Below are positions 1-64,000 of a stretch of DNA of 64,000 nt, piece by piece. The notes beneath the pieces were generated by a model. It was not told where the DNA came from. It saw only the letters and a program-made list of their open reading frames with translations, and made no database searches. The translations under genes were made by a program, and so were the position numbers. The stretch's first letter is position 1, and each line of letters begins with the position of its first letter. Location of the stretch: assembly GCF_003934165.1 (NCBI RefSeq), contig NZ_RKST01000001.1, positions 186,001-250,000 on the forward strand, read 5' to 3'. This DNA comes from Borborobacter arsenicus. GTDB taxonomy: Bacteria; Pseudomonadota; Alphaproteobacteria; Rhizobiales; Rhizobiaceae.

Positions 1-17
1 CCGGCGTTGGTTTTCAT
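1..17 (-). CDS. Start of a third liv gene (partial, likely LivM permease)
   Basis: Only the first codons (MKTNA) lie in the window. The ATG is six bases after the stop of the LivH-like gene on the same strand, the usual place of the second permease (LivM) in liv operons. The call rests on position only. Confidence 0.4.
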
Positions 18-23
18 GGCACG

Positions 24-905
24 TCACACCCTTTCGATTTCGGCGTCGCCGAACAGACCAGTCGGGCGGATAAAGAGGAAAATCAAAGCGAGGAAATAAG
101 CGAACCAGAACTGAATCCCACCGCCAACAATTGGACCCAGGTAAGTCTCGGCCAGAGCCTCGGCCGCTCCCACGATAACGCCCGCGATGATCGCGCCTCC
201 GATGGATGTAAAGCCGCCGATAATGAGCACCGGCAGTGCCTTGAGAACCACCAGCGACAGGTTGAACGACACCCCTTGGCGGGCGCCCCATGCCAGACCG
301 GCAACCAGCCCGACCAATGCCGACACCGCCCAGACCACCTGCCAGATAAAATTCAGATTGATGCCGATGGATTGCGCCGCGCCGGCATCGTCAGCGACGG
401 CCCGCAATGAGACACCAATCCGTGTCTTGTTGAAGAACAACGCCAGCAACAGAGTCAGCGTGATGGCGACACCCGCGGCATAAAGATCAAACTGGCTGAT
501 AAGGATGTCCCCCCAGAAGATCGGCAGATCTTCGACACCCAGATTGAGCGCATGGACTTCGGTGCCCATGATCCCTTGCGCCAAGCCCTCGATGACGAAG
601 GACAATCCTAAAGTGGCCAGGAACAGAGTCATCGTCGATCGGTTGGCCAAAGGCCGCAATACGATCCGCTCTATTGCGAGCGCGCCGATCACCGTCACGA
701 CCATGGTTGCGAACAGCGCCAGCGGAATCGGCCACCCCAGTTTCAGCAAGGTTACGAACAGCAAGGCTGAGAATAGAAGCATCGCACCCTGAGCATAATT
801 GAAGACTCCGGACGCCTTGAAGATCAGCACAAAGCCGATGGCGACCAGGGAATACATCGTACCGGCCAGCACGCCGCCAATCAGTGTTTCAAGAAAGAGA
901 GCCAT
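24..905 (-). CDS. livH: Branched-chain amino-acid ABC transporter permease (LivH-like)
   Basis: Inner-membrane permease of the high-affinity branched-chain amino-acid/amide (HAAT) importer family. About 293 residues with eight or so hydrophobic segments. The N-terminus LIGGVLAGTMYSLVAIGFVL and the motif FKASGVFNYAQGA are typical of LivH. The loop SIGINLNFIWQ matches the region that contacts the ATPase. Two ATGs compete, at 914 and 905. The 905 start has a GAAAG element about nine bases upstream, whereas for 914 that element touches the codon, so 905 is chosen. It follows livG by 36 bases and precedes a probable livM. The actual substrate may not be an amino acid; related transporters carry amides and aromatic acids. 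Confidence 0.9.
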   Translation of the reverse strand: MALFLETLIGGVLAGTMYSLVAIGFVLIFKASGVFNYAQGAMLLFSALLFVTLLKLGWPIPLALFATMVVTVIGALAIERIVLRPLANRSTMTLFLATLGLSFVIEGLAQGIMGTEVHALNLGVEDLPIFWGDILISQFDLYAAGVAITLTLLLALFFNKTRIGVSLRAVADDAGAAQSIGINLNFIWQVVWAVSALVGLVAGLAWGARQGVSFNLSLVVLKALPVLIIGGFTSIGGAIIAGVIVGAAEALAETYLGPIVGGGIQFWFAYFLALIFLFIRPTGLFGDAEIERV

Positions 906-941
906 GAATCCCATCTTTCGTTTGCTAGAGCACAGCCGACA

Positions 942-1730
942 TCAGTGAACTGTCCCCAGATAGGCGCTGATCACTTCGGGGTTCTTCGCGACATCCTCGG
1001 GCCGACCGTCCGCCAGTTTGCGCCCGTAGTCGAGGACGACGACGCGGTCGGACAGGCTCATGACGACCGAGATGTCGTGCTCGATCAGAATGATCGTGAT
1101 CCCAAGCTTCTTGTTGATGTCCAGAATGAATCCAGACATCTCCTGCTTTTCCTCTTTGTTCATGCCGGCCATCGGCTCGTCCATGAGGATCATTTCGGGA
1201 TCAGACACTAGGGCACGGGCAAGTCCGACCCTTTTCTGAATTCCATAAGGTAAGGCTTCTACAACAAGGTCTCGATAGGGGTTCAGGTCCAGGAAATCGA
1301 TCGCCTGATCGGACTTCAGCTCGAACGATGCCGACTCCTGTCGGGCACGAGGAAGTCCAAGCGCGTGTTCGATTACGGTAGTTTTGGCTTTACGTGACAA
1401 GCCTGCCATCACGTTTTCCAGAACCGTCATCTTGCCGAAGAGAGCGTTGTTCTGAAACATGCGGGCGACGCCCATCGCAGCCACTTTCAGCGGCTCCATC
1501 CGCTCAAACGTGGTGCCGTTGTAGGTGATCAACCCCTCTTGCGGAACATAGACGCCATTCAGAATATTCAGCATCGAACTCTTGCCGGCCCCATTCGGGC
1601 CGATCAACGAACAGATCGAGCGGCGCTCAACCTCAAACGAAAACGAATTGATCGCCTTCGCACCACCAAAGGACAGGGACACGTGGCTGACGGCTAGAAG
1701 TATGTCTTTGGAAGATGCCCCCGCGGTCAT
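942..1730 (-). CDS. livG: Branched-chain amino-acid ABC transporter ATP-binding protein (LivG-like)
   Basis: Cytoplasmic ATPase energising the liv importer, 262 residues. Walker A is GPNGAGKSS near residue 43, Walker B is ILMDEPMAG, and the switch histidine sits in IILIEHDISVVMSLSD. The signature region reads LPYGIQKRVGLARAL, a divergent form of the LivG signature. The long insertion between Walker A and signature (LFGKMTVLENVMAG) is LivG-like rather than LivF-like. First gene seen of a minus-strand operon with livH; a livF partner is not in the window and may lie to the left. The 470-bp upstream region is shared with a divergent TetR gene, the probable regulator. Confidence 0.92.
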   Translation of the reverse strand: MTAGASSKDILLAVSHVSLSFGGAKAINSFSFEVERRSICSLIGPNGAGKSSMLNILNGVYVPQEGLITYNGTTFERMEPLKVAAMGVARMFQNNALFGKMTVLENVMAGLSRKAKTTVIEHALGLPRARQESASFELKSDQAIDFLDLNPYRDLVVEALPYGIQKRVGLARALVSDPEMILMDEPMAGMNKEEKQEMSGFILDINKKLGITIILIEHDISVVMSLSDRVVVLDYGRKLADGRPEDVAKNPEVISAYLGTVH

Positions 1731-1862
1731 TGAGGCATCCCGCCCTGTCCGGCAGACCGACCCAGCGCATGCATGGTCTCATCGCATGTTGCCAGACATT
1801 GGCGCAGTGTGGATGAAATGCCCACTTTTGACCCCCCATTGGTCGATACTAATAAAATTTTT

Positions 1863-1880
1863 GTATCGTTCGGTCGGTAT
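1863..1880. promoter_or_regulatory. Candidate TetR operator in the liv/tetR divergent region
   Basis: Imperfect palindrome GTATCGTTCGGTCGGTAT in which TA, CG, CG, CG, TA steps are symmetric. This spacing is common in TetR-family operators. It lies about 130 bases upstream of livG and 320 upstream of tetR. The remaining 1731-2200 sequence has no convincing gene. A TTGACA hexamer at 2119-2124 could be a -35 for tetR, but its -10 is weak. Confidence 0.4.
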
Positions 1881-2200
1881 AATCAGCGCTTGCCTTCTCG
1901 CCTGTCAAGGGGGCTTCTTAAAAAAATGTCGGGACTTCGCCTCCCGCGTCACCAACTGCCGCGAATAAGCATCCGTCGAATAAATACGGCGTTATTGTTG
2001 TATATGCCATTGCGGTACGCTAGGTTCGCACGACAAACCCTCACTAAATGGGAGCCGTCCGATCATGGCTGTCCGGATTTTGGGAAAAAGCTATTTGTGT
2101 ACTGATCGATCCATGGGTTTGACATTCCGGGAAGAATGTTGGACCTGTTTATCGATACGATGGTCAGTGGCGCATATCTATGTGGAGGGGTCTCTACCGG

Positions 2201-2776
2201 ATGAAGACGAAACGATCTGATGGGATTCGTGCGGTCGCCGCAGAGCTATTCGCCAAGCACGGCTACGGCGCGGTTGGCGTTGCCGATCTAGGCGAAGCGG
2301 TCGGGCTGGGCAGAGGTGCCCTCTACTATCATATTTCAAGCAAAGAAGACCTGCTCTACGACATCTCATCACATTACGTGCAGTTGTTGATCGATGACGG
2401 CCGCAACATCATCGCGCGTGAACTCGATCCCGTTGAACGGATTAGATTGTTGAGCCGCGCGATGATCGGTGCCGTCTATAATCATCGCGCGGCGATGACT
2501 GTGTGTTTCCGCGAAATCCATGGGCTTTCAGGCGACAGATATCGTAACGTCAACCAGCTGCATCAGGACTATCAGCAGCTATGGGCCGATACCGTCTCGA
2601 TGGGTGTCGCACAGGGCAAATTCAGATCGATCGAGAAAGTGGCCATCAAGGGTCTCATGGGAATGTTCTTCTACAGCTTCTTATGGCTGAATCCGGAAGG
2701 CCCGCAAACCGCTGATGAAATCGGTGATATTTTCAGTGACCTAATTCTGCACGCTCTTGTCCCTTGGGAAAAATGA
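2201..2776 (+). CDS. TetR/AcrR-family transcriptional regulator
   Basis: 191-residue one-component regulator. The N-terminal helix-turn-helix is clear: IRAVAAELFAKHGYGAVGVA, then GLGRGALYYHISSKEDLLYD, the recognition-helix motif of the family. The C-terminal ligand domain resembles those of regulators of CoA-linked catabolism. An upstream ATG at 2180 exists, but GGAGGGG sits 11 bases before the ATG at 2201, which is chosen. Divergent from livGH, so it probably controls that operon and itself. The MFS gene 184 bases downstream may be co-transcribed, though a small hairpin (CCGCC/GGCGG, 2806-2822) lies between. Confidence 0.9.
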   Translation: MKTKRSDGIRAVAAELFAKHGYGAVGVADLGEAVGLGRGALYYHISSKEDLLYDISSHYVQLLIDDGRNIIARELDPVERIRLLSRAMIGAVYNHRAAMTVCFREIHGLSGDRYRNVNQLHQDYQQLWADTVSMGVAQGKFRSIEKVAIKGLMGMFFYSFLWLNPEGPQTADEIGDIFSDLILHALVPWEK

Positions 2777-2960
2777 CGACCCATCCGATCCGCATCATGA
2801 AAGCTCCGCCCTATATAGGCGGGACATGAAGCGGTCCTGCGGTCGGTGCCATGAGCGCAAGCTACGATCAGACGATACCGGTCCATATCACCGGTATCTT
2901 GACTACGTCAGCCGAACCCGAACATTCCTCGGGCTGCGGCAGCCCGGTCGAAGGTTTTGA

Positions 2961-4181
2961 ATGCCGCACCGGCGTATCGTGAAGCCCTGTTCAATCCCTG
3001 TCTTGCTGTGCCTAGCGGGCTACCTCTTTGCGATCGCATATGGAGTTACTTTTCTTTTGCCATCGATGGTGATGGCTCGCGGCGCTGATGAGATGCTCGC
3101 GGGTTATGTTATCTCGGCAGCCGCGATAAGTTCCGTCATTGCGGTTATACTCTCCGGTCATTTCTCGGATTGGCTAGGTACAAGTCGGGCTGTGATCCTG
3201 TCGGGAGCGGTTTTGACAATCGCTTGTATTGGTTTTGCGTTTGACCAGGGAACGTCATGGAGCATTATCTGCATTGGCCTCGTATTAGGCCTAGGGTGGG
3301 GCACATTTTACACACTCGGCCCCTTGCTGATGGCAACAATTGTGCCCTCAGAGCAGAGAACCCGCGGATTTGGGATGCTCGCAGGTGCGATGATGGCAGG
3401 CATCGGCACCGGCCCGATCCTCGGTCGGGCCGCTTCCGCTGCAAACCTTCCGATCGAAAGCACCTTCCTGGCCTCAGGTATTGCGAGCCTATTCGGGATG
3501 GCTATGTTTGCTTTCCTGAAAGGCCGCATCGCCCGTAATGGCATAGAAGAAATTCAGGGCGCACGACTGTCTTGGAACGCTGTTCATCGCCTGGCTAAGT
3601 CACTTGCCTGCTATCCGATCATCATGGTCGGGATCAGCGGCGCCATTTTCGGCGGGCTGTCCAGTTTTCAAACGAGTTACGCATCCATTCGCGGTCTCGA
3701 TTTTTCCATCTATTTCATCGGTTTCATGCCAGCAGCCATTGTGACCCGTTTATTTTTTGTCGGCTACGCCGCCCACTGGTCGCCATCCCTTTCCAATCTA
3801 CTGCTGACAGGCCTGATCACCGGGTGCATCGGGCTATTCCTCGCAAATACAGGAAACACGGCGCTTTATTTTTCGGCCTCTGCCATGTTTGGAGGGGGAT
3901 ACGGGCTTTTCTACTCATTGATCAACGCACAGGCCGTAAATCTGGCGCCCTCGGGTCTGGTCCCCCAAGCATTGCTTCTATTCAGCCTATCGTATTTTTT
4001 GGGCGCGTTCGGTTTCCCTGTTATAGCGGCACGCATTATTGTTACGTCAGGCATCGATAGCCTGCTTGTGTTACTGGGCGTGCTAGGTGCAATAAACTGT
4101 AGCGTTGCCCTAACCTATCATATGATCACTCGGACCATCCCCTCAAGCAAAGCCGCAAGCGACAGAAGACGCCGGCTTTGA
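2961..4181 (+). CDS. MFS transporter
   Basis: 406-residue integral membrane protein with about twelve hydrophobic segments in two halves separated by a basic loop (FLKGRIARNGIEEIQ). The TM2-TM3 loop contains GHFSDWLGTSRAVI, a variant of the MFS signature (G-x-x-x-D-x-x-G-R). Family membership is secure; the substrate is not predictable. The 2777-2960 gap upstream has no recognisable gene beyond an overlapping 43-codon ORF of unknown value. The end abuts the decayed hupE on the opposite strand. Confidence 0.85.
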   Translation: MPHRRIVKPCSIPVLLCLAGYLFAIAYGVTFLLPSMVMARGADEMLAGYVISAAAISSVIAVILSGHFSDWLGTSRAVILSGAVLTIACIGFAFDQGTSWSIICIGLVLGLGWGTFYTLGPLLMATIVPSEQRTRGFGMLAGAMMAGIGTGPILGRAASAANLPIESTFLASGIASLFGMAMFAFLKGRIARNGIEEIQGARLSWNAVHRLAKSLACYPIIMVGISGAIFGGLSSFQTSYASIRGLDFSIYFIGFMPAAIVTRLFFVGYAAHWSPSLSNLLLTGLITGCIGLFLANTGNTALYFSASAMFGGGYGLFYSLINAQAVNLAPSGLVPQALLLFSLSYFLGAFGFPVIAARIIVTSGIDSLLVLLGVLGAINCSVALTYHMITRTIPSSKAASDRRRRL

Positions 4182-4184
4182 CTG

Positions 4185-4549
4185 GCGTTGCTATCGCCAT
4201 CGCTACGACTGCCGGCGCCTTGATAGCCAGCGCCACGAGCATGCCAAGTACCAAAACGGACAAGGCCATGGCTCAACCATCGAAACGTCAAGCCCCCTCA
4301 GACCGAGCGCGCCGCCCGCTGCCATTGCGGCCACGAAACTCGCCGGCACTTGCCAGAGCGCGTGCCCTCCTATCTGGAATGCGAACAACTCTATAGCCAC
4401 CATCGCAAGCACGTGGTCCAGTCCAGAGAAGGGGTGAGCAAACCCGTGTATAAAGGCGCCTGTCTCCCCTATGCCCGCATGCGCCAAAGCGGCGGTCGGG
4501 ACGGTTGCCAGGAAAAGGACCAGGAAAGGAGTAGAAAAAGGGGTTCATA
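4185..4549 (-). pseudogene. hupE: Decayed HupE/UreJ-family nickel permease
   Basis: The central reading frame encodes GAFIHGFAHPFSGLDHVLAM and GGHALWQVPASFVAAMAAGG, the hallmark His-rich first helix and following region of HupE/UreJ proteins. The signal peptide (FLVLFLATVPTAALA) is in the same frame but the ATG at 4549 is in another frame, so one indel lies in the first codons. After GLRGLDVSMVEP a second indel moves the next helix (ALSVLVLGMLVALAI) to a new frame, and the 3' end is missing where the MFS gene begins. It lies downstream of the broken hydroxyacid oxidase on the same strand. Confidence 0.8.
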
Positions 4550-4563
4550 GTGGTACTCGTCGT

Positions 4564-5714
4564 TTAACGCCCAAGGTCATGAAGGTTGTCGGAGCAAAGC
4601 TGGTTAACATTGGCACAGCCGATCTGCCCCATCACCAGATCGAGTTCTTGTGCCAGCGGGTCGACGACGCGGGTTGCCCCCGCTTCGCCGGCCGCCGCCG
4701 TGGCGTACAGGGTGACGCGGCCAATAAAGGCGAAATCAGCGCCCAGACAGCGTGCAATGGCGATGTCGGCGCCTCGACGAATGCCGCTGTCGATTACCAG
4801 CGTCGCGTCCTTGCCAACGGCGGCGCGGATGGCGCGGAGCATGTCGATGCACGGGACGATGCGGTCAAGTTGGCGTCCGCCATGGTTGGAGATCCAGATG
4901 CCGTCAACGCCCAGACCCAGCATCGCAACGGCATCGTCCGGGTGCAGAACGCCCTTCACAAGCATCCTGCCCTTCCATCGGGCACGCACATCCGCAATGT
5001 CCTTCAGTGTCTGAGTTGGGTCAGGCGTCTCCCGTGTGAAGACGTGGGCAATCTCTAGGGCTGAAGCGCCGTGCGGTGCATAGGGCTGCCAGTTGCCGAG
5101 CTTTGGCAGTCCGCCATTGGCGAGATAGCCGGTCGCCCATGCCGGATGAATCAGCGCCTGGACGATTGTCGAAAGCGACATACGCGGCGGCAGGCCGAAA
5201 CCGTTGCGGATGTTGCGCGTGCGCTTCGGCGTCACCGGCACGGGTCAGCACCAGCGTCTCGACGCCCGCGCCAGCAGCACGGTCCAGAAGGTTGGCGGTG
5301 ATGTCGCGATTGCGGGCGCCATAAACCTGGAACCAGCTATTGCCGGGCGCAACCTTCGCGACAAGCTCGATTGGGCTGTTGCTCGCCCCAGAAAGCACAA
5401 ACGGATTCCTGCCCTGGCCGCCGCACGCGCCAACATCAAGTCCGCGCCCGGTCGAAAAAGCGAAGCGAAGCCCGTGGGCGAAATGCAAAGCTAAGCTCGT
5501 ACTGCCTGCCGAACAACTGGGTGCTATGAATGCGATTTTCGACGTTCACTGGATAGCGGGGCACGAATACGCGCCGACGAAAGGCCATTTGGTTGGCCGC
5601 CAGCGCGTCTTCATCTTCGACCCCGCCATCGACATAGTCGAAGACGACCTTCGGCATCCGTGCCTGAGCCATTAGCCTGACATCATCAACGGTCAACGCA
5701 TCGCGCAATCTCAT
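4564..5714 (-). pseudogene. Decayed FMN-dependent alpha-hydroxyacid oxidase/dehydrogenase (LldD-like)
   Basis: Three frames together cover a whole FMN hydroxyacid dehydrogenase of about 380 residues. The N-terminus (MPKVVFDYVDGGVEDEDALA) ends in a frameshift near 5480. A middle piece (GNSWFQVYGARNRDITANLL) ends near 5260. The C-terminus keeps the active-site block WISNHGGRQLD and the phosphate-binding IDSGIRRGADIAIA. At least two indels make it non-functional unless they are sequencing errors. Start is five bases after the larB remnant stop. An intact paralogue lies at 26220-27353. Confidence 0.88.
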
Positions 5715-5719
5715 TGGCG

Positions 5720-5904
5720 CTACGTCGTTTCAGCGACCGGCACAGGATCAGCGACAGAGGCGGCGCTTTCGAACATGCGGCAAATTTTCATGGCGGCCAC
5801 CGCCGCTCCAAACCCATTGTCGATATTCACGGCCATTATCCCCGGCGCGCAGCTTGCTAGCGCGCTGCCGAGGGCTATCTTGCCACCCGAACCGACCCCG
5901 TATT
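5720..5904 (-). pseudogene. larB: 3' remnant of larB (nickel-pincer cofactor biosynthesis)
   Basis: The last ~60 codons read [20 protein letters not shown] then [14 protein letters not shown], matching the conserved C-terminus of LarB carboxylases (AIRC-like domain; [14 protein letters not shown] block). Similarity stops sharply at about 5904, where a plus-strand MaoC-like fragment begins, so the gene was cut by recombination. LarB helps make the pyridinium-based nickel cofactor of lactate racemase. The next genes on this strand are a lactate-type dehydrogenase and a HupE nickel permease, which supports the assignment. Confidence 0.7.
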
Positions 5905-5912
5905 CCCGGCCC

Positions 5913-6113
5913 CGGAACGGTTTCCTCGGCGTCGAATGGAAGTTCGTCAAAGCGGTCGGCGTTGACGATGAAATCATCGGACGGGTAGAAGTCACGGAAG
6001 TGCGGGGCGACAAGCCGATCCGCAAGCTCGCCACGAGCGTGCGCAACGCAGCCGGTGAGATTTGCCTGACAGGCACAGCAACGGTTTACACCGTGCCGCT
6101 TGTTAAGGACTGA
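5913..6113 (+). pseudogene. 3' remnant of a MaoC-like dehydratase
   Basis: The C-terminal two thirds of a 112-codon ORF reads [20 protein letters not shown] and then a hot-dog beta-sheet ending in [10 protein letters not shown], as in MaoC-family acyl dehydratases. The N-terminal half of the ORF is only antisense of larB, so the true gene is truncated at about 5913. The stop is four bases before a possible GTG start of the truncated MFS gene, as if both once formed an operon. Confidence 0.6.
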
Positions 6114-6150
6114 CCAGGTGCCGAAAGCCTCTAGAGCGAGCCTGCGCCTA

Positions 6151-6193
6151 ACCTCAGCTTCCGACTGCGGACGCTGGCAGGCGCTGTCGGTTA
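6151..6193 (+). repeat. 43-bp perfect inverted repeat, left arm
   Basis: Begins ACCTCAGCTTCCGACTGCGG and is the exact reverse complement of 6936-6978. It encodes TSASDCGRWQALSV at the start of the truncated MFS gene. No target duplication flanks it. Confidence 0.95.
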
Positions 6194-6935
6194 TAGCGAT
6201 CGCCGTTGTGTTGTCCCTGACCACATGGTTCTCGGCTACCGCAGTGACGCCTGAACTGAAGAGGGTCTGGAACCTGTCGGACACAGAAGTGGCCTGGCTC
6301 ACGAATGCCGTGCAGATATGCTTTGTTGTTGGCGCCCTGCTAGCAAGCCTCGTAAACCTGCCCGACCTGACCAGGCTCAATCGGCTGATGGCGGCCGCAG
6401 CCGCGACCGCCGCGCTGGCCAATGCCGGACTGCTCTTGGAACCTGGGGCAGCCAGCGTCATCGTCTTACGCATGATTACTGGACTTTCGCTTGCCGCCGT
6501 CTATCCGCCGGCCATGAAGATGGTTTCCACTTGGTTTCTCCGCGATCGCGGGCTGGCGTTGGGCGCCGTCATCGGTGCGCTCTCGCTCGGCTCCGCGCTG
6601 CCACATCTTTTCCGCGCCTTGGGCCAGACATTGCCGTGGCAACTCGTCGTGGGCGCCACCAGCATCATGGCCTTCGCCTCGGGATTGATATTTCTCCTGC
6701 TCTGCCGAGAAGGTCCCTATCTTTTCAGCAAGGCCGTATTCAATCCCAAAGAAATCGGGATGGTGTTCCGGCACCGGAATCTGCTGCTCGTCAATATCGG
6801 CTATTTCGGCCATATGTGGGAACTCTATGCTATGTGGGCATGGCTCCTGACGTTCCTGGGAGGCGCCTTCCTGTATATGGGCGATACAGGCTTCGGCTTT
6901 GCCTCGGCATTTACGTTTCTGGCCGTAGCAGCGGG

Positions 6936-6978
6936 TAACCGACAGCGCCTGCCAGCGTCCGCAGTCGGAAGCTGAGGT
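6936..6978 (-). repeat. 43-bp perfect inverted repeat, right arm
   Basis: Exact reverse complement of 6151-6193, 742 bases away. It joins MFS sequence on its left to the duplicated hydroxyacid-dehydrogenase fragment on its right. Confidence 0.95.
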
Positions 6979-6996
6979 AATGTGCGGGCCCGCTTC

Positions 6997-7309
6997 TACC
7001 AAATCAACAAGCTTTTGGTCACGACGATCACATCGCTCAGCCTATCTGATCCCTGCCCGACTATTTCTTCTCACGGCTGGATTGACCACAGTCTCCGGCC
7101 AAACACCTTCCAAGACACACCTCACCTCCGGTGGCGCTCCGGCGTGCAAGGCGTGTTTGGATTCCTCGCTGTACGAAGCGACATGCGACGTCAGAATCAC
7201 GGAGTCGCGCTTGCGCAGTGGATGGATCTCCGGCAAGGGCTCGGGATCGGTGGTGTCGAGCGCGCAGCCAGCAATGGCTCCGCGGTCCAGCGCCCGCACG
7301 AGCGCCATG
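6997..7309 (-). pseudogene. Partial copy of the D-2-hydroxyacid dehydrogenase gene
   Basis: About 313 bases correspond to 10363-10677, covering the last ~88 codons and 45 bases past the stop of the intact dehydrogenase. The fragment keeps ALVRALDRGAIAGCALDTTD and the catalytic-His region, altered here to LTSHVASYSEE (intact copy LTPHVAWYSEE). Similarity ends abruptly at the codon for Met-Ala-Leu-Val, so the nucleotide-binding domain is missing. Divergence between copies shows the duplication is not recent. It directly abuts the right 43-bp repeat arm region. Confidence 0.85.
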
Positions 7310-7701
7310 CGCCTGGTGCAGGCGGTCGGTAACGCGCGTTTCCCGGATCAGGTCGCGGATAAGGGATTGCCGCTCCCGCGTGTCAATGCTGTCGAGGCCT
7401 GCGCGTTTGCGGCCATGACGGGGCTTCAAGGCCTCCTGTTCGATTTGACGGCTCTCGCGGGATTGCGCCGCAGGGGCGCAAGAACCAGACCTTAACCCTG
7501 GCATCGGTGTCGCGGTCCGTACCGGCGAACATCGAGACTCGTCCATAGTCAGGTCCGTTCTCGCCCGCATCTGCCGCATCCTTTGCGCCGCTCCAGATTA
7601 TCTCCTGAGGAGAGGCACGCCCGGCGGCGTGGACGACGTAATGATTGTGTCGCCACGACCGGCCCCATCTGCAGTGCCTCCCTCGGAGTTGCCACGCGGG
7701 T
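7310..7701. other. Intergenic stretch without a recognisable gene
   Basis: About 390 bases between the dehydrogenase fragment and the LysR gene. Open frames exist on both strands but none shows a motif I recognise. Given the surrounding debris it may be another gene fragment. Confidence 0.4.
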
Positions 7702-8577
7702 TCACGGGATCAAAGCCGTTTGGAACTTGTCCAGAAAGACCCTAAGCTTAGGCAGAACTTGACTTCGCGAAGGAAACACGGCCCAGATCGCCAGATCGCG
7801 CGGCGATGCGCCTTCGATGGGAACGGGGATTAAGCGGCCACTCTCCAGTTCGTCTTTCACGTCCCAAGCGGAGAGCTGGGCAAGTCCGAGGCCAGAGACG
7901 CAGGCCGCTAGAAAGCCGTCTACTCCGCTTGACGAGAACCGGCTGCTCACCCGGACCGATCTTTCCTTTCCATCGACTAGGAATTGCCAGTGCGTGAAGT
8001 TGGAGAACGTCAGGCATTCATGATACTCGAGGTCTTCGATTGTTTTCGGAGCGCCATTTCTCTCGATATACGAAGGCGCGGCATAAATAAGCTTGGAATT
8101 GTCCGCGAGGCGTCGCGCAATAAGACCTGAGTCCTTCATCGGGGCGATCCTGATCGCAAGATCGATGCCCGAAGCGACGATGTCGATGATCGCGTCACTG
8201 AGTTCTAGGTCAATACGCAGACGAGGGTTTTCATCGAGCAGTTCGTGGACGATCGGCATGATCCGCTTGCGACCCAGGGTGATCGGAGCCGTGACCCGCA
8301 GAAGGCCGGTCGCTCCGCCTTCAGACGGCTGCAGCGTCGCGCGCGCGGCTTCCTGCGTGTCTATCATTTCGGCGGCAAAGGGCTGGAAGGCCTCGCCCTC
8401 AGGCGTAAGTGACAAGGACCTCGACGACCTATGGAAAAGTCGAACGCCTAGCTCGTCCTCAAGGGCGGCCAGCCTCCGCGTTGCGGACATCGGCGTCAAC
8501 TTGAGGTGCCGTGCGGCACCCGAAAGGCTTCCGGTCCTTACGGCGCTCAAGAAAACCTCCAGGTTTTGGGTGTCCAT
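7702..8577 (-). CDS. LysR-family transcriptional regulator (of the adjacent OYE)
   Basis: 291 residues. The N-terminal winged HTH runs from MDTQNLEVFLSAVRTGSLSG through AARHLKLTPMSATRRLAALE to LGVRLFHRSSRSLSLTPEG. The rest is a LysR substrate domain of the CrgA/AaeR-type subgroup (LRVTAPITLGRKRIMPIVHE). It diverges from an Old Yellow Enzyme gene with 104 bases between the starts. This arrangement, common for alkene-reductase genes, suggests it controls that gene in response to an electrophile or quinone-like effector. Confidence 0.92.
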   Translation of the reverse strand: MDTQNLEVFLSAVRTGSLSGAARHLKLTPMSATRRLAALEDELGVRLFHRSSRSLSLTPEGEAFQPFAAEMIDTQEAARATLQPSEGGATGLLRVTAPITLGRKRIMPIVHELLDENPRLRIDLELSDAIIDIVASGIDLAIRIAPMKDSGLIARRLADNSKLIYAAPSYIERNGAPKTIEDLEYHECLTFSNFTHWQFLVDGKERSVRVSSRFSSSGVDGFLAACVSGLGLAQLSAWDVKDELESGRLIPVPIEGASPRDLAIWAVFPSRSQVLPKLRVFLDKFQTALIP

Positions 8578-8591
8578 TTTTGAACCTAACG

Positions 8592-8625
8592 ATATTCGTT
8601 ATTGAGCTTCACAAGTAGCGAATAT
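8592..8625. promoter_or_regulatory. Candidate LysR operator
   Basis: Perfect inverted arms ATATTCG (8592-8598) and CGAATAT (8619-8625) separated by 20 bases, lying between divergent lysR and OYE genes where LysR proteins bind. Confidence 0.5.
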
Positions 8626-8681
8626 AGTAACATGCAGTGTGATCTTCTACATCTTATTCATTGCAATTTTCAGAGGCTCCA

Positions 8682-9803
8682 ATGGCACAAGACCCGCTCT
8701 TCAAACCACTCATACTCGGCGCGTTGGCACTCAAGCACCGCATCGTAATGGCGCCCTTAACCCGCATGCGGACCAAGCAGCCAGGCAACGTCCCGTACGC
8801 ACTTAATGCCGAGTATTACGGCCAGCGTGCCAGCGACGGCGGACTGCAGATCACCGAAGCAACAGACATCAGTCCGCAGTCCCAGGGCTATCGCTGGGTG
8901 CCAGGTATTTACACGCCCGACCAAATCGCGGGCTGGAAAGAAGTCACCGAGGCCGTTCACGCCAAGGGCGGGTTCATCGTGAATCAAATCTGGCACGTCG
9001 GCCGCATCTCCCACTCGTCCCTGCAGCCCAATGGTGCGCTCCCAGGGGCCCCTTCGGCGATCGCTCCCCCCGGCGAACACTATGATGCAGACGGCAACAC
9101 CGTCCCCTTCGAAACACCACACGCCCTGACCCTCGACGGGATCGCGGCTATCAAGGGCGACTTCGTTCAGGCCGCCCGGAACGCCCGGCACGCAGGCTTT
9201 GACGGTGTCGAGATCCACGGCGCGAATGGCTACCTGCTCGACCAGTTCCTGAATGACGGCAGCAACAAGCGGACAGACATCTATGGCGGCTCGATCGAAA
9301 ACCGCTCTCGTTTCCTTCTCGAAGTCGCGGACGCAGTTGCAGCCGTAACCGGTGCGGGACGGGTCGGCGTCCGTCTTTCTCCGTGGAGCAATATTCAGGG
9401 TATGACGGATTCGGATGGTGTCAAACTCTGGGAATACGTCATCACCGAGCTGGGCAAGCGGGACCTGGCCTACCTCCATCTCATCGAACCGCGGGCCGAC
9501 TTCACGAATGACGAGAAGCCGCTGAACATGGATGCTCCCGATGTCGCGGCCCTCTTCAAGAAGGGTTTCGGCGGACCGATCATCTCGGCCGGCGGCTTTC
9601 AGCCGGATACGGCACGCGCGGCCATTTCGACCGGAAACTCAGACGCTATCGCGTTCGGTCGTCCCTTCATCGCGAACCCGGACCTGCCCGAGCGCATTCG
9701 ACGCAACGTGCCGCTCAACAAGCACGTGCGAGTTACATTCTACGGCGGTGCGGAGGAAGGCTATACCGACTATCCGTTCCTAGAGCAGGCAGCAGCAGAG
9801 TAA
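8682..9803 (+). CDS. Alkene reductase, Old Yellow Enzyme family (NemA-like)
   Basis: FMN enzyme using NAD(P)H to reduce activated C=C bonds, nitrate esters or maleimides. 373 residues from ATG 8682, which is preceded by AGAGG; a TTG at 8661 is less likely. The N-terminal FMN region IVMAPLTRMRTKQPGNVPYA, the paired His/Asn in EIHGANGYLLDQFLND, and the barrel-end phosphate site AIAFGRPFIANPDLPER identify a class I OYE of the NemA/GTN-reductase type. Single gene divergent from its LysR regulator. A second, YqjM-type OYE is encoded at 42866-43996. Confidence 0.93.
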   Translation: MAQDPLFKPLILGALALKHRIVMAPLTRMRTKQPGNVPYALNAEYYGQRASDGGLQITEATDISPQSQGYRWVPGIYTPDQIAGWKEVTEAVHAKGGFIVNQIWHVGRISHSSLQPNGALPGAPSAIAPPGEHYDADGNTVPFETPHALTLDGIAAIKGDFVQAARNARHAGFDGVEIHGANGYLLDQFLNDGSNKRTDIYGGSIENRSRFLLEVADAVAAVTGAGRVGVRLSPWSNIQGMTDSDGVKLWEYVITELGKRDLAYLHLIEPRADFTNDEKPLNMDAPDVAALFKKGFGGPIISAGGFQPDTARAAISTGNSDAIAFGRPFIANPDLPERIRRNVPLNKHVRVTFYGGAEEGYTDYPFLEQAAAE

Positions 9804-9830
9804 CGGTGCGAACGAGGAGCGCGGGACATC

Positions 9831-10020
9831 GCTACCGACAAACGGCTGTGGATCGGATACGGGCTCCTGCTCTTCACTGTACGTGGCGGGGCCTTGAACT
9901 AACCCGCCATGAAGATGCTCATCCAGCGGTGGCCGCCGCTCTTCGCGGCCTCGCTGGCACCGCGATCGTACTTGTCGGCATCGTCTTCTCACACCCGCAG
10001 ATCAGATTGCGGGAAATGCC
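9831..10020 (+). pseudogene. 5' remnant of an EamA/DMT-family transporter
   Basis: The first frame reads DKRLWIGYGLLLFTV, then a stop codon, then PAMKMLIQRWPPLFAA; a frameshift continues as LRGLAGTAIVLVGIVFSH. Together these match the first two helices of EamA permeases (W-G-x-N-F-P-A-M-K-x-L-I-Q-R-W-P-P-L-F). The remainder is missing. A nonsense codon, an indel and a truncation show decay. Confidence 0.6.
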
Positions 10021-10107
10021 ACTTGGCCAAACAATAGAGGCCTCACCGGAAAGATATTCCTGTACAATCTGGCGTTTGAATTCGTGCTGTGATTGCGTTG
10101 TCGCTTA

Positions 10108-10354
10108 CGTATCAACGTATCAACTTTCCGGACAACAAGACAATGCGTATTAATCACGAAGCCATTTATATGAGGCACTGTTCGTCCAAAGCCGAGGAGC
10201 GCTACGCCGTAAACTAACGGTCTGCTTGCGAACAAGGCGTGTGTTACCGGTCACGAGTGCGCGCGTGGGTAGCCGCGGCAAGGGTTTTGTCTCGCCCGAG
10301 ATCATGATCAGCCAGTGCCTTGCCGAAGCAGCTGATCGGGCGGTGCCAGGTGCA
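10108..10354 (+). mobile_element. IS30-family transposase fragment
   Basis: MRINHEAIY, then after a one-base shift EALFVQSRGALRRKLTVCLR and PEIMISQCLAEAADRAVPG, match the conserved middle of IS30 transposases (HETIY, RGALRRELTACLRTGR, MISERPAEVxDRAVPGHWEGDL). The similarity ends exactly before the catalytic domain, where the duplicated dehydrogenase 3' region begins (10363). No inverted repeats were seen; it is a scar. Confidence 0.75.
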
Positions 10355-10407
10355 GCCCGCCCTACCAAATCAACAAGCCTTGGGTCGCGAGGATCACACC
10401 GCTCAGC

Positions 10408-11397
10408 CTATCTGATTCCGGCCCGATTGACGCCCCTCACTGCGGGGTTCACGACATTTGCCGGCCAAACGCCTTCTAGGACGCGTCTCACCTGGGATGG
10501 AGCGCCTGACTGCAAATCGCGCTTGGATTCCTCACTGTACCAGGCGACGTGCGGCGTCAGTACCACGTTGTCGCGCCCATACAGCGGATGCGCCTGCGGC
10601 AACGGCTCGGGATCGGTTGTGTCGAGCGCGCAGCCAGCAATGGCTCCGTGGTCGAGCGCCCGCACGAGCGCCATGGTATCGACGATCGGCCCGCGCGAGA
10701 CGTTGAGCAGGAACGCGGATGGCTTCATGCGCGCGAAGGCGTCGTCGCCGATCAAGCCACGTGTTCCCGCTGTCAGCGGGACATGCACAGAAATCACGTC
10801 GGATTGCTCGAGGAGTTCGTCGAGGTGACATTTCTCCGCTTGACCAGAGGCATCATTGTCGACAAACGGATCGAAGAAGACCACCCGCATGTCGAACGCC
10901 GTCGCACGCTTGGCGACAAGACGCGCGATATTGCCAAAACCGACCAGTCCGAGCGTCTTGCCCGCCAGCCGCAGGACAGGGGCTCCCGCCATGCCGTTCC
11001 AACCGGCAGCCCGGACCTGGCGGTCATAAAGAGGGACTTTGCGAACGGCCGCGAGCATCAGGCCAACGGCATGTTCGGCGACCTCCTCCAGGCAGTAGGC
11101 AGGGTTGTTGGTGACGATGATCCCCGCGCGCGTGGCCGCCTCGAGATCGATCGTGTCGACGCCGATGCCATAGCGTGCGATGATCTTGCAGCGTGGCATG
11201 GCTGCCATCGTTTCAGAAGTGATTGGGCCGGCAAGGAGGTTGATCAGGCCATCGCAATCGGCGGCGTCATTGAGAAACGCTTCGGGGATCGCCGTATCCA
11301 GGACGACGAGTTCGGCCAGATCGCTCAGAATACCTCGCTCGACGTCGTTTCCCGCACCTATGTGATCGGTGATGACGACTTTCGCCTTGCTGGTCAT
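10408..11397 (-). CDS. D-isomer-specific 2-hydroxyacid dehydrogenase
   Basis: NAD-dependent oxidoreductase of 329 residues interconverting a 2-hydroxyacid and a 2-ketoacid. The Rossmann motif is GLVGFGNIARLVAKRA around residue 150. The catalytic triad is seen as Arg in NVSRGPIVD, Glu in DTTDPEPLP, and His in LTPHVAWYSEES. The C-terminus (AWYSEES, VRRVLEG) resembles the CtBP-like bacterial subgroup rather than PdxB or SerA. Last gene of the minus-strand block, 180 bases beyond the OsmC gene with a strong hairpin between, so it may be transcribed separately. A partial duplicate is at 6997-7309. Confidence 0.9.
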   Translation of the reverse strand: MTSKAKVVITDHIGAGNDVERGILSDLAELVVLDTAIPEAFLNDAADCDGLINLLAGPITSETMAAMPRCKIIARYGIGVDTIDLEAATRAGIIVTNNPAYCLEEVAEHAVGLMLAAVRKVPLYDRQVRAAGWNGMAGAPVLRLAGKTLGLVGFGNIARLVAKRATAFDMRVVFFDPFVDNDASGQAEKCHLDELLEQSDVISVHVPLTAGTRGLIGDDAFARMKPSAFLLNVSRGPIVDTMALVRALDHGAIAGCALDTTDPEPLPQAHPLYGRDNVVLTPHVAWYSEESKRDLQSGAPSQVRRVLEGVWPANVVNPAVRGVNRAGIR

Positions 11398-11480
11398 GAT
11401 CGCTCCCCCTTATGAATACAGATGATTTAGACCGTCCTGCGTCTTATAGGACGCACAAAGGACGATCTAAAACTTTGATT

Positions 11481-11513
11481 GAGCATCGGATCGAACTTTT
11501 CGATCCGATGCTC
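11481..11513. terminator. Strong hairpin (terminator or rhizobial palindromic repeat)
   Basis: Perfect 15-bp stem GAGCATCGGATCGAA with a 3-base loop, followed by TCTAG. It lies between the OsmC and hydroxyacid-dehydrogenase genes. The GAGCATCGGATCG...GATGCTC form resembles small palindromic repeats scattered in rhizobial intergenic DNA. Confidence 0.6.
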
Positions 11514-11577
11514 TAGTGGAAACCGGAGACACCTTGCGCCGGACGCAAAACCGGCGGCAATGCCACTGGCGTCGCGC

Positions 11578-12147
11578 TCATTTTACTCCGACCGCATCGG
11601 TAACAGGCCGTACCACTGTCATCTTGCCGCTGACGGGGATGCCGTGCACGACCGTCATGGCATTCGGGCTGAATGCGAAAGCCTTTTCGGCAATCTTGTC
11701 CAGCGTGGCTTGCGGGGCATTCGCCGTCACGTTGATTTCATACGAAAGACCGCCCATCTTGATCTCTGCATCCGGGCGCAGGTTGAGAAAACCTGCAAGG
11801 TCCAGATTGCCGCTCATACGAACCGAGAGCTTCTCAAGCGCAACGCCTTCGATCGCGGCATTCACCACAAAACCGACCATGATGCAGGCCCCTACCCCCG
11901 ACATGAGGTATTCCTGGGGGGTCGGGCCGGTGCTGCTGCCCAAAAGCTGCGGCGGTTCATCGATCGTCCAGGTGAAATTGCGCTCGATTTTGTCAGTACC
12001 GACACTCATTGGCAGCGTCTTGGCGATCATTTTGACACCGCCCTGCCAATCGAGTTCGACGCCATAGCGCGCGATTCCCGCTTCGGGCAGCGCAGTGATC
12101 GCTTGTTTGGCGCTATTGAGGCCGTCCAGATTGATACCGTTTAGCAT
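11578..12147 (-). CDS. OsmC-family protein with only one cysteine
   Basis: 189 residues, start ATG 12147 with AGGAG nine bases upstream. The core resembles OsmC/Ohr folds: PTPQEYLMSGVGACIMVGFV carries the first (peroxidatic-type) Cys at residue 88, followed by the long helix and a beta region SYEINVTANAPQATLDKIAE. Canonical OsmC proteins have a second Cys in the next helix (C-P-V); here the sequence is FAFSPNAMTV and no other Cys exists in the protein. A classic two-Cys peroxidase cycle is therefore unlikely. It lies 86 bases after the aldehyde dehydrogenase in the same operon, with a 7-bp-stem hairpin at 12186-12202 between them. Confidence 0.88.
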   Translation of the reverse strand: MLNGINLDGLNSAKQAITALPEAGIARYGVELDWQGGVKMIAKTLPMSVGTDKIERNFTWTIDEPPQLLGSSTGPTPQEYLMSGVGACIMVGFVVNAAIEGVALEKLSVRMSGNLDLAGFLNLRPDAEIKMGGLSYEINVTANAPQATLDKIAEKAFAFSPNAMTVVHGIPVSGKMTVVRPVTDAVGVK

Positions 12148-12233
12148 GATTTTAGCTCCTTGTTGAAACGAGTTCCAAGCCCGTCTCGGCGTCGAACGCC
12201 GAAACCGTTCCCGGATGACTGCATGGCGGAAAA

Positions 12234-13661
12234 TTAGGCGGCTTCGTAGCCGACCACCCCCTTGATCTCGAGAAAGTCGTTCAGGCCGTACTCGGCGTAT
12301 TCGCGACCATTCCCGGACATCTTGTAGCCGCCAAAGGGCGCACTCGCATCCCATGCGGGACTGTTGAGATAGACGTTGCCGGCCCGAATGCGCGCTGCCA
12401 CTTTGCGGGCGGCATCGAGATCCCGGCCATGTACATAGCCGGCTAGGCCATATTCGGTATCGTTGGCGAGTTCGATTGCGTGGTCGACGCTGTCGTAAGC
12501 AACGATGGAAAGCACAGGACCGAACACTTCCTGGCGAAACAGCGTCATGTCGGACGTCACGTCGCTGAACACGGTTGGCCGTACGAAATAACCCCGGTTG
12601 ACTCCTTCCGGCAGTCCGGTGCCTCCGAGCACCAGCTTCGCCTTCTCGTCGATGCCGCTCTGAATGAGGTCCTGGATGCGACTGTGCTGGGCCTCGCTGA
12701 TGACAGGCCCGAGAACCGTCCCCACGTCGTCGGGCATTCCCACCTTCTGCTTCTCGGCAATTGCACGGGCAACTTCCTCCGCGCGGGAAAGCCGCAACCG
12801 CTCGACCAGGAGGCGCGTCGGCGCATTGCAGGACTGACCCGCGTTGAGATAGCACCCGGTTACAGCATCACCGACGGCCTTGTCGAAATCAGCATCTGGC
12901 AGCACGATGAATGGCGATTTCCCACCCAATTCTTGGTGGACACGCTTGACTGTATCGGCCGCTGCCTTGGCTACTGCAATGCCTCCGCGCGTGGAGCCGG
13001 TAAACGAAACCATGTCCACGTCGGGATGTGAGGACAGATGTGCCCCGCAATTCGGGCCGTCTCCGTTGAGAAGATTGAAAACACCAGCCGGAATGCCGGC
13101 CTCTTCCATCACTTCCGCGAAAATCAGAGCATTGAGAGGCGACAATTCGCTCGGCTTCAAAACCATGGTGCATCCCGCAGCCAGCGCCGGCGCAACCTTG
13201 CAGGTGATCTGGTTCATTGGCCAGTTCCACGGTGTTATCAGTGCGCAGACACCGATCGGCTCGCGCCAGACCATGGTGCTGCCCTTTGCTTCCGCGAAGG
13301 GGAACGTACGCAAGACCTCAATCATTTTGGTGAGGTGGGCGGCGCCGATGCCGGCCTGCGCCCCGTAAGCCAGTTCGCGAGGGAAGCCGCATTCATCCAT
13401 CATTGCCTTGGCGATGTCGTCGCGCCGCCGCTCATAGGCCACCAGCACGCGCGACAGAAGATCGATACGATCGTCGCGCGTCGTCTGTGAAAAGCTTGCG
13501 AAGGCTTTACGGGCAGCTGAGACAGCCTTCACGACATCGGCCGCGCCTGCCATCGCGACAGTCGCGAACTCTTCGCCCGTGGCGGGATTGACAATGGCTT
13601 TCTTCGCCGAGCTTTCGGGCGCTATCCACTTTCCGTCGATGAAGAATTGATGTGTTCTCAT
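12234..13661 (-). CDS. NAD(P)-dependent aldehyde dehydrogenase
   Basis: Full-length ALDH of 475 residues that oxidises an aldehyde to a carboxylate. The N-terminus FFIDGKWIAPESSAKKAIVN is typical. The general-base Glu is in HQELGGKSPFIVLPDAD and the nucleophilic Cys in LNAGQSCNAPTRLLVE. The cofactor site TPWNWPMNQITCKVAPALA is present. Substrate is not predictable; the subgroup resembles betaine/lactaldehyde-type enzymes. It lies 37 bases after the Fe-S oxidoreductase. In context it would oxidise the aldehyde made by the upstream GMC alcohol dehydrogenase. Confidence 0.93.
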   Translation of the reverse strand: MRTHQFFIDGKWIAPESSAKKAIVNPATGEEFATVAMAGAADVVKAVSAARKAFASFSQTTRDDRIDLLSRVLVAYERRRDDIAKAMMDECGFPRELAYGAQAGIGAAHLTKMIEVLRTFPFAEAKGSTMVWREPIGVCALITPWNWPMNQITCKVAPALAAGCTMVLKPSELSPLNALIFAEVMEEAGIPAGVFNLLNGDGPNCGAHLSSHPDVDMVSFTGSTRGGIAVAKAAADTVKRVHQELGGKSPFIVLPDADFDKAVGDAVTGCYLNAGQSCNAPTRLLVERLRLSRAEEVARAIAEKQKVGMPDDVGTVLGPVISEAQHSRIQDLIQSGIDEKAKLVLGGTGLPEGVNRGYFVRPTVFSDVTSDMTLFRQEVFGPVLSIVAYDSVDHAIELANDTEYGLAGYVHGRDLDAARKVAARIRAGNVYLNSPAWDASAPFGGYKMSGNGREYAEYGLNDFLEIKGVVGYEAA

Positions 13662-13698
13662 ATGTGAGCCCTCTCTATGGGATGCATGCGCGCCGAGG

Positions 13699-15627
13699 TC
13701 AGACCACCGCGAACAGATCGCTGATTTCCTTAACTTTTATCTTATCGGATGCGTTGATATTCTCGATCGCGGCGGTGTACATGACGATATCCTTGGGGCA
13801 GGCGACGACAAACAGAGAAATATCGCCGAGCGCAAGCGCCTCGCGGATACGGTTCTCACTTGGGCGTTCGAGTGTGCTTTCGTCTTCCATGAAGATGCGG
13901 CCGCCGCCCGCGCCGCAGCAGAAGCTTTTTTCCCGACACCGCGGCATGTCGTGCAGGTCGAAGCCGAGATCGCGAATGATGGCACGCGGCGCATCGTATC
14001 GACCATTGTAGCGGCCGAGATAGCAGGGGTCGTGATAAGTCACCCGCTGGCCGGTGCCGGTCGGTCGAAACCGAAGCCTGCCGTCACGCATCAGTTCGTG
14101 AAGAAGTTGAGTGTGGTGAACGACATCCTTCCTGAGCCCGAGGGCCGGATACTCGTTGACGAGGGTATTCAGCGTATGCGGATCAGTCGTGAAGATGCGC
14201 TGGGCGTCACACTCGTTGATAGCTGCAATGTTTTCTTCAGCAAGATCCTGGAAAAGACCCTCCTCCCCGATCCGACGCACATCATTGCCGCTGTTCTTCT
14301 CGCGGTCGTAGAGGATGCCAAAGCTGACGCCGGCCTGATGCAGGAGCTTTGCCACGTTGCGTGTCCGCTCGGCGACCAGCGGATGGAAGGATGCATAGTC
14401 TCCGACATACCAGAGATACTCGACCGGTTCGTCACGCGCGTCGGGCACTTGGAACGGCAGTTCCTTGGTCCAGGCCGGGCGTTGCCGCGCAGGCTTCTTG
14501 AAGGAATTGCCGTATTTCTGGAAATTGACGAGGGTCGCCTGCAAGAGAGGGGACATCTCGCCTTCGTCGACCAGCGCCCGGCGCATATCCACGATGCGGG
14601 GCACGTGCTCGATATGCAAAGGGCATTCCTGCATGCAGGCCATGCAAGTCGTGCAAGCCCATAGCGTCTCGGCGGAGATGACCCCGCCCGCAAGCGGGAT
14701 TGTCGCTGCGGCCGGCGTTCCAAGAGCGGTATCGACCAGATTATTACGCAGATCCATGATCAGCGTCTTGGGGCTCAGGGGCAGGCCAGCGGCATATGCC
14801 GGGCAAACCGACTGGCAGCGACCACACTCGGTGCAGGAGTATAGGTCGAGCATTCCCTTCCAAGGCAATTCTGTGATGCGCGTGGGCGGTGCAGGTTCAG
14901 CCCCGCTGGTGGGCAAGCGCCCGCGCGGCTCGCGGCTGCGCAGATACACGTTCGGGAAACCCACAACCATGTGGAAGTGCTTGGAACCCGGCAGATAGAC
15001 GAGAAAGCCGAGGATCGACGCGATATGCGCCCAATAGAACACCTGTTCGGCGATTTGCGCCGCCGAGACGCTCGGCATCAGGGGGGTCAGCCCCGTGGCC
15101 AACAGGCCCGCGACCGGCCGGTATGGGCTGTTTTGGCCGTCGGCGATGATATGGAACGCAAACTCCAATTCCATGGTCAGCACGATCAGGGAAATCATAC
15201 CGAGAATGACAAGGGCGTCTCGCTTGTTGGACCCTTTGAATCGGGCAGGCCGCAGCACCAGCCTGTTGTACAGTGCAAGACCTATTGCCGAGAGCATGAG
15301 GATGGCCGCCAGATCCTGGACCACCGCGATTGCGTCCCACCCCCGAAAATCCGGAAAGAACGCTTTCGAATAGGCTTGCAGAATACCGCTCAGAAGAATG
15401 ACGAACGCGACAAGGATCGCGGCGTGAATGATGCCGGATAAACGAAATCGTAAAAGCCGCCGGTGAAGTCCGATCTCGCGCAGCAGGAAGCCTGCGCGCC
15501 GAACAGGGACATCCTTACGAAGGCTCGGCCGTCCGGAGAGGAGCGGCCTCAGCCGTATACTCGCCCGCCAAGCGGCGGCGCCAGCCGCCAAAAGTGTGAC
15601 CAGTGCGAGACTTAATGCCGAGATCAC
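13699..15627 (-). CDS. Membrane Fe-S oxidoreductase, DgcB-like (probable ETF:quinone oxidoreductase)
   Basis: 642 residues. Five hydrophobic segments in residues 1-220, with histidines (IIHAAIL, YWAHIAS, SKHFHMV) as in NarI-like haem b domains, are followed by two 4Fe-4S motifs: CTECGRCQSVCP near residue 265 and CTTCMACMQECPLHIEHVP about 60 residues later. A C-terminal CCG domain follows (HDPCYLGRYNGRYD and SFCCGAGGGRIFMEDE). The first CCG repeat has lost its cysteines (TTDPHTLNTL). This architecture matches DgcB-type proteins that accept electrons from ETF and pass them to quinone. Start is GTG 15627, overlapping the etfA stop as GTGA. Confidence 0.88.
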   Translation of the reverse strand: MISALSLALVTLLAAGAAAWRASIRLRPLLSGRPSLRKDVPVRRAGFLLREIGLHRRLLRFRLSGIIHAAILVAFVILLSGILQAYSKAFFPDFRGWDAIAVVQDLAAILMLSAIGLALYNRLVLRPARFKGSNKRDALVILGMISLIVLTMELEFAFHIIADGQNSPYRPVAGLLATGLTPLMPSVSAAQIAEQVFYWAHIASILGFLVYLPGSKHFHMVVGFPNVYLRSREPRGRLPTSGAEPAPPTRITELPWKGMLDLYSCTECGRCQSVCPAYAAGLPLSPKTLIMDLRNNLVDTALGTPAAATIPLAGGVISAETLWACTTCMACMQECPLHIEHVPRIVDMRRALVDEGEMSPLLQATLVNFQKYGNSFKKPARQRPAWTKELPFQVPDARDEPVEYLWYVGDYASFHPLVAERTRNVAKLLHQAGVSFGILYDREKNSGNDVRRIGEEGLFQDLAEENIAAINECDAQRIFTTDPHTLNTLVNEYPALGLRKDVVHHTQLLHELMRDGRLRFRPTGTGQRVTYHDPCYLGRYNGRYDAPRAIIRDLGFDLHDMPRCREKSFCCGAGGGRIFMEDESTLERPSENRIREALALGDISLFVVACPKDIVMYTAAIENINASDKIKVKEISDLFAVV

Positions 15628-16577
15628 GCAATCGCTCCCTGAAGTTTCTCGGTAAGGAGCGGCAGGAATTCAAGCACGTCGCAGCGGGTGCCGAAATGAG
15701 CAGCATCGAAGATTGGCGCATTGGCGTCTGTGTTGACGGCAATGATCAGCCCGGCATCACGCATGCCCTCCAGATGCTCCGGTGCGCCGGACACGCCAAC
15801 GGCAAGATAGAGCTTCGGCTTGACCGTTTTACCGGATTTTCCGACCTGGCGGCTCTTTTCCACCCAGCCCTGGTCGACAACCGGCCGGCTGGCGACAAGT
15901 TCCGCGCCGAGCGCATCGGCCAACTCCTGGGCGAGGGCCACGCCGTCCTCGTCGCCGACGCCGCGCCCCACACAGACGAGCAGATCGGAGGCAGTGATGT
16001 CGACACCCGTATCGCTTGCGCTGCTTGTCGACTGGACCATTGTTCGAGCCGTGAACACAGGGGCGGCTGCCTGGACTATCTCTCCGGCGCCACGCGTTTC
16101 GGAAGCCTGAAACACCCCGGGATTGACGGCGGCGATCGCCGGCAGGTTGCACTCGACATCGGCTTCCAATTTACCGCCATAGATCTGGCATGTGGCGCGA
16201 AGCGTATCGTCGCCGAGGGCAAGCGCGACGCAGTAGGCCAATAGCGGCTGGCCCACGCGCGCCGCCACCGATGTGGAGATATCCAGTCCGACATAAGAGT
16301 TGGCGATCAGAACGATGCCAGGCTTGTCGCGCTCAATGGCTTCGCTTAGCGCTGCGAGGTGGCGTTCACCTGTGTAACCTTTCGCATCCCCGCTCACGAG
16401 CACTATACGGTCGGCGGCCCCAAGTTTGGCGGTATCGACGGCGCTGTCATCCTCCACTGCGAGAGCGGTGACGCGGCCGCTGGTTCCGGCAAGATCACGC
16501 GCACCCGACAGGAGGTCGAGCGAAGCCTGTGTCGGCTGGCCGGAGACGAGTTCGATATAGACCAGTATGTCAGCCAC
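15624..16577 (-). CDS. etfA: Electron transfer flavoprotein alpha subunit
   Basis: FAD-carrying subunit of ETF, 317 residues from GTG 16577. GGGAGG lies five to six bases before the GTG, and the GTG overlaps the etfB stop by eight bases, implying translational coupling; a longer frame to 16652 runs through etfB and is rejected. The C-terminal FAD domain shows LLVCVGRGVGDEDGVALAQE, SRPVVDQGWV, QVGKSGKTVKPKLYLAVGVS and INTDANAPIF-like AVNTDANAPIF. It relays electrons from a flavin dehydrogenase to the Fe-S membrane protein encoded immediately downstream. Confidence 0.94.
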   Translation of the reverse strand: MADILVYIELVSGQPTQASLDLLSGARDLAGTSGRVTALAVEDDSAVDTAKLGAADRIVLVSGDAKGYTGERHLAALSEAIERDKPGIVLIANSYVGLDISTSVAARVGQPLLAYCVALALGDDTLRATCQIYGGKLEADVECNLPAIAAVNPGVFQASETRGAGEIVQAAAPVFTARTMVQSTSSASDTGVDITASDLLVCVGRGVGDEDGVALAQELADALGAELVASRPVVDQGWVEKSRQVGKSGKTVKPKLYLAVGVSGAPEHLEGMRDAGLIIAVNTDANAPIFDAAHFGTRCDVLEFLPLLTEKLQGAIA

Positions 16578-17340
16578 GGCCGCCTCCCACGATGCCGCGC
16601 TGTCTGAAAATTTCAACGATCTGGTCGACGGCAGTGACCGGATCGTCGTCAAGGAAGGAGATCGCCGTCGTCTTGTGCGGGGAATGCAGCGTCACCAGTT
16701 TGCCCGGCTCGTCGGCAAGTTCAGCGGCAACATCGAGCTTTTCGATGGACGCGGACTGCACAGCCTGGCGCAGCTTGCTCCCCGAAACATAGCGCGGCGG
16801 ACGTCGTGCTGCCTGAACCCCGACGACGGCAGGAAGCGTGACCGAAATTTGGGCACTGCGACCGCCACCAAATTCCTGGGCGACGATGGGCGCATCCGCG
16901 GAACAATCGATGCCGACCGCGCCGCCGAGCAGCGGCCAGGCGAGTTCGGCAGCCGTAAAGGGAGCCAACTGCCCAAAAATGTCGCCCGGCGCCTGAACCC
17001 CGGTCACAACCAGATCGGCCCCCAGCTTGCGCGCAGCTTCCGCCATCAACGGCGCCACCATCCGTGCGGACGCATCGAGCGGAACCTCTTTGATCAGCTT
17101 GACGGCCCGGTCGGCGCCTCGGGCGACCGCGGTCTGGAGAACGCGGTCGCCCGCGCTTTCGAGGGCCAGTGCGATGACTGTGGCCCCGGCTTCTTCCTTG
17201 GCGAGCACGGCTTCTTCCAGCGCATGATCGTCAAATTCATTGAGCCTGAGCGGCGCCTCGTCCCAATCGAGCACACCATCGGCGAGCGTCAGTTCTTCGG
17301 CGCTGTCCGGGACCGTTTGAAGAATAACGACAATGTTCAC
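16570..17340 (-). CDS. etfB: Electron transfer flavoprotein beta subunit
   Basis: 256 residues. The N-terminus MNIVVILQTVPDSAEELTLA and LNEFDDHALEEAVLAKEEAG are typical of EtfB, and the DLVVTGVQAPGDIFGQLAPF segment corresponds to the AMP/partner-binding region. Start is GTG 17340, which overlaps the stop of the small subunit as GTGA. Its position directly behind a GMC dehydrogenase and its small subunit suggests that ETF is the electron acceptor of that enzyme. Whether it bifurcates electrons cannot be judged from this reading; the DgcB-like partner argues for a non-bifurcating role. Confidence 0.94.
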   Translation of the reverse strand: MNIVVILQTVPDSAEELTLADGVLDWDEAPLRLNEFDDHALEEAVLAKEEAGATVIALALESAGDRVLQTAVARGADRAVKLIKEVPLDASARMVAPLMAEAARKLGADLVVTGVQAPGDIFGQLAPFTAAELAWPLLGGAVGIDCSADAPIVAQEFGGGRSAQISVTLPAVVGVQAARRPPRYVSGSKLRQAVQSASIEKLDVAAELADEPGKLVTLHSPHKTTAISFLDDDPVTAVDQIVEIFRQRGIVGGGRG

Positions 17341-17822
17341 AACGTGTCTCCCTTGGCGAAGGGGGCCGGATGAGAAGCGACAGCAACACCCGGGCTGGGA
17401 ACGTAGATCGGACCGCGCTCGAACACGCGGCGGAGTGACCCGTCGAGTACGTAGCTCGGCGTTTCGTAAGGGTCCGGCGTGGGGATATTCTCCTGCCCTG
17501 GATAGCCGATCAATTCTCGGATGGCGGGGATCATGTAGTAGACGCCGGACGCGAGCGTGGCGATCGCTTCGAAGGCTTCCTGGTCTTCAACGTAGAGCCT
17601 GGCAATGCCTTCGGCCGCCGGCACGGCGGACTGCGCTTCCAGTCCGCGTATCAACGGCTCAAGCAGATCCTCGCGGGCGCCAATCGCCTTATCGAGGAAG
17701 GGGCCCGCGACATCGACAGCCGAGGCTGCTGGCATCTGTTTATAGGCAGGGATCAGCACATCCGCCATCCCGGCGAAGCACGCCCTCAGTTCTGCGGTCA
17801 AGGCGTTACGCATCATGGTCAT
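17337..17822 (-). CDS. Probable small subunit of the GMC dehydrogenase (gluconate-2-DH subunit-3-like)
   Basis: 161-residue protein with no strong family motif except MADVLIPAYKQMPAASAVDV, which resembles the DtLIPxd...PGA region of gluconate 2-dehydrogenase subunit 3 and other GMC partner subunits. The start ATG 17822 overlaps the GMC stop (ATGA) and has AGGAGG seven bases upstream. Such small subunits usually stabilise the flavoprotein and in gluconate/fructose dehydrogenases carry a Tat signal; no signal peptide is seen here, so this complex is probably cytoplasmic. The functional call is an inference from size, motif and coupling. Confidence 0.65.
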   Translation of the reverse strand: MTMMRNALTAELRACFAGMADVLIPAYKQMPAASAVDVAGPFLDKAIGAREDLLEPLIRGLEAQSAVPAAEGIARLYVEDQEAFEAIATLASGVYYMIPAIRELIGYPGQENIPTPDPYETPSYVLDGSLRRVFERGPIYVPSPGVAVASHPAPFAKGDTL

Positions 17823-19489
17823 CAAGCTGCCTCCTGATTGCGCCGCTGTTCGGCGATGTGTCTTGCCGTGCGCATCGACAGCGTCATGATCGTGGCCGTA
17901 GGATTGACGCCGCCGGATGTCGTGAAAACGCTGCCATCCACGATGAAAAGGTTTGGAACGTCGTGTGTGCGCCCCCATCGATCGACGACCGAGGAGCCCG
18001 GATCATTGCCCATGCAGGCAGTGCCCAGGAGATGCCAGCCGGAATCGCGGATCTGGTGCACGATTACGGTCTCCACCGCTCCCGCCGCCTTCAGGAGTTC
18101 AAGCATCTTCTCTTCATGGAAGCGAAGCAGGCGCCGTGAGTTCTCGTCCATCCGATAGATGATTTTAGGCGCCGGTATGCCATCGCTATCGGTGAGCACC
18201 GGGTCGAGTTGGACCTGGTTACTTTCTTGCGGCAAATCCTCGCCGACGACGCTGATGACAACGCAACGGCCCAAACGTTGTTCGACATTGCGGTGCAGGT
18301 TTTCACCCCAAACTGCGCTCATGTCACCGCTCTCGAAAACCTTCGATCCGGCGATGCTGCTGACACCGAGTGGTCCGCCGTTGGCCAGGATCGCCCATTT
18401 GGCCCCACGCACGAATCCACGACTCTTGTCGGTCTCGTAGAACTGGTAGGACTCGATCATCTGCCCGTATGGCCCACGCCAGGAATGAAGGTTTTCCTCA
18501 AACACCCCAAGTCCTGCCGAATAGGGGTGGAACATGAGTCGCTTCCCGACAAGGCCGGAAGAATTGGCGAGCCCATTCGGAAAGCGGCCGGATTGCGACA
18601 GGAGCATGAGGCGCGGCGTGCCTACACCGTTCGCTGCCAGGATTACCGTCTTGGCAAGTTGACGTCTTTCTCGTCCGTTGCGGTCGATATAGACCGCACC
18701 GGTGGCCAAGCCCCGGGAATCTACCTCAATCTCACGGACGCGAGCACCCGTGACAAGCTTGGCGCCGGCCTTCAGCGCATGCGGCCACAAAGTGATGTCA
18801 GTCGTAGACTTCGCGCCTTCCGGGCATCCATAGGCGCAAGTACCACGTCGCACACAAGGGTTGAGACCATTATGGGCGACCGATGCAATGGCGTTGGTGC
18901 CAGGCCACCAATGCCAACCGAGCTTGTCGAACCCCTCTATCGCCTTGCGGCCGACATCGCCAACGGGCAGCGGAGGCGTGGGAAAGTCGCGTCGCGGTGG
19001 GTGAATGGGATTACCCCTATACCCGGAAACGCCGACGAGTTGTTCGACGTCCTCAAGATGCGGCAGGAGTTCTTCATAGCTGACCGGCCAATCATCGGCG
19101 ACGCCATCAAGCGTCTTGACACGAAAATCAGATGGCAACATGGGCGCCCACTGGGCATTGAATAGGGTAGCGCTACCGCCGACGCCGGCGAACATCAATG
19201 GATTGATATCGGATTCCGATGTGTTCACCGGATAGTCCTGCGGATTATCGCGAGTATTGGGATTTGGGTTCCAGGTCTTCCTTGTCGTCAGTTCCCATTC
19301 CGGATCACGGCCGGTATATTTGCTCGGATCAGGCATGAAGCCCTGTTCCAGACAGACGACGGATAGCCCCTGCCGGCTAAGTTCATAAGCGGCCATCGAG
19401 CCTCCCGGGCCCGCACCGATGATCAATACATCGGGGATATCCTTCTTGGTGCTTGAGGCCGGGCCTCGCAGCGTTGTGGCTTCTCTCAT
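17822..19489 (-). CDS. GMC-family FAD dehydrogenase
   Basis: 555 residues. FAD site VLIIGAGPGGSMAAYELSRQ at residues ~23-42. Also visible are the GMC motif FAGVGGSATLFNAQWAPMLP, a Cys-rich NPCVRRGTCAYGCPEGAKST segment, and the C-terminal active site with His in WHLLGTACMG and Asn in GGVNPTATIM. This is the subgroup of sugar, sugar-acid or alcohol dehydrogenases that work with a small subunit and a separate electron acceptor. Cytochrome c is the usual acceptor; here etfBA follow instead. ATG 19489 is favoured because GAGG is eight bases upstream; ATG 19495 is too close to it. Substrate unknown; the transporter upstream suggests a polyol, sugar acid or glycoside. Confidence 0.9.
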   Translation of the reverse strand: MREATTLRGPASSTKKDIPDVLIIGAGPGGSMAAYELSRQGLSVVCLEQGFMPDPSKYTGRDPEWELTTRKTWNPNPNTRDNPQDYPVNTSESDINPLMFAGVGGSATLFNAQWAPMLPSDFRVKTLDGVADDWPVSYEELLPHLEDVEQLVGVSGYRGNPIHPPRRDFPTPPLPVGDVGRKAIEGFDKLGWHWWPGTNAIASVAHNGLNPCVRRGTCAYGCPEGAKSTTDITLWPHALKAGAKLVTGARVREIEVDSRGLATGAVYIDRNGRERRQLAKTVILAANGVGTPRLMLLSQSGRFPNGLANSSGLVGKRLMFHPYSAGLGVFEENLHSWRGPYGQMIESYQFYETDKSRGFVRGAKWAILANGGPLGVSSIAGSKVFESGDMSAVWGENLHRNVEQRLGRCVVISVVGEDLPQESNQVQLDPVLTDSDGIPAPKIIYRMDENSRRLLRFHEEKMLELLKAAGAVETVIVHQIRDSGWHLLGTACMGNDPGSSVVDRWGRTHDVPNLFIVDGSVFTTSGGVNPTATIMTLSMRTARHIAEQRRNQEAA

Positions 19490-19526
19490 ATCCATGTCCT
19501 CACTATTGCCACGATACTTGCGTCGT

Positions 19527-20621
19527 TCAGTTCAGCCGGTCGCCTGAAGCCGCTTCAAAAAGATGCACGTCGTCGACGGTCGAAAGCAGTTGTAGGTTTG
19601 CCCCCAGTTCTCCGGCGAAGCGCCCGGGGACCAGCGCGTTGGCATGAGCCGTGCCGCTCGGATTGCCGACCTCCACTCTGATCTGGGTCTGCGCACCGGT
19701 CGGCTCGAGCAGTTCGACCCGCGCGGCAATTTCCGGCGCTCCTTCACCGCCCGATCGCAGCGACAGCGCTTCGGGACGAATGCCAAGGACGAAGTTTCCA
19801 GTATTGAGTCGCTGCGGTTTGGGGATACTGAAGGTGACACCTGCTGCGACGCTCACCAGAATCCGACCGCCATCCTCCCCGGTCACTTGGGCCGGCCACA
19901 AATTAATCTGCGGCGTACCGAAAAAAGTCGCCACAAATTGGTTTCGCGGACGCGAGTACAGATCGTCGGGCGCACCGTATTGAACGATCTTTCCATTCTG
20001 CATGATGGCGATGCGGTCGGCCATGGTCATCGCCTCGACCTGGTCGTGAGTGACATAAACCATGGTCCGACCAAGGCGCTGGTGAAGTGTCTTGATCTCG
20101 CTTCGCATGACCGTGCGCAACGCCGCGTCCAGGTTCGACAGCGGCTCGTCAAGCAGGAACGCCTGCGGCTCGCGAACCATCGCCCGCCCCATTGCGACGC
20201 GCTGGCGTTGGCCGCCTGAAAGCTGACGGGGACGGCGGTCGAGCAGCGCGCCCAATCCCAGCGTGTTGGCGACTTCGGTGATACGGCGTTCGATCTCGGG
20301 TTTTGTGAAGCCCTTCACCTTCATGCCGAAGGCCAAATTCTGCCGGATCGTCATTTGCGGATACAGCGCGTAATTCTGGAAAACCATCGCCAGATCGCGC
20401 TGCTGCGGCGGCACATTGTTGACCACTCTGCTGGCTATCCGAATAGAACCGGAACTGGCGGCCTCAAGTCCGGCTATGATCTTGAGCAGCGTCGACTTTC
20501 CGCAGCCGGAGGGGCCTATCAGGGTGACGAATTCCCCATCCTCGATGCGAAGGTTCACGCCGTTCAGTATGGCAAGATTGCCATAGTGCTTGTGCAGGTC
20601 GGTGATTTCGATGCCGGCCAT
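19527..20621 (-). CDS. CUT1-type ABC transporter ATP-binding protein (UgpC/MalK-like)
   Basis: 364 residues. Walker A GPSGCGKST, signature LSGGQRQRVAMGRAMV, Walker B AFLLDEPLSNLDAALR, and switch His YVTHDQVEAMTMADRI. Two TOBE-type beta domains follow from about residue 240, typical of MalK/UgpC proteins. Energises the permease pair encoded just upstream. Substrate follows that of the binding protein and is unknown. Confidence 0.95.
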   Translation of the reverse strand: MAGIEITDLHKHYGNLAILNGVNLRIEDGEFVTLIGPSGCGKSTLLKIIAGLEAASSGSIRIASRVVNNVPPQQRDLAMVFQNYALYPQMTIRQNLAFGMKVKGFTKPEIERRITEVANTLGLGALLDRRPRQLSGGQRQRVAMGRAMVREPQAFLLDEPLSNLDAALRTVMRSEIKTLHQRLGRTMVYVTHDQVEAMTMADRIAIMQNGKIVQYGAPDDLYSRPRNQFVATFFGTPQINLWPAQVTGEDGGRILVSVAAGVTFSIPKPQRLNTGNFVLGIRPEALSLRSGGEGAPEIAARVELLEPTGAQTQIRVEVGNPSGTAHANALVPGRFAGELGANLQLLSTVDDVHLFEAASGDRLN

Positions 20622-20631
20622 AGCGGCTCTC

Positions 20632-21525
20632 CTATTTCTCTGCGCCGGCGGTCAATCCACCGATCAGCCACCGTTGGAAGAACAAGATTGCGATCGCGAT
20701 AGGCAAGATGCCGATAAGCGAAGCGACCGCCATCTGGCCAAAATTGACAATCTGGTCACCTTGGAAGAGCGCCAGCGCGATCGGCATCGTGCGGGTCTCG
20801 CTCGCCGTCATAAAGAAGGCAAACAGGAATTCATTGTAGGAAAGGACCGCGCAGATGATGCCAGTCGCAACGATGCCGGGCATCATTGTAGGCAAGATTA
20901 CGGCCACCAGGGTACGGATCGGACCCGCTCCATCCATTGCGGCCGCCTGGTCGATTTCTCGCGGGATGCGATGCATGAAGCCCTGGAGCAGCCAAAGCGC
21001 GACCGGCACGTTCATCAACGCATAGACAAAGGTCAATCCACCCAGCGTGTGCAGGATTCCAGTTGCCCTCAACAGGAAGAACAGCGGAAGCAAACTGACA
21101 ATCGGCGGGGCCATGTAGATACCCAGCGTAAGCGAAGGCAGTGCGTTGCCGCCCATATTGTAGCGGCTGATTGCATATACCGCCGGTACCGCGATCAGGA
21201 GTGTTCCCAAGCTGCTGACAATAGCAGCAAAAGCGCTGTTTCCCAGAAAGCCGAATATGGGGAACGTGCCCAATATCGCGTACCAATTGGCGAGCGTCGG
21301 CTCGGACGGGAAGAAGATGCTGGTGGCGACTTCACTTTGCGTCTTGAAGCTGACCGCCACGAGATAGACGATAGGCAGCACGAAAAAGCCAAGCACCGCG
21401 ATGATCGCCACTGTCTGCAGCAGCCAGCCGACCATGCTGCGCAAACCGATCGAGGATGGTGCAGCTTCTGCATCACGCTGCGAAGGCCGGGACGTGGAAG
21501 GGGGGGATTGTGTCATGGCGCTCAT
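20632..21525 (-). CDS. Carbohydrate ABC transporter permease (UgpE/MalG-like)
   Basis: 297-residue inner-membrane permease with six helices. The EAA loop reads EIDQAAAMDGAGPIRTLVAV. The start ATG overlaps the preceding permease stop as ATGA (21522-21525). With 21522-22451 it forms the heterodimeric channel of the importer. Confidence 0.94.
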   Translation of the reverse strand: MSAMTQSPPSTSRPSQRDAEAAPSSIGLRSMVGWLLQTVAIIAVLGFFVLPIVYLVAVSFKTQSEVATSIFFPSEPTLANWYAILGTFPIFGFLGNSAFAAIVSSLGTLLIAVPAVYAISRYNMGGNALPSLTLGIYMAPPIVSLLPLFFLLRATGILHTLGGLTFVYALMNVPVALWLLQGFMHRIPREIDQAAAMDGAGPIRTLVAVILPTMMPGIVATGIICAVLSYNEFLFAFFMTASETRTMPIALALFQGDQIVNFGQMAVASLIGILPIAIAILFFQRWLIGGLTAGAEK

Positions 21526-22451
21526 GCTTCCGTCACCTCTGAAAGACGCTTGTGAAGGCGCAGCAATGGAAGGGTTAGGACTGTAACCAGTAACACCAGC
21601 AGCAGAACTTGCGCCGCAGCCAAACCGACGTCGTAATTTTGCAGGAGCGTGCGGAAAATCGCATAGCTGGCCAGCGTCGTACCGGTGCCCGGCCCTCCGG
21701 TTGTCAGCACGAAGATCAGGTCAAAGACCTTGAAGGAGATGATCAGCTTGATCAGAAAGATGCCGAGCAGCGCAGGCATCAGGATCGGCAGTTGCACCTG
21801 AAAGAAGGTTCGAAACTTGCCGGCACCATCCATGTAGGCTGCCTGGCGGATATCGTCGGGCAGCGCACGCAGGGCAGCATAGGCAAGCAGCACTACAAAT
21901 GGCGTCCACTGCCAAGTATCCGCAAGCGCGATGGAGATGAGCGCCCATGGCATTTCGCCCAGAAAGGAACGCGGAGCCGAGATGAGGCCGAAATGCATGA
22001 GCGCGCCATTGAGCAGCCCGCCCGAGGGGAGCAGCATAAGCTTCCACGCTATACCGATCATCACCGGCGGCGTCATCATCGGCAGGAAGATAAGCGCCCG
22101 CCAGATTGATCCAAACCGGGAGACACGGACTAGAAGCAGTGCGATGGCGACACCAAGGAGCATCTGCAGCAGGCTCGACGGAATCGCGAAGACCACGGTG
22201 CGCCATAGCGCGTCGGCGAAGTCGCCACGCATGGCGAAACTGTAATTGGAAAGGCCGACGAACGACTGGAAGGGCTTGCCCAACGTGCTCTTGGAGAAAG
22301 CGGCAGCGAGTGTGTAAAGGCCGGGATAAAGGCCGATAATGAGCAGAGTCGCGACCAGAGGGGCCGCCAACAGCCAGGCGGCGCTGCGTTCCAGGAGGAG
22401 TCTGGAGGCCAGCGTGTCTGACGTTGCTGCTTTTGTCATAGAGCTACTCAT
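21522..22451 (-). CDS. Carbohydrate ABC transporter permease (UgpA/MalF-like)
   Basis: 309 residues with about six membrane segments. The EAA loop reads DIRQAAYMDGAGKFRTFFQV, and the end carries LTTGGPGTGTTLASYAIF, typical of UgpA/LacF proteins. Two starts are possible (22451 and 22439); neither has a good ribosome site. A longer frame to 22544 lacks support. Confidence 0.93.
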   Translation of the reverse strand: MSSSMTKAATSDTLASRLLLERSAAWLLAAPLVATLLIIGLYPGLYTLAAAFSKSTLGKPFQSFVGLSNYSFAMRGDFADALWRTVVFAIPSSLLQMLLGVAIALLLVRVSRFGSIWRALIFLPMMTPPVMIGIAWKLMLLPSGGLLNGALMHFGLISAPRSFLGEMPWALISIALADTWQWTPFVVLLAYAALRALPDDIRQAAYMDGAGKFRTFFQVQLPILMPALLGIFLIKLIISFKVFDLIFVLTTGGPGTGTTLASYAIFRTLLQNYDVGLAAAQVLLLVLLVTVLTLPLLRLHKRLSEVTEA

Positions 22452-22567
22452 TCGGACCCGGTAACTGAGAAAGGGATGGAGATTGCAGGGAGCGGCCATG
22501 CCTTGCGCGTACCGCTTCCCTTTGCCGAGTGACGCTTCGCCCACCTAGGCGAAGCGTCCTTTCCGCC

Positions 22568-23899
22568 TTAACCGAGGAGGCGCTGCCACTGTGCGTCGGC
22601 GTTTTCCAGCGTTTGCTCTGGAGTCTGCTGCCCCGCCATCATCTTGCTGAGCTCGTCCGTCAGCGTTCGCATCATCACCGGGCTTTGCGGTATCGTCGGC
22701 CAAGGCAGAACGCTTTTCGAAGCGCGCTCGAAGGCTGCCTGCACCAACGGGGCATAGTCCTTGTATGCTTGGGATTCGAGGACGGAACTGCGCACTGGAT
22801 CCGAGAAAGTTTGTGGGGTGGTGCTCACTTGAAGCTGCGTTTCAGGAGCGGTCGCGAACTTCATGAACTCCCAGGCCAGATCCGGATCCTTGCTGCCTGC
22901 TGACAAGGCGAGCCCCCATCCCGCGTCCATGGCCGCCCGCGGCGTCATCGACGAATCGCCAACAGGAAGGCTGGTGACGCCCCACTGATCGACAATCTTG
23001 GATTGCGCGGGATCCTGGGCCGAAATGCCCAGATCGGTCCAGAACTCGATCAGCGCGCCACGGCCGGAAATAAAGGCCGGTATGCCATTCTCGAAGCCAA
23101 TCTCCGACGGCGTGGGCAACGCATACGGGATTACGTCGTGCAGAGAATTCGCAGCCTTGATGGAGGCATCGAGAAGCAGCCCCGATTTGCCATCGTCCGT
23201 CAAAAGCGACCCGCCGAAGCCAGCGAGGCGATTGACGTAGAGCGAACCCAGCGCAACGGGAATATTGACGCCCATGACAATGGCGCCATAAATGCCCGCA
23301 GCTTTTTCTGCCTCGGTGATTGTCTTGGCGACGTTCAGGTAATCGTCCCAGGTTACCGGGACCGCAAGCCCATGCTTATTCAGCAGCGCCTTGTTGTAAT
23401 AGAGAGAATGCGTATCGCCATCCCAGGGCAAACCCCAACGGCGACCATCGTAAAGCGTATAGACGTCATAGAAAGCTGACAGGAAGTCGTCCTGCTTGAT
23501 CTCGGAGCTGTCCCGTTCGATGCGGTCGGTGACATCCTGAATAATGCCGTTCGTAGAAAGAGCGCCGATGCTCGCATACCAATAGTCAAAGACATCGTAG
23601 CGATTCGCGCCGGAATTGACATCCAGAGTCGCCTGGGATTCGGCCGCATCATATGGGATAGCTGTGATGTTCAGCTTGCACCCGGTGCTCGCCTCGAACA
23701 TCTCCGCCAACTTGTTTGCAGCCCCGATCCGGGGCTGGGTGACCAGAAACTCCAGGACCTTGCCTTCAAGTCGCTTGCTCTGGGCACGAGCCCCAAACAA
23801 CGTCGCCCCGGACATGGCGCCAAATGCAGCCCCGGCGACCGTAGCCTGAAGAACGCTACGGCGCGTGACACCTCGATTGCCACTTCTCTTTTCGATCAT
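22568..23899 (-). CDS. ABC transporter sugar-type substrate-binding protein (Tat-exported)
   Basis: 443 residues, start ATG 23899 with GGGAGGAAG about nine bases upstream. A twin-arginine signal (TRRSVLQATVAGAAFGAMSG) ends near ARAQS, so the protein is exported folded to the periplasm. The rest is an extracellular-solute-binding type 1 fold: VFDYWYASIGALSTNGIIQD, GLPWDGDTHSLYYNKALL, and the late DAGWGLALSAGSKDPDLAWE. First gene of the long catabolic operon. Two possible GntR sites lie just upstream. Confidence 0.93.
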   Translation of the reverse strand: MIEKRSGNRGVTRRSVLQATVAGAAFGAMSGATLFGARAQSKRLEGKVLEFLVTQPRIGAANKLAEMFEASTGCKLNITAIPYDAAESQATLDVNSGANRYDVFDYWYASIGALSTNGIIQDVTDRIERDSSEIKQDDFLSAFYDVYTLYDGRRWGLPWDGDTHSLYYNKALLNKHGLAVPVTWDDYLNVAKTITEAEKAAGIYGAIVMGVNIPVALGSLYVNRLAGFGGSLLTDDGKSGLLLDASIKAANSLHDVIPYALPTPSEIGFENGIPAFISGRGALIEFWTDLGISAQDPAQSKIVDQWGVTSLPVGDSSMTPRAAMDAGWGLALSAGSKDPDLAWEFMKFATAPETQLQVSTTPQTFSDPVRSSVLESQAYKDYAPLVQAAFERASKSVLPWPTIPQSPVMMRTLTDELSKMMAGQQTPEQTLENADAQWQRLLG

Positions 23900-23981
23900 T
23901 AGCCAACTTCCTCCCAGAAGCATCTTCCGGCTTGCGCCCCGGATTTCTCCAAAACTGCATTGCCGTTAAGAACATCAATCA

Positions 23982-24027
23982 ATTGTTGACAATCAATTAG
24001 TGGCAGACCACATTGCCTCTGTCAACA
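23982..24027. promoter_or_regulatory. Candidate GntR operators between the divergent operons
   Basis: ATTGTTGACAAT (23982-23993) is a palindrome with two central bases, of the T-T-G-T-n-n-A-C-A-A type bound by FCD-class GntR proteins. A second related half-match, TGTCAACA, is at 24020-24027. The surrounding AATCAATT repeats add symmetry. A GntR/FCD regulator is encoded at 25454-26137. Confidence 0.55.
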
Positions 24028-24131
24028 ACGCTGTCGATCGAATTTTCATTCGGCAGTCTGGGTCACGGCGAAAGAAGTGTGTCGCAGCGAATAAGGACGG
24101 CCGGTATCGCCGGCCGAGTGCGGAGGAATGA

Positions 24132-25322
24132 ATGATTGCCGATTTTGAAGTGCTTTCCTGCGATGCAGGTTGGCGCAACTATTATTTCTTGAAGCTGATC
24201 GACGACAGCGGCCACGTTGGATGGGCCGAGTTCGACGGCGCGTTCAGCCCTCCGGGCGTTGCCGACGCTATTCCCTACTATGCACAACGTTTGCGGGGCA
24301 AGTCTCCGCTCGACCATGAGCGCATCTTCGCCGAACTCTACGGAATGAGCAGGCCGGCGCCCATCGGGCTGACGGCCGAGGCGATGGGCGCCATCGAGAA
24401 CGCGCTTCTCGACCTGAAGGGAAAAATCCTCGGCATGCCCTGCTATCAACTTCTTGGCGGCAAGCAGCGCGAGGCTGTGCCAGTCTACTGGTCGCATTGC
24501 GCAAGCTGGCGCATCAATCACCCGACATTTTACAAGCCGCCGATCACCGATTTGGAAGGTGTGCGCCAGGCCGGGCGCGATGCGCGTGCGGCCGGCTACA
24601 AAGCGGTCAAGACCAACATGTTCAAATACACCGATGGCCGCCCGAAAGCCTGGATGTCAGGCTTCGGCGTGCCCTGGAACCCAGGCCTGACAATCTCGCC
24701 GGCACTGATACGCGACGTCTGCGAACACCTCCAGGCGCTGATTGAGGGCGCCGGCCCTGACGTACAGGTGATGATCGACCTGAATTTCAATGCGCGAACA
24801 GAAGGGTATCTGCAACTTGTGCGAGCGCTTGGCGACTTCCCTCTTTATTGGATCGAACTCGACAATCACAATCCTGAAGCCCTGGCGCTGATCCGCCAGC
24901 AGAGCGCTTCTCCAATCGCCAGTTGCGAAACCCTTTTCGGCACGCGGCAATTCTTGCCCTACTTCCAGCATCAATCTATGGACGTGGCTATCGTCGACGT
25001 GATTTGGAATGGGGCTTGGCAATCGATGAAGATCGCCAATGCCGCGGACGCGTTCGACGTGAACATCGCCGGCCACAACTTCTATGGTCATCTGGCCACG
25101 ATGATCAATGTGCATTTCCTGGCAGCGATGCAGAACGTCAAGGTTCTCGAACTCGACGTGGACCGCCTCAAATGGGACAACGAGTTTTATCCGAACTCCT
25201 TCGAGATGAAGGACGGGGCGATCGTGGTCCCCGATACGCCAGGCTGGGGAATCGAACCCGACGAGGAAGCGATCCGCGCCCGCCCGGCGCGGGTGATTTC
25301 GAAATATCTGGGATTCGACTAA
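24132..25322 (+). CDS. Enolase-superfamily enzyme (mandelate racemase/muconate lactonizing type)
   Basis: 396 residues. The N-terminal capping domain ends near YQLLGGKQREAVPVYWSH. The barrel shows Mg ligands Asp in MIDLNFNARTEG, Glu in YWIELDNHNPEA and Glu in IASCETLFGTRQF, with a candidate base Lys in YKAVKTNMFKYTDG and a His in IAGHNFYGHLAT. Members abstract the alpha-proton of a carboxylate and act as acid-sugar dehydratases, racemases or cycloisomerases; the exact reaction is not predictable. Divergent from the GMC/ETF operon with shared operators, so probably part of the same pathway. Confidence 0.9.
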   Translation: MIADFEVLSCDAGWRNYYFLKLIDDSGHVGWAEFDGAFSPPGVADAIPYYAQRLRGKSPLDHERIFAELYGMSRPAPIGLTAEAMGAIENALLDLKGKILGMPCYQLLGGKQREAVPVYWSHCASWRINHPTFYKPPITDLEGVRQAGRDARAAGYKAVKTNMFKYTDGRPKAWMSGFGVPWNPGLTISPALIRDVCEHLQALIEGAGPDVQVMIDLNFNARTEGYLQLVRALGDFPLYWIELDNHNPEALALIRQQSASPIASCETLFGTRQFLPYFQHQSMDVAIVDVIWNGAWQSMKIANAADAFDVNIAGHNFYGHLATMINVHFLAAMQNVKVLELDVDRLKWDNEFYPNSFEMKDGAIVVPDTPGWGIEPDEEAIRARPARVISKYLGFD

Positions 25323-25401
25323 ACCTTCTTGGTTACAAGCGCTGAAGGTGCGGCTTCTTTACAACGTATCGGAGCCACTTCGCTGGAAGCTCTACGACTC
25401 A

Positions 25402-25431
25402 GGGTCCAGATTCCGGTCAAATTCTGGACCC
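25402..25431 (+). terminator. Hairpin between the enolase-family and gntR genes
   Basis: Perfect 9-bp arms GGGTCCAGA and TCTGGACCC with a 12-base loop, 80 bases after the enzyme gene and 22 bases before the gntR start. No clear T-tract, so it could also be an operator. Confidence 0.45.
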
Positions 25432-25453
25432 AACTACAACAAGGCGCAGCGTC

Positions 25454-26137
25454 ATGTCGGATGGAATTACTCTTGGCCGAACTCCGGTGGTTCGCGAAAG
25501 CCTCGATCGCAAGGCTGCAAATCGGTTGCGCGATGCGATCGTTACTGGTTCCCTTGCCCCGGGCACGCGTCTGACCGAAATGGCGATTGCTGCGGATCTT
25601 GGGCTTTCGCGCGGGACAATCCGCGCCGCCCTACACCGGTTGGCGTCAGAGGGTTTGGTAGTCCAGCACATGTATTCTAGCTGGCAGGTCGTACCGCTTT
25701 CCAGTCATGATGCCTGGGAGCTTTATACCCTTCGTGCGAGCCTCGAGGGCTTGGCCGGCCAGCTAACCGCCCAAAAGATGAATGCCCAGACGGAAAAGAG
25801 CATTTCGCAGGCATTCACCGAACTGATCGCCGCATCGAACAACAATTCCCCGGCCGAGCTCGCCGACGCCGATCTCAATCTTCATCGGACTATTGTCGCG
25901 GCGTCGGGGCATCGGCGGCTGATCCAGCACTACCAGCAGGTGGAAACGCAACTGCGGCTCTATATCGGCTCTGTCAACGGCTTGCTTCCCAGCCCTCAAG
26001 ATGTAGCCGCCGAGCACCGCAATATCGTGGAAAGCATCTTGGCTGGGAATGCCCAACAAGCCGAAAAAGAGCTTCGTGACCATAGTCTGTTCTATGGCAA
26101 CAAACTTGTCGCTTTGCTGGATTCGCATTGCGAATAA
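25454..26137 (+). CDS. GntR-family regulator with FCD domain
   Basis: 227 residues. The N-terminal winged helix includes KAANRLRDAIVTGSLAPGTR, LTEMAIAADLGLSRGTIRAA and LHRLASEGLVVQHMYSSWQV. The C-terminal all-helical FCD domain shows ADADLNLHRTIVAASGHRRL and AEHRNIVESILAGNAQQAEK, which usually bind a metal and a carboxylic-acid effector. The candidate operators at 23982-24027 make it the likely controller of both the leftward GMC/ETF operon and the rightward genes. Confidence 0.92.
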   Translation: MSDGITLGRTPVVRESLDRKAANRLRDAIVTGSLAPGTRLTEMAIAADLGLSRGTIRAALHRLASEGLVVQHMYSSWQVVPLSSHDAWELYTLRASLEGLAGQLTAQKMNAQTEKSISQAFTELIAASNNNSPAELADADLNLHRTIVAASGHRRLIQHYQQVETQLRLYIGSVNGLLPSPQDVAAEHRNIVESILAGNAQQAEKELRDHSLFYGNKLVALLDSHCE

Positions 26138-26219
26138 GCGAACTCCTGTTGGTTTCCCGCGAGGGCTCGCCTCAAACCTGATCCTAGCCGGCGGGCAGGC
26201 TCGTCGATGGAGAAGTCAC

Positions 26220-27353
26220 ATGCGCACTGTTGCGAATCTCAGCGATCTCGAAAGGATTGCCCGTAGGAAGATTCCAAAATGGGTCTTCGAATATGCGCAC
26301 GGCGGATCCTATGACGAGCGCACGATGAACGCGAATCGTGACGATTTGCTGGCAATTAAACTGGAGCAACGCGTCCTCGTCGACGTGTCAAGTCGCCAAT
26401 TCGAAACCTCAATCGCAGGCATGCCGATGGCGCTGCCGCTGGCGATCGCACCGACAGGGCTTGCTGGCTTTTTTCATCCAGATGGCGAAATCCATTCCGC
26501 CCGCGCGGCAAAGGCCGCGGGAATCCCGTATTGCCTCAGCACTGTGTCAATCTGCTCGATTGAAGACGTTGCCGAAGCCACGGGTCCATTCTGGTTTCAG
26601 ATCTATGTCATGCGCGATCAAGGTTTCACCCGGTCATTGATCGAGAGGGCAAAAGCAGCGGGCTGTCCCGCGCTCGTGCTCACCGTGGATCTGCCCTTGC
26701 AGGCGCAGCGGCACAGAGACATCCGCAACGGCCTAGTTGTACCGCCCCGCCTGACTCCTCGGAATTTAATGGAGATGGCACTGAAATATCGCTGGTCGAT
26801 CGGAGTGGCGAAAGCGGGCCGGTTCAGTTTCGGCAATTTCCGCGATGTGAAGACGAGTGGCATGACGACCTTTGCTCAATGGGTCGCCGATTCTTTCGAT
26901 CCATCCTTCACATGGGACGACGTGGGTTGGATTCGCGAGATGTGGCAGGGCAAGTTGATTGTGAAGGGCGTACTCAACGTGAACGATGCGCGTATGGCGT
27001 TGAAAGTGGGGGCGGACGCCGTCGTTGTATCCAATCATGGGGGGCGCCAGCTCGACGGCGCACCGTCATCAATTTCCGTCTTGCCGGCGATCGCCGACGC
27101 GCTGGATGGAACTGAGCTGATACTCGACGGTGGCATTAGAAACGGTCAGGACGTTCTGAAAGCCTTGGCGCTCGGTGCTAGAGCCTGCCTGATTGGCCGC
27201 GCTCAACTCTATGGGCTAGCCGCTGCCGGCGAGGTTGGCGTGAGCAAGGTAATCGATCTCATCCGCAAGGAACTCGATACTAGCATGGCACTGACAGGAT
27301 GTATAGACGTTCGCAAGGTATTCCGCTCGGTTATTCATGCCCCATCGAAGTAG
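26220..27353 (+). CDS. FMN-dependent alpha-hydroxyacid oxidase/dehydrogenase (LldD-like)
   Basis: 377 residues, start ATG 26220 with GGAGAA upstream; the longer frame to 26049 overlaps gntR and is rejected. FMN and active-site blocks: KIPKWVFEYAHGGSYDERTM, LPLAIAPTGLAGFFHPDGEI, PFWFQIYVMRDQ, IVKGVLNVNDAR, VVSNHGGRQLDGAPSS (catalytic His and Arg), and ILDGGIRNGQDVLKALALGA. It oxidises an L-2-hydroxyacid such as lactate, glycolate or mandelate to the keto acid. It lies 82 bases after gntR and probably belongs to the same regulon. A broken paralogue is at 4564-5714. Confidence 0.93.
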   Translation: MRTVANLSDLERIARRKIPKWVFEYAHGGSYDERTMNANRDDLLAIKLEQRVLVDVSSRQFETSIAGMPMALPLAIAPTGLAGFFHPDGEIHSARAAKAAGIPYCLSTVSICSIEDVAEATGPFWFQIYVMRDQGFTRSLIERAKAAGCPALVLTVDLPLQAQRHRDIRNGLVVPPRLTPRNLMEMALKYRWSIGVAKAGRFSFGNFRDVKTSGMTTFAQWVADSFDPSFTWDDVGWIREMWQGKLIVKGVLNVNDARMALKVGADAVVVSNHGGRQLDGAPSSISVLPAIADALDGTELILDGGIRNGQDVLKALALGARACLIGRAQLYGLAAAGEVGVSKVIDLIRKELDTSMALTGCIDVRKVFRSVIHAPSK

Positions 27354-27384
27354 AGTTGCGTGTGGTGCTGGATGCTCGACAACG

Positions 27385-27392
27385 AAATATTT
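27385..27392. repeat. Target-site duplication of IS66 element, left
   Basis: AAATATTT, identical to 29874-29881. Eight bases is the IS66-family duplication length. Confidence 0.9.
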
Positions 27393-27476
27393 GTAAGCGG
27401 TGTTTCGGGGCCACCTTTCAAGAATGATCGCGATCTGTGAGGTTGCCGATCCTGTATTGGGATCGGAGATAGGCTT

Positions 27477-27905
27477 GTGTCTGGACTTGACCTTACGCTT
27501 GACCCGGAGCGGCAGCCTCGGCGTTTCGAGGTGATCAACGGTGCTGGCGGCCGGCGTCACTGGTCGCTGGATGACAAGGCGCGGATCGTCGCGGAGACGC
27601 TGGAACCGAACGCAATCATTTCGGAAGTCGCCCGGCGTTATGGTCTCAGGCCACAGCAGGTGTTCGCCTGGCGGCGTGAAGCGCGCAAACAGGTCGCTTC
27701 GGTGCAGCAGGAATCCCCGGCCTTCGTGCCGGCGGTGGTGCCGCCTCCGGAACCCGCGCCGACGCGTCCATCACGGAAGCGAAAGACTCCCCGAGATGCT
27801 GGCGTGATCGAGCTTGAGATTGACGGTGTCGCCATGCGGGTCGGCCGGGGAGCCGACGCCAAGACGGTTGCGGCGGTGATCCGTGCGCTGAAGGCAACGT
27901 CGTGA
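27477..27905 (+). CDS. tnpA: IS66 accessory protein TnpA
   Basis: 142 residues from a GTG start. Helix-turn-helix region WSLDDKARIVAETLEPNAII then SEVARRYGLRPQQVFAWRRE, typical of the IS66/IS3-type OrfA DNA-binding protein. A Pro-rich linker (PPPEPAPTRPSRKRK) precedes the C-terminal EIDGVAMRVGRGADAKTVAA region. Its stop overlaps the tnpB start as GTGA. Confidence 0.93.
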   Translation: MSGLDLTLDPERQPRRFEVINGAGGRRHWSLDDKARIVAETLEPNAIISEVARRYGLRPQQVFAWRREARKQVASVQQESPAFVPAVVPPPEPAPTRPSRKRKTPRDAGVIELEIDGVAMRVGRGADAKTVAAVIRALKATS

Positions 27906-28258
27906 TCGGGCCGACGGGCGCCGTCAAGGTCATGGTGGCGACGAAGCCGGTGGACTTCCGCAAGGGTGCGGAGGGGCTGGCTGCGTTGGTGCGCGAGACG
28001 ATGGGCGCCGATCCGTTCAGTGGCGCAGTCTATGTGTTCCGGGCGAAACGAACGGATCGGATCAAGCTGATCTTCTGGGACGGCACCGGCGTCTGCCTCT
28101 ATGCGAAGCGGCTGGAGGATGGCGAGTTCCGCTGGCCGAAAGTGCAGGGTGGCGTGATGCGGCTGACGGCCGCGCAGTTATCGGCGCTGCTTGAAGGGCT
28201 TGATTGGCGGCGTGTCCATGAAGCCCGCCGGACCCGCGCTCCGGCGCAGGCAGGTTGA
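27902..28258 (+). CDS. tnpB: IS66 Orf2 (TnpB) protein
   Basis: 118 residues with the family-diagnostic MVATKPVDFRKGAEGLAALV, VFRAKRTDRIKLIFWDGTGV and KRLEDGEFRWPKV. Needed for IS66 transposition; molecular role not established. GTG start coupled to tnpA. Confidence 0.95.
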   Translation: MIGPTGAVKVMVATKPVDFRKGAEGLAALVRETMGADPFSGAVYVFRAKRTDRIKLIFWDGTGVCLYAKRLEDGEFRWPKVQGGVMRLTAAQLSALLEGLDWRRVHEARRTRAPAQAG

Positions 28259-28327
28259 TCCGCGACCAAATGAATCAGTCTCGATTCCGCTGTCGCCCGG
28301 AACTGGCGAATATGGTCTCATCCGATC

Positions 28328-29860
28328 ATGGCAATGACGGCGGACCAGCTTCCCGACGATCCGGATGTGCTGAAGGCGATGGTCCTGGCGCGCGATGTCG
28401 AGAATGCTCGCCTGACCCAGATCATTAAGGAATTGCAGCGTCACCGCTTCGGCCGCCGGGCCGAGAGCCTGCCCGAAGATCAACTGCTTCTTGGCCTCGA
28501 GGAGGCTGAGCAGATCGAGGCGGCAGGCGAGGAAGAGGCCGAACGTGCCGATCCTGCCGCACGCAGGGAGCGTACCGCAAAGCGGCGGACGAACCGGGGG
28601 GCGCTGCCGCCGCATCTGCCGCGCATCGAGATGGTCGTCGACATCGAGGACCATGCCTGCCCATGCTGCCGCAACGGACTTCATCGGATCGGCGAAGACG
28701 TCAGCGAACGGCTCGACATCGTGCCGGCGCAGTTGCGCGTGATCGTCGTGCGCCGGCCCAAATACGCCTGTCGTGCCTGCGAGGACGTGGTCGTGCAAGC
28801 TTCGGCACCCGCGCGGCTGATCGAAGGCGGTCTGCCAACCGAGGCGACGGTCGCCCAGGTTCTGGTCTCCAAGTATGCCGACCACCTGCCGCTCTATCGT
28901 CAGGCGCAGATCTACGCCCGGCAGGGCATCAACCTCGACCGCTCCACGCTCGCCGACTGGGTAGGCCGCGCGGCCTGGCATCTGCGTCCGGTCCACGAGC
29001 GGTTGCTGGAAAAGCTGAAAGCCTCGCCGAAACTCTTTGCCGACGAGACCACGGCGCCGGTGCTGGATCCCGGCCGCGGCAAGACCAAGACCGGGCAGCT
29101 CTGGGCCTATGCCCGTGATGATCGACCGTGGGAAGGCGACGATCCGCCGGGCGTGGCGTATGTCTATGCGCCGGACCGCAAAGCGGAGCGACCGATCGCT
29201 CATCTGGCGGGCTTTGCCGGAATTCTGCAGGTCGACGGATATGGTGGCTATCGGGTGCTCGCCGACAAGAGCGGCGCGACGCTCGCCTTCTGCTGGGCAC
29301 ACGTGCGCCGGCGCTTCTACGAGCTCGCCGCAGCCGGCCCAACACCGATCGCGAGCGAGGCGCTCCGGCGCATTGCAGAGCTCTATCGCGTCGAGGACGA
29401 CATCCGCGGCCAGCCAGCAGACGCTCGTCGTGCCGTGCGCCAGGAAAGGAGCCGGCCGATCCTGGCCGAGTTCGAGCCGTGGCTGCGCGAGAAGCTCGGC
29501 CTGATCAGCCAGAAGACGAAGCTCGCCGAGGCGATCCGCTATACGCTGTCACGCTGGGACGGGCTCGCTCGCTTTCTCGACGACGGCCGCATCGAGCTCG
29601 ACTCCAATACCGTCGAGCGGTCGATCCGCCCGATCGCGCTCAACCGAAAGAACACACTCTTCGCGGGCTCTGACGGCGGTGCCGAGCACTGGGCCGTCGT
29701 CGCTTCGCTGATCGAGACGTGCAAGCTGAACGACGTCGAGCCGCTCGGCTACCTCGCCGACGTGCTCGCCAGGATCGTCAACGGCCACCCAAATAGCCAG
29801 ATCGACGATCTCCTGCCCTGGGCCTACATCGCCACTCCCCAGCTTGAGGCCGTGGCCTGA
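28328..29860 (+). CDS. tnpC: IS66 transposase TnpC
   Basis: 510 residues. Coiled N-terminus, a Cys-rich zinc-binding part (ACPCCRNGLHRIGED and YACRACED), then the DDE catalytic domain: Asp in KLFADETTAPVLDPGRGK, Asp in ILQVDGYGGYRVLA, Glu in SNTVERSIRPIALNRKNTLF. The C-terminal domain (EPLGYLADVLARIVNGHPNS, DDLLPW) is present, so the protein looks complete. The stop lies within the right inverted repeat region. Confidence 0.96.
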   Translation: MAMTADQLPDDPDVLKAMVLARDVENARLTQIIKELQRHRFGRRAESLPEDQLLLGLEEAEQIEAAGEEEAERADPAARRERTAKRRTNRGALPPHLPRIEMVVDIEDHACPCCRNGLHRIGEDVSERLDIVPAQLRVIVVRRPKYACRACEDVVVQASAPARLIEGGLPTEATVAQVLVSKYADHLPLYRQAQIYARQGINLDRSTLADWVGRAAWHLRPVHERLLEKLKASPKLFADETTAPVLDPGRGKTKTGQLWAYARDDRPWEGDDPPGVAYVYAPDRKAERPIAHLAGFAGILQVDGYGGYRVLADKSGATLAFCWAHVRRRFYELAAAGPTPIASEALRRIAELYRVEDDIRGQPADARRAVRQERSRPILAEFEPWLREKLGLISQKTKLAEAIRYTLSRWDGLARFLDDGRIELDSNTVERSIRPIALNRKNTLFAGSDGGAEHWAVVASLIETCKLNDVEPLGYLADVLARIVNGHPNSQIDDLLPWAYIATPQLEAVA

Positions 29861-29873
29861 GAACACCGCTTAC

Positions 29874-29881
29874 AAATATTT
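29874..29881. repeat. Target-site duplication of IS66 element, right
   Basis: AAATATTT, identical to 27385-27392. Confidence 0.9.
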
Positions 29882-30408
29882 GATGCCTTTAAGCGTGCGG
29901 ACGATGTCTACCGGGCGTTCACGGCCGAGTTGGTGAAACGACGAATTAAGCGGCGAGCGCTTTCAAGCGTCAGTTCCATTCTGGCCAGCATTTTCCGATT
30001 CGGTCGATACACTGTATCGTTTGCGCAAGACCTTCCGCCTTTCGATGACTAATGTCGATCGAACCTCCTTGTCAGCGTACCATACTGCATCGGGATTCCC
30101 GTTCCATGACACGCTGACATCAGAGGAAACAGGAGTTCACAAGCCCGACTCGCTCTACTTCGCGTACGATTTGGGCCTCCAATTCGCCTTCGGCTACAAC
30201 AGTCGGAGATCCTGCATGTGGCGCAAAGCCAGTGGCACGATATTGGTGTTGCCACAGAGCTCGGCTATTCGACCTGCTGGATCGAACGCCGGGAGGGCAT
30301 GGAAGGTTTTGGAGCCACTCCGGTGCCGGAAAGGTTGACCAAGCCCACTTTCCACTCAAGCCGATGAAGGATTTTGCAGACGCCGTCGACGCCAAGCGTG
30401 CCGAATAA
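29882..30408 (+). pseudogene. Decayed type II haloacid dehalogenase (HAD superfamily)
   Basis: Pieces in different frames align in order with a type II haloacid dehalogenase: VPFWPAFSDSVDTLYRLRKT, then FRLSMTNVDRTSLSAYHTAS, HDTLTSEETGVHKPDSLYFA, and after a frameshift near 30190 EILHVAQSQWHDIGVATELG, YSTCWIERREGMEGFGATPV to a stop at 30408. The N-terminal nucleophile motif (D-x-x-G-T) was not found, so the 5' end is missing or too decayed; IS66 sits just upstream. From 30409 to the lysR stop at 30706 nothing is recognisable. Confidence 0.75.
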
Positions 30409-30705
30409 CAGAGCTATATGACCTCTGGCGGACGCAGATCGCCCGCCAGAGAGTTGGCCAGTAGGTTTTGCTGTATCAATGATTGATTTCAACAACATAG
30501 ACGTTCGCATATTCGCCTCGGTTGGCGTACCACCTTCATTTAATTCTCCCCTTCAAAGCTTCGGCTGTGTTTTCCTGACCTTCGATGCGGTTGGACAATC
30601 TCCGTCCAGTATTTGCCGGAATGCGAGGGTCGCAGATGGTCGTCCTTCGAACGCATCAGAGGAAATGTTGATTCGACCTGCCGGCTGAGCACCTCGTTCG
30701 GTCGT

Positions 30706-31617
30706 CTACCGGGCGAAGTGGTTTGCTTGAGCGACCAGATGGTCGACCAGCTCGCGGCCGAAAGAAGGCAGATCTTCCAGCCGCTGCACGCAGATCTTGA
30801 GTTCGCGTACTGCCCAGGGGTTCGAGAGCCGCACCACCGCGATCGCATGGCTCGTCTTCAGCCGGTTTGCAACGGAACCGGGAAGTATGCCGACACCGAC
30901 ACCGGCCTCGACCATACGGCAGAGCGACTCGAAGCCCGAGACCTTGATGCGGATGTCGAGGCTGCCACCCATTTGGGCGACGATGTTGCCCATGAAGCCG
31001 TGGATGGCGCTTCCCTGCTGCAGCGAGACGAAGCTTAGCGTCGCTGCCTCGGCAAAGTCGACCATGCCCAGCGAGGCGAGCGGATGGTCCAGCGGTACCG
31101 CCAGCACAAGGCTGTCCTTCTGGTAAGGAATCACCTCCAATTCGTCGGTGCGGATATTGCCGGCGAGGATGCCTATATCGGCACTCCCATCCGCGATCGC
31201 GCGCGCGATCTCCGGGCTCAGCCGCTCTTCGAGTTCGATATCGACATGCTGGTGGGAAGCCAGGAACGAGCCAAGGGCGGCCGGCAGGATTTCGGTGATG
31301 GCGGTCGTATTGGCGAGGATGCGCACATTGCCCTTGAGGCCACGCGAATAAATTTGCAGGTCGCCATGGAGCCGCTCAAGATCCCGGAATACCCTGCGAG
31401 CATGGGTGAGCAAAGTTTCCCCGGCGGGGGTTAGCGTCACGCCCTGGCTGCGCCGGACAAAAAGCAACGCACCGAGCGCTTCTTCCAGGTTCTTCACGCG
31501 CAACGACGCGGCCCCGACCGAAAGATGGGCGCGCTCTGCCCCGCGTGTCAGATTGCCTGCTTCGGCAATGCAGACGAACAGGCGTAGATCCACGAGATCG
31601 TAGCGAAGGCTGGCCAT
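30706..31617 (-). CDS. LysR-family regulator of the PrpD/CaiB operon
   Basis: 303 residues, start ATG 31617 with AAGGAAA six bases upstream. HTH: YDLVDLRLFVCIAEAGNLTR, GAERAHLSVGAASLRVKNLE, LGALLFVRRSQGVTLTPAGE. The effector domain contains VRILANTTAITEILPAALGS and the late GVGVGILPGSVANR hinge. It diverges from the MmgE/PrpD gene by 154 bases and probably controls that operon. Confidence 0.92.
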   Translation of the reverse strand: MASLRYDLVDLRLFVCIAEAGNLTRGAERAHLSVGAASLRVKNLEEALGALLFVRRSQGVTLTPAGETLLTHARRVFRDLERLHGDLQIYSRGLKGNVRILANTTAITEILPAALGSFLASHQHVDIELEERLSPEIARAIADGSADIGILAGNIRTDELEVIPYQKDSLVLAVPLDHPLASLGMVDFAEAATLSFVSLQQGSAIHGFMGNIVAQMGGSLDIRIKVSGFESLCRMVEAGVGVGILPGSVANRLKTSHAIAVVRLSNPWAVRELKICVQRLEDLPSFGRELVDHLVAQANHFAR

Positions 31618-31665
31618 AGGATTTCCTTGCAAGCTGCCGTGTTTGCCGCTGCTGAATGCACCCTT

Positions 31666-31685
31666 TCCGAATAACAAATTGCGGA
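31666..31685. promoter_or_regulatory. Candidate LysR binding site
   Basis: TCCGAAT and ATTGCGGA form an imperfect inverted repeat (one extra base) between lysR and the PrpD-family gene. Weak evidence from symmetry and position. Confidence 0.3.
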
Positions 31686-31771
31686 TGGCGGTGCCACATG
31701 CTGGATAGCGGACTTAAGCCGCGTGCTGCTACCGCGCCAGGAACAAGCTCGCCGGCGCACAAGGAAAAACA

Positions 31772-33157
31772 ATGGACAAAACCTCGCAGACCTCGCCAAG
31801 CGCGGAACTTGCCGCATTCGCCGCCAACCTGCGGTTCAAGGATATTCCAACCCCGGTCGTGGGCCGTGCCGTCGATCTCTTCGTCGATTGGGTCGGATCG
31901 GCGCTGGCCGGCAAAGGCGCACGTCCGGTCGAAACGATCGCCGCTTTTTCCAAGAGCATGGGGCCGTCGGAAGGCTTGAGCGAAATCCTCATCGACGGCA
32001 GCTTTTCCTCGCCTTTCTTCGCAGCCCTCGTCAACGGTGCGTCCTCGCATATCGCCGAGCAGGACGATGTCCACAACGGCTCGGTCTTCCACCCGGCCGC
32101 CGTGGTGTTTCCGGCCGCTCTTGCTGTCGCGCAGGCAAATCGAGCTTCAGGGCAGGACTTCATCGCCGCCGTGACGGCCGGCTATGAAGTGGGCATCCGC
32201 GTCGGAGAATTTCTCGGTCGTTCCCACTACAAGATCTTCCACACCACCGGCACGGCCGGGGCATTGGCGGCGGCGGCCGCGACCGGGCGGCTGCTCGGCC
32301 TGTCGCCCGCTTCGATGCTCGATGCCTTCGGATCTGCCGGAACGCAAGCGGCCGGCTTGTGGGAATTCCTGCGCGACGCCGCCGATTCCAAGCCCCTGCA
32401 CACCGGCAAGGCCGCCGCCAACGGCCTGGTCGCGGCCTACCTCGCGAAGGACGGCTTCACCGGCGCAAAGCAGATCCTCGAAGGCCGGCAAGGTATGGCC
32501 GCCGGCATGTCGAGCGACGCCGACCCGGCGCGCCTGACCGATCGGCTGGGAGTACGCTGGACGCTGGCGGAGACGTCGTTCAAGTTCCATGCATCCTGCC
32601 GCCACACTCATCCTGCGGCCGACGCGCTTTTGAAGGCCATGCGCGACAACGATCTCGGCATGGCCGACATCGGCAGCGTGACCACCCTCGTCCACCAGGG
32701 GGCCATCGATGTTCTGGGGCCGGTCGTTTCGCCGTCGACCGTCCACCAGGCAAAGTTCTCGATGGGAACCACGCTCGGCCTTATTGCCGCCTATGGCCGT
32801 GCCGGCATGGATGAATTCGAGAAGGGCTATGCCCGCCCGGAAGTCACCGCCTTCCGCGACCGCGTCCGCATGGTACTCGACGACGAGGTTAACACTGCCT
32901 ATCCTGCTTGCTGGATCGGCAAGGTTCTGGTCGAGACCACCGACGGGCGCAGGATAGAGGCGCGTGTTGACGAGCCGAAGGGCGATCCCGGCAACACACT
33001 TACCCGAGACGAGATCGACGGCAAGGTACGCGGTCTTGCAGCCTTCAGCGGCGCCGCCGACGTAAATGACATGGACGCCATGCTGCCTCGCCTGTGGCAG
33101 ATCGACCGCGCCAATTCGATCGGGCCGCTCATGCCGGCCCGGCCGGACGCAGGCTGA
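31772..33157 (+). CDS. MmgE/PrpD family protein
   Basis: 461 residues. Family features: LFVDWVGSALAGKGARPVET, NGASSHIAEQDDVHNGSVFH (conserved D-D-x-H region), VTAGYEVGIRVGEFLGRSHY, FHTTGTAGALAAAAATGRLL, and FKFHASCRHTHPAADALLKA. Known members are 2-methylcitrate dehydratase, cis-aconitate decarboxylase and iminodisuccinate epimerase, so the substrate is probably a di- or tricarboxylate. ATG 31772 follows AAGGAAAA. First gene of a four-gene operon with acyl-CoA dehydrogenase, CoA-transferase and acyl dehydratase. Confidence 0.92.
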   Translation: MDKTSQTSPSAELAAFAANLRFKDIPTPVVGRAVDLFVDWVGSALAGKGARPVETIAAFSKSMGPSEGLSEILIDGSFSSPFFAALVNGASSHIAEQDDVHNGSVFHPAAVVFPAALAVAQANRASGQDFIAAVTAGYEVGIRVGEFLGRSHYKIFHTTGTAGALAAAAATGRLLGLSPASMLDAFGSAGTQAAGLWEFLRDAADSKPLHTGKAAANGLVAAYLAKDGFTGAKQILEGRQGMAAGMSSDADPARLTDRLGVRWTLAETSFKFHASCRHTHPAADALLKAMRDNDLGMADIGSVTTLVHQGAIDVLGPVVSPSTVHQAKFSMGTTLGLIAAYGRAGMDEFEKGYARPEVTAFRDRVRMVLDDEVNTAYPACWIGKVLVETTDGRRIEARVDEPKGDPGNTLTRDEIDGKVRGLAAFSGAADVNDMDAMLPRLWQIDRANSIGPLMPARPDAG

Positions 33158-33197
33158 GCGGTTCCCCACACACCAGACAAGAGACCAGGACACCCCC

Positions 33198-34370
33198 ATG
33201 AGCATCAGAGACATTCCACAAGGCGAGGAAATCGGGCAGATCAGGCAGAGCGTAAGGAAGCTCTGCGAATCCTTCCCGCCGGAATATTGGCGTCAGCTCG
33301 ATCGCGATCACGCCTACCCGAGCGAATTTGTGAAGGCGCTATCCGATGCCGGCTATTTGTCGGTGCTCATCCCGGAGGAATATGGCGGCTCCGGCCTGCC
33401 GCTCTCTGCCGCCGCAGCTATCCTTGAAGAAGTGCAGCACGCCGGCGCCAACGGTGCAGCCTGTCATGCGCAGATGTATATCATGGGCGCGCTTCTGCGG
33501 CACGGCAACGAGGAGCAGAAACAGAAATACCTCCCCGGCATCGCTTCCGGTGAACTGCGCCTGCAGGCCTTCGGCGTCACCGAGCCGACTAGCGGGACAG
33601 ACACGACCTCGATCAAGACCTTCGCCAGACGAGACGGCGACCACTATGTGGTGAACGGCCAGAAGGTATGGACCTCGCGTGCCGAGCATTCAGACCTGAT
33701 GCTGCTGCTTGCCCGCACCACGCCAAAGGAACAGGCGGCCAAGCGCACCGACGGCATGTCGGTCTTCATCGTAGACATGCGCGAAGCGCTGAAGAGTGGC
33801 ATGACGATCAAGCCGATCCGCACCATGATGAACCACGCCACGACGGAAGTGTTCTTCGACAATGTGCGGGTGCCCGCCGAAAACCTGATCGGCGAGGAAG
33901 GCAAAGGCTTCCGCTACATCCTGTCGGGCATGAACGCCGAGCGTATCCTGATCGCGGCCGAATGCATCGGCGATGCCAAATGGTTTATCGAAAAGGCCTC
34001 CGCCTATGCGAGCGAGCGTCAGGTGTTCGGCCGTCCGATCGGTCAGAACCAGGGCGTCCAGTTCCCGATTGCACGCTCTTATGCGCAGATGCGCGCAGCC
34101 GAACTGATGGTCCACCAGGCCGCATCCCTGTTCGAGAAGGGGCAGGACTGCGGCGAGCAGGCCAATATGGCCAAGATGCTGGCGGCCGAGGCCTCCTGGG
34201 CGGCGGCGGAAGCCTGCGTGCAGACGCATGGCGGCTTTGCTTTTGCCGAGGAGTACGACGTGGAACGCAAGTTCCGCGAGACGCGACTTTACCAGGTCGC
34301 GCCGATCTCGACCAACCTCATCCTCAGCTATGTCTCCGAGCACGTGCTCGGCATGCCACGCTCCTATTGA
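33198..34370 (+). CDS. Acyl-CoA dehydrogenase family protein (atypical active site)
   Basis: 390 residues; start ATG 33198, since the longer frame overlaps the PrpD gene. FAD-binding FGVTEPTSGTDTTSIKTFAR and WTSRAEHSDLMLLLARTT in the middle domain; C-terminal domain with GRPIGQNQGVQFPIARSYAQ and TNHGGF-like QTHGGFAFAEEYDVERKFRE. The usual catalytic-base segment I-Y-E-G-T is replaced by LYQVAPISTN, so the general base must lie elsewhere or the chemistry differs. Acts on a CoA thioester and normally passes electrons to ETF; an etf pair is encoded at 15.6-17.3 kb. Confidence 0.9.
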   Translation: MSIRDIPQGEEIGQIRQSVRKLCESFPPEYWRQLDRDHAYPSEFVKALSDAGYLSVLIPEEYGGSGLPLSAAAAILEEVQHAGANGAACHAQMYIMGALLRHGNEEQKQKYLPGIASGELRLQAFGVTEPTSGTDTTSIKTFARRDGDHYVVNGQKVWTSRAEHSDLMLLLARTTPKEQAAKRTDGMSVFIVDMREALKSGMTIKPIRTMMNHATTEVFFDNVRVPAENLIGEEGKGFRYILSGMNAERILIAAECIGDAKWFIEKASAYASERQVFGRPIGQNQGVQFPIARSYAQMRAAELMVHQAASLFEKGQDCGEQANMAKMLAAEASWAAAEACVQTHGGFAFAEEYDVERKFRETRLYQVAPISTNLILSYVSEHVLGMPRSY

Positions 34371-34380
34371 GGCCTCGCCG

Positions 34381-35499
34381 ATGCTTCCGCTCCAAGGATT
34401 GCTGGTTGTCTCCATCGAGCAGGCCGTTGCCGCACCGACCTGCACCCTGCGCCTGGCCGATGCCGGCGCGCGGGTGATCAAAATCGAGCGCGCGGAGGGT
34501 GAGACCGCTCGCCACTACGACAAGGCCGTGCACGGCACGAGCGCCTATTTCGCCTGGCTGAATCGCGGCAAGGAGAGCACCGTGCTCGACATCAAGGACA
34601 CGGCCGACCGCGCCTTGGTGGAAAGGCTGGTCGCCAAGGCGGACGTGTTCGTGCAGAACCTTGCTCCGGGCGCAGCGCAGCGGCTCGGGCTTGGCTCTGC
34701 CGATCTTGCGGCACGGTTCGAACGGCTGATCGCCGTCGATATCGTTGGCTACCGGCAAGATAGCGTCGCCCGCGACATGCGCGCCTACGACATGCTGATC
34801 CAGGCCGAAAGCGGGATCTGTGCCGTCACCGGTACGCCGGAAACACCGGTCAAGGTCGGGGTTTCGATGGCAGATGTGATGACCGGCGTCAACGCCCATG
34901 CCGCGATCCTGGAGGCGCTGATCGAGCGCTCCCGGACCGGGAGAGGCAAGGCGATTGAAATCGCCATGTTCGACGCCATGGCCGACATTATGAGCGTCCC
35001 GCTGCTTCACCACGACTATGGCGGCAGGGCAACACCGCGCACCGGCCTCGCCCACGCCGCGATCTTTCCTTACGGCAGTGTCGCCTGTCGCGACGGCGAG
35101 ACCGTCATAGTGGTCCAGAACCCAGGCGAATGGCGCCGCTTTTGCGAAGGCGTGCTCGATCGGCCGGACCTCATCGACGATCCGCGCTATTGCGACAACC
35201 CGAAGCGTGTCGAAAATCGCCTGGCGCTGGGCAAGATACTGGCCGCGATATTCGGACAGCTGACGCGGGCGCAGGCAATCGAGAGGCTGGAGGCAAACAA
35301 GCTGGCCTGGTCCAATGTTTCCACGGTCGCCGACCTTTCCAACCATCCGGCGCTGCGTCGCGTTTTGGTGGAGATACCGGGTGGCTCCTTCGACGGCGTC
35401 GCTTCGCCAGTGCGCCGGGAGATCAAGGGCGGGCCGGTGCCAGCACTCGGCGCGCATACGGATGAAGTGCGACAGGAATTTGCGGAGGGAACGTCGTGA
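34381..35499 (+). CDS. CoA-transferase family III (CaiB/BaiF)
   Basis: 372 residues. N-terminus LLVVSIEQAVAAPTCTLRLA and GARVIKIERAEGETARHYDK are typical. The catalytic Asp lies in RAYDMLIQAESGICAVTGTP. The C-terminal part has RTGLAHAAIFPYGSVACRDG and the WSNVSTVADLSNHPALRRV region. It moves CoA between acids or within a mesaconyl/itaconyl-type dicarboxylate. ATG 34381 lies 10 bases after the acyl-CoA dehydrogenase, and its stop overlaps the next start as GTGA. Confidence 0.93.
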   Translation: MLPLQGLLVVSIEQAVAAPTCTLRLADAGARVIKIERAEGETARHYDKAVHGTSAYFAWLNRGKESTVLDIKDTADRALVERLVAKADVFVQNLAPGAAQRLGLGSADLAARFERLIAVDIVGYRQDSVARDMRAYDMLIQAESGICAVTGTPETPVKVGVSMADVMTGVNAHAAILEALIERSRTGRGKAIEIAMFDAMADIMSVPLLHHDYGGRATPRTGLAHAAIFPYGSVACRDGETVIVVQNPGEWRRFCEGVLDRPDLIDDPRYCDNPKRVENRLALGKILAAIFGQLTRAQAIERLEANKLAWSNVSTVADLSNHPALRRVLVEIPGGSFDGVASPVRREIKGGPVPALGAHTDEVRQEFAEGTS

Positions 35500-36359
35500 G
35501 CATGGTAGATACCGATTATCTTCGGCAATGGATCGGCCGCAAGGAGCGGATTTGCGAAACCATTACGCCAAATCTGGTTGAACGGTTCGAGGCGACGCTG
35601 GGCAGTTCGGCGCACCGCATGCCCGATGCCGCGCCGCTTGCCATCCACTGGTGCCTTGCACCGCCGGCCGTGCCTTCGGATGAACTCGGCTCCGACGGAC
35701 ACCCAGCGCGCGGTGGCTTCCTGCCGCCGGTGCCGCTGCCGCGTCGCATGTGGGCCGGGGGAAAAATGGCCTTTCACCATCCGCTGCGTGCTGGCGCAGA
35801 GGTGACGCGCGCCTCGCGCATTGCCGATGTGACCCACAAGACCGGGCGTAGCGGAGAACTCGTCTTCGTGACCGTCGAGCATTCCATCGAGAGCGACGGG
35901 AAAACCGCCATTACGGAGCGCCAGGACATCGTCTACCGGAACATGGAGGAAGCAGCGAAGGGCCCTGCCCCTTCGCGGCGCCTCGATGCGTCGGCGCCGA
36001 AACCTGCACAGACTGCCGATCACACAGAGACGGTCGAAGCCACCACGACGCTGCTGTTCCGCTATTCGGCGCTTACCTTCAACGGTCACCGCATCCACTA
36101 CGATCTCGACTATGCGCGCGATGTGGAAGGCTATCCGGGTCTCGTCGTGCATGGCCCCCTCCAGGCGACGCTGATGCTGCACATGGCAGCGCGGCTCCAC
36201 GAGGGGCAACAGCCGCGGGAAGTCTCGTACCGCGGAGTATCGCCGCTGTTTCACGGCGCGGCTTTCACCGTCAATGCGAACCGTACGGCCAATGGCATCG
36301 ATCTGTGGTGCGCCGACCGGCAGGGTATCGCGACGATGAACGCTTCAATTCAATTCTAG
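35496..36359 (+). CDS. Acyl dehydratase, FAS1-like/MaoC (mesaconyl-C4-CoA hydratase-like)
   Basis: 287 residues, GTG start overlapping the CaiB stop. A FAS1-like N-terminal hot-dog (PPVPLPRRMWAGGKMAFHHP) is followed by a C-terminal hot-dog carrying RYSALTFNGHRIHYDLDYAR and EGYPGLVVHGPLQATLML, the hydratase active-site block. This two-domain form is shared with mesaconyl-C4-CoA hydratase and related HTD2 enzymes. In the operon it would hydrate an unsaturated CoA ester formed by the dehydrogenase or transferase. Confidence 0.9.
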   Translation: MSMVDTDYLRQWIGRKERICETITPNLVERFEATLGSSAHRMPDAAPLAIHWCLAPPAVPSDELGSDGHPARGGFLPPVPLPRRMWAGGKMAFHHPLRAGAEVTRASRIADVTHKTGRSGELVFVTVEHSIESDGKTAITERQDIVYRNMEEAAKGPAPSRRLDASAPKPAQTADHTETVEATTTLLFRYSALTFNGHRIHYDLDYARDVEGYPGLVVHGPLQATLMLHMAARLHEGQQPREVSYRGVSPLFHGAAFTVNANRTANGIDLWCADRQGIATMNASIQF

Positions 36360-36541
36360 CAAGGCAGGACCATTTGGGCTGAGCCTTGACAGATCATGCC
36401 CAAGCGGTAATTGACAGTTGCCGACGATTGCTTGACCGTTGGAAACGGTAGCAACTGGCGCCCGAGGAACATTCCCGTTCCCGTCTGCTCGGGCCGTTCA
36501 GATGACCAGTCATCTGCAATGGAACTGCAAGCAAGAACACT

Positions 36542-37435
36542 ATGAATTTTCGAGAAATCGTCGCTTTTCGCGCTGTCATTTTCACGAACTCGATAACCCG
36601 TGCGGCAGAGGTGCTCAATGTCACCCAGCCGGCGGTGAGCATGCTCATTTCAAATCTCGAAGAGTCCTTGGGGTTCAAACTTTTCGAGCGACGCCAAGGC
36701 CGGATATTTCCCACGCCCGAAGCGCTGCTGCTTGCCGACGAAGCCGAGAAAACCTTCGAGAGCCTTTCCAATCTGAAGCGTCGCGCCGACCAGATCGCCC
36801 GGCGTGGCGTCGGCAGCCTGCGCATCGCTTCCATATATGGACCGGCAATGCATCTGCTGCCGTGCGTGGCGGCTGCTTTCTCGCGCAGCCATCCCGAGGT
36901 GAACGTCTCCATTGTCACGCGCGAATCCAAGCGTATCCAGGAATGGATGGCAACACAGCACTACGATCTCGGCATAGCGGAGATGCCAACCGAACCGAAT
37001 CCGCTCCTGCATTTCGAGGCGTTACCGCAGCGGCTTGTCTGCGTCCTTCCGGCAGGACATCCCCTCGCCGACAGGGAAATCCTCACGCCCGGCATCCTTG
37101 ACGGCCAGCCCATCGTGACCATGCCGGTCTGGCATCACTCGACCGTTTCCCTCGAACGGGCCTTCGCCGAGGCTGGAGCACGGTTCAACCGCGCCTTCGA
37201 GGTCGATATGTTTTCGGTGGCTCTGGAACTCGTTGCCCACGGCGCAGGACTGGCGCTGGCGGACCCGATCAACCTGCTGGCCGCGCAGAGCGACGCAATC
37301 GCCGTCCGGCCGTTCGAGCCGGTAATCCATTTCGATCTTGCACTTTTCTTTCCTGCCCAGCGTGCCCGCTCGCTGGTAGCAGAAGAGTTTGCGCATTTGC
37401 TGCGCAAGGAACTGGCCTCGGTTCCTGGGCTTTAG
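36542..37435 (+). CDS. LysR-family transcriptional regulator
   Basis: 297 residues. HTH: MNFREIVAFRAVIFTNSITR, AAEVLNVTQPAVSMLISNLE, LGFKLFERRQGRIFPTPEAL. The effector domain begins SLRIASIYGPAMHLLPCVAA and ends in AHGAGLALADPINLL. Similar to regulators of opine/amino-acid use (OccR-like N-terminus). It is downstream of the acyl dehydratase on the same strand but 182 bases away, and converges with the hyu genes, so its target is uncertain. Confidence 0.9.
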   Translation: MNFREIVAFRAVIFTNSITRAAEVLNVTQPAVSMLISNLEESLGFKLFERRQGRIFPTPEALLLADEAEKTFESLSNLKRRADQIARRGVGSLRIASIYGPAMHLLPCVAAAFSRSHPEVNVSIVTRESKRIQEWMATQHYDLGIAEMPTEPNPLLHFEALPQRLVCVLPAGHPLADREILTPGILDGQPIVTMPVWHHSTVSLERAFAEAGARFNRAFEVDMFSVALELVAHGAGLALADPINLLAAQSDAIAVRPFEPVIHFDLALFFPAQRARSLVAEEFAHLLRKELASVPGL

Positions 37436-37494
37436 AGAAGTTGCAGCCAAGTGGACTCAACTGGCGTCGAACGAATCCGGCAACACAAACAGAT

Positions 37495-37532
37495 GGAGCG
37501 GCGACCCGGATTTATCCCCGGTCCGCCGCTCC
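37495..37532. terminator. Bidirectional terminator between convergent lysR and hyuB
   Basis: Arms GGAGCGGCG and CGCCGCTCC with additional ACC/GGT pairing inside, followed by TTTT at 37543. Lies between two convergent genes. Confidence 0.7.
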
Positions 37533-37598
37533 AGCTATGAGTTTTGATGGATTGTCCCCAGTCAGCCCGAAGACAATCCATGAGGCTTTGCCTCTGGG

Positions 37599-39245
37599 CT
37601 AGGCGCTTTGTCCCTCTACCCGATCGGCGGGATCGCCCCAGCCGCCGCCGCCCGAGCTTTGGAGGCGGATGACCGCGCCCTTGCCGGGCGTGAGAGCCAA
37701 CGCCTTTGGCGGCAATGCGGTTTCCCGGTCGGTTCCCGGATTAAGATGGGAGCCGGCCGCCTGCCCCGGAGCACCGCCGGCCTCGCCCCACGGGCGGGCA
37801 TAGTCGCGCATCTGCTGGACATAGACGTTCACGTTGACGCCGTCGCACAGCAATTCATATTCACGCCTCAGCGCCATGCCGCCCTCATGAGCACCCTTGC
37901 CGCCGGAGCCCTCGACCAGTTCCGTGCGAAGGACGCGGACAGGGCTCGCCGTCTCCATGATTTCAGCCGACAGGATTGAGCAATTGCCACCATGTGTATC
38001 GATGGCATTGAGGCCGTCGCCCTGGGCAGTCGCACCGCTGCCGCCCCCCATGATGTCGGTGATGATGAAATAGGGAGCCTCACCATTTGCATTGCGGCGT
38101 TCCGGCCTGGTGTCGAAACCGCCCGCTTTGACGGCGGGGAAGGATATCTGCGAACCGGCATAGCCAGCCACGCCGGGCATCCGGCAAAGTGCGCGCAGCA
38201 CAACTTCGGCGACCGCCTGCGCGGCATAGTGCCGGCTGCCGACCGCAGCGGGGCGCTTGGGGTTCAGCACCGAGCCACGCGGCGCGATGACATGGATGGG
38301 GCGCATGAAGCCGCCATTTTGCGGACTATCGGGGGCAAAGGCTGTCTTTACCGCGTAGCTGGCCAGCGACACTGTCGAGGCATAGGGACAGTTGAGCGCA
38401 TTGGCCCGCTGGTCGCTGGTACCGGAGAAGTCGACCTGGATGCACCCATCCGAAACGCTGGCACGGCAGACCATCGTGATGGGTTCGTCAGAGGCAATCT
38501 CATCCTCGATCTGCACCGTGGCGCTGACGACGACGCCTTCGCGCTCACGAAGGGCGGCGGTCATGTAATTTTCGCCATAAGCGAGAACGGCATCGTTCAG
38601 TTGCAGGAACAAATTCGTTCCGTAGCGTGCCGCAAGCTCCTTCAATCTTCTCTCGGCAGTCCGGCAACCCGCGATCTGCGCGCGCAGGTCTCCGAGCGAG
38701 GATTGCGGATGTCGCACATTCGCCGCCAGCATGCGGAAAAGATCGTCGTTGGGAACGCCTTTGCTGACAAGGCGCAGCGGCGGGAAGATGAGGCCCTCCC
38801 CAAACACTTCAGTGTTGTCCGGCGCAGTCGTGCATGGCGTCTTGCCGCCGATATCGACGTGATGGGCGATGGTCGCGGCGATCGCCACCAGTTTTCCATC
38901 ATGAATCACCGGGCTGAACAGTACGATATCCGGAGTATGCGTGCAGCCCTGATAGGGGTCATTGCAGATAATGGCATCGCCGTCTTCCCACGTCTCCAGC
39001 GGGATGACCTTGACGACGTCGCGGCACGCAACCTGCAGGATGCCGAGTTGCGCGGGGATCGTCTCTGCCTGGGCCAGGATTTCGCCGTCCGGCGAAAGGA
39101 TGGCGCAGGAATAATCATACATGTCCCAGATGATCGAGGAGTAGGAAGCCCTGCGCAGCGACGCGGACATTTCCTCCGCGATGCCGATCAGCCGGCGCTG
39201 GAAAATATCGCGGGTCAGCGCGTCGAATGTCGTTTTCTCGTTCAT
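37599..39245 (-). CDS. hyuB: Hydantoinase B / oxoprolinase family protein
   Basis: 548 residues from ATG 39245, one base after the hyuA stop; a longer frame into hyuA is rejected. Conserved blocks: FQRRLIGIAEEMSASLRRAS, YSSIIWDMYDYSCAILSPDG, DAIICNDPYQGCTHTPDIVL, TIAHHVDIGGKTPC, and near the end RTELVEGSGGKGAHEGGMAL. Partner of HyuA in ATP-dependent opening of cyclic amides (hydantoins, 5-oxoproline) or, in relatives, in ATP-dependent ketone carboxylation; context favours the amide role. Confidence 0.93.
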   Translation of the reverse strand: MNEKTTFDALTRDIFQRRLIGIAEEMSASLRRASYSSIIWDMYDYSCAILSPDGEILAQAETIPAQLGILQVACRDVVKVIPLETWEDGDAIICNDPYQGCTHTPDIVLFSPVIHDGKLVAIAATIAHHVDIGGKTPCTTAPDNTEVFGEGLIFPPLRLVSKGVPNDDLFRMLAANVRHPQSSLGDLRAQIAGCRTAERRLKELAARYGTNLFLQLNDAVLAYGENYMTAALREREGVVVSATVQIEDEIASDEPITMVCRASVSDGCIQVDFSGTSDQRANALNCPYASTVSLASYAVKTAFAPDSPQNGGFMRPIHVIAPRGSVLNPKRPAAVGSRHYAAQAVAEVVLRALCRMPGVAGYAGSQISFPAVKAGGFDTRPERRNANGEAPYFIITDIMGGGSGATAQGDGLNAIDTHGGNCSILSAEIMETASPVRVLRTELVEGSGGKGAHEGGMALRREYELLCDGVNVNVYVQQMRDYARPWGEAGGAPGQAAGSHLNPGTDRETALPPKALALTPGKGAVIRLQSSGGGGWGDPADRVEGQSA

Positions 39246-39246
39246 G

Positions 39247-41286
39247 TCAGGCTGCCTTGATACGAATGAAACCATGCTCGACCCCCTCGGCAACCTGCCC
39301 AGGCAACACCACGGTGGTGGAGTCATATTGCTGAATGATGGCCGGTCCCTCGACGGTCGAACCGGGGCCAATATCGTCCCGGAGATAGATGGGCGTGGGA
39401 TGCGCCGCTCCGCCGATCTCAAAGAACAGATCTCGCGTCCCGGCAGGCTGCGGGTTGCCGGCCTCGCCATGCTGCCCAAGGGTCGGCTTATCGAGAACGC
39501 CTATCGCATCGATACGCAGATTGGTGATCTCGACGGTCGCGTCCGGGTTGGCATAGCCATAGGCCAGGTCATGCGCCTCATGGAAGCGCGCAGCGATGCC
39601 ACGGGCATCCGGCAGCGTGCTGACCGAACCGTCAGCCAACACCACGTTGATCTCGTGATACTGACCCTGGTAGCGCTGGTCCGCCGAAAACAGGATGCGC
39701 TGCCGATCAGTTGCGATACCGTCACGCGAAAGCTGCTCGCGCAGTTCGTTCTCGGCCGCCAGAAGTATTCCCGAAAGGGCGGCCGGATCGAGGTTGGCGA
39801 GCTGTGTGGGGAACGGGATCTGCTTGTGGTGGCGGATATCGGCGAATTGCAAGCCGATTGCCGCGAATACGCCGGGCGTCGGCGGCACGATGAGTTCGCG
39901 CAGGCCGAGATCCTGGACGAGGAAGGAGCCGAACAGCCCACCCGCCCCGCCAAAGGCCAAAAGCGCAAATTCGCGCAAATCATACCCGCGCTCCATGGCC
40001 AGGGTGCGGATTGCTTCGCCCATATTGGCATTGGCAATAGCGAACATTCCGAGTGCCGCGTCCTGAGTGGAGCGGCCCAGCGGCCCGCCGACCTCCTGGT
40101 CGATGGCTTGTGCAGCAGCTTCCACCGACAACTCGATGCCGCCAGCAAAGGCCTTCGAGTCCAGATAGCCCAGCACCAGGGCGGCGTCGGTCAGGGTCGG
40201 CTTGGTCCCGCCCCGGCCATAGCAGGCCGGGCCAGGCACTGAGCCGGCCGATTGCGGCCCGACATGCAGCGCGCCGCCACGATCCACCCGGCCGATCGAT
40301 CCACCGCCAGCCGAAATGGCCGTGATGTCGAGCGTCGGCGATCGCAACGGAAGCCCGTCCACGTCGCGGCCACGGCTCAACATCGCAGCACCCCGCGAGA
40401 TGGTCGCGATGTCGGCAGAAGTTCCGCCAATATCGAGCGTAACCAAGTTCTCGACGCCGAGCGCCCGACCGGCCTCGACGGCAGCGATCACGCCTCCTGC
40501 CGGGCCGGACATCAGCATTGCACAGGGATTCTGGCGCGCCGAATCTGGTGTGGCGACGCCGCCATCGCTGCGCATATAGACGAGTTTTGCATACATGCCC
40601 GCCTTCGCGACGGCATCCTCGAGTGCCTTGGTATAACGCGCAACGGGCGGCCCGACATAGGCGCTGGCAGCGCTGGTATTGGCGCGCGGATATTCCTCGA
40701 TCTGCGGATTGACGTCGCAGGAAAGGAAGATCGGAATATCCGGGAAGCGCTCGCGGATAGAAGCCGCCAGCGCACGCTCATGAGTGTCGTTTGCGAAGCT
40801 GAAAAGAAGCGATACTGCAATCGCCTCCGGGCGCCGGGCGGCGATCTCAGCCAGAATGCGCTCAATCTCGTCAGAAGACAGCGGCTCGACAATCTTGCCG
40901 AAAGCATCGATGCGCTCGCTCACCTCCGCCACCTGCGAACGAGCGACCAGCGGCACCGGCTTCTGCGCAGTCAGGCTGTAGATATGCGGGCGCCGCTGGT
41001 GGGCAACCTCCAATATGTCGCGAAAGCCGCGCGTCACCAGGAGCAGCACATCAGCGCCGGTGCGCGTGATCCAGGCATTGGTGGCGATGGTGAAGCCGTG
41101 GACGAACAGGTCGATATCCTCGATTTTAGCCTGTGCCCGAGCAGCAAGCTGCTTCAACCCATGCATGACGCCCTCGGCAGAGCCTGGGGTCGTTGGCGCC
41201 TTCTCCATCCAGCGCTGGCCCGAGCCGTCGTCCACCAGAACGAGATCCGTGAAAGTTCCGCCAACGTCTACCGATAATCTGAGCAT
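39247..41286 (-). CDS. hyuA: Hydantoinase A / oxoprolinase family protein
   Basis: 679 residues from ATG 41286 (GGAATGGGA upstream). N-terminal ATPase motif LSVDVGGTFTDLVLVDDGSG, then SQVAEVSERIDAFGKIVEPL, EEYPRANTSAASAYVGPPVA, the central MSGPAGGVIAAVEAGRALG, LDIGGTSADIATISRG and SAGGGSIGRVD nucleotide/metal-binding blocks, and GYANPDATVEITNLRIDAIG near the end. ATP-dependent cyclic-amidase subunit working with HyuB. The 225-base gap upstream, shared with the divergent FAD oxidoreductase, should hold both promoters. Confidence 0.94.
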   Translation of the reverse strand: MLRLSVDVGGTFTDLVLVDDGSGQRWMEKAPTTPGSAEGVMHGLKQLAARAQAKIEDIDLFVHGFTIATNAWITRTGADVLLLVTRGFRDILEVAHQRRPHIYSLTAQKPVPLVARSQVAEVSERIDAFGKIVEPLSSDEIERILAEIAARRPEAIAVSLLFSFANDTHERALAASIRERFPDIPIFLSCDVNPQIEEYPRANTSAASAYVGPPVARYTKALEDAVAKAGMYAKLVYMRSDGGVATPDSARQNPCAMLMSGPAGGVIAAVEAGRALGVENLVTLDIGGTSADIATISRGAAMLSRGRDVDGLPLRSPTLDITAISAGGGSIGRVDRGGALHVGPQSAGSVPGPACYGRGGTKPTLTDAALVLGYLDSKAFAGGIELSVEAAAQAIDQEVGGPLGRSTQDAALGMFAIANANMGEAIRTLAMERGYDLREFALLAFGGAGGLFGSFLVQDLGLRELIVPPTPGVFAAIGLQFADIRHHKQIPFPTQLANLDPAALSGILLAAENELREQLSRDGIATDRQRILFSADQRYQGQYHEINVVLADGSVSTLPDARGIAARFHEAHDLAYGYANPDATVEITNLRIDAIGVLDKPTLGQHGEAGNPQPAGTRDLFFEIGGAAHPTPIYLRDDIGPGSTVEGPAIIQQYDSTTVVLPGQVAEGVEHGFIRIKAA

Positions 41287-41511
41287 ACGTGTCCCATTCC
41301 GATCGTTGCAAAGGCGGCAGGACGCCGCATCGAGACACAACGCTAAATCGACGGGCTCCATAAGAAAAATCGAATAAGCTGATCAGAACATCAGGAGCAC
41401 TTATGTCCTTGACGACATCATAAGCTCCCCTGATCAAGGCATCAGAATGCACGATTTCTGCTGATCGCTGGGCCTGACTATCATGTGCCCCGAAAAGGGA
41501 GGCAGACATTC

Positions 41512-42804
41512 ATGGGCCAGATCAACCTCAAGATGCCGAACTCGTTGTGGGCATCGACCGCCACGCCGGCAACGGAACGCGCACAGTTGCGGGGGGAGCA
41601 TCGGGCCGATATCGCGATCATCGGTGCGGGTTTCTGCGGTCTTTCGGCTGCGCTGCATTTGGCGGAAGCGGGAATCGAACGGATCGTTCTGCTCGACGCG
41701 GCCGAACCCGGTTGGGGCGCTTCCGGTAGAAATGGCGGCCAGGTGGTTCCCGGTTTTCGTTCGGATCCCGACGACATCATCGCGCGCTATGGATCGGAAA
41801 CAGGCAAGAAGCTGATCGCCGCGTCGGCCGAAGCGGCCGATCTCGTCTTCGAACTCATCGACAACTACGGCATCGATTGCGATGCTCGTCGTAACGGCTG
41901 GATCCAGTGCGCGGCCGGCCCGCGTGGGCTGGAAGCTGTACAGCATCGTGCCGCGCAATGGCAGCAGCGTGGCGCCGACATATCACTGTTGACTGAGCGG
42001 GATTTGACCTCGCTGACCGGTGTTCATGGATATGTCGGAGGCTTCATCAATCGGCAGGGCGGCCAGATCAACCCGCTCTCTTATGTGCGCGGCCTCGCCG
42101 TGGCCGCAGAAAGCCTCGGCGTCTCGATCTTCTCCAGTAGCCCGGCGCGGCGACTTGAACGCGTCGGGACACGCTGGGAGATTGCTACACCAGAAGGCGT
42201 TGTCAGGGCACATCGGGTCATTGTGTGCACGAACGCGCATACCGACGGGTTGTGGCCAGGGCTACGACGCACTCTCATCCCGATCGTGAGTTCCGTTGTT
42301 GCCACGGAGCCCCTGCCCGCCAGCCTCAGGGCGACCATACTTCCCGGCGGACATTCCGTGGCCGATACCAGACGACTGATTTCATGGTTCGGCATCGATC
42401 GCGACGGACGGGTGATCCTTGGCGGGCGCGGCGCCCAATCCGGCAAGGACAGGCCTAATGAATTCCGAGCGGTGGAACAGCGTCTATACAGGGCGTTCCC
42501 CGCATTGCGTGACGTTGCAATTTCCTTTCGCTGGAGCGGCCTCGTCGCCCTGACGCTTGATCACCTGCCGCATGTGCATGAGTTGGCTGCCGGGCTTTTC
42601 GCCGGGATCGGCTTCAACGGACGCGGTGTGGCCATGGCAACCATGATGGGCAAGTCGCTTGCCGAGCGTGCGATGGACCGGCACCCGGATTCGCTGCCCC
42701 TGCCCGTTGTGCCGGTTAGCGGCATACCCTTCCACGCCTTTCGGGCGCTCGGCCTCGCCGCCGCCCTTCAAGGCAAGAAGCTCCAGGATATCTTCCTGCC
42801 CTAG
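41512..42804 (+). CDS. FAD-dependent amine/D-amino-acid oxidoreductase (DadA/PuuB-like)
   Basis: 430 residues from ATG 41512, with AGGGAGG nine bases upstream; the GTG at 41485 is less likely. FAD site IAIIGAGFCGLSAALHLAEA near residue 40, then GWGASGRNGGQVVPGFRSDP, a signature of the gamma-glutamylputrescine/sarcosine oxidase branch of DAO enzymes. The C-terminal FAD cap reads WSGLVALTLDHLPHVHELAA and GFNGRGVAMATMMGKSLAER. Oxidises an amine or amino acid to the imine with H2O2 or quinol formation. A close paralogue is at 60477-61754. Confidence 0.92.
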   Translation: MGQINLKMPNSLWASTATPATERAQLRGEHRADIAIIGAGFCGLSAALHLAEAGIERIVLLDAAEPGWGASGRNGGQVVPGFRSDPDDIIARYGSETGKKLIAASAEAADLVFELIDNYGIDCDARRNGWIQCAAGPRGLEAVQHRAAQWQQRGADISLLTERDLTSLTGVHGYVGGFINRQGGQINPLSYVRGLAVAAESLGVSIFSSSPARRLERVGTRWEIATPEGVVRAHRVIVCTNAHTDGLWPGLRRTLIPIVSSVVATEPLPASLRATILPGGHSVADTRRLISWFGIDRDGRVILGGRGAQSGKDRPNEFRAVEQRLYRAFPALRDVAISFRWSGLVALTLDHLPHVHELAAGLFAGIGFNGRGVAMATMMGKSLAERAMDRHPDSLPLPVVPVSGIPFHAFRALGLAAALQGKKLQDIFLP

Positions 42805-42813
42805 CATTTTGCA

Positions 42814-42840
42814 GCAGGTGCCAGGAGACCTGGCGCCTGC
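42814..42840. terminator. Bidirectional terminator between convergent FAD oxidase and OYE genes
   Basis: 12-bp stem GCAGGTGCCAGG / CCTGGCGCCTGC (one G-T pair) with an AGA loop, nine bases after the oxidoreductase stop. Confidence 0.75.
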
Positions 42841-42865
42841 CGATACCGGGTGTGCAGAGAGTTCG

Positions 42866-43996
42866 CTATTCCGCTGCCACCAAGGATTTCTCCAGTATTT
42901 CCGCATAGGCAGCGCCCGGCCAGAACTTCGGGGTCGCCCGCTGGTATTGGAGCGGCCGCTCGACATCGGCGCCCAGCGTACGCGCTGCAAGCCAGCCCCA
43001 GTGCGGATTGTCAAGGAAGGCGCGTCCCAGCGCCACCATGTCCGCCGTGCCTTCCGCGATCACTGCTTCGGCCTGCTGCGGCGTGGCGATCAGCCCCACC
43101 GCGCGTGTCGGAATGTCCGCGCCCAGCTTCACAGCATCGGCGAGATGGGCCTGATAACCGGGACCGATCTGTGGGATGGCCGTTGCCGCCAGTCCGCCGC
43201 TGGTGACGCAGACATAATCCACGCCCTCTGATTTCAGCGCCTTTGCGAAGGCAATCGCTTCGTCGAGATCGATCCCGCCCTCCAGCCAGTCGCGGCCAGT
43301 GATCCGGACGCCCAACGGCCGCTCCTTGGGCCAGACCGCGCGCGCGGCACGAATGACCTCCAGCGGATAACGCATCCGGTTCTCCAGGCTGCCACCATAT
43401 TCATCGGTGCGTCGGTTGGAGGTGGCCGAGAGGAACTGGTGCAGCAGATAGCCGTGCGCGGCATGGATCTCCAGCAGATCGAAGCCGATGCGCTGCGCCC
43501 TGAGAGCGGCATCCGCATGCGCCATGCGCACGCGATCGAGATCTTCGACCTGCATGGCGGAAGGCGTATGCCAGCCATCGGCAAAAGCCAATGCGGATGG
43601 CGACACCGTCGCCCATGGGGACTCGGCGGCTCCCAGTGCCTTGCCGCCTTCCCACGCTTTTTGCGACGAAGCCTTACGGCCGGCATGGCTGAGTTGGATG
43701 CCGAGTTTGGCCGAACCGTGGGCTCGACAATGGGCAATGACTTTGGCCAGCGCCGCCTCGTTCTCGTCGCTGTATAGACCCAGGCAGCCATGGGTGATGC
43801 GCCCGATGCGCTCCACGGCGGTCGCCTCGACGACAAGCGCGCCCGCACCCGAACCGGAGAGCGTGCCCAGATGCGCCAGATGCCAAGATGAGGCACTGCC
43901 GTCATCGGCGCTGTACTGGCACATTGGCGATACCGCGATGCGGTTCGGCAATTCCAGGCCTGCCAGCCGGATCGGCGAGAACAATTTGCTCGTCAT
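42866..43996 (-). CDS. NADH:flavin oxidoreductase, YqjM-type Old Yellow Enzyme
   Basis: 376 residues; GAAGGAAG precedes ATG 43996. Diagnostic YqjM features: Cys in IAVSPMCQYSADDGSASSWH, the His pair region EIHAAHGYLLHQFLSATSNR, RTDEYGGSLENRMR, and the C-terminal MVALGRAFLDNPHWGWLAAR. Reduces activated C=C bonds with FMN and NAD(P)H. Lies 70 bases after the COG0523 GTPase and is probably the last gene of that operon. Confidence 0.94.
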   Translation of the reverse strand: MTSKLFSPIRLAGLELPNRIAVSPMCQYSADDGSASSWHLAHLGTLSGSGAGALVVEATAVERIGRITHGCLGLYSDENEAALAKVIAHCRAHGSAKLGIQLSHAGRKASSQKAWEGGKALGAAESPWATVSPSALAFADGWHTPSAMQVEDLDRVRMAHADAALRAQRIGFDLLEIHAAHGYLLHQFLSATSNRRTDEYGGSLENRMRYPLEVIRAARAVWPKERPLGVRITGRDWLEGGIDLDEAIAFAKALKSEGVDYVCVTSGGLAATAIPQIGPGYQAHLADAVKLGADIPTRAVGLIATPQQAEAVIAEGTADMVALGRAFLDNPHWGWLAARTLGADVERPLQYQRATPKFWPGAAYAEILEKSLVAAE

Positions 43997-44066
43997 GGTA
44001 CTTCCTTCACTGCTTTATTCGGATGTGGTGTGAACACGGCGAATGTCCGCCGCGTGAATTGACAGA

Positions 44067-45011
44067 TCAATCGGCAAGCGCGCAGGCAAAGCGCTTCTGC
44101 AGTGCTTCCCTGTCCAGGGTTCCTTTTACGGCGATCAGCACCAGCCGGATGGCTGGGGTCCCTGCTGGCGCGGCATGCCAGGCAATCTCCCAATGACCGC
44201 CGACCAGATGCAGGATCCCTGTCTGTCCAGGCTTCTGCTGCGTCCGCAGAAAACCCTTTGCCCGCAGGACACCTGCAGGAAGCGAACCGAGCAATTCTCC
44301 CAGCTTCCCGCCGTCAAACTCCTGATCGCTCACAAATGCCCAGGTTTCAAACTGGTCGTCATGGGCGTGATGATCGTGATGATCGTGGTGCGCGACCGTC
44401 GCGCCGGCGCCGGGCTCCTCGAAATCGGTATCGAAGAGAACATCCATCGGCACCGCACCATGGACGGTCTCGACAATCCTTTTGACGCCGATCGCGTTCC
44501 GGAGCCAGGCATGCAGGTCGGCCTTCCGCTCTTCCAAAACGCGGTCGACCTTGCTCAACAGGATCATGTCGGCAGCGCAAAGCTGGTGGCGCACCGTGTC
44601 GCCGACAAATTTGTCGCCCGCCAGTTCCTTTACGCGCTCGGCGTCTGCCATGACCAGGATGCCGCTGAGCCGCAATCCCGGATCGAGGCGAGCGATCTCG
44701 GCAATATTCTGCGGTTCCGCGACACCGCTGGCCTCGATGACGATATGTTCCGGCGGCGGCGTCATGCGAACGACCTCCACCAGCGCCTCAACGAGGCTGT
44801 CGCCTATGCTGCAACAGATGCAGCCATTGCTGAGACTGATGGTGCTACCCTCATGCCCCGTGATCAGTTCGGCATCGATATTGATGTCGCCGAAATCATT
44901 GACCAGAACAGCGATACGCCGACCGGCGCTGCCACGCAGCATGCGGTTGAGCAGCGTGGTCTTGCCGGACCCGAGAAATCCCCCGATGATTGTGAGCGGG
45001 ATCCGTGTCAC
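44067..45011 (-). CDS. COG0523-family GTPase metallochaperone (CobW/ZigA-like)
   Basis: 314 residues, start GTG 45011 overlapping the amidohydrolase stop as GTGA. Walker A GGFLGSGKTTLLNRML, the family metal motif NGCICCSIGDSL (C-x-C-C), DASGVAEP-like IEASGVAEPQNIAEIARLDP, base motif LLSKVDRV, then a His-rich stretch HHDHHDHHAHDD and the CobW C-terminal domain (LRAKGFLRTQQKPGQTGILH). Such proteins hand Zn or Co to client enzymes. Coupling to a metal-dependent amidohydrolase points to that enzyme as client. Confidence 0.93.
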   Translation of the reverse strand: MTRIPLTIIGGFLGSGKTTLLNRMLRGSAGRRIAVLVNDFGDINIDAELITGHEGSTISLSNGCICCSIGDSLVEALVEVVRMTPPPEHIVIEASGVAEPQNIAEIARLDPGLRLSGILVMADAERVKELAGDKFVGDTVRHQLCAADMILLSKVDRVLEERKADLHAWLRNAIGVKRIVETVHGAVPMDVLFDTDFEEPGAGATVAHHDHHDHHAHDDQFETWAFVSDQEFDGGKLGELLGSLPAGVLRAKGFLRTQQKPGQTGILHLVGGHWEIAWHAAPAGTPAIRLVLIAVKGTLDREALQKRFACALAD

Positions 45012-46654
45012 GGCAAAACGCGCGGATTGGCGAAGATGCGCCCGCCGAGTACCGTTCCCCAAACGCGGACGTCTTTCAGCGCTTCGGGCGCGACTTCGGT
45101 CGGGTCGTCCTCAAGCACTGCAAAGTCGGCGTATTTACCTACTTCGATACTGCCGACCTCGCCCTCCATCTTGAGCGTGTAGGCCGCACCGAGCGTGATG
45201 GCGTGCAGCGCCTCATCGACCGAGATGCATTCACTCGCCCCAAGCACCCGCCCCGACGAGGTCCTGCGGTTGACCGCGCACCAGGCAGTGAACAGCGGCC
45301 CCAGCGGCGTGATCGGCGCATCCGAATGGATGGCAACGGGCACGCCGCAACGCATGGCCGACGCCACCGCATCCATGCGCTCGGCGCGGTCCGGCCCCAT
45401 GGTCAGCGAATAATGGGCGTCGCCCCAATAATAGATGTGGTTGGAGAACAGGTTCACGCAGGCACCAAGCTTCGCCATGCGGCGGAACTGAGCGGCATCC
45501 GCCATCTGGCAATGCTGCAAAGTGTGCCGGTGGTCGGGCCTCGGCTTCTCGATCTGCACCGCCTCGATAGCCTCGATAGCGGCCTCGGTGGCCTCGTCGC
45601 CATTGGTGTGGATATGGACCTGGAAACCCGCCTCATGAAAAGCGCCGAGCACGCGCTTGATCTCTTCGGGCGGCGTGTACCACAGCCCATTCGGGCGCCC
45701 GTTGAAATAGCCCGGCCAGCGCAGCCTGGCGGTAAATCCCTGGATGGAGCCGTCAACCGTCATCTTGACGAGGCCGAAGCGCAGCCTGTCCGAATTGAGT
45801 TCGGTGAGACTGCGCAGATAGCCGACCGGGTCCTCCCGCTGCGCCGTGCCGCGCATCGCCGGCATGAGCCGCACAGGAAAGTCGTCTTCGGCCGTAACCT
45901 TGACATAGCTGTCGACCGTCGGTTGCAGAAGGTCGTTGTTGAGGTCGGTGACCGTGGTGACGCCTGCCATTTGCGCGCTTTTTGCATAGCGCCTCACCGA
46001 CTCCGGCGTATTGCCCGGTACTGCGAACTCGCCACTGCCCACCGACTTGTAGAGCAGGTAGCGTCCGACATGGCCCGCCAGTTCGCCCGTAATCTTCCCG
46101 GCTTCGTCGCGCAGGATGAATTCGGAATCCGTGTCGAGCGTAACCCCGGCGCGCTCCAGCACGAAGGAGTTCACGTTAATGATGTGAAGGCTCGCATGGT
46201 ATATGAACACCGGACGGGTGGTAGAAACCTTGTCCAGGTCGCTGGCAACCATCCTCCGGTCAACAAAAAGCGGGTCAAAGCCCCAACCGATCAACGGTTG
46301 CTCGGGGTCATCGAGCTTGCCGCAGGCCTCGGCCAACCGGCCGACGATCTGATCGATCGTACCCAGCCCGGTCCAGACCTTCCCATCCGGGTCCCGCCGA
46401 TCGTAGGAGCCGGTATAGATATTGTTCCAGACCATGCCCTCATAGACATGGGCATGTCCTTCAATGAGACCGGGCATCAGAACCTTGTCGCTGAAGGTTC
46501 GGTCGATCTCGGCCGCCCCCCAAGCCTGCACCTCATCAAGGGAACCAACAGCCAGGATGCGGCCATCGCGAACTGCCACATGCGTCGCGGTGGGCTTGCC
46601 CGGGTTCATGGTGAGGATCTTGCGTGCCTCGTAGACAACGGTCGTGGTCATCAT
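45008..46654 (-). CDS. Metal-dependent amidohydrolase, YtcJ-like (amidohydrolase family 3)
   Basis: 548 residues. N-terminal beta sandwich ILTMNPGKPTATHVAVRDGR, the metal-binding H-x-H in MPGLIEGHAHVYEGMVW, further His in FQVHIHTNGDEATEAAIEAI, and HTLQHCQM, with Asp in VPVAIHSDAPITPLGP. The C-terminus (LGAAYTLKMEGEVGSIEVGK, YADFAVLEDDP) is typical of YtcJ/formamidase-like enzymes. Hydrolyses an amide or ester not identifiable here. ATG 46651 has better spacing from AAGGAAAG than 46654. Its stop is fused to the GTPase start. Confidence 0.92.
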   Translation of the reverse strand: MMTTTVVYEARKILTMNPGKPTATHVAVRDGRILAVGSLDEVQAWGAAEIDRTFSDKVLMPGLIEGHAHVYEGMVWNNIYTGSYDRRDPDGKVWTGLGTIDQIVGRLAEACGKLDDPEQPLIGWGFDPLFVDRRMVASDLDKVSTTRPVFIYHASLHIINVNSFVLERAGVTLDTDSEFILRDEAGKITGELAGHVGRYLLYKSVGSGEFAVPGNTPESVRRYAKSAQMAGVTTVTDLNNDLLQPTVDSYVKVTAEDDFPVRLMPAMRGTAQREDPVGYLRSLTELNSDRLRFGLVKMTVDGSIQGFTARLRWPGYFNGRPNGLWYTPPEEIKRVLGAFHEAGFQVHIHTNGDEATEAAIEAIEAVQIEKPRPDHRHTLQHCQMADAAQFRRMAKLGACVNLFSNHIYYWGDAHYSLTMGPDRAERMDAVASAMRCGVPVAIHSDAPITPLGPLFTAWCAVNRRTSSGRVLGASECISVDEALHAITLGAAYTLKMEGEVGSIEVGKYADFAVLEDDPTEVAPEALKDVRVWGTVLGGRIFANPRVLP

Positions 46655-46705
46655 CTTTCCTTCGGCAGATATCAGGTAGAGGCAGCCAGGCGGCGCCTTG
46701 ACCTG

Positions 46706-47455
46706 TCAATAAAAAGCACGACCACCGTCCACCACGAGGGTGGAACCCGTGGTGTAGCGGGATTCAGTGCTTGTCAAATGGAGCGCCGCATAGGCGATGT
46801 CCTCAGCTTCGCCGAGACGCGCCATGGCAGGCCGGTTGCGCGCCTCGCTGCGTGCCGCGTCCGGATCGCCGGTCTTGTCGTACCAATCCCGCAACAGCGG
46901 CGTATCTATAACACCGGGGCAGACGACATTAACGCGGATACCATCCTGGGCAAACTCCAGCGCCAGCGCCTTGCTGAACATGGCCAGTCCGGCCTTGGAC
47001 GCGCAATAGGCGGTACGGTTGACGAGAGGACGCAGCGCCGCCCCCGAGGCGATATTGACGATCGCGCTTTCAGGCGACTGCTTCAGGAACGGCAAAGCCG
47101 CGCGGCAGACGACCATCGGGCCTGTGAGATTGACGGCAAGTACCCGCTCCCACTCCCCGGTCGACATTTCATCGAACTTCTTGAACAGGTCTATGCCGGC
47201 AACGTTGACGATGCCATCAAGACCGCCGAGCCTGGCTGCCGCATCCTTCACCACGGCTTCTACCTGATCGCCGTCAGCGACGTCGCATGCAAGCGGCTGT
47301 GTGCCGGGCAGACCGGCCGCTACCGTTGTGAGAGCTGGCTCGTCGCGATCAAGCAGTGCCAGCCTGGCGCCTTCGCGATGGAAGAGTGCCCCAATCGCGG
47401 CGCCAATGCCCGAGGCAGCACCGGTGACGAGAATTTTGCGTCCTTCCAGCCTCAT
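46706..47455 (-). CDS. Short-chain dehydrogenase/reductase
   Basis: 249-residue classical SDR. NAD(P) motif ILVTGAASGIGAAIGALFHR, NNAG variant GIVNVAGIDLFKKF, catalytic Ser in VNIASGAALRP, Tyr/Lys in YCASKAGL, and the C-terminal YTTGSTLVVDGGRAFY. An acidic Asp (LALLDRD) after beta-2 suggests NAD preference. Its start overlaps the stop of the PanE-like gene (ATGA). Confidence 0.94.
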   Translation of the reverse strand: MRLEGRKILVTGAASGIGAAIGALFHREGARLALLDRDEPALTTVAAGLPGTQPLACDVADGDQVEAVVKDAAARLGGLDGIVNVAGIDLFKKFDEMSTGEWERVLAVNLTGPMVVCRAALPFLKQSPESAIVNIASGAALRPLVNRTAYCASKAGLAMFSKALALEFAQDGIRVNVVCPGVIDTPLLRDWYDKTGDPDAARSEARNRPAMARLGEAEDIAYAALHLTSTESRYTTGSTLVVDGGRAFY

Positions 47456-48480
47456 GATGCCATCGCCTCCTTGGCAAGTTCGGCGACCAGCGAAGACCCC
47501 TGCTTCGCCCGGCCAGCCTCCAGGTTTTCGATAAGCTGCACCAACTTGCGGCTTATGGGCACTTGCAGGCCGTGCTTTTCGGCGATTGCGAATACCGGCG
47601 TCAGCTGAGCAGGTGCGTCAGTCTTCTGCCCAAATATGGCAATGTCGCGCCAGGCGCTGCTATGTGTCTTGGCCGAAGGGCGATAGAATTCGGCCATATC
47701 GGCCAGATTGGCGTAAGCGGCTTCATCGTCGCGCTCAAAGGCACGGGGATCAAAGCCGTTGAACCCCAGCGGCTCTACGCCTTCGGCCCGAGCGACCGCA
47801 AGCAGTTCGCGCACGAGCTTGACGTGCACCTCCCGCAGGTCAGGATCACCGATGAAATCGACCATGGTCTGGTCGCTCAGCGCCTCCGCCTTGAGAAGCG
47901 AGCTATAGGCCGTCTTGCCCCATAGATAACCCCAGATATTGTCCGTGGTCGCCGCGTCGGGCTCGAACGGCCGGAGCAGTTCGACAATGCGCTGGGTGCG
48001 CGGCCGCATCAGTCCGTCGATCTCGCCGATGATCACCACGCCCCGATTGGCAAATAGCAAATGCCCCGGTTCGACATAGTCCGCGCCGAAATTGATGAAG
48101 GCACCGACCGTGCGTTCGCGCCCTACCAACTCCGCGATGCCAATTTCGCACAGGCCGTTCTGCAGCGAAACCACGCATCCATCGGGCGTGAGGAACTCCC
48201 TCGCCCGCTCCAGCGCTATCTCCGTGTGGGTGGCTTTCACCGCCAGAAAGATGACGTCGAAGACGCCGCTCACCTGTTCGGGAGCCAGTGCGGTAAGGCG
48301 CTCCGTGAACTCGCCATCGGGAGACGAAATCCGCAACCCGTCGCGATTGATCGCATCGAGATGGGCTGCGTTGACATCGACCAGGGTCGGAGATTTTCTG
48401 GCCCTGGAAAGATGGGCCGCAACCGTGCCGCCGATCGCCCCGGCGCCCCAGACCAGGATACGTTTCATGTCAGAATTCAT
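47452..48480 (-). CDS. Ketopantoate reductase family protein (PanE/ApbA-like)
   Basis: 342 residues. N-terminal Rossmann motif ILVWGAGAIGGTVAAHLSRA and DVIFLAVKATHTEIALERAR; SLQNGL with conserved Asn; central Lys in YLWGKTAYSSLLKAEALSDQ as in PanE. In catabolic operons such proteins reduce 2-keto acids other than ketopantoate, which is more likely here than a role in pantothenate synthesis. ATG at 48468 is an alternative start. Confidence 0.88.
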   Translation of the reverse strand: MNSDMKRILVWGAGAIGGTVAAHLSRARKSPTLVDVNAAHLDAINRDGLRISSPDGEFTERLTALAPEQVSGVFDVIFLAVKATHTEIALERAREFLTPDGCVVSLQNGLCEIGIAELVGRERTVGAFINFGADYVEPGHLLFANRGVVIIGEIDGLMRPRTQRIVELLRPFEPDAATTDNIWGYLWGKTAYSSLLKAEALSDQTMVDFIGDPDLREVHVKLVRELLAVARAEGVEPLGFNGFDPRAFERDDEAAYANLADMAEFYRPSAKTHSSAWRDIAIFGQKTDAPAQLTPVFAIAEKHGLQVPISRKLVQLIENLEAGRAKQGSSLVAELAKEAMAS

Positions 48481-48489
48481 TTGCTATGC

Positions 48490-49344
48490 TCAAAGGGAAA
48501 TAAAGGGAGTGTAGCGCGGATCATCCGCATCGAACGGGACCGCGCCTTGCCAGTGAGACGCGACCTGTTCGCAGGTCGCATACCAGACACCTTCAAACTG
48601 CCGCGTGAAGGCAATGAACTCACGCAGCATTTCCACCCGGGACGGCCGGCCGATGGCCTGCGGGTGCATGACGATGTTACACAGCAGGCCGCGCCGATAC
48701 ATTGCGGTGAATTCCGCCTTCCAGATGGAAAGGATGTGTTCGTTGGTGAAGATCGGTCGCGGACTCTTGATGGCAAACAACAGAAACGGCGCGTCGTCCA
48801 GGCTCCAGTGCCAAGGCAGCTCAATTGGGCCGCGCTGCTTGTTTTCAACCATGTGATAGTAGGGATCGACACTGTCCATCAAAGAGCTGTCGTAGAGAAA
48901 GCCTCGTTCATTCAACAGCTTGATCAGATTGGAGCTGGTTTCTCCGGCAGGCGAACGGTATCCCTTCGGCCGTACGCCGAGGTGCCGCTGGAGCGCATGG
49001 AGACCCTTTTCGAGCTCCTCCACTTCCTCGTCGGGAAAATCGGGATCTACCCAGCGGTGGAGATATCCGTGATGGGCAACTTCATGCCCGGCGTGCAGGA
49101 TCGCTTCCGCCTGCCGCGTTCTGTTTTCGACGACCCAGCCGGGGATGAAGAAGGTTGCCGGCAGATTCTCCTCGCGCAACAATTCGAGGATATTGGGAAC
49201 ACCGACATTGGCGCCAAATGTGCCCTGGGAGAGTGTCCCAGGGCGCTTGATATTTTCCGGATCGCGCGAAATCCAATTGGTTTCGGCATCGAAGTCGAAG
49301 GTCAGCGTCAAGGCGCATCGTGCGCCGTCGGGCCATTTACTCAT
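48490..49344 (-). CDS. Polysaccharide-deacetylase-fold hydrolase (PuuE/allantoinase-like)
   Basis: 284 residues from ATG 49344 (GAAGGGAAAG upstream). NodB-fold motifs: TLTFDFDAETNWIS (catalytic Asp pair), HEVAHHGYLHRWVDPDFPDE (metal His), GYRSPAGETSSNLIKLLNER, and the late CNIVMHPQAIGRPSRVEMLR His motif. No signal peptide, so it is cytoplasmic and closer to PuuE-type amidases that open cyclic ureides than to chitin or peptidoglycan deacetylases. Lies between the Dpp transporter and the PanE-like gene in one operon. Confidence 0.9.
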   Translation of the reverse strand: MSKWPDGARCALTLTFDFDAETNWISRDPENIKRPGTLSQGTFGANVGVPNILELLREENLPATFFIPGWVVENRTRQAEAILHAGHEVAHHGYLHRWVDPDFPDEEVEELEKGLHALQRHLGVRPKGYRSPAGETSSNLIKLLNERGFLYDSSLMDSVDPYYHMVENKQRGPIELPWHWSLDDAPFLLFAIKSPRPIFTNEHILSIWKAEFTAMYRRGLLCNIVMHPQAIGRPSRVEMLREFIAFTRQFEGVWYATCEQVASHWQGAVPFDADDPRYTPFISL

Positions 49345-49409
49345 TTTCTTTCCCTTCACGACGAAAAAATGCGCTGGTTCGCGCGATCCGGATCATGTCG
49401 AGCTACTAG

Positions 49410-51017
49410 TTAAGCCCAATGCATCTCGTCGTAGGGCGCCAACGCTCCCCACACGGTCAGCGGAAGGCCCTGCAACTTCTTGTCGTACAAGGTGAAGAGC
49501 GGTTCTTCGTTCGTCCAGAGAAGCGGAAGTTCATCCGTCAGGATGGCCTGGAACTCGGCATAGAGCTCCTTGCGCTTTGCAGGATCGGATTCGCCGCCGG
49601 CTGCGATCATCAATTCATCCACACGCGGATTCACATAGCCTTCCGTGTTGGTGAATATGGCGCCCTTCTTCTGGTTCGTGCTGAGATAGGCGCGGTTCAC
49701 ACCGATCACGGGGTCAGGATAGTTCCAGATACCGTTCATCGTGAGCTGGTGTTCCCAATTACCGATGCGGGTCGCAAAGCTGCCGAAATCAGGATTGGGC
49801 CGCAGGACGATGTCGATGCCGATTTGGCGCAGCTGCGCCTTGAGATACTGCGCAACCGGCTGCTGGCTGTTGATATTGGCATCTGGGAGCCATTCGAGCG
49901 TCAGCGAGAAACGCATCCCGCCGTCCTTGACCGGATGGCCTGCTTCGTCGAGCAGGGCCTTCGCCTTTTCAAGGTCGAGTTCATATTTCTTGAGGCTCTC
50001 AGCGGAATAGAACGGGCTCGACTCCGTGAGCGGTCCATCAAGGCGCTTCGCGTGACCGGCGAGGATCTTGTTCTGGATGAAGTCCTTGTCGACCGCATGG
50101 GCGATCGCCTTGCGCACGCGAACATCGTCCAGCGGCGCATGGCGCAGATTGAACTCCAGATAGTTGGTAGCGCCGAACGCCTCATAGCCATCGGTGGTCA
50201 CCGTCAGGTTCTCGTTGGCTTTGAGACGATCGATGTCGCTGACGCGCACCAGCGCGAATGGCAGGTAGTTGATGTCGCCGCGCTCGAGGCCGAGAACATT
50301 GACCACCGGGTCTTGCGTGATGCGGAAGATCAGCCGATCGAGGTAGGGGCGGCCAGGACGAAAGAAATTCTCGTTGCGATCGAGCACGAGAACCTCGCCA
50401 GGGCGGTATTCGCTGAACTTGAACGGGCCCGAGCCGACCGGCTTGAGGTTGGCCGGATTTTCGCGGATGTCGCCTTCGCCATATACGTGCTTTGGCAGGA
50501 TCGGCAGCAGCAGCGGCGAAAGCGCGCTCATCAATGCAGGATGCGGGCGCTCCAGCACGAACCGCGCCGTCTTGGCGTCGGGCGTTTCAACCGCCTTGAC
50601 GGTCCCGAACATCGGCTTTCCGAACGGATGGTTGGCCTTGACCACGTCAAGCGAGAAGGCGACGTCTTCCGAAGTGATCGGCTTGCCGTCGTGGAAGACC
50701 GCATTCTCCTCAAGATGGAAGGTATAGGTCAGGCCGTCCGGCGAGACTTCCCAGCTTTTGGCGAGATAGGGCTGCGCCTCGAACTTGTCGTTGAGCTGGG
50801 TAAGGCCGGCAAAAATCTGCGTACCGGGGATGCCGGTAGCCTGGCCGGACTGGATGGCGGGGTTCAGGTGACGCAGCGTGGTGTGGCCGATAACAACCGT
50901 GCCGCCCTTGGTCTGAGCATAAGCTTCAGGCAATCCGCCCAGCATCATGGAAGCTGCCGTCAGGCCTGCTCCCTGGACGAATCTGCGACGGTTTAATGAG
51001 AAAACAGATATGGTCAT
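49410..51017 (-). CDS. Dipeptide/oligopeptide-type ABC transporter substrate-binding protein
   Basis: 535 residues from ATG 51017. Twin-arginine signal NRRRFVQGAGLTAASMMLGG with cleavage near AYAQT. Solute-binding family 5 features: LAKSWEVSPDGLTYTFHLEE, NAVFHDGKPITSEDVAFSLD, VGSGPFKFSEYRPGEVLVLD and DVRVRKAIAHAVDKDF. Periplasmic receptor of the Dpp-like importer whose other genes lie immediately upstream; unusually the receptor gene is last of the five. Ligands of this family include peptides, opines and glutathione. Confidence 0.93.
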   Translation of the reverse strand: MTISVFSLNRRRFVQGAGLTAASMMLGGLPEAYAQTKGGTVVIGHTTLRHLNPAIQSGQATGIPGTQIFAGLTQLNDKFEAQPYLAKSWEVSPDGLTYTFHLEENAVFHDGKPITSEDVAFSLDVVKANHPFGKPMFGTVKAVETPDAKTARFVLERPHPALMSALSPLLLPILPKHVYGEGDIRENPANLKPVGSGPFKFSEYRPGEVLVLDRNENFFRPGRPYLDRLIFRITQDPVVNVLGLERGDINYLPFALVRVSDIDRLKANENLTVTTDGYEAFGATNYLEFNLRHAPLDDVRVRKAIAHAVDKDFIQNKILAGHAKRLDGPLTESSPFYSAESLKKYELDLEKAKALLDEAGHPVKDGGMRFSLTLEWLPDANINSQQPVAQYLKAQLRQIGIDIVLRPNPDFGSFATRIGNWEHQLTMNGIWNYPDPVIGVNRAYLSTNQKKGAIFTNTEGYVNPRVDELMIAAGGESDPAKRKELYAEFQAILTDELPLLWTNEEPLFTLYDKKLQGLPLTVWGALAPYDEMHWA

Positions 51018-51118
51018 GGTGGTGTCCCATTGTTGGTTAGGCACTGGATTTTTATTGTTAGGCACTGAGTTTCAGTCTGTCTCAGGGCAGTAAGCGCGAT
51101 GACCGTAATGACAACGCG

Positions 51119-52150
51119 TCACGCCTCGACTCGGGAAACAGCTTCCCCGAATTCATGATGAGGACCAATGCCCTCGTCGTTGACCCGATGGCAGGCAACA
51201 CGCCGCCCACCGGAAACCGCACGCAGTTCCGGCCGGACATTGCGACACTCATCCTGCGCGAAAGGGCAGCGCTGCGCGAAGCTGCACCCCTTTGGCAGGT
51301 CAAAAGGGCTTGGCGGATCGCCCTTGAGGCGAATGCGGTTCTGCCTTCCCGCGGCACCCCGGCCAGGAACGGCCGAAAGAAGGGCCCACGTATAGGGATG
51401 CAGCGGTTGGCGAAACAGCGACTGGCGGTCATTGTGCTCGACAATCTTGCCCAGATACATGACCGCGATCTCGTCGCACACATAGTGGACGACACCCAGA
51501 TCGTGGGAGATGAACAGATAGGAGAGCCTGAACTCTTCCTGCACCTCGACGAGCAGGTTGAGGATCTGCGCCTGGATAGCCACGTCCAGGGCAGAAACCG
51601 GCTCGTCGCAAACCACAAGGTCCGGCCGGGTGGCGATGGCGCGTGCGATGCCTATGCGCTGGCGCTGGCCGCCGGAGAACTGGTGCGGGAAATTGAGTTT
51701 CTGGTCGTCGCGCAAACCGACGCGCGCAAACAGTTCGTCAACTCGCTGCCGCCTTTCAGCTTCCGTGCCGATGCCAAGCAGGTCCATGGGCTCGCGAACA
51801 ATGGCGCCTGCCCGCTTGCGTGGCTCAAGCGAGCTGAACGGGTCCTGGAAAATCATCTGGAAACGCGGACGCATCCGCCGCAAGCTCTCGCCCTTTGCCT
51901 GGGTCAGATCGACACCGTCAAACAGGATCGAACCGCCGCTTGGCTCAACCAGGCGCATCACAGCCAGCGCGGTAGTGGTCTTTCCCGATCCGCTTTCGCC
52001 GACGATCCCCAGGGAGCGGCCGCGTCGAAGCGAGAAACTGACGTCATTGACGGCATGGACCATGCGCTTTGCGCCGGCACCGTGTCGGCTGGGGAACGAG
52101 ACGCGGAGATCCTTGACCTCGAGCAGATTTTTTTCGGCTTCTTTGCTCAC
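51119..52150 (-). CDS. Dpp/Opp ABC transporter ATP-binding protein (DppF-like)
   Basis: 343 residues, GTG start overlapping the dppD stop (GTGA). Walker [18 protein letters not shown], signature QFSGGQRQRIGIARAIATRP, Walker B LVVCDEPVSALDVAIQAQ, and the Opp C-terminal Cys region GCSFAQRCPFAQDECR that may bind an Fe-S cluster or metal. Confidence 0.94.
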   Translation of the reverse strand: MSKEAEKNLLEVKDLRVSFPSRHGAGAKRMVHAVNDVSFSLRRGRSLGIVGESGSGKTTTALAVMRLVEPSGGSILFDGVDLTQAKGESLRRMRPRFQMIFQDPFSSLEPRKRAGAIVREPMDLLGIGTEAERRQRVDELFARVGLRDDQKLNFPHQFSGGQRQRIGIARAIATRPDLVVCDEPVSALDVAIQAQILNLLVEVQEEFRLSYLFISHDLGVVHYVCDEIAVMYLGKIVEHNDRQSLFRQPLHPYTWALLSAVPGRGAAGRQNRIRLKGDPPSPFDLPKGCSFAQRCPFAQDECRNVRPELRAVSGGRRVACHRVNDEGIGPHHEFGEAVSRVEA

Positions 52151-53133
52151 TGGGAATGTTCCTTGGAGGCCAGCCAGCAGGCGGCGCTCCGCCCTTCGGC
52201 AACCTCAAACAGAGGGGGCCTTTCGGCCCGACACTTATCGAATGCAAAGGCGCAGCGTGCCGCATAGGCACAGCCGGCCGGACGCGCTGAGGCCGCAGGT
52301 ACGATACCCGGAATGTCGAGCAGCTTCATGCGCGTGGTCGCTTCCGGGTCAGGCCTGGGAATGCATGCCAACAGCGCGCTCGTGTAAGGATGGCGCGGGT
52401 CGGCAAGCACCTCCGCAGCCGGCCCCTCCTCGATCTTGCGCCCACAATACATGACGACGACGCGGTCGGCCACATCGGCCACGACGCCCATATCGTGAGT
52501 GATGAGCAAGATAGTGGTGCCCAACCGCTCCTGTACCTCTTCCAGAAGGTCCAGGATTTGCGCCTGCACGGTCACGTCGAGCGCAGTCGTGGGTTCGTCG
52601 GCGATCAAGATTTGCGGAGAACAGGCAAGCGCAACCGCAATCATTGCCCTTTGACGCATGCCCCCCGAAATCTGGTGCGGATATTCGTGCACGCGCTGCT
52701 CCGGCTCCGGAATGCCGACGGCGCGCAGCAACTCGACCGCCCGCTCGATGGCAGCCTTCCTGCCGAGGCCTTCGTGATAGCGGAGCATCTCGGCTATCTG
52801 CTCGCCAATCGTGAAGACCGGATTGAGCGCCGTCATCGGCTCCTGGAAGATCATGGCGATATTCTTGCCGCGGATTTCCGCTGCACGGTTGCGCCCGGCA
52901 GCAATCATCTCGCGACCCTCGAACGAGATGGCGCCGTTCGAAATAAATCCGGGGCTGGGCACCAGCCCCATCAAGGCAAGACCGGTCATGGTCTTACCGC
53001 TTCCCGATTCGCCTACCAGGCAGACCGTCTCGCCCTTCTGCAAGTCGAGATCGAAATCTTCCAGGACCGCGAATTGGCTTGTCCGGCTGCGGAAGGATAT
53101 CCGCAGGTCTTTGATCGACAGTAAAGGCTGCAT
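52147..53133 (-). CDS. Dpp/Opp ABC transporter ATP-binding protein (DppD-like)
   Basis: 328 residues from ATG 53133; the longer frame to 53178 runs into dppC. Walker [18 protein letters not shown], signature [20 protein letters not shown], Walker [20 protein letters not shown]-terminal [16 protein letters not shown]. Pairs with DppF to drive uptake. Confidence 0.94.
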
Positions 53134-53134
53134 G

Positions 53135-54022
53135 TTATCGCTCGCGAAGCTTCGGGTTGAAGGCCTCATTGAGACCATCGCCGATCAGGCTGACACTGAG
53201 GACAGTGGCAAAGATCGCAATGCCCGGGATGGTCACGGCCCACCATGCGCTCAGCATGTAGTCGCGGTTCTGACCGATGATGACACCCCAACTCATGACA
53301 TTGGGGTCGCTGAGCCCGAGAAAGCTCAACCCGCTCTCAAACAGGATGGCGATACCCACCGTCAGCGTGGCGGTGACGATCAGCGGCGGCAATGCTGCGG
53401 GCAGAATGACCAGCCAGATGATCCTGCGGTTACGGGCGCCCATGGCGCGAGCCGCCTGGACATACTCAAGGTTGCGGATACGCAGGAACTCCGCCCGGGT
53501 AAGCCGGGCGACACTTGTCCAGCTTACGATGCCGATGGCAACGGCAACCGTGGTCAGCGTCGGCGAGAAGAGCGTGATGATCGTCATGGCCAGCAGCAGC
53601 GCGGGAAGGACCTGGAAAAATTCGGTCACGCGCATGAGGGCCTGCCCGATCCTGCCGCCATAGAACCCGGCAATGGCCCCAACGGAGATACCGATAACCA
53701 TGGTGAGCGCGGCCGCCGTGGCGCCAACGATCAGGCTTGCCTTTGCGCCGACAAGCATTCCGGCCAGTATGTCACGGCCGATGCCATCGGTGCCGAGCGG
53801 CGCGTCGGGATCGCCCGGCGGCAGCAATGGACCAGAGACGATCGCAAACGGATCGACGCCATAAAGGGCCGGCCCGGCGAGAGCCGTAAAAAGGATGATG
53901 AGCAGAATCACCAACCCCGCGACGGCCGAGCCGTTGCGCGAGAACATGCGCCAGGCTTCCCTTCCCGCGCTTGGCGCGCGGGGGGCCGACATCGGCTGGG
54001 AGGATGAAACGCCGGCGTTCAT
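53135..54022 (-). CDS. Dpp/Opp ABC transporter permease (DppC-like)
   Basis: 295 residues, start overlapping dppB stop as ATGA. N-terminal OppC motif AWRMFSRNGSAVAGLVILLI, GTDGIGRDILAGMLVGAKAS, and the EAA loop YVQAARAMGARNRRIIWLVI. Six membrane segments. Confidence 0.94.
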   Translation of the reverse strand: MNAGVSSSQPMSAPRAPSAGREAWRMFSRNGSAVAGLVILLIILFTALAGPALYGVDPFAIVSGPLLPPGDPDAPLGTDGIGRDILAGMLVGAKASLIVGATAAALTMVIGISVGAIAGFYGGRIGQALMRVTEFFQVLPALLLAMTIITLFSPTLTTVAVAIGIVSWTSVARLTRAEFLRIRNLEYVQAARAMGARNRRIIWLVILPAALPPLIVTATLTVGIAILFESGLSFLGLSDPNVMSWGVIIGQNRDYMLSAWWAVTIPGIAIFATVLSVSLIGDGLNEAFNPKLRER

Positions 54023-55017
54023 GCCCTGGCCCCGATACGCGGATCAATCATACGATAAACCATGTCTGTCACGATATTGGCGACGATCACGATGACGGCA
54101 GAGAACAGAAGGATGCCGAGCATCGTCGGGGAGTCCCGCCGCAGGATCGATTCATAGGCCAGCCGGCCAAGACCCGGCCAGGCAAACACCGTCTCGACCA
54201 GCACGGCGCCTGCGACCACCTGCCCGAATTGCAGCCCCGCAATGGTGACCACGGGAAGGACCGCATTGCGCAGGGCATGCTTGTAGACCACGAGCCGCTC
54301 AGGCAACCCTTTCGCACGCGCGGTGCGTACATAGTCGGCAGACAGGACCTCAAGCATGCTCGACCGGGCCAGGCGGCTATACTGCGCCAGATAGACGGTT
54401 GCCAAAGTGAAAGCCGGCAGCACGAGATGGTAGGCGACATCGACGGTGTCACCCCATATTCCAGCACCGATATTGGTTACATCGCGCATGCCGCTGGTCG
54501 GGAAAATCGGCAAGGCAGAAGCGAGCCCGATGATGAGCACGATGCCCACCCAGAACACGGGTGCAGAAAAACCGGCGATCGAGATCACCGTGATGAGATG
54601 GCTCAGTATGCCGCGGGGCCTCTGGGCAGCAACCACACCTAGCGCCGTTCCGATCACGATGGCAAGGCAAAGCGCAGAGACCACCAGCAGAAGGGTAGCA
54701 GGCAAACGCTGCAGGATAAGATCCAGCACAGGCATGTTGTAGTAGAATGAAAAACCAAGATCGCCGGTAAGCACCGACAACACATAGGTGAAAAGCTGCT
54801 CGGCAAACGGCCTGTCCAAACCATATTGCTGCTGGAGCCGCGTGATCAGTTCGGGGTCGCCCCCGCCCATCTCGCCGACCATTACGGTAACGGGATCGCC
54901 CGGAGCCAGATGGATAAGCGTGAAATTAAACACGATCACGGCCAAAACCGTGACGATCGATGTCAACAAATTTCGTGCCAGCGCACTAACCGGAACCACG
55001 AACCCTCCCTGAGTCAT
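54019..55017 (-). CDS. Dpp/Opp ABC transporter permease (DppB-like)
   Basis: 332 residues. Family features: VIVFNFTLIHLAPGDPVTVM, ITRLQQQYGLDRPFAEQLFT, and the EAA loop DYVRTARAKGLPERLVVYKH. First gene of the five-gene transporter and of an operon that seems to run on to the OYE at 42866. A GTG at 54999 has GGGAGG just upstream, whereas ATG 55017 has no ribosome site, so the true start may be 54999. Confidence 0.92.
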   Translation of the reverse strand: MTQGGFVVPVSALARNLLTSIVTVLAVIVFNFTLIHLAPGDPVTVMVGEMGGGDPELITRLQQQYGLDRPFAEQLFTYVLSVLTGDLGFSFYYNMPVLDLILQRLPATLLLVVSALCLAIVIGTALGVVAAQRPRGILSHLITVISIAGFSAPVFWVGIVLIIGLASALPIFPTSGMRDVTNIGAGIWGDTVDVAYHLVLPAFTLATVYLAQYSRLARSSMLEVLSADYVRTARAKGLPERLVVYKHALRNAVLPVVTIAGLQFGQVVAGAVLVETVFAWPGLGRLAYESILRRDSPTMLGILLFSAVIVIVANIVTDMVYRMIDPRIGARA

Positions 55018-55063
55018 TTCGACTGAACTGCTACTTTAGCATTAGCTACCAGGGCGGGTTTCG

Positions 55064-55095
55064 ATATATCCAGTAGTGAGATTCAATATATCCAG
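55064..55095. promoter_or_regulatory. Two-turn direct repeat upstream of the dpp operon
   Basis: ATATATCCAG occurs at 55064-55073 and again at 55086-55095, 22 bases apart (two helical turns), 47-78 bases upstream of dppB. Looks like a tandem binding site for a regulator not encoded next to it. Confidence 0.5.
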
Positions 55096-55272
55096 ATTTT
55101 TGAGCAAGGGAAAACACCTACGCAGTCTCCAGAAAGGCGGGAGCGCGGGGCCGTGGTCCTAAAATCTTGCACCCGAGCGACGGAGAAGCGCTAGGCCAGC
55201 GACCTATCCGAACTTGCGCGCCTCGCGTGCGGTTTCAGGGGTCGCATGGATCATATTCATGAATTCACGACG

Positions 55273-55298
55273 TAGAGCGGCGGGCGCCCGCCGCTCTA
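55273..55298. terminator. 26-bp perfect palindrome, probable terminator
   Basis: TAGAGCGGCGGGC followed at once by its reverse complement, no loop bases; 3' of the cupin operon (minus strand). The remaining 55018-55417 stretch shows no recognisable gene. Confidence 0.6.
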
Positions 55299-55417
55299 TC
55301 TACTTGTTCTTGCTGTATTTGCACGACGCTGGCGCATGTGACGCCGCAAGGCCGCTGCCTAAAATGGCGAGCGCAATGGGGCCGTGCTGCGCACGCTAGA
55401 GGGCAAGCTCCTGCAGG

Positions 55418-55777
55418 CTAGCGATACTTGATGATCGCATAGTGCTTGATCGTGTGCTCCACAATTTCCCAGCAACCGGAGAAACCATTCGGGATGACAA
55501 AGGCATCGCCTGCCCGGAACTCCGAGACTTCGCCGGAATCGCTGATGAGCCGGGCGTGGCCTTTGACGAGATAGCAGAATTCGTCTTTGTCCGAACCCGC
55601 TCGCCACATGCCAGGCGTACTCTCCCAGGTTCCGGTGACGAAGTTGCCCTCGCCGTTGGCAAAAAACAATCGCGTCGTGTTTTGCGGCGATCCCTTAAGC
55701 ACCTGCGCCGGATCCGGAGCACCGTCCTGGACGCGCAAGGGTTCGTCCGCAAAGGAGATGACTGAAACAGCGGTCAT
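55418..55777 (-). CDS. Cupin-domain protein (ureidoglycine-aminohydrolase-like, DUF861)
   Basis: 119-residue single cupin with AGGAAAGA before the ATG. Shows GNFVTGTWESTPGMWRAGSD, DEFCYLVKGHARLISDSGEV, FRAGDAFVIPNGFSGCWEIV and HYAIIKYR, the pattern of the small DUF861/AllE-like cupins found beside amino-acid and ureide catabolic genes. Only one clear metal-His candidate is visible, so a binding or regulatory role is as likely as catalysis. Separated from the ATPase gene by 185 bases in which nothing else is recognisable. Confidence 0.82.
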   Translation of the reverse strand: MTAVSVISFADEPLRVQDGAPDPAQVLKGSPQNTTRLFFANGEGNFVTGTWESTPGMWRAGSDKDEFCYLVKGHARLISDSGEVSEFRAGDAFVIPNGFSGCWEIVEHTIKHYAIIKYR

Positions 55778-55962
55778 AGCATTCTTTCCTGATTATCCGT
55801 CGGGAGCATCGCAATGACGGCTAGCTCCACCATTATGTTAAAACAAACAGGGCAAAACCAGATTTGCCCCGAAGCCGGGCAAGAGGGGGACGGGTCGCCC
55901 ACGCCTGCCACCACATTCACGTCCTGCACACATGCCGACGAGGCCACAACCCGCGGCACGGT

Positions 55963-56739
55963 TCATCTCAAGATCGATGACATGAACCGCTTCAACTGGT
56001 CGGTCTGCGGGTTGTTGAACAGATGGTCTGGCGGACCTGATTCCCGAACCACGCCGTCCGCGACAAAATAGACCTGATCGGCCAGGCTCCGCGCAAAACC
56101 CATCTCATGCGAGACGACAACCATCGTCCTGCCCTTTTGCGCCAAAACCCTTATGGTTTCCAGGACACCGGAAACCAACTCCGGATCGAGCGCCGAAGTA
56201 GGCTCGTCAAAAAGGATGACCTCGGGATCCATGGCCAGCGCCCGCGCAATGGCAACCCGCTGTTTCTGGCCACCCGAAAGCTGGGCCGGATATTTCTCCA
56301 TCTCAGCCGAGAGGCCTAAGGACCGGAGTATTTCCTGCGCTTCGCCGATGGCTTTCTCGCGATCCTGCTTGAGCACCCGGACCGGACCTTCGATGACGTT
56401 CTGAAGAACGTTGCGATGGTTGAAAAGATTGAAGTGCTGGAAAACCATCGGCATCTTGGCACGGGCCTGCCTGATGGCGCTCTCCGGCTTGATGCGGATG
56501 CTGCCATTCTCCTCGTGGCAAAGAGCCTCGCCCCTGAACTTGATGGTTCCGCCAGTCGGCGTCTCAAGGAAGTTCATGCAGCGAAGCAGGGTGGACTTTC
56601 CACCGCCGCTTGGCCCGATGATGAAGGCGACCTCCCCTGCCCGAATGGAAAGATCGACACCCTTGAGGACCTGTACCCCGTTGAATTCCTTGCGCAGTCC
56701 TTCAATGCGAACGACTATCTGATCATCGTGCCGGTCCAT
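55963..56739 (-). CDS. Polar amino-acid ABC transporter ATP-binding protein (GlnQ-like)
   Basis: 258 residues. Walker [21 protein letters not shown], signature [20 protein letters not shown], Walker [17 protein letters not shown], switch [16 protein letters not shown], all typical of GlnQ/HisP proteins. Its ATG overlaps the permease stop (TAATG). Confidence 0.95.
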
Positions 56740-57449
56740 TACCTGCCTCCCGCATGCGCAGCGCCGTTTCCGCGCCGCAACTCCTCAAGCAGGTATTTGG
56801 GCGTCAGTTTCCGCTCGATGCGGATGACAATTCGGGAAGCCACAAAGCTGAGCACGAAATAAATGATCGCGACCATCATATACACTTCCATGCTTTTGAA
56901 AGTGGTGGCGATAATCATCGTGCCTTTCCTGAGAAGCTCGTTAACCGCGATAAACGAGACCAGCGAGCAGTCTTTCAGCAGCGATATGAAATAGCCGCCC
57001 ATGGTCGGGAGCGCGATCCGCAGCGCCTGTGGCAGGATGATCCTGGTCTGGATGGTATAGGCGGACATTCCGATGGAAAGGCCAGCTTCTCTCTGCCCCT
57101 TGTCGATCGACATGATCGCTGCACGGAACACCTCTGAAAGATAGGCCGACAAGTTAAGCGTCAGACCCAGGACTCCGGCCCAAAATGCTGGCAGCGATAT
57201 GCCGAACTGCGGCAAACTGAAATAGATGACGAGCAATTGAACAATCAGCGGGATGTCCCGGAAGACCTCGACATACGCGTTGAGAACCATCCTGACCAAC
57301 CTGAACCTGCTCATCCTGCCCAGTGCGACCAGCAATCCGCACGCGATCGATGCAGCCATGCTCAGGATCGACAGGGTGATAGTCATCACCGTGCCTTCGA
57401 GCAGACTTGGCAAGTAACGTGGAAACAGGACAAAGAAGAAGTCGTACAT
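56739..57449 (-). CDS. Polar amino-acid ABC transporter permease
   Basis: 236 residues with about five membrane segments. EAA-type motif YLSEVFRAAIMSIDKGQREA and GLSIGMSAYTIQTRIILPQA, plus the His/Glu/Gln-family PLIVQLLVIYFSLPQFGI. Only one permease gene is present, so the channel is presumably a homodimer. Confidence 0.94.
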   Translation of the reverse strand: MYDFFFVLFPRYLPSLLEGTVMTITLSILSMAASIACGLLVALGRMSRFRLVRMVLNAYVEVFRDIPLIVQLLVIYFSLPQFGISLPAFWAGVLGLTLNLSAYLSEVFRAAIMSIDKGQREAGLSIGMSAYTIQTRIILPQALRIALPTMGGYFISLLKDCSLVSFIAVNELLRKGTMIIATTFKSMEVYMMVAIIYFVLSFVASRIVIRIERKLTPKYLLEELRRGNGAAHAGGR

Positions 57450-57529
57450 AACGTCGAAATCCCTGCACGCTGCTGCAGCGCCATCGGCGCTGCAGCAGTG
57501 TCATTTCGCTGTGCGGTGAAGTCCGGTGA

Positions 57530-58387
57530 TTATTTCGCGAAATTGGTCTGGGATTCATCCCAGAGGCCGTATTTGGACAGGATCTTCTGCCGCTCGCCCT
57601 GCTCGTCAAGCTTCTTCAAGCCACTGTTGAAGGCGATGCGAAGATCGTCGCATTCCGGGCGGAGCGCCACACCGGTCGATCCAAGGCGGTAATCCGCCTT
57701 GTTCTGCACCTCGGCCCATTCAGCGCTGGGAACGAAATACAGGGGCTCCCCGACGATGCGCAGATCGTCCATTTCCGACATCTGGGCGACGAGGACAGCC
57801 TGATCCATGACAACGGCATCGACCTGGCCATTGCGCAACGCCACGAAAGGCTCGCCGAAATTGTTGTAGTCCATCACCTTGTCGGCAACACCCTTTTCGA
57901 CCAGCGAATGGGCGACCAGGGAGTCGTTCGAGCCCATCGTGGAGGCTAGTGTCTTGCCCTTCAGATCTTCGATGTTCTGGATCGGCGAGTCCTTCTTCAC
58001 CACGATCCGGTCGTGATACATGAAGTAGAAGTCGGAGAAGCTGATCTTGCCTTCCGCGACCCGTTGCTCGGTCTTGCCCATGCCAGACATGACGATGTCC
58101 CAACGCTCCGCCTTCAGGCCGGGGATAAGCGTGGTCCATTCGGTGATGACATATTCGTATTCGAGGCCCATATCCTTGGCCACGAATTCAAGGATTTCGT
58201 TTTCGAGCCCGGTATAGGCGCCGTCCTCCTGCTGCCAGATCCAGGGCTTGAGACCCATAACCCCGACGCCGACACGAAGTTTTCCGGCAGTACGGATGTC
58301 ATCGAGACACCCGGCCGCAGCTTGAGCGATACCAGCAAATAGAATCGAAGATGCAAGCGCCAGCTTGCAGAAGCTTTTCATGCGCAT
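57530..58387 (-). CDS. Polar amino-acid ABC transporter substrate-binding protein
   Basis: 285 residues with a Sec signal (KLALASSILFAGIAQAAAG). Solute-binding family 3 pattern: GKLRVGVGVMGLKPWIWQQE, ENEILEFVAKDMGLEYEYVI, WDIVMSGMGKTEQRVAEGKI, VDAVVMDQAVLVAQM and LRPECDDLRIAFNSGLKKLD. Feeds the single permease and GlnQ-like ATPase. The adjacent M24 hydrolase suggests the ligand is a modified amino acid. Alternative ATG at 58381. Confidence 0.92.
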   Translation of the reverse strand: MRMKSFCKLALASSILFAGIAQAAAGCLDDIRTAGKLRVGVGVMGLKPWIWQQEDGAYTGLENEILEFVAKDMGLEYEYVITEWTTLIPGLKAERWDIVMSGMGKTEQRVAEGKISFSDFYFMYHDRIVVKKDSPIQNIEDLKGKTLASTMGSNDSLVAHSLVEKGVADKVMDYNNFGEPFVALRNGQVDAVVMDQAVLVAQMSEMDDLRIVGEPLYFVPSAEWAEVQNKADYRLGSTGVALRPECDDLRIAFNSGLKKLDEQGERQKILSKYGLWDESQTNFAK

Positions 58388-58425
58388 GTGAGATCTTTCT
58401 CTGTTTTTAGGGTAGTCGTTCTTGG

Positions 58426-59664
58426 TTAGTCGATTACGATCAAGGGGAACGGCTGCTCGGAGAGCATCAACGCCTCATCCTGCTTGAACAGGAAGGATTC
58501 AATCGTGAAGTACTGCCCCACGAAGCGTGGCAGGAAGAACTGATTTTCGTAGTTCACCGCAGTGCCCGGCTCAAACAGCCGATCCGCATTAATCTCGGAG
58601 AGCGGGTCAAAAATGAAATTGCCGACCCAGTCCGGCGGGAAGGAAATTCCCATTTCGTAGCCGCCGATCCAGCCACGCTCACCCCAAAGCCCTTCCTCGA
58701 TGAAGTAATTCATCATCGTTTCGTTGAACTCGCGTACCGGCAGGTTTGGACGCAGGACGCCGCGTATCAACTCCATGGAGTGAGCCACCCTGTTGGCGAC
58801 ATCGGCCACATCCGCATCAGGCTCGCCGGTCGAGAAGGTTCGCGCCATGTTGATGTGATAGCGCTTGTGCACGCCGCAGAGGTCCACGAGGACCAGCTCG
58901 CCCTTGCCGATCTTCCTGCGCGTGGCAAGGCCATGATGCGCATTGGTCTTGGACCCGGACAGGACAGGCATCGTAATGCTAGGGTTTTCACCGCCGGCTG
59001 CCGCCATCGCCCGTACGATCTCGCCATAGACCTCGAGTTCGGTGACTCCTGGACGGATCGTAGCTTTGGCGGCCGCCATGCCGATATTCGCGATTCTGGC
59101 AGCCTCTTCCAGGCAGGCGATCTCGGCCGGCGATTTGACCCAGCGCTGCTCGCGCAGGATATCGGTCCCGTCGACAACCTTCACGCCCGCAGCCTCGAAG
59201 GCGGCCTGATGCTGCCCTCCAATGACCCTGTTTGGCCGGTAGCTTCGATATTCAAGCCCAACGGTTCCCTTCAGCCAGCCTTCGGCTTTGAGCTGATCGA
59301 CAACAAAATCGATGCTGCCGCGCAGAATGTGACGCGGGAAAAACCGGGTGTCGGTCGAGCGCGTGAAAACGCGGCCGAGCACGGCCTCACGCTCGCTGTC
59401 GAACAGAATGTATTTGTCGTGATCGACGTGAACGGCAATGCCTGAACTGGCCGGCCACTGGCTTGGCGATTGCGCCTGATACCAAAGTGCCTGGTAGCCC
59501 GACATGTAGAACATGCTTTCCGGAGCAGTGAGGAACAGCATGTCGACACCCGCCGCAGCCATGCGGCCACGCAGCTTGGTCAGACGGTCACTGAACTCCT
59601 GATCCGAGAACGGCGCTTCATTCTCTGGCTGACTCTTGAGGTAGACCTCGTCACGATATTCCAC
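58426..59664 (-). CDS. M24-fold hydrolase (Xaa-Pro peptidase / creatinase / DoeA-like)
   Basis: 412 residues from GTG 59664, which has GGAGGAA five bases upstream; a TTG at 59682 is less likely. The creatinase N-domain (FSDRLTKLRGRMAAAGVDML) is followed by the pita-bread domain. Metal-site comparison: first Asp kept in ELVLVDLCGVHKRYHIN, second Asp replaced by Asn (HINMARTF), G-H-G-x-G replaced by GYEMGISFPPDWVG, and Glu present in NYENQFF and FTIESF. The GISFPPDW block recalls ectoine hydrolase DoeA/EutD. Probably an amidohydrolase on a small compound rather than a peptidase. First gene of the transporter operon. Confidence 0.88.
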   Translation of the reverse strand: MEYRDEVYLKSQPENEAPFSDQEFSDRLTKLRGRMAAAGVDMLFLTAPESMFYMSGYQALWYQAQSPSQWPASSGIAVHVDHDKYILFDSEREAVLGRVFTRSTDTRFFPRHILRGSIDFVVDQLKAEGWLKGTVGLEYRSYRPNRVIGGQHQAAFEAAGVKVVDGTDILREQRWVKSPAEIACLEEAARIANIGMAAAKATIRPGVTELEVYGEIVRAMAAAGGENPSITMPVLSGSKTNAHHGLATRRKIGKGELVLVDLCGVHKRYHINMARTFSTGEPDADVADVANRVAHSMELIRGVLRPNLPVREFNETMMNYFIEEGLWGERGWIGGYEMGISFPPDWVGNFIFDPLSEINADRLFEPGTAVNYENQFFLPRFVGQYFTIESFLFKQDEALMLSEQPFPLIVID

Positions 59665-59697
59665 TGCGCTTCCTCCATGCAACTTTTCACAGGACTA

Positions 59698-59716
59698 CAA
59701 TTTCTGTTTAAAATTG
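59698..59716. promoter_or_regulatory. Inverted repeat upstream of the M24 gene
   Basis: CAATTT and AAATTG separated by seven bases, 34 bases upstream of the GTG start. Candidate operator for the adjacent XRE-cupin regulator. Confidence 0.35.
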
Positions 59717-59754
59717 CAAGAGCATTAAACGCAAGAGGCACACTTTATGCGCAA

Positions 59755-60384
59755 TTAATAATAGGGCGGCGTATCCACCCACAGAACCTCGGTAACTTCA
59801 TCCGATGCGCTACAATAGCGGTGCGGCAAGGTGCTCTTGAAGCGAAAGCTGTCGCCGGCCTTCAGAATGTAGCTGTCCTCCTCCACCCACAATTTTATGG
59901 CGCCGCACAGAACCAGGCCTGCCTCCTCACCCTTATGCGTATAGTATTCCGGCCCTGACGTGCCACCCGGCTCCAGCCGGATCAGCAACAACTCAACCGT
60001 CCCGCTGAAATCGGGAGTGAGCAGCTCCTTGGAGACCCCATTTTGGCGTAACATCATGATTCTACGTGCATTATTCCGGACAATCCGGCCGATTTCATTA
60101 GCTGGGGGGATGTCTCCCTCTTGAAAAAAGAGCGACGTCGGCACCTTCAGCGCCTCGCTGATCTGTCGCAGGGATCTGATCGACGGCGATGCCGCCCCCC
60201 TCTCGATCTGGCTGATCATTCCGATCGAAAGGCCGGCTTTCTCGGCCAACTCCTTCAATGAAAGGCCAGCCGATTTCCTCATGGCGCGCACCTGCAGCCC
60301 AAGCCAGAGATCAGCCGAAGCGGGATTCGAAACCTCGGTGCTGGCCTGTTTCGGCGTTGATTTCATACTAGCGTTCTTGGACAT
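59755..60384 (-). CDS. XRE-family regulator with C-terminal cupin (PuuR-like)
   Basis: 209 residues. HTH: LGLQVRAMRKSAGLSLKELA, EKAGLSIGMISQIERGAASP, SIRSLRQISEALKVPTSLFF. The C-terminal cupin (EYYTHKGEEAGLVLCGAIKL, LKAGDSFRFKSTLPHRYCSA) should sense the small-molecule substrate. Such regulators control amine, ectoine-type or amino-acid use. Lies upstream of the M24 operon on the same strand and divergent from the FAD oxidoreductase; a perfect palindrome in the gap is its likely operator. Confidence 0.93.
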   Translation of the reverse strand: MSKNASMKSTPKQASTEVSNPASADLWLGLQVRAMRKSAGLSLKELAEKAGLSIGMISQIERGAASPSIRSLRQISEALKVPTSLFFQEGDIPPANEIGRIVRNNARRIMMLRQNGVSKELLTPDFSGTVELLLIRLEPGGTSGPEYYTHKGEEAGLVLCGAIKLWVEEDSYILKAGDSFRFKSTLPHRYCSASDEVTEVLWVDTPPYY

Positions 60385-60409
60385 ACCGCTCCGCTTTCAA
60401 ATTATAATA

Positions 60410-60421
60410 GGATTGCAATCC
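60410..60421. promoter_or_regulatory. Perfect 12-bp palindrome GGATTGCAATCC, candidate XRE operator
   Basis: Lies 26 bases upstream of the XRE start and 56 bases upstream of the divergent FAD oxidoreductase; self-complementary over all 12 bases. It overlaps TATAATAG, a plausible -10 element. Confidence 0.55.
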
Positions 60422-60476
60422 AATCCATCAAATGCAACAGTGATGCTCACAGACAGGTACCGTACGGACTTATTCG

Positions 60477-61754
60477 ATGCAAATACCCGAGATGGGAGAT
60501 TCCCTATGGTACCGTACAGTCGGCGAGCCCGTAGTCATCGACCCTGACCTCACCGAGAATCTGCAATCCGATGTAGTGATAGTCGGAGCGGGGTATACAG
60601 GATTGAGCACAGCCCTTCACCTGGCTGAAGGCGGCTATTCGGTCGCCGTGATCGAGGCGAAGCAGGTTGGGTGGGGCGCTTCAGGCCGAAATGGCGGCCA
60701 GGTGATACCGGGACTGAAACTCGACCCGGATGACCTGGAGCGACGGTTCGGCGCCGCTCTCGTGGAGACAGCCGGCGCCACGGCCGATCTTGTATTCTCC
60801 CTCATCGAAAAACATAGCATTCAATGCGAGCCGAGGCGTGCAGGCTGGATACAGGGTGCACATTCGCCACGTGCGCTCAAGGCACTGAACGGGCGGGCAG
60901 AGCAATGGGCCCGCAGGGGAGCTTCCGTCGATTTTCTCTCGGCAGCGGAGACTAAGGCGCTGACCGGGACTGACGTTTATTGCGGCAGCCTGATCGACAG
61001 GCGAGCAGGAACCATTCAACCCCTTGGCTATGCCAGAGGCCTGGCACGCGCTGCGCGGCAGGCAGGCGCTCAGATCTTCGGCAAGTCGCCAGTGCTTTCC
61101 ATCAGCAAGGTACCGGGCGGCTGGCGCTCGAATACCGCCGGCGGGTCTGTCTCATCGACTCATGTCGTAATCGCCACCGATGCCTACAGCGACCGGCTAT
61201 GGCCCGGCCTGGCAAATTCCTTTCTTACGGTAAGAAGCATCCAGATGGCGACGAAACCGCTCGGCAAGATCGCGGAAGAGATCCTGCCGACTGGCGCCTG
61301 CGTTTCGGAGAGCCGCAAGCTTTCCTATTACTTCCGGCGGGATGCGGCAGGGCGCTTTCTCATTGGCGGTCGCGGCCCGATGCGGGAGGAAAAAAGCGCG
61401 GAAGGCATGTTTACCGCGCTGCGGAGCGCCATCCAGCAAAGATATCCAGCGATCGCCGATTGCGAAATCGAACATCAGTGGTCGGGCAAGGTCTCGCTCA
61501 CCATCGACCAGTTGCCGCACATCCATGAGCCGGCCCCCGGCATTCACATCGGCCACGGCTACAATGGCCGCGGTATTGCTGTCTCAACCTTGATGGGCGC
61601 TTTGCTGGCCGACCGAATCGCCGGCGGCCCGATGCACTCATTGATCCCGCCATCGCCATTGCAGGCAATCCCCTGGCATAGAATCCGTCAACCATTGCTG
61701 ACGGCTGCCATCGGCTATTACCGTCTCAAGGATGCCCTTGGTTTTGGTTCCTGA
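60477..61754 (+). CDS. FAD-dependent amine/amino-acid oxidoreductase (DadA/PuuB-like)
   Basis: 425 residues. FAD site VVIVGAGYTGLSTALHLAEG near residue 35, GWGASGRNGGQVIPGLKLDP, and C-terminal WSGKVSLTIDQLPHIHEPAP and GYNGRGIAVSTLMGALLADR. Clearly paralogous to 41512-42804, sharing SLW near the N-terminus and the same motif spacing. Followed after 51 bases by an amidase and then an LhgO-like oxidase, forming a plus-strand operon divergent from the XRE gene. ATG 60492 is an alternative start. Confidence 0.93.
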   Translation: MQIPEMGDSLWYRTVGEPVVIDPDLTENLQSDVVIVGAGYTGLSTALHLAEGGYSVAVIEAKQVGWGASGRNGGQVIPGLKLDPDDLERRFGAALVETAGATADLVFSLIEKHSIQCEPRRAGWIQGAHSPRALKALNGRAEQWARRGASVDFLSAAETKALTGTDVYCGSLIDRRAGTIQPLGYARGLARAARQAGAQIFGKSPVLSISKVPGGWRSNTAGGSVSSTHVVIATDAYSDRLWPGLANSFLTVRSIQMATKPLGKIAEEILPTGACVSESRKLSYYFRRDAAGRFLIGGRGPMREEKSAEGMFTALRSAIQQRYPAIADCEIEHQWSGKVSLTIDQLPHIHEPAPGIHIGHGYNGRGIAVSTLMGALLADRIAGGPMHSLIPPSPLQAIPWHRIRQPLLTAAIGYYRLKDALGFGS

Positions 61755-61805
61755 TGACGGCCGAGCCAGTATATTTCCGAAGCAAAAGAATAGCAGGACA
61801 TTTCG

Positions 61806-63227
61806 ATGACGCAGAATCTGGACTTCATGTCGGCGACCGAGCTCGCTGCGCGGATTCGCAACGGTGATGTGTCGCCGGTCGATGCGGTCGACGCATCACT
61901 CGCGCGAATCGACGAGATCAATCCGCGCCTGAACGCGTTTTGTGCCGTCTATGCAGAAGAAGCCCGCGAGCAGGCACGCGGTGCCGAACGCGCCGTACGG
62001 GAAGGCCGCGAACTCGGCCTGCTTCACGGCGTCCCCATCGCTTTCAAGGACCTCACGCCGATGCAGGGCAAGGTCACCACATTGGGATCGCGCGCCTATA
62101 GTTCCTGGGTTCCCGACGAAGATGCCGTAATCGTGCAGGCGGCGAAAAAGGCCGGGGCCATCATCGTTGGAAAGACGACCACGCCGGAGTTTGCCTACTC
62201 AAGTTTCACCCAGAGCCCTTTATTCGGCGTGACCCGCAACCCGTGGTCTGCCGACCGAACGCCCGGCGGCAGCTCCGGCGGCGCGGCTGTTGCGGTCGCA
62301 ACCGGCTGCGTTTCCCTTGCCGAAGGATCGGACATGGGAGGTTCGGTCAGGATACCGGCAGCGCTCTGTGGCATCGTCGGCTTGAAACCCAGCCTGGGTC
62401 GCGTCCCCTTCACGATATTACCCAGTGTCTATGACACGCTCTCGCATTTCGGCCCCCTCGCCCGGGATTGCGATGATGCGGCGCTGTTTCTGGCTGCCCT
62501 CCAGGGACCCAACGACACCGATGTCATGTCGCTGACCGAGAGGCTGGACCTTCCTGCCAAGCTCGATTGCGATCCTGCCAGGTTCCGAATCGCCGTCTCG
62601 CGAAATCTCGGCTTCTACGCCGTGGATCCGGACGTGGAACGAAACCTGCTCCAGGTCGTAGCCCATCTTGAGAGCCTGGGCGCCGAAATCATCGAGGTCG
62701 AACTTCCCTGGACCAAAGATATTCTCACGGTTTGGCAGGACTATTGGAAGGTCTTCATGGCTGCGTTCTTCGGCCATGCCTACGACGCCATGGCAAGCGA
62801 GCTCGACCCCGCGGTCGCCAAGCTTATCGAGCAGGGACGAACCATCTCTGCCGTCGACTACAAGCGCCTGGAGATACCGCGCACAACATGGTGGCACCAG
62901 CTTGCCAGCATTCTGAAGGATTGCGACTTCCTGTTGTGTCCAACCATGGCATTGCCGGCGCCGTTGGCGACGCAAAGCGATCGCGACTTCGGTTGGACCG
63001 ACGACCGGGGCCTGCATCACGGGCTCGACATGACGGCCCCCTTCAATCTTTTCGGGCAGTGCCCCGTGCTCTCGGTGCCAAGCGGCCTTTCTCAAGGCGG
63101 ACTGCCGACTGCCGTGCAAATCGTCGGGCGCAGAAATGACGACCTGAGCGTTCTGAGGCTGGGCAACCTCATCCATGAAAAGGTGGGCAGGCTTGTTCCT
63201 CCTGAACTGCCCAAGGTGAGTGGTTAA
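61806..63227 (+). CDS. Amidase (amidase-signature family)
   Basis: 473 residues. The Ser-cisSer-Lys triad is visible: Lys in GVPIAFKDLTPMQGKVTTLG, first Ser in TPGGSSGGAAVAVATGCVSL, and nucleophile Ser in GSDMGGSVRIPAALCGIVGL. Hydrolyses a linear amide to acid and ammonia or amine. GatA itself is unlikely because no gatC/gatB neighbours exist. In context it may cleave the amide released by the hydantoinase- or M24-type enzymes. Confidence 0.94.
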   Translation: MTQNLDFMSATELAARIRNGDVSPVDAVDASLARIDEINPRLNAFCAVYAEEAREQARGAERAVREGRELGLLHGVPIAFKDLTPMQGKVTTLGSRAYSSWVPDEDAVIVQAAKKAGAIIVGKTTTPEFAYSSFTQSPLFGVTRNPWSADRTPGGSSGGAAVAVATGCVSLAEGSDMGGSVRIPAALCGIVGLKPSLGRVPFTILPSVYDTLSHFGPLARDCDDAALFLAALQGPNDTDVMSLTERLDLPAKLDCDPARFRIAVSRNLGFYAVDPDVERNLLQVVAHLESLGAEIIEVELPWTKDILTVWQDYWKVFMAAFFGHAYDAMASELDPAVAKLIEQGRTISAVDYKRLEIPRTTWWHQLASILKDCDFLLCPTMALPAPLATQSDRDFGWTDDRGLHHGLDMTAPFNLFGQCPVLSVPSGLSQGGLPTAVQIVGRRNDDLSVLRLGNLIHEKVGRLVPPELPKVSG

Positions 63228-63290
63228 TTTATCGTGCCTCGACAGGACCAGATATCCCCGGCAGGAGCGATCTGATGGAGCGCGTCGACT

Positions 63291-64000
63291 GTGTTCATTG
63301 CGGGCGCCGGTGTGGTCGGTCTGGCCGTGGCGCGAAGCCTTGCACTTGCCGGGCATGAGCCACTCGTCCTCGACGCCGCTTACCATATCGGAACCGGCAC
63401 AAGTTCAAGGAACTCCGAGGTCATCCATGCCGGGATCTACTATCCGCCCGGCAGCCTCAAGGCGAAATTGTGCCTGGAAGGGCGCCAACTGCTTTACGAC
63501 TTTCTCGCCGAGCGCAAAATTGCCCATTCAAGATGCGGAAAGCTCATCGTCGCCACGAGCGAAAACCAGATTCCTGCGCTGGATGGAATCCTACAACGCG
63601 CCAATGCGTGCGGCGTGGACGACCTGTCGTTGATTTCGGTTTCGCAGGCCAAGCAGATGGAGCCAGAGCTCAATTGCTCGGCCGCGCTCTACTCGCCGTC
63701 GACTGGAATCGTCGATAGCCACCAGTTGATGCTGGCCTTGCAGGCGGAGGCGGAAGCCAATGGAGCCCAGCTCGCATTCGGCACGAAGGTTCTCGGCGGC
63801 AAACCGGATGCCAACGGAATCGTCCTGACCACGGAAGATGTCGAAACCGGCAAGCAATTTGAGCTGTCGACGCGCCATTTCATCAATGCTGCGGGGCTGC
63901 ACGCGCATGATATCGCCAACGCGATCGCAACCTGGCCGGCCGACAGCATCCCGCAGCGGCGGATGGCCAAGGGGAGCTACTTTTCACTCGTTGGCAGATC
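63291..64000 (+). CDS. L-2-hydroxyglutarate oxidase-like FAD oxidoreductase (partial, possible 5' frameshift)
   Basis: The open frame runs to the window edge (237 codons). FAD motif FIAGAGVVGLAVARSLALAG is followed by TSSRNSEVIHAGIYYPPGSL and CGKLIVATSENQIPALDGIL, diagnostic of LhgO/YgaF-type oxidases. The family usually begins M-E-R-V-D-C-V; an ATG at 63275 with AGGAG upstream encodes exactly MERVDCV but is one base out of frame. Translation could instead start at GTG 63291, losing about five residues of the first beta strand. Third gene of the plus-strand operon. Confidence 0.82.
   Translation, partial: MFIAGAGVVGLAVARSLALAGHEPLVLDAAYHIGTGTSSRNSEVIHAGIYYPPGSLKAKLCLEGRQLLYDFLAERKIAHSRCGKLIVATSENQIPALDGILQRANACGVDDLSLISVSQAKQMEPELNCSAALYSPSTGIVDSHQLMLALQAEAEANGAQLAFGTKVLGGKPDANGIVLTTEDVETGKQFELSTRHFINAAGLHAHDIANAIATWPADSIPQRRMAKGSYFSLVGR

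Follow-up and report, generated by a model that had tools for sequence, protein, structure and literature searches.

The DNA analysed here (the window) is a 64,000-nucleotide stretch of Borborobacter arsenicus contig C1 (positions 186001-250000). It holds a compact group of four forward-strand genes, all with open and full-length reading frames, that encode an MmgE/PrpD protein, an acyl-CoA dehydrogenase, a CaiB-type CoA-transferase and a two-hot-dog FAS1-like dehydratase, each with its Pfam domains above cut-off (Table 1). The first three genes are spaced by 40 bp and 10 bp, and the third and fourth overlap by 4 bp, a tightness that makes translational coupling plausible. Since gene order is kept in relatives, the operon arrangement is not a chance one. 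The four-enzyme operon and the enzyme classes named in the first-pass annotation are thus upheld, both by the packed, co-directional reading frames with their domains and by the comparison of gene neighbourhoods which that annotation suggested. A second LysR-family gene downstream shares 30% identity, over 162 aa only, with the LysR of the Pseudomonas aeruginosa cluster discussed below, is not one of the genes found repeatedly as neighbours (3 or more of 18 loci), and probably lies outside the conserved unit.

Table 1. Features at the locus in window positions; msi, mcd, ict and ich are predicted assignments.
Feature	Position	Strand	Remarks
lysR, divergent from the operon	30706..31617 (end about)	-	Pfam HTH_1 and LysR_substrate
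Putative LysR operator, degenerate GCAAT-N5-ATTGC inverted repeat	31668..31682	+	8/10 positions in the window, 10/10 in six relatives
Operon	31772..36359	+	four genes
msi, MmgE/PrpD protein	31772..33157	+	461 aa; Pfam MmgE_PrpD_N/C
mcd, acyl-CoA dehydrogenase	33198..34370	+	390 aa; Pfam Acyl-CoA_dh domains
ict, CaiB/CoA-transferase III	34381..35499	+	372 aa; Pfam CoA_transf_3
ich, two-hot-dog FAS1-like dehydratase	35496..36359	+	287 aa, GTG start; Pfam FAS1_DH_region
Second LysR-family gene, downstream of ich	36542..37435	+	Pfam
Hydantoinase-like HyuA/HyuB and amine-oxidase-like genes	37599..42804		HyuA/HyuB on the other strand, behind the second LysR

Among the matches listed, a divergent LysR gene of 64-81% identity occupies the same place in L046, L047/L080, L048, L053, L054, L057, L059/L084, L060, L079 and L082. 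The intergenic region also carries a putative operator, the genome's sole exact AATAACRAATTGC site; seven more sites have one mismatch. An 8/10 fit is not rare in the window alone, with at least 8 positions matched in 94 of 2000 single-base shuffles, and the operator pattern with two mismatches arises by chance in 28 of 100 window shuffles. Because chance matches are so frequent, it is the conserved place of the repeat alone that counts as evidence for an operator. Judging by its position and by the conserved inverted repeat, the divergent LysR probably controls the operon, and the earlier claim of LysR control stands as far as these two observations carry it.

The PrpD-family protein scored 792.6 bits on a model built from 35 Msi sequences of five-gene clusters, with the window clade left out, which leads us to predict that it is an (S)-(R)-methylsuccinate isomerase (Msi). 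The training sequences range from 788 to 874 bits, being high by construction, while 57 further loci outside the window clade scored 663-834 and four distant MmgE/PrpD proteins 247-294. The 35 training loci of the cluster models were chosen for having all five gene families, and the 'alpha' set includes duplicate loci. Moreover, mcd adjoins msi, with its start 40 bp downstream, a neighbourhood expected of Msi. In a tree made by a quick method (112 rows, with L047, L055, L059, L061 and L062 omitted because they were judged to belong to the same genomes as other loci, and L070 lost as a fragment), the window protein falls in an 18-row clade (SH-aLRT 93). This clade lies within a 25-row group (SH-aLRT 91) together with seven Burkholderia/Paraburkholderia rows, the loci of which all carry ccl, the citramalyl-CoA lyase gene, among the matches listed (the best 80 of at least 563 relatives). 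The catalytic His, Tyr and Lys proposed for Msi (PMC12290011) are present as His107, Tyr153 and Lys271, which align with P. aeruginosa His102, Tyr148 and Lys266. The same residues occur in all nine distant MmgE/PrpD relatives checked, so they are necessary and not diagnostic of Msi function, and they failed as a discriminator.

The acyl-CoA dehydrogenase is predicted to be (RS)-methylsuccinyl-C4-CoA dehydrogenase (Mcd), sharing 65% identity with P. aeruginosa Mcd (513 bits, BLAST) and 77% with the Mesorhizobium cluster Mcd; among solved chains of other acyl-CoA dehydrogenases the best reached 222 bits in phmmer, the scoring of which differs from that of BLAST. For the CaiB protein, 43% identical to the P. 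aeruginosa and 61% to the Mesorhizobium cluster itaconate/(R)-methylsuccinate CoA-transferase (Ict), that same function is predicted, and in genomes G070, G038 and G210 it matches the cluster ict best (61, 46 and 44%), with the next match at 34-36%. The dehydratase, a predicted itaconyl-CoA hydratase (Ich) with 45% identity to P. aeruginosa Ich, matches the solved structures 8khg (best, and named itaconyl-CoA hydratase) and 8huc; it is the only full-length match in its own genome, and in the same three genomes nothing besides the cluster ich matches it at E 1e-15 or better. On the cluster models Mcd scored 692.8 bits (lowest training row 721.3), Ict 467.5 (training range about 522.4-750) and Ich 343.5 (training minimum 351.8), and the scores of Ict and Ich are low throughout the window clade. 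As all three scores lie under the lowest training sequences, which again score high by construction, the substrate preference of these enzymes may have drifted.

We consider it very likely that the four genes are msi-mcd-ict-ich, that is, the itaconate-methylsuccinate cluster of Pseudomonas and Cupriavidus less one of its five genes, with activities predicted from assayed relatives. The Msi, Mcd and Ict enzymes of P. aeruginosa and Cupriavidus necator were assayed in 2025 (PMC12290011), and growth genetics of the cluster are described in PMC9875883. Four of the five enzymes have orthologues in the window operon, and a LysR gene is likewise adjacent (61% identity to P. aeruginosa for Msi and 46% for LysR, besides the values above); also shared are the Msi catalytic residues and the predicted chemistry as far as (S)-citramalyl-CoA. 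The window operon differs in its order, with LysR divergent, in having just 43-45% identity in Ict and Ich, in the absence of a TRAP transporter or VOC gene, and in the absence of ccl, of which the assembly holds no close orthologue. At L036 the cluster is arranged as ich-mcd-VOC-msi-ict-ccl-TRAP. The isomerase and dehydrogenase genes are shown to travel with varying partners. According to PMC12290011, some clusters lack one or more of the five genes, and our literature searches found no paper on a ccl-less alphaproteobacterial cluster. The first-pass annotation had read the operon as a candidate new pathway; we reject this, given that its proteins are orthologous to assayed enzymes and that sequence, tree position and neighbourhood all match msi-mcd-ict-ich, so that the homologues belong to another pathway, an outcome that the annotation itself had named as speaking against it. 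Its link to branched C5 dicarboxylates is upheld. The 2025 description of the pathway drew mainly on beta- and gammaproteobacteria, and here it appears as a conserved alphaproteobacterial variant without the lyase gene, with Nitratireductor arenosus and Rhizobium albus among the environmental carriers.

In the proposed pathway, Msi would convert (S)- to (R)-methylsuccinate, Ict would transfer CoA from succinyl-CoA to (R)-methylsuccinate or itaconate, and Mcd would oxidise methylsuccinyl-C4-CoA to mesaconyl-C4-CoA. Ich would isomerise itaconyl-CoA and hydrate mesaconyl-C4-CoA to (S)-citramalyl-CoA, which a lyase from elsewhere in the genome would then cleave to acetyl-CoA and pyruvate. No gene of the HpcH/HpaI family (citramalyl-CoA lyase family, PF03328) was found by Pfam in the operon or the window, in agreement with the lack of a citramalyl-CoA lyase reported at first pass, and the alternative offered there, a dependence on genes elsewhere, agrees with our reading. 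The genome has four PF03328 matches (at C1:133.8 kb and on contigs C17, C14 and C6). The best matches of P. aeruginosa Ccl are those at C1 (38%) and C17 (36%), and no close Ccl orthologue was found elsewhere in the genome with PF03328, P. aeruginosa Ccl or a seven-sequence Ccl model. Gene presence in loci was scored by tblastn with P. aeruginosa, Mesorhizobium, Comamonadaceae and window proteins only, and ccl was unseen in 17 of the 18 window-clade loci among the matches listed (three being truncated at contig ends). The one locus with ccl, that of Ciceribacter naphthalenivorans (L079, lysR(-) msi-ccl-mcd-ict-ich), resembles the window in clade, gene order and divergent LysR, and differs in carrying ccl between msi and mcd. 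Ccl-model matches above 300 bits were present in none of 16 same-family genomes with a window-type msi (among them G031, with an msi truncated at a contig end), versus three of the nine other msi genomes searched.

It is likely that a lyase encoded elsewhere in the genome completes the pathway, and we infer that the best candidates are the RipC-like CitE protein encoded at C1:133.8-134.7 kb and the CitE-like lyase encoded on C17. All 16 window-type genomes have a RipC-like protein (E 1e-60 or better) versus 142 of 297 genomes overall, and by genus it occurs in 9/9 versus 58/109 (hypergeometric P 0.0025, kinship ignored). This lyase adjoins a RipB-like MaoC hydratase in 13 of the 16, the two being non-adjacent in 3 of the 15 other operon genomes. 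The best NCBIfam model is RipC_Ccl for the C1 CitE and RipB_Ich for its MaoC neighbour, both under the equivalog cut-offs (172.5 versus 375, and 128 versus 340, respectively); P. aeruginosa Ccl also falls under the RipC_Ccl cut-off, at 157.7. In possessing a MaoC-CitE pair with these best models, the window genome is comparable to RipABC-type clusters and to the stand-alone CitE lyases RipC and Rv2498c, the latter a CitE-like (S)-citramalyl-CoA lyase according to PMC6689899. The pair is unlike a RipABC-type cluster in scoring far under those cut-offs and in lying about 83 kb from the operon, and no RipA-type transferase was seen by eye among the ORFs around it. An operator-like site was not found at the pair, hence co-regulation with the operon is not supported. 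The Ich-less relatives G214 and G105 each hold another Ich homologue (52% and 49%), which weakens them as a case for the RipB-like protein taking over from Ich; G089, with an operon cut by a contig end and an assembly that is 92% complete, gave no Ich match at E 1e-15. More tentatively, a mobile-looking four-gene operon may have shed its lyase and may settle only where a core RipB/RipC-like MaoC-CitE pair cleaves (S)-citramalyl-CoA. If so, a hydratase-lyase pair kept across much of this alphaproteobacterial family would gain a role. The analysis offers a concrete proposal for the CitE/MaoC pair, and relatives of its CitE occur in roughly half of the family genomes sampled.

The absence of ccl from 17 of the listed clade loci, and of a strong Ccl-model match from the 16 genomes, would also fit an operon that is complete without a lyase, in which Ict recycles CoA from (S)-citramalyl-CoA to itaconate or methylsuccinate, and (S)-citramalate is made in a detoxifying or exporting route and not for growth. 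The enzyme assignment is then the same as in the best explanation, and only the last step differs. We regard this as unlikely, given the two CitE-like lyase candidates in the genome and the need for Ccl during methylsuccinate growth of Pseudomonas putida carrying the P. aeruginosa cluster (PMC9875883). Three clade loci moreover have no ict, which the cycle requires, though another CaiB protein (48-49%) is encoded elsewhere in their genomes. Were the lyase truly absent, the operon would represent a citramalate-forming detoxification route.

The low cluster-model scores of Ict and Ich across the whole clade could instead mean that the transferase and hydratase, together with the dehydrogenase, now act on a different branched dicarboxylate, or on one derived from a lactam or imide through the nearby hydantoinase-like and amine-oxidase-like genes. 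HyuA/HyuB homologues adjoin the operon here as well as in five relatives' genomes (L051, with HyuB only, L052, L055 = L083, L058 and L064). This shift we find improbable, since Msi and Mcd show strong conservation relative to the assayed enzymes. The HyuA/HyuB neighbours, set on the other strand behind the second LysR, are only 27-42% identical, i.e. different paralogues, and the genome has 13 HyuA-family matches, so that chance or shared ancestry explains much of this neighbourhood and it is unpersuasive as a substrate clue. Finally, a new tricarboxylate- or aconitate-linked pathway with PrpD as dehydratase or decarboxylase, the role first suggested for this protein on family membership and in keeping with its family-level matches to solved chains named IRG1 and cis-aconitate decarboxylase, has almost nothing to recommend it and is rejected, as the protein reached 41.5 bits against a cut-off of 950 on the NCBIfam 2-methylcitrate dehydratase PrpD model (NF042438), and it scores and groups with methylsuccinate isomerases, the assayed isomerase being inactive with cis- and trans-aconitate, itaconate, mesaconate and citraconate (PMC12290011).

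The four genes msi, mcd, ict and ich run in one direction, with spacings of 40 bp and 10 bp followed by a 4-bp overlap, and their proteins match in order the Pfam families MmgE/PrpD, acyl-CoA dehydrogenase, CoA-transferase III and FAS1-like dehydratase, so that open reading frames, spacing and domains all bear out the four-enzyme operon seen in the first-pass annotation. A LysR gene is transcribed divergently from msi, and a second LysR gene lies downstream. We conclude that the operon is a known pathway, that of itaconate and methylsuccinate, in a new, conserved arrangement without ccl, the (S)-citramalyl-CoA lyase gene that is the fifth gene of P. aeruginosa-type clusters.

As our reference we used a P. 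aeruginosa record from a plasmid collection (ich, acyl-CoA dehydrogenase, VOC protein, MmgE/PrpD, CaiB, lyase, TRAP transporter), taken as a stand-in for PA0878-PA0886 by gene order and product names, not by PAO1 sequence. Identities to it are 61% for Msi, 65% for Mcd, 43% for Ict, 45% for Ich and 46% for the divergent LysR, and among solved structures the hydratase matches 8khg, named itaconyl-CoA hydratase, and 8huc. In the excerpted text of PMC12290011, the MmgE/PrpD protein of the itaconate cluster is an isomerase that interconverts (S)- and (R)-methylsuccinate, the dehydrogenase accepts methylsuccinyl-C4-CoA in either enantiomeric form, and the CoA-transferase has a strong preference for (R)-methylsuccinate over the (S)-enantiomer; P. 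putida growth genetics, as excerpted from PMC9875883, agree with these roles. On a model of 35 Msi sequences from five-gene clusters, all outside the window's clade, the window Msi scored 792.6 bits, against 788-874 for the training rows (high by construction), 663-834 for 57 further loci outside the clade and 247-294 for four distant MmgE/PrpD proteins. Because Mcd (692.8 bits), Ict (467.5) and Ich (343.5) scored under their lowest training rows (721.3, 522.4 and 351.8), we regard them as diverged members. Within each of three genomes with an ict at the msi locus (G070, G038, G210), that ict is the best match of the window Ict, the next CaiB proteins being 34-36% identical. The window Msi has the three residues proposed as catalytic (His, Tyr and Lys), but so do the distant MmgE/PrpD proteins that were checked.

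In a tree of 112 Msi sequences, built by a quick method, the window falls in a clade of 18 (SH-aLRT 93). The flanking DNA available revealed ccl beside the operon at one clade locus, that of Ciceribacter naphthalenivorans (L079), which carries all five genes as msi-ccl-mcd-ict-ich, whereas the window lacks ccl; at the other 17, mcd directly follows msi. The four-gene set of the window is found at 9 of the 18 loci (window, L046, L080, L052, L054, L056, L057, L084, L060), ict is missing at three (L050, L083, L058), and ich at two (L048, L051); the remaining three (L053, L081, L082) run into contig ends. Since the adjoining group of Burkholderia/Paraburkholderia rows has ccl at 7 of 7 loci, loss in the window's clade is a simpler reading than gain in Ciceribacter. 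Outside the clade, too, some loci have the four genes but no recognised ccl (e.g. L085, L087, L067). Among the best 80 of at least 563 relatives in one scan, 61 loci had at least 5 kb on both sides, with ccl within 7 kb in 39 and all five genes in 28. Incomplete clusters as such are already known, because the excerpted PMC12290011 places 36.4% of isomerase genes in five-gene clusters, all others being without at least one gene.

A search of the window's own genome for a P. aeruginosa-type Ccl found no close orthologue; the best matches, on contigs C1 and C17, are 38% and 36% identical. A Ccl model of seven sequences had matches in all 25 msi genomes searched, reaching 300 bits in only three (G067, G210, G123) and in 0 of 16 same-family genomes with an isomerase of the window's clade (highest 203 bits; assemblies 91-100% complete). 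This C1 match, the CitE protein of a MaoC-CitE pair, is a candidate for the missing lyase step, judging from its sequence and distribution. The best NCBIfam models of the pair are RipC_Ccl (CitE) and RipB_Ich (MaoC), with scores far below the cut-offs, and a stand-alone CitE-like lyase, Rv2498c, has demonstrated (S)-citramalyl-CoA activity (PMC6689899, as excerpted). At E 1e-60 or better, the C1 CitE has relatives in 142 of the 297 family genomes sampled, a count that takes in some weaker paralogues (44-50% identity); all genomes with window-type msi have one (16 of 16). Counted by genus, the figures are 58 of 109 overall and 9 of 9 for window-type msi (hypergeometric P 0.0025, uncorrected for relatedness). 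MaoC lies directly beside CitE in 12 of 15 other genomes with the operon; the three exceptions belong to one genus. Against this candidate, no operator site common to the operon and the pair was found, and C17 holds a second CitE-like candidate, which among solved structures matches best a malyl-CoA/beta-methylmalyl-CoA lyase and a mitochondrial CitE-like protein.

Across 14 lysR-msi intergenic regions compared, we found a conserved inverted repeat near GCAAT-N5-ATTGC, perfect in six (L057, L060, L070, L079, L082, L084), 9/10 in L053 and L054, 8/10 in the window, L046, L047 and L048, also 8 in P. aeruginosa, and only 5 in L040, which has a different LysR. Because 94 of 2000 shuffles of the window region reached at least 8, the evidence is the conserved place of the repeat, not the window copy. 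Exact AATAACRAATTGC occurs once in the genome, at the operon, with seven more sites at one mismatch.

The operon's PrpD protein had no match at E 1e-60 in three other sampled genomes of the genus, a three-gene IS66-type element lies upstream of the LysR gene, and operon G+C (0.636-0.648) is somewhat above most of the window; we infer an accessory, horizontally moved operon, which these observations fit.

Coordinates of the operon and of other features discussed
Feature	Sequence	Position	Remark
IS66-type insertion element	window	27477-29860	
msi-mcd-ict-ich operon	window	31772-36359	
HyuB/HyuA genes and divergent DAO-family oxidase	window	37599-42804	adjoin operon; oxidase at 41485
M24 creatinase/prolidase-like peptidase	window	58426-59682	
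Second DAO-family oxidase	window	60477-61754	
MaoC-CitE pair	C1	133.3-134.7 kb	= L043 7335-8665; CitE after MaoC
Best Ccl match	C1	133.8 kb	
Second Ccl match	C17	82.9 kb	
Distant MmgE/PrpD cluster	L071	4763-10072	with ict
Distant MmgE/PrpD cluster	L073	6058-10382	partial ict at locus edge
Distant MmgE/PrpD cluster	L074	6006-11602	with ict
Cluster without recognised ict	L037	1-8362	
Cluster without recognised ict	L039	6971-15350	

Three compared loci (L071, L073, L074) hold an MmgE/PrpD protein 36-38% identical to Msi (247-294 bits on the Msi model), clustered with ccl, ich and an Mcd of 77-82% identity; these proteins are a candidate second lineage of methylsuccinate isomerase. Msi, Mcd and Ich genes also occur without a recognised ict in L037, L039, L065 and L066, the last two mapped for cluster genes only. 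The Msi of the L037/L039 type forms a tight tree branch, and the annotated neighbours in these two loci include a biotin-carboxylase gene, HMG-CoA lyase, SDR and 'citryl-CoA lyase'; Nitratireductor and Roseibium apparently put methylsuccinate enzymes to a different use. Beside the operon, hydantoinase/oxoprolinase-like HyuA/B paralogues (27-42% identity) also occur in L052, L055, L058 and L064, and HyuB only in L051; HyuA has 13 matches in the window's own genome. The second DAO-family oxidase, near the M24 peptidase, is 42% identical to the one adjoining the operon.
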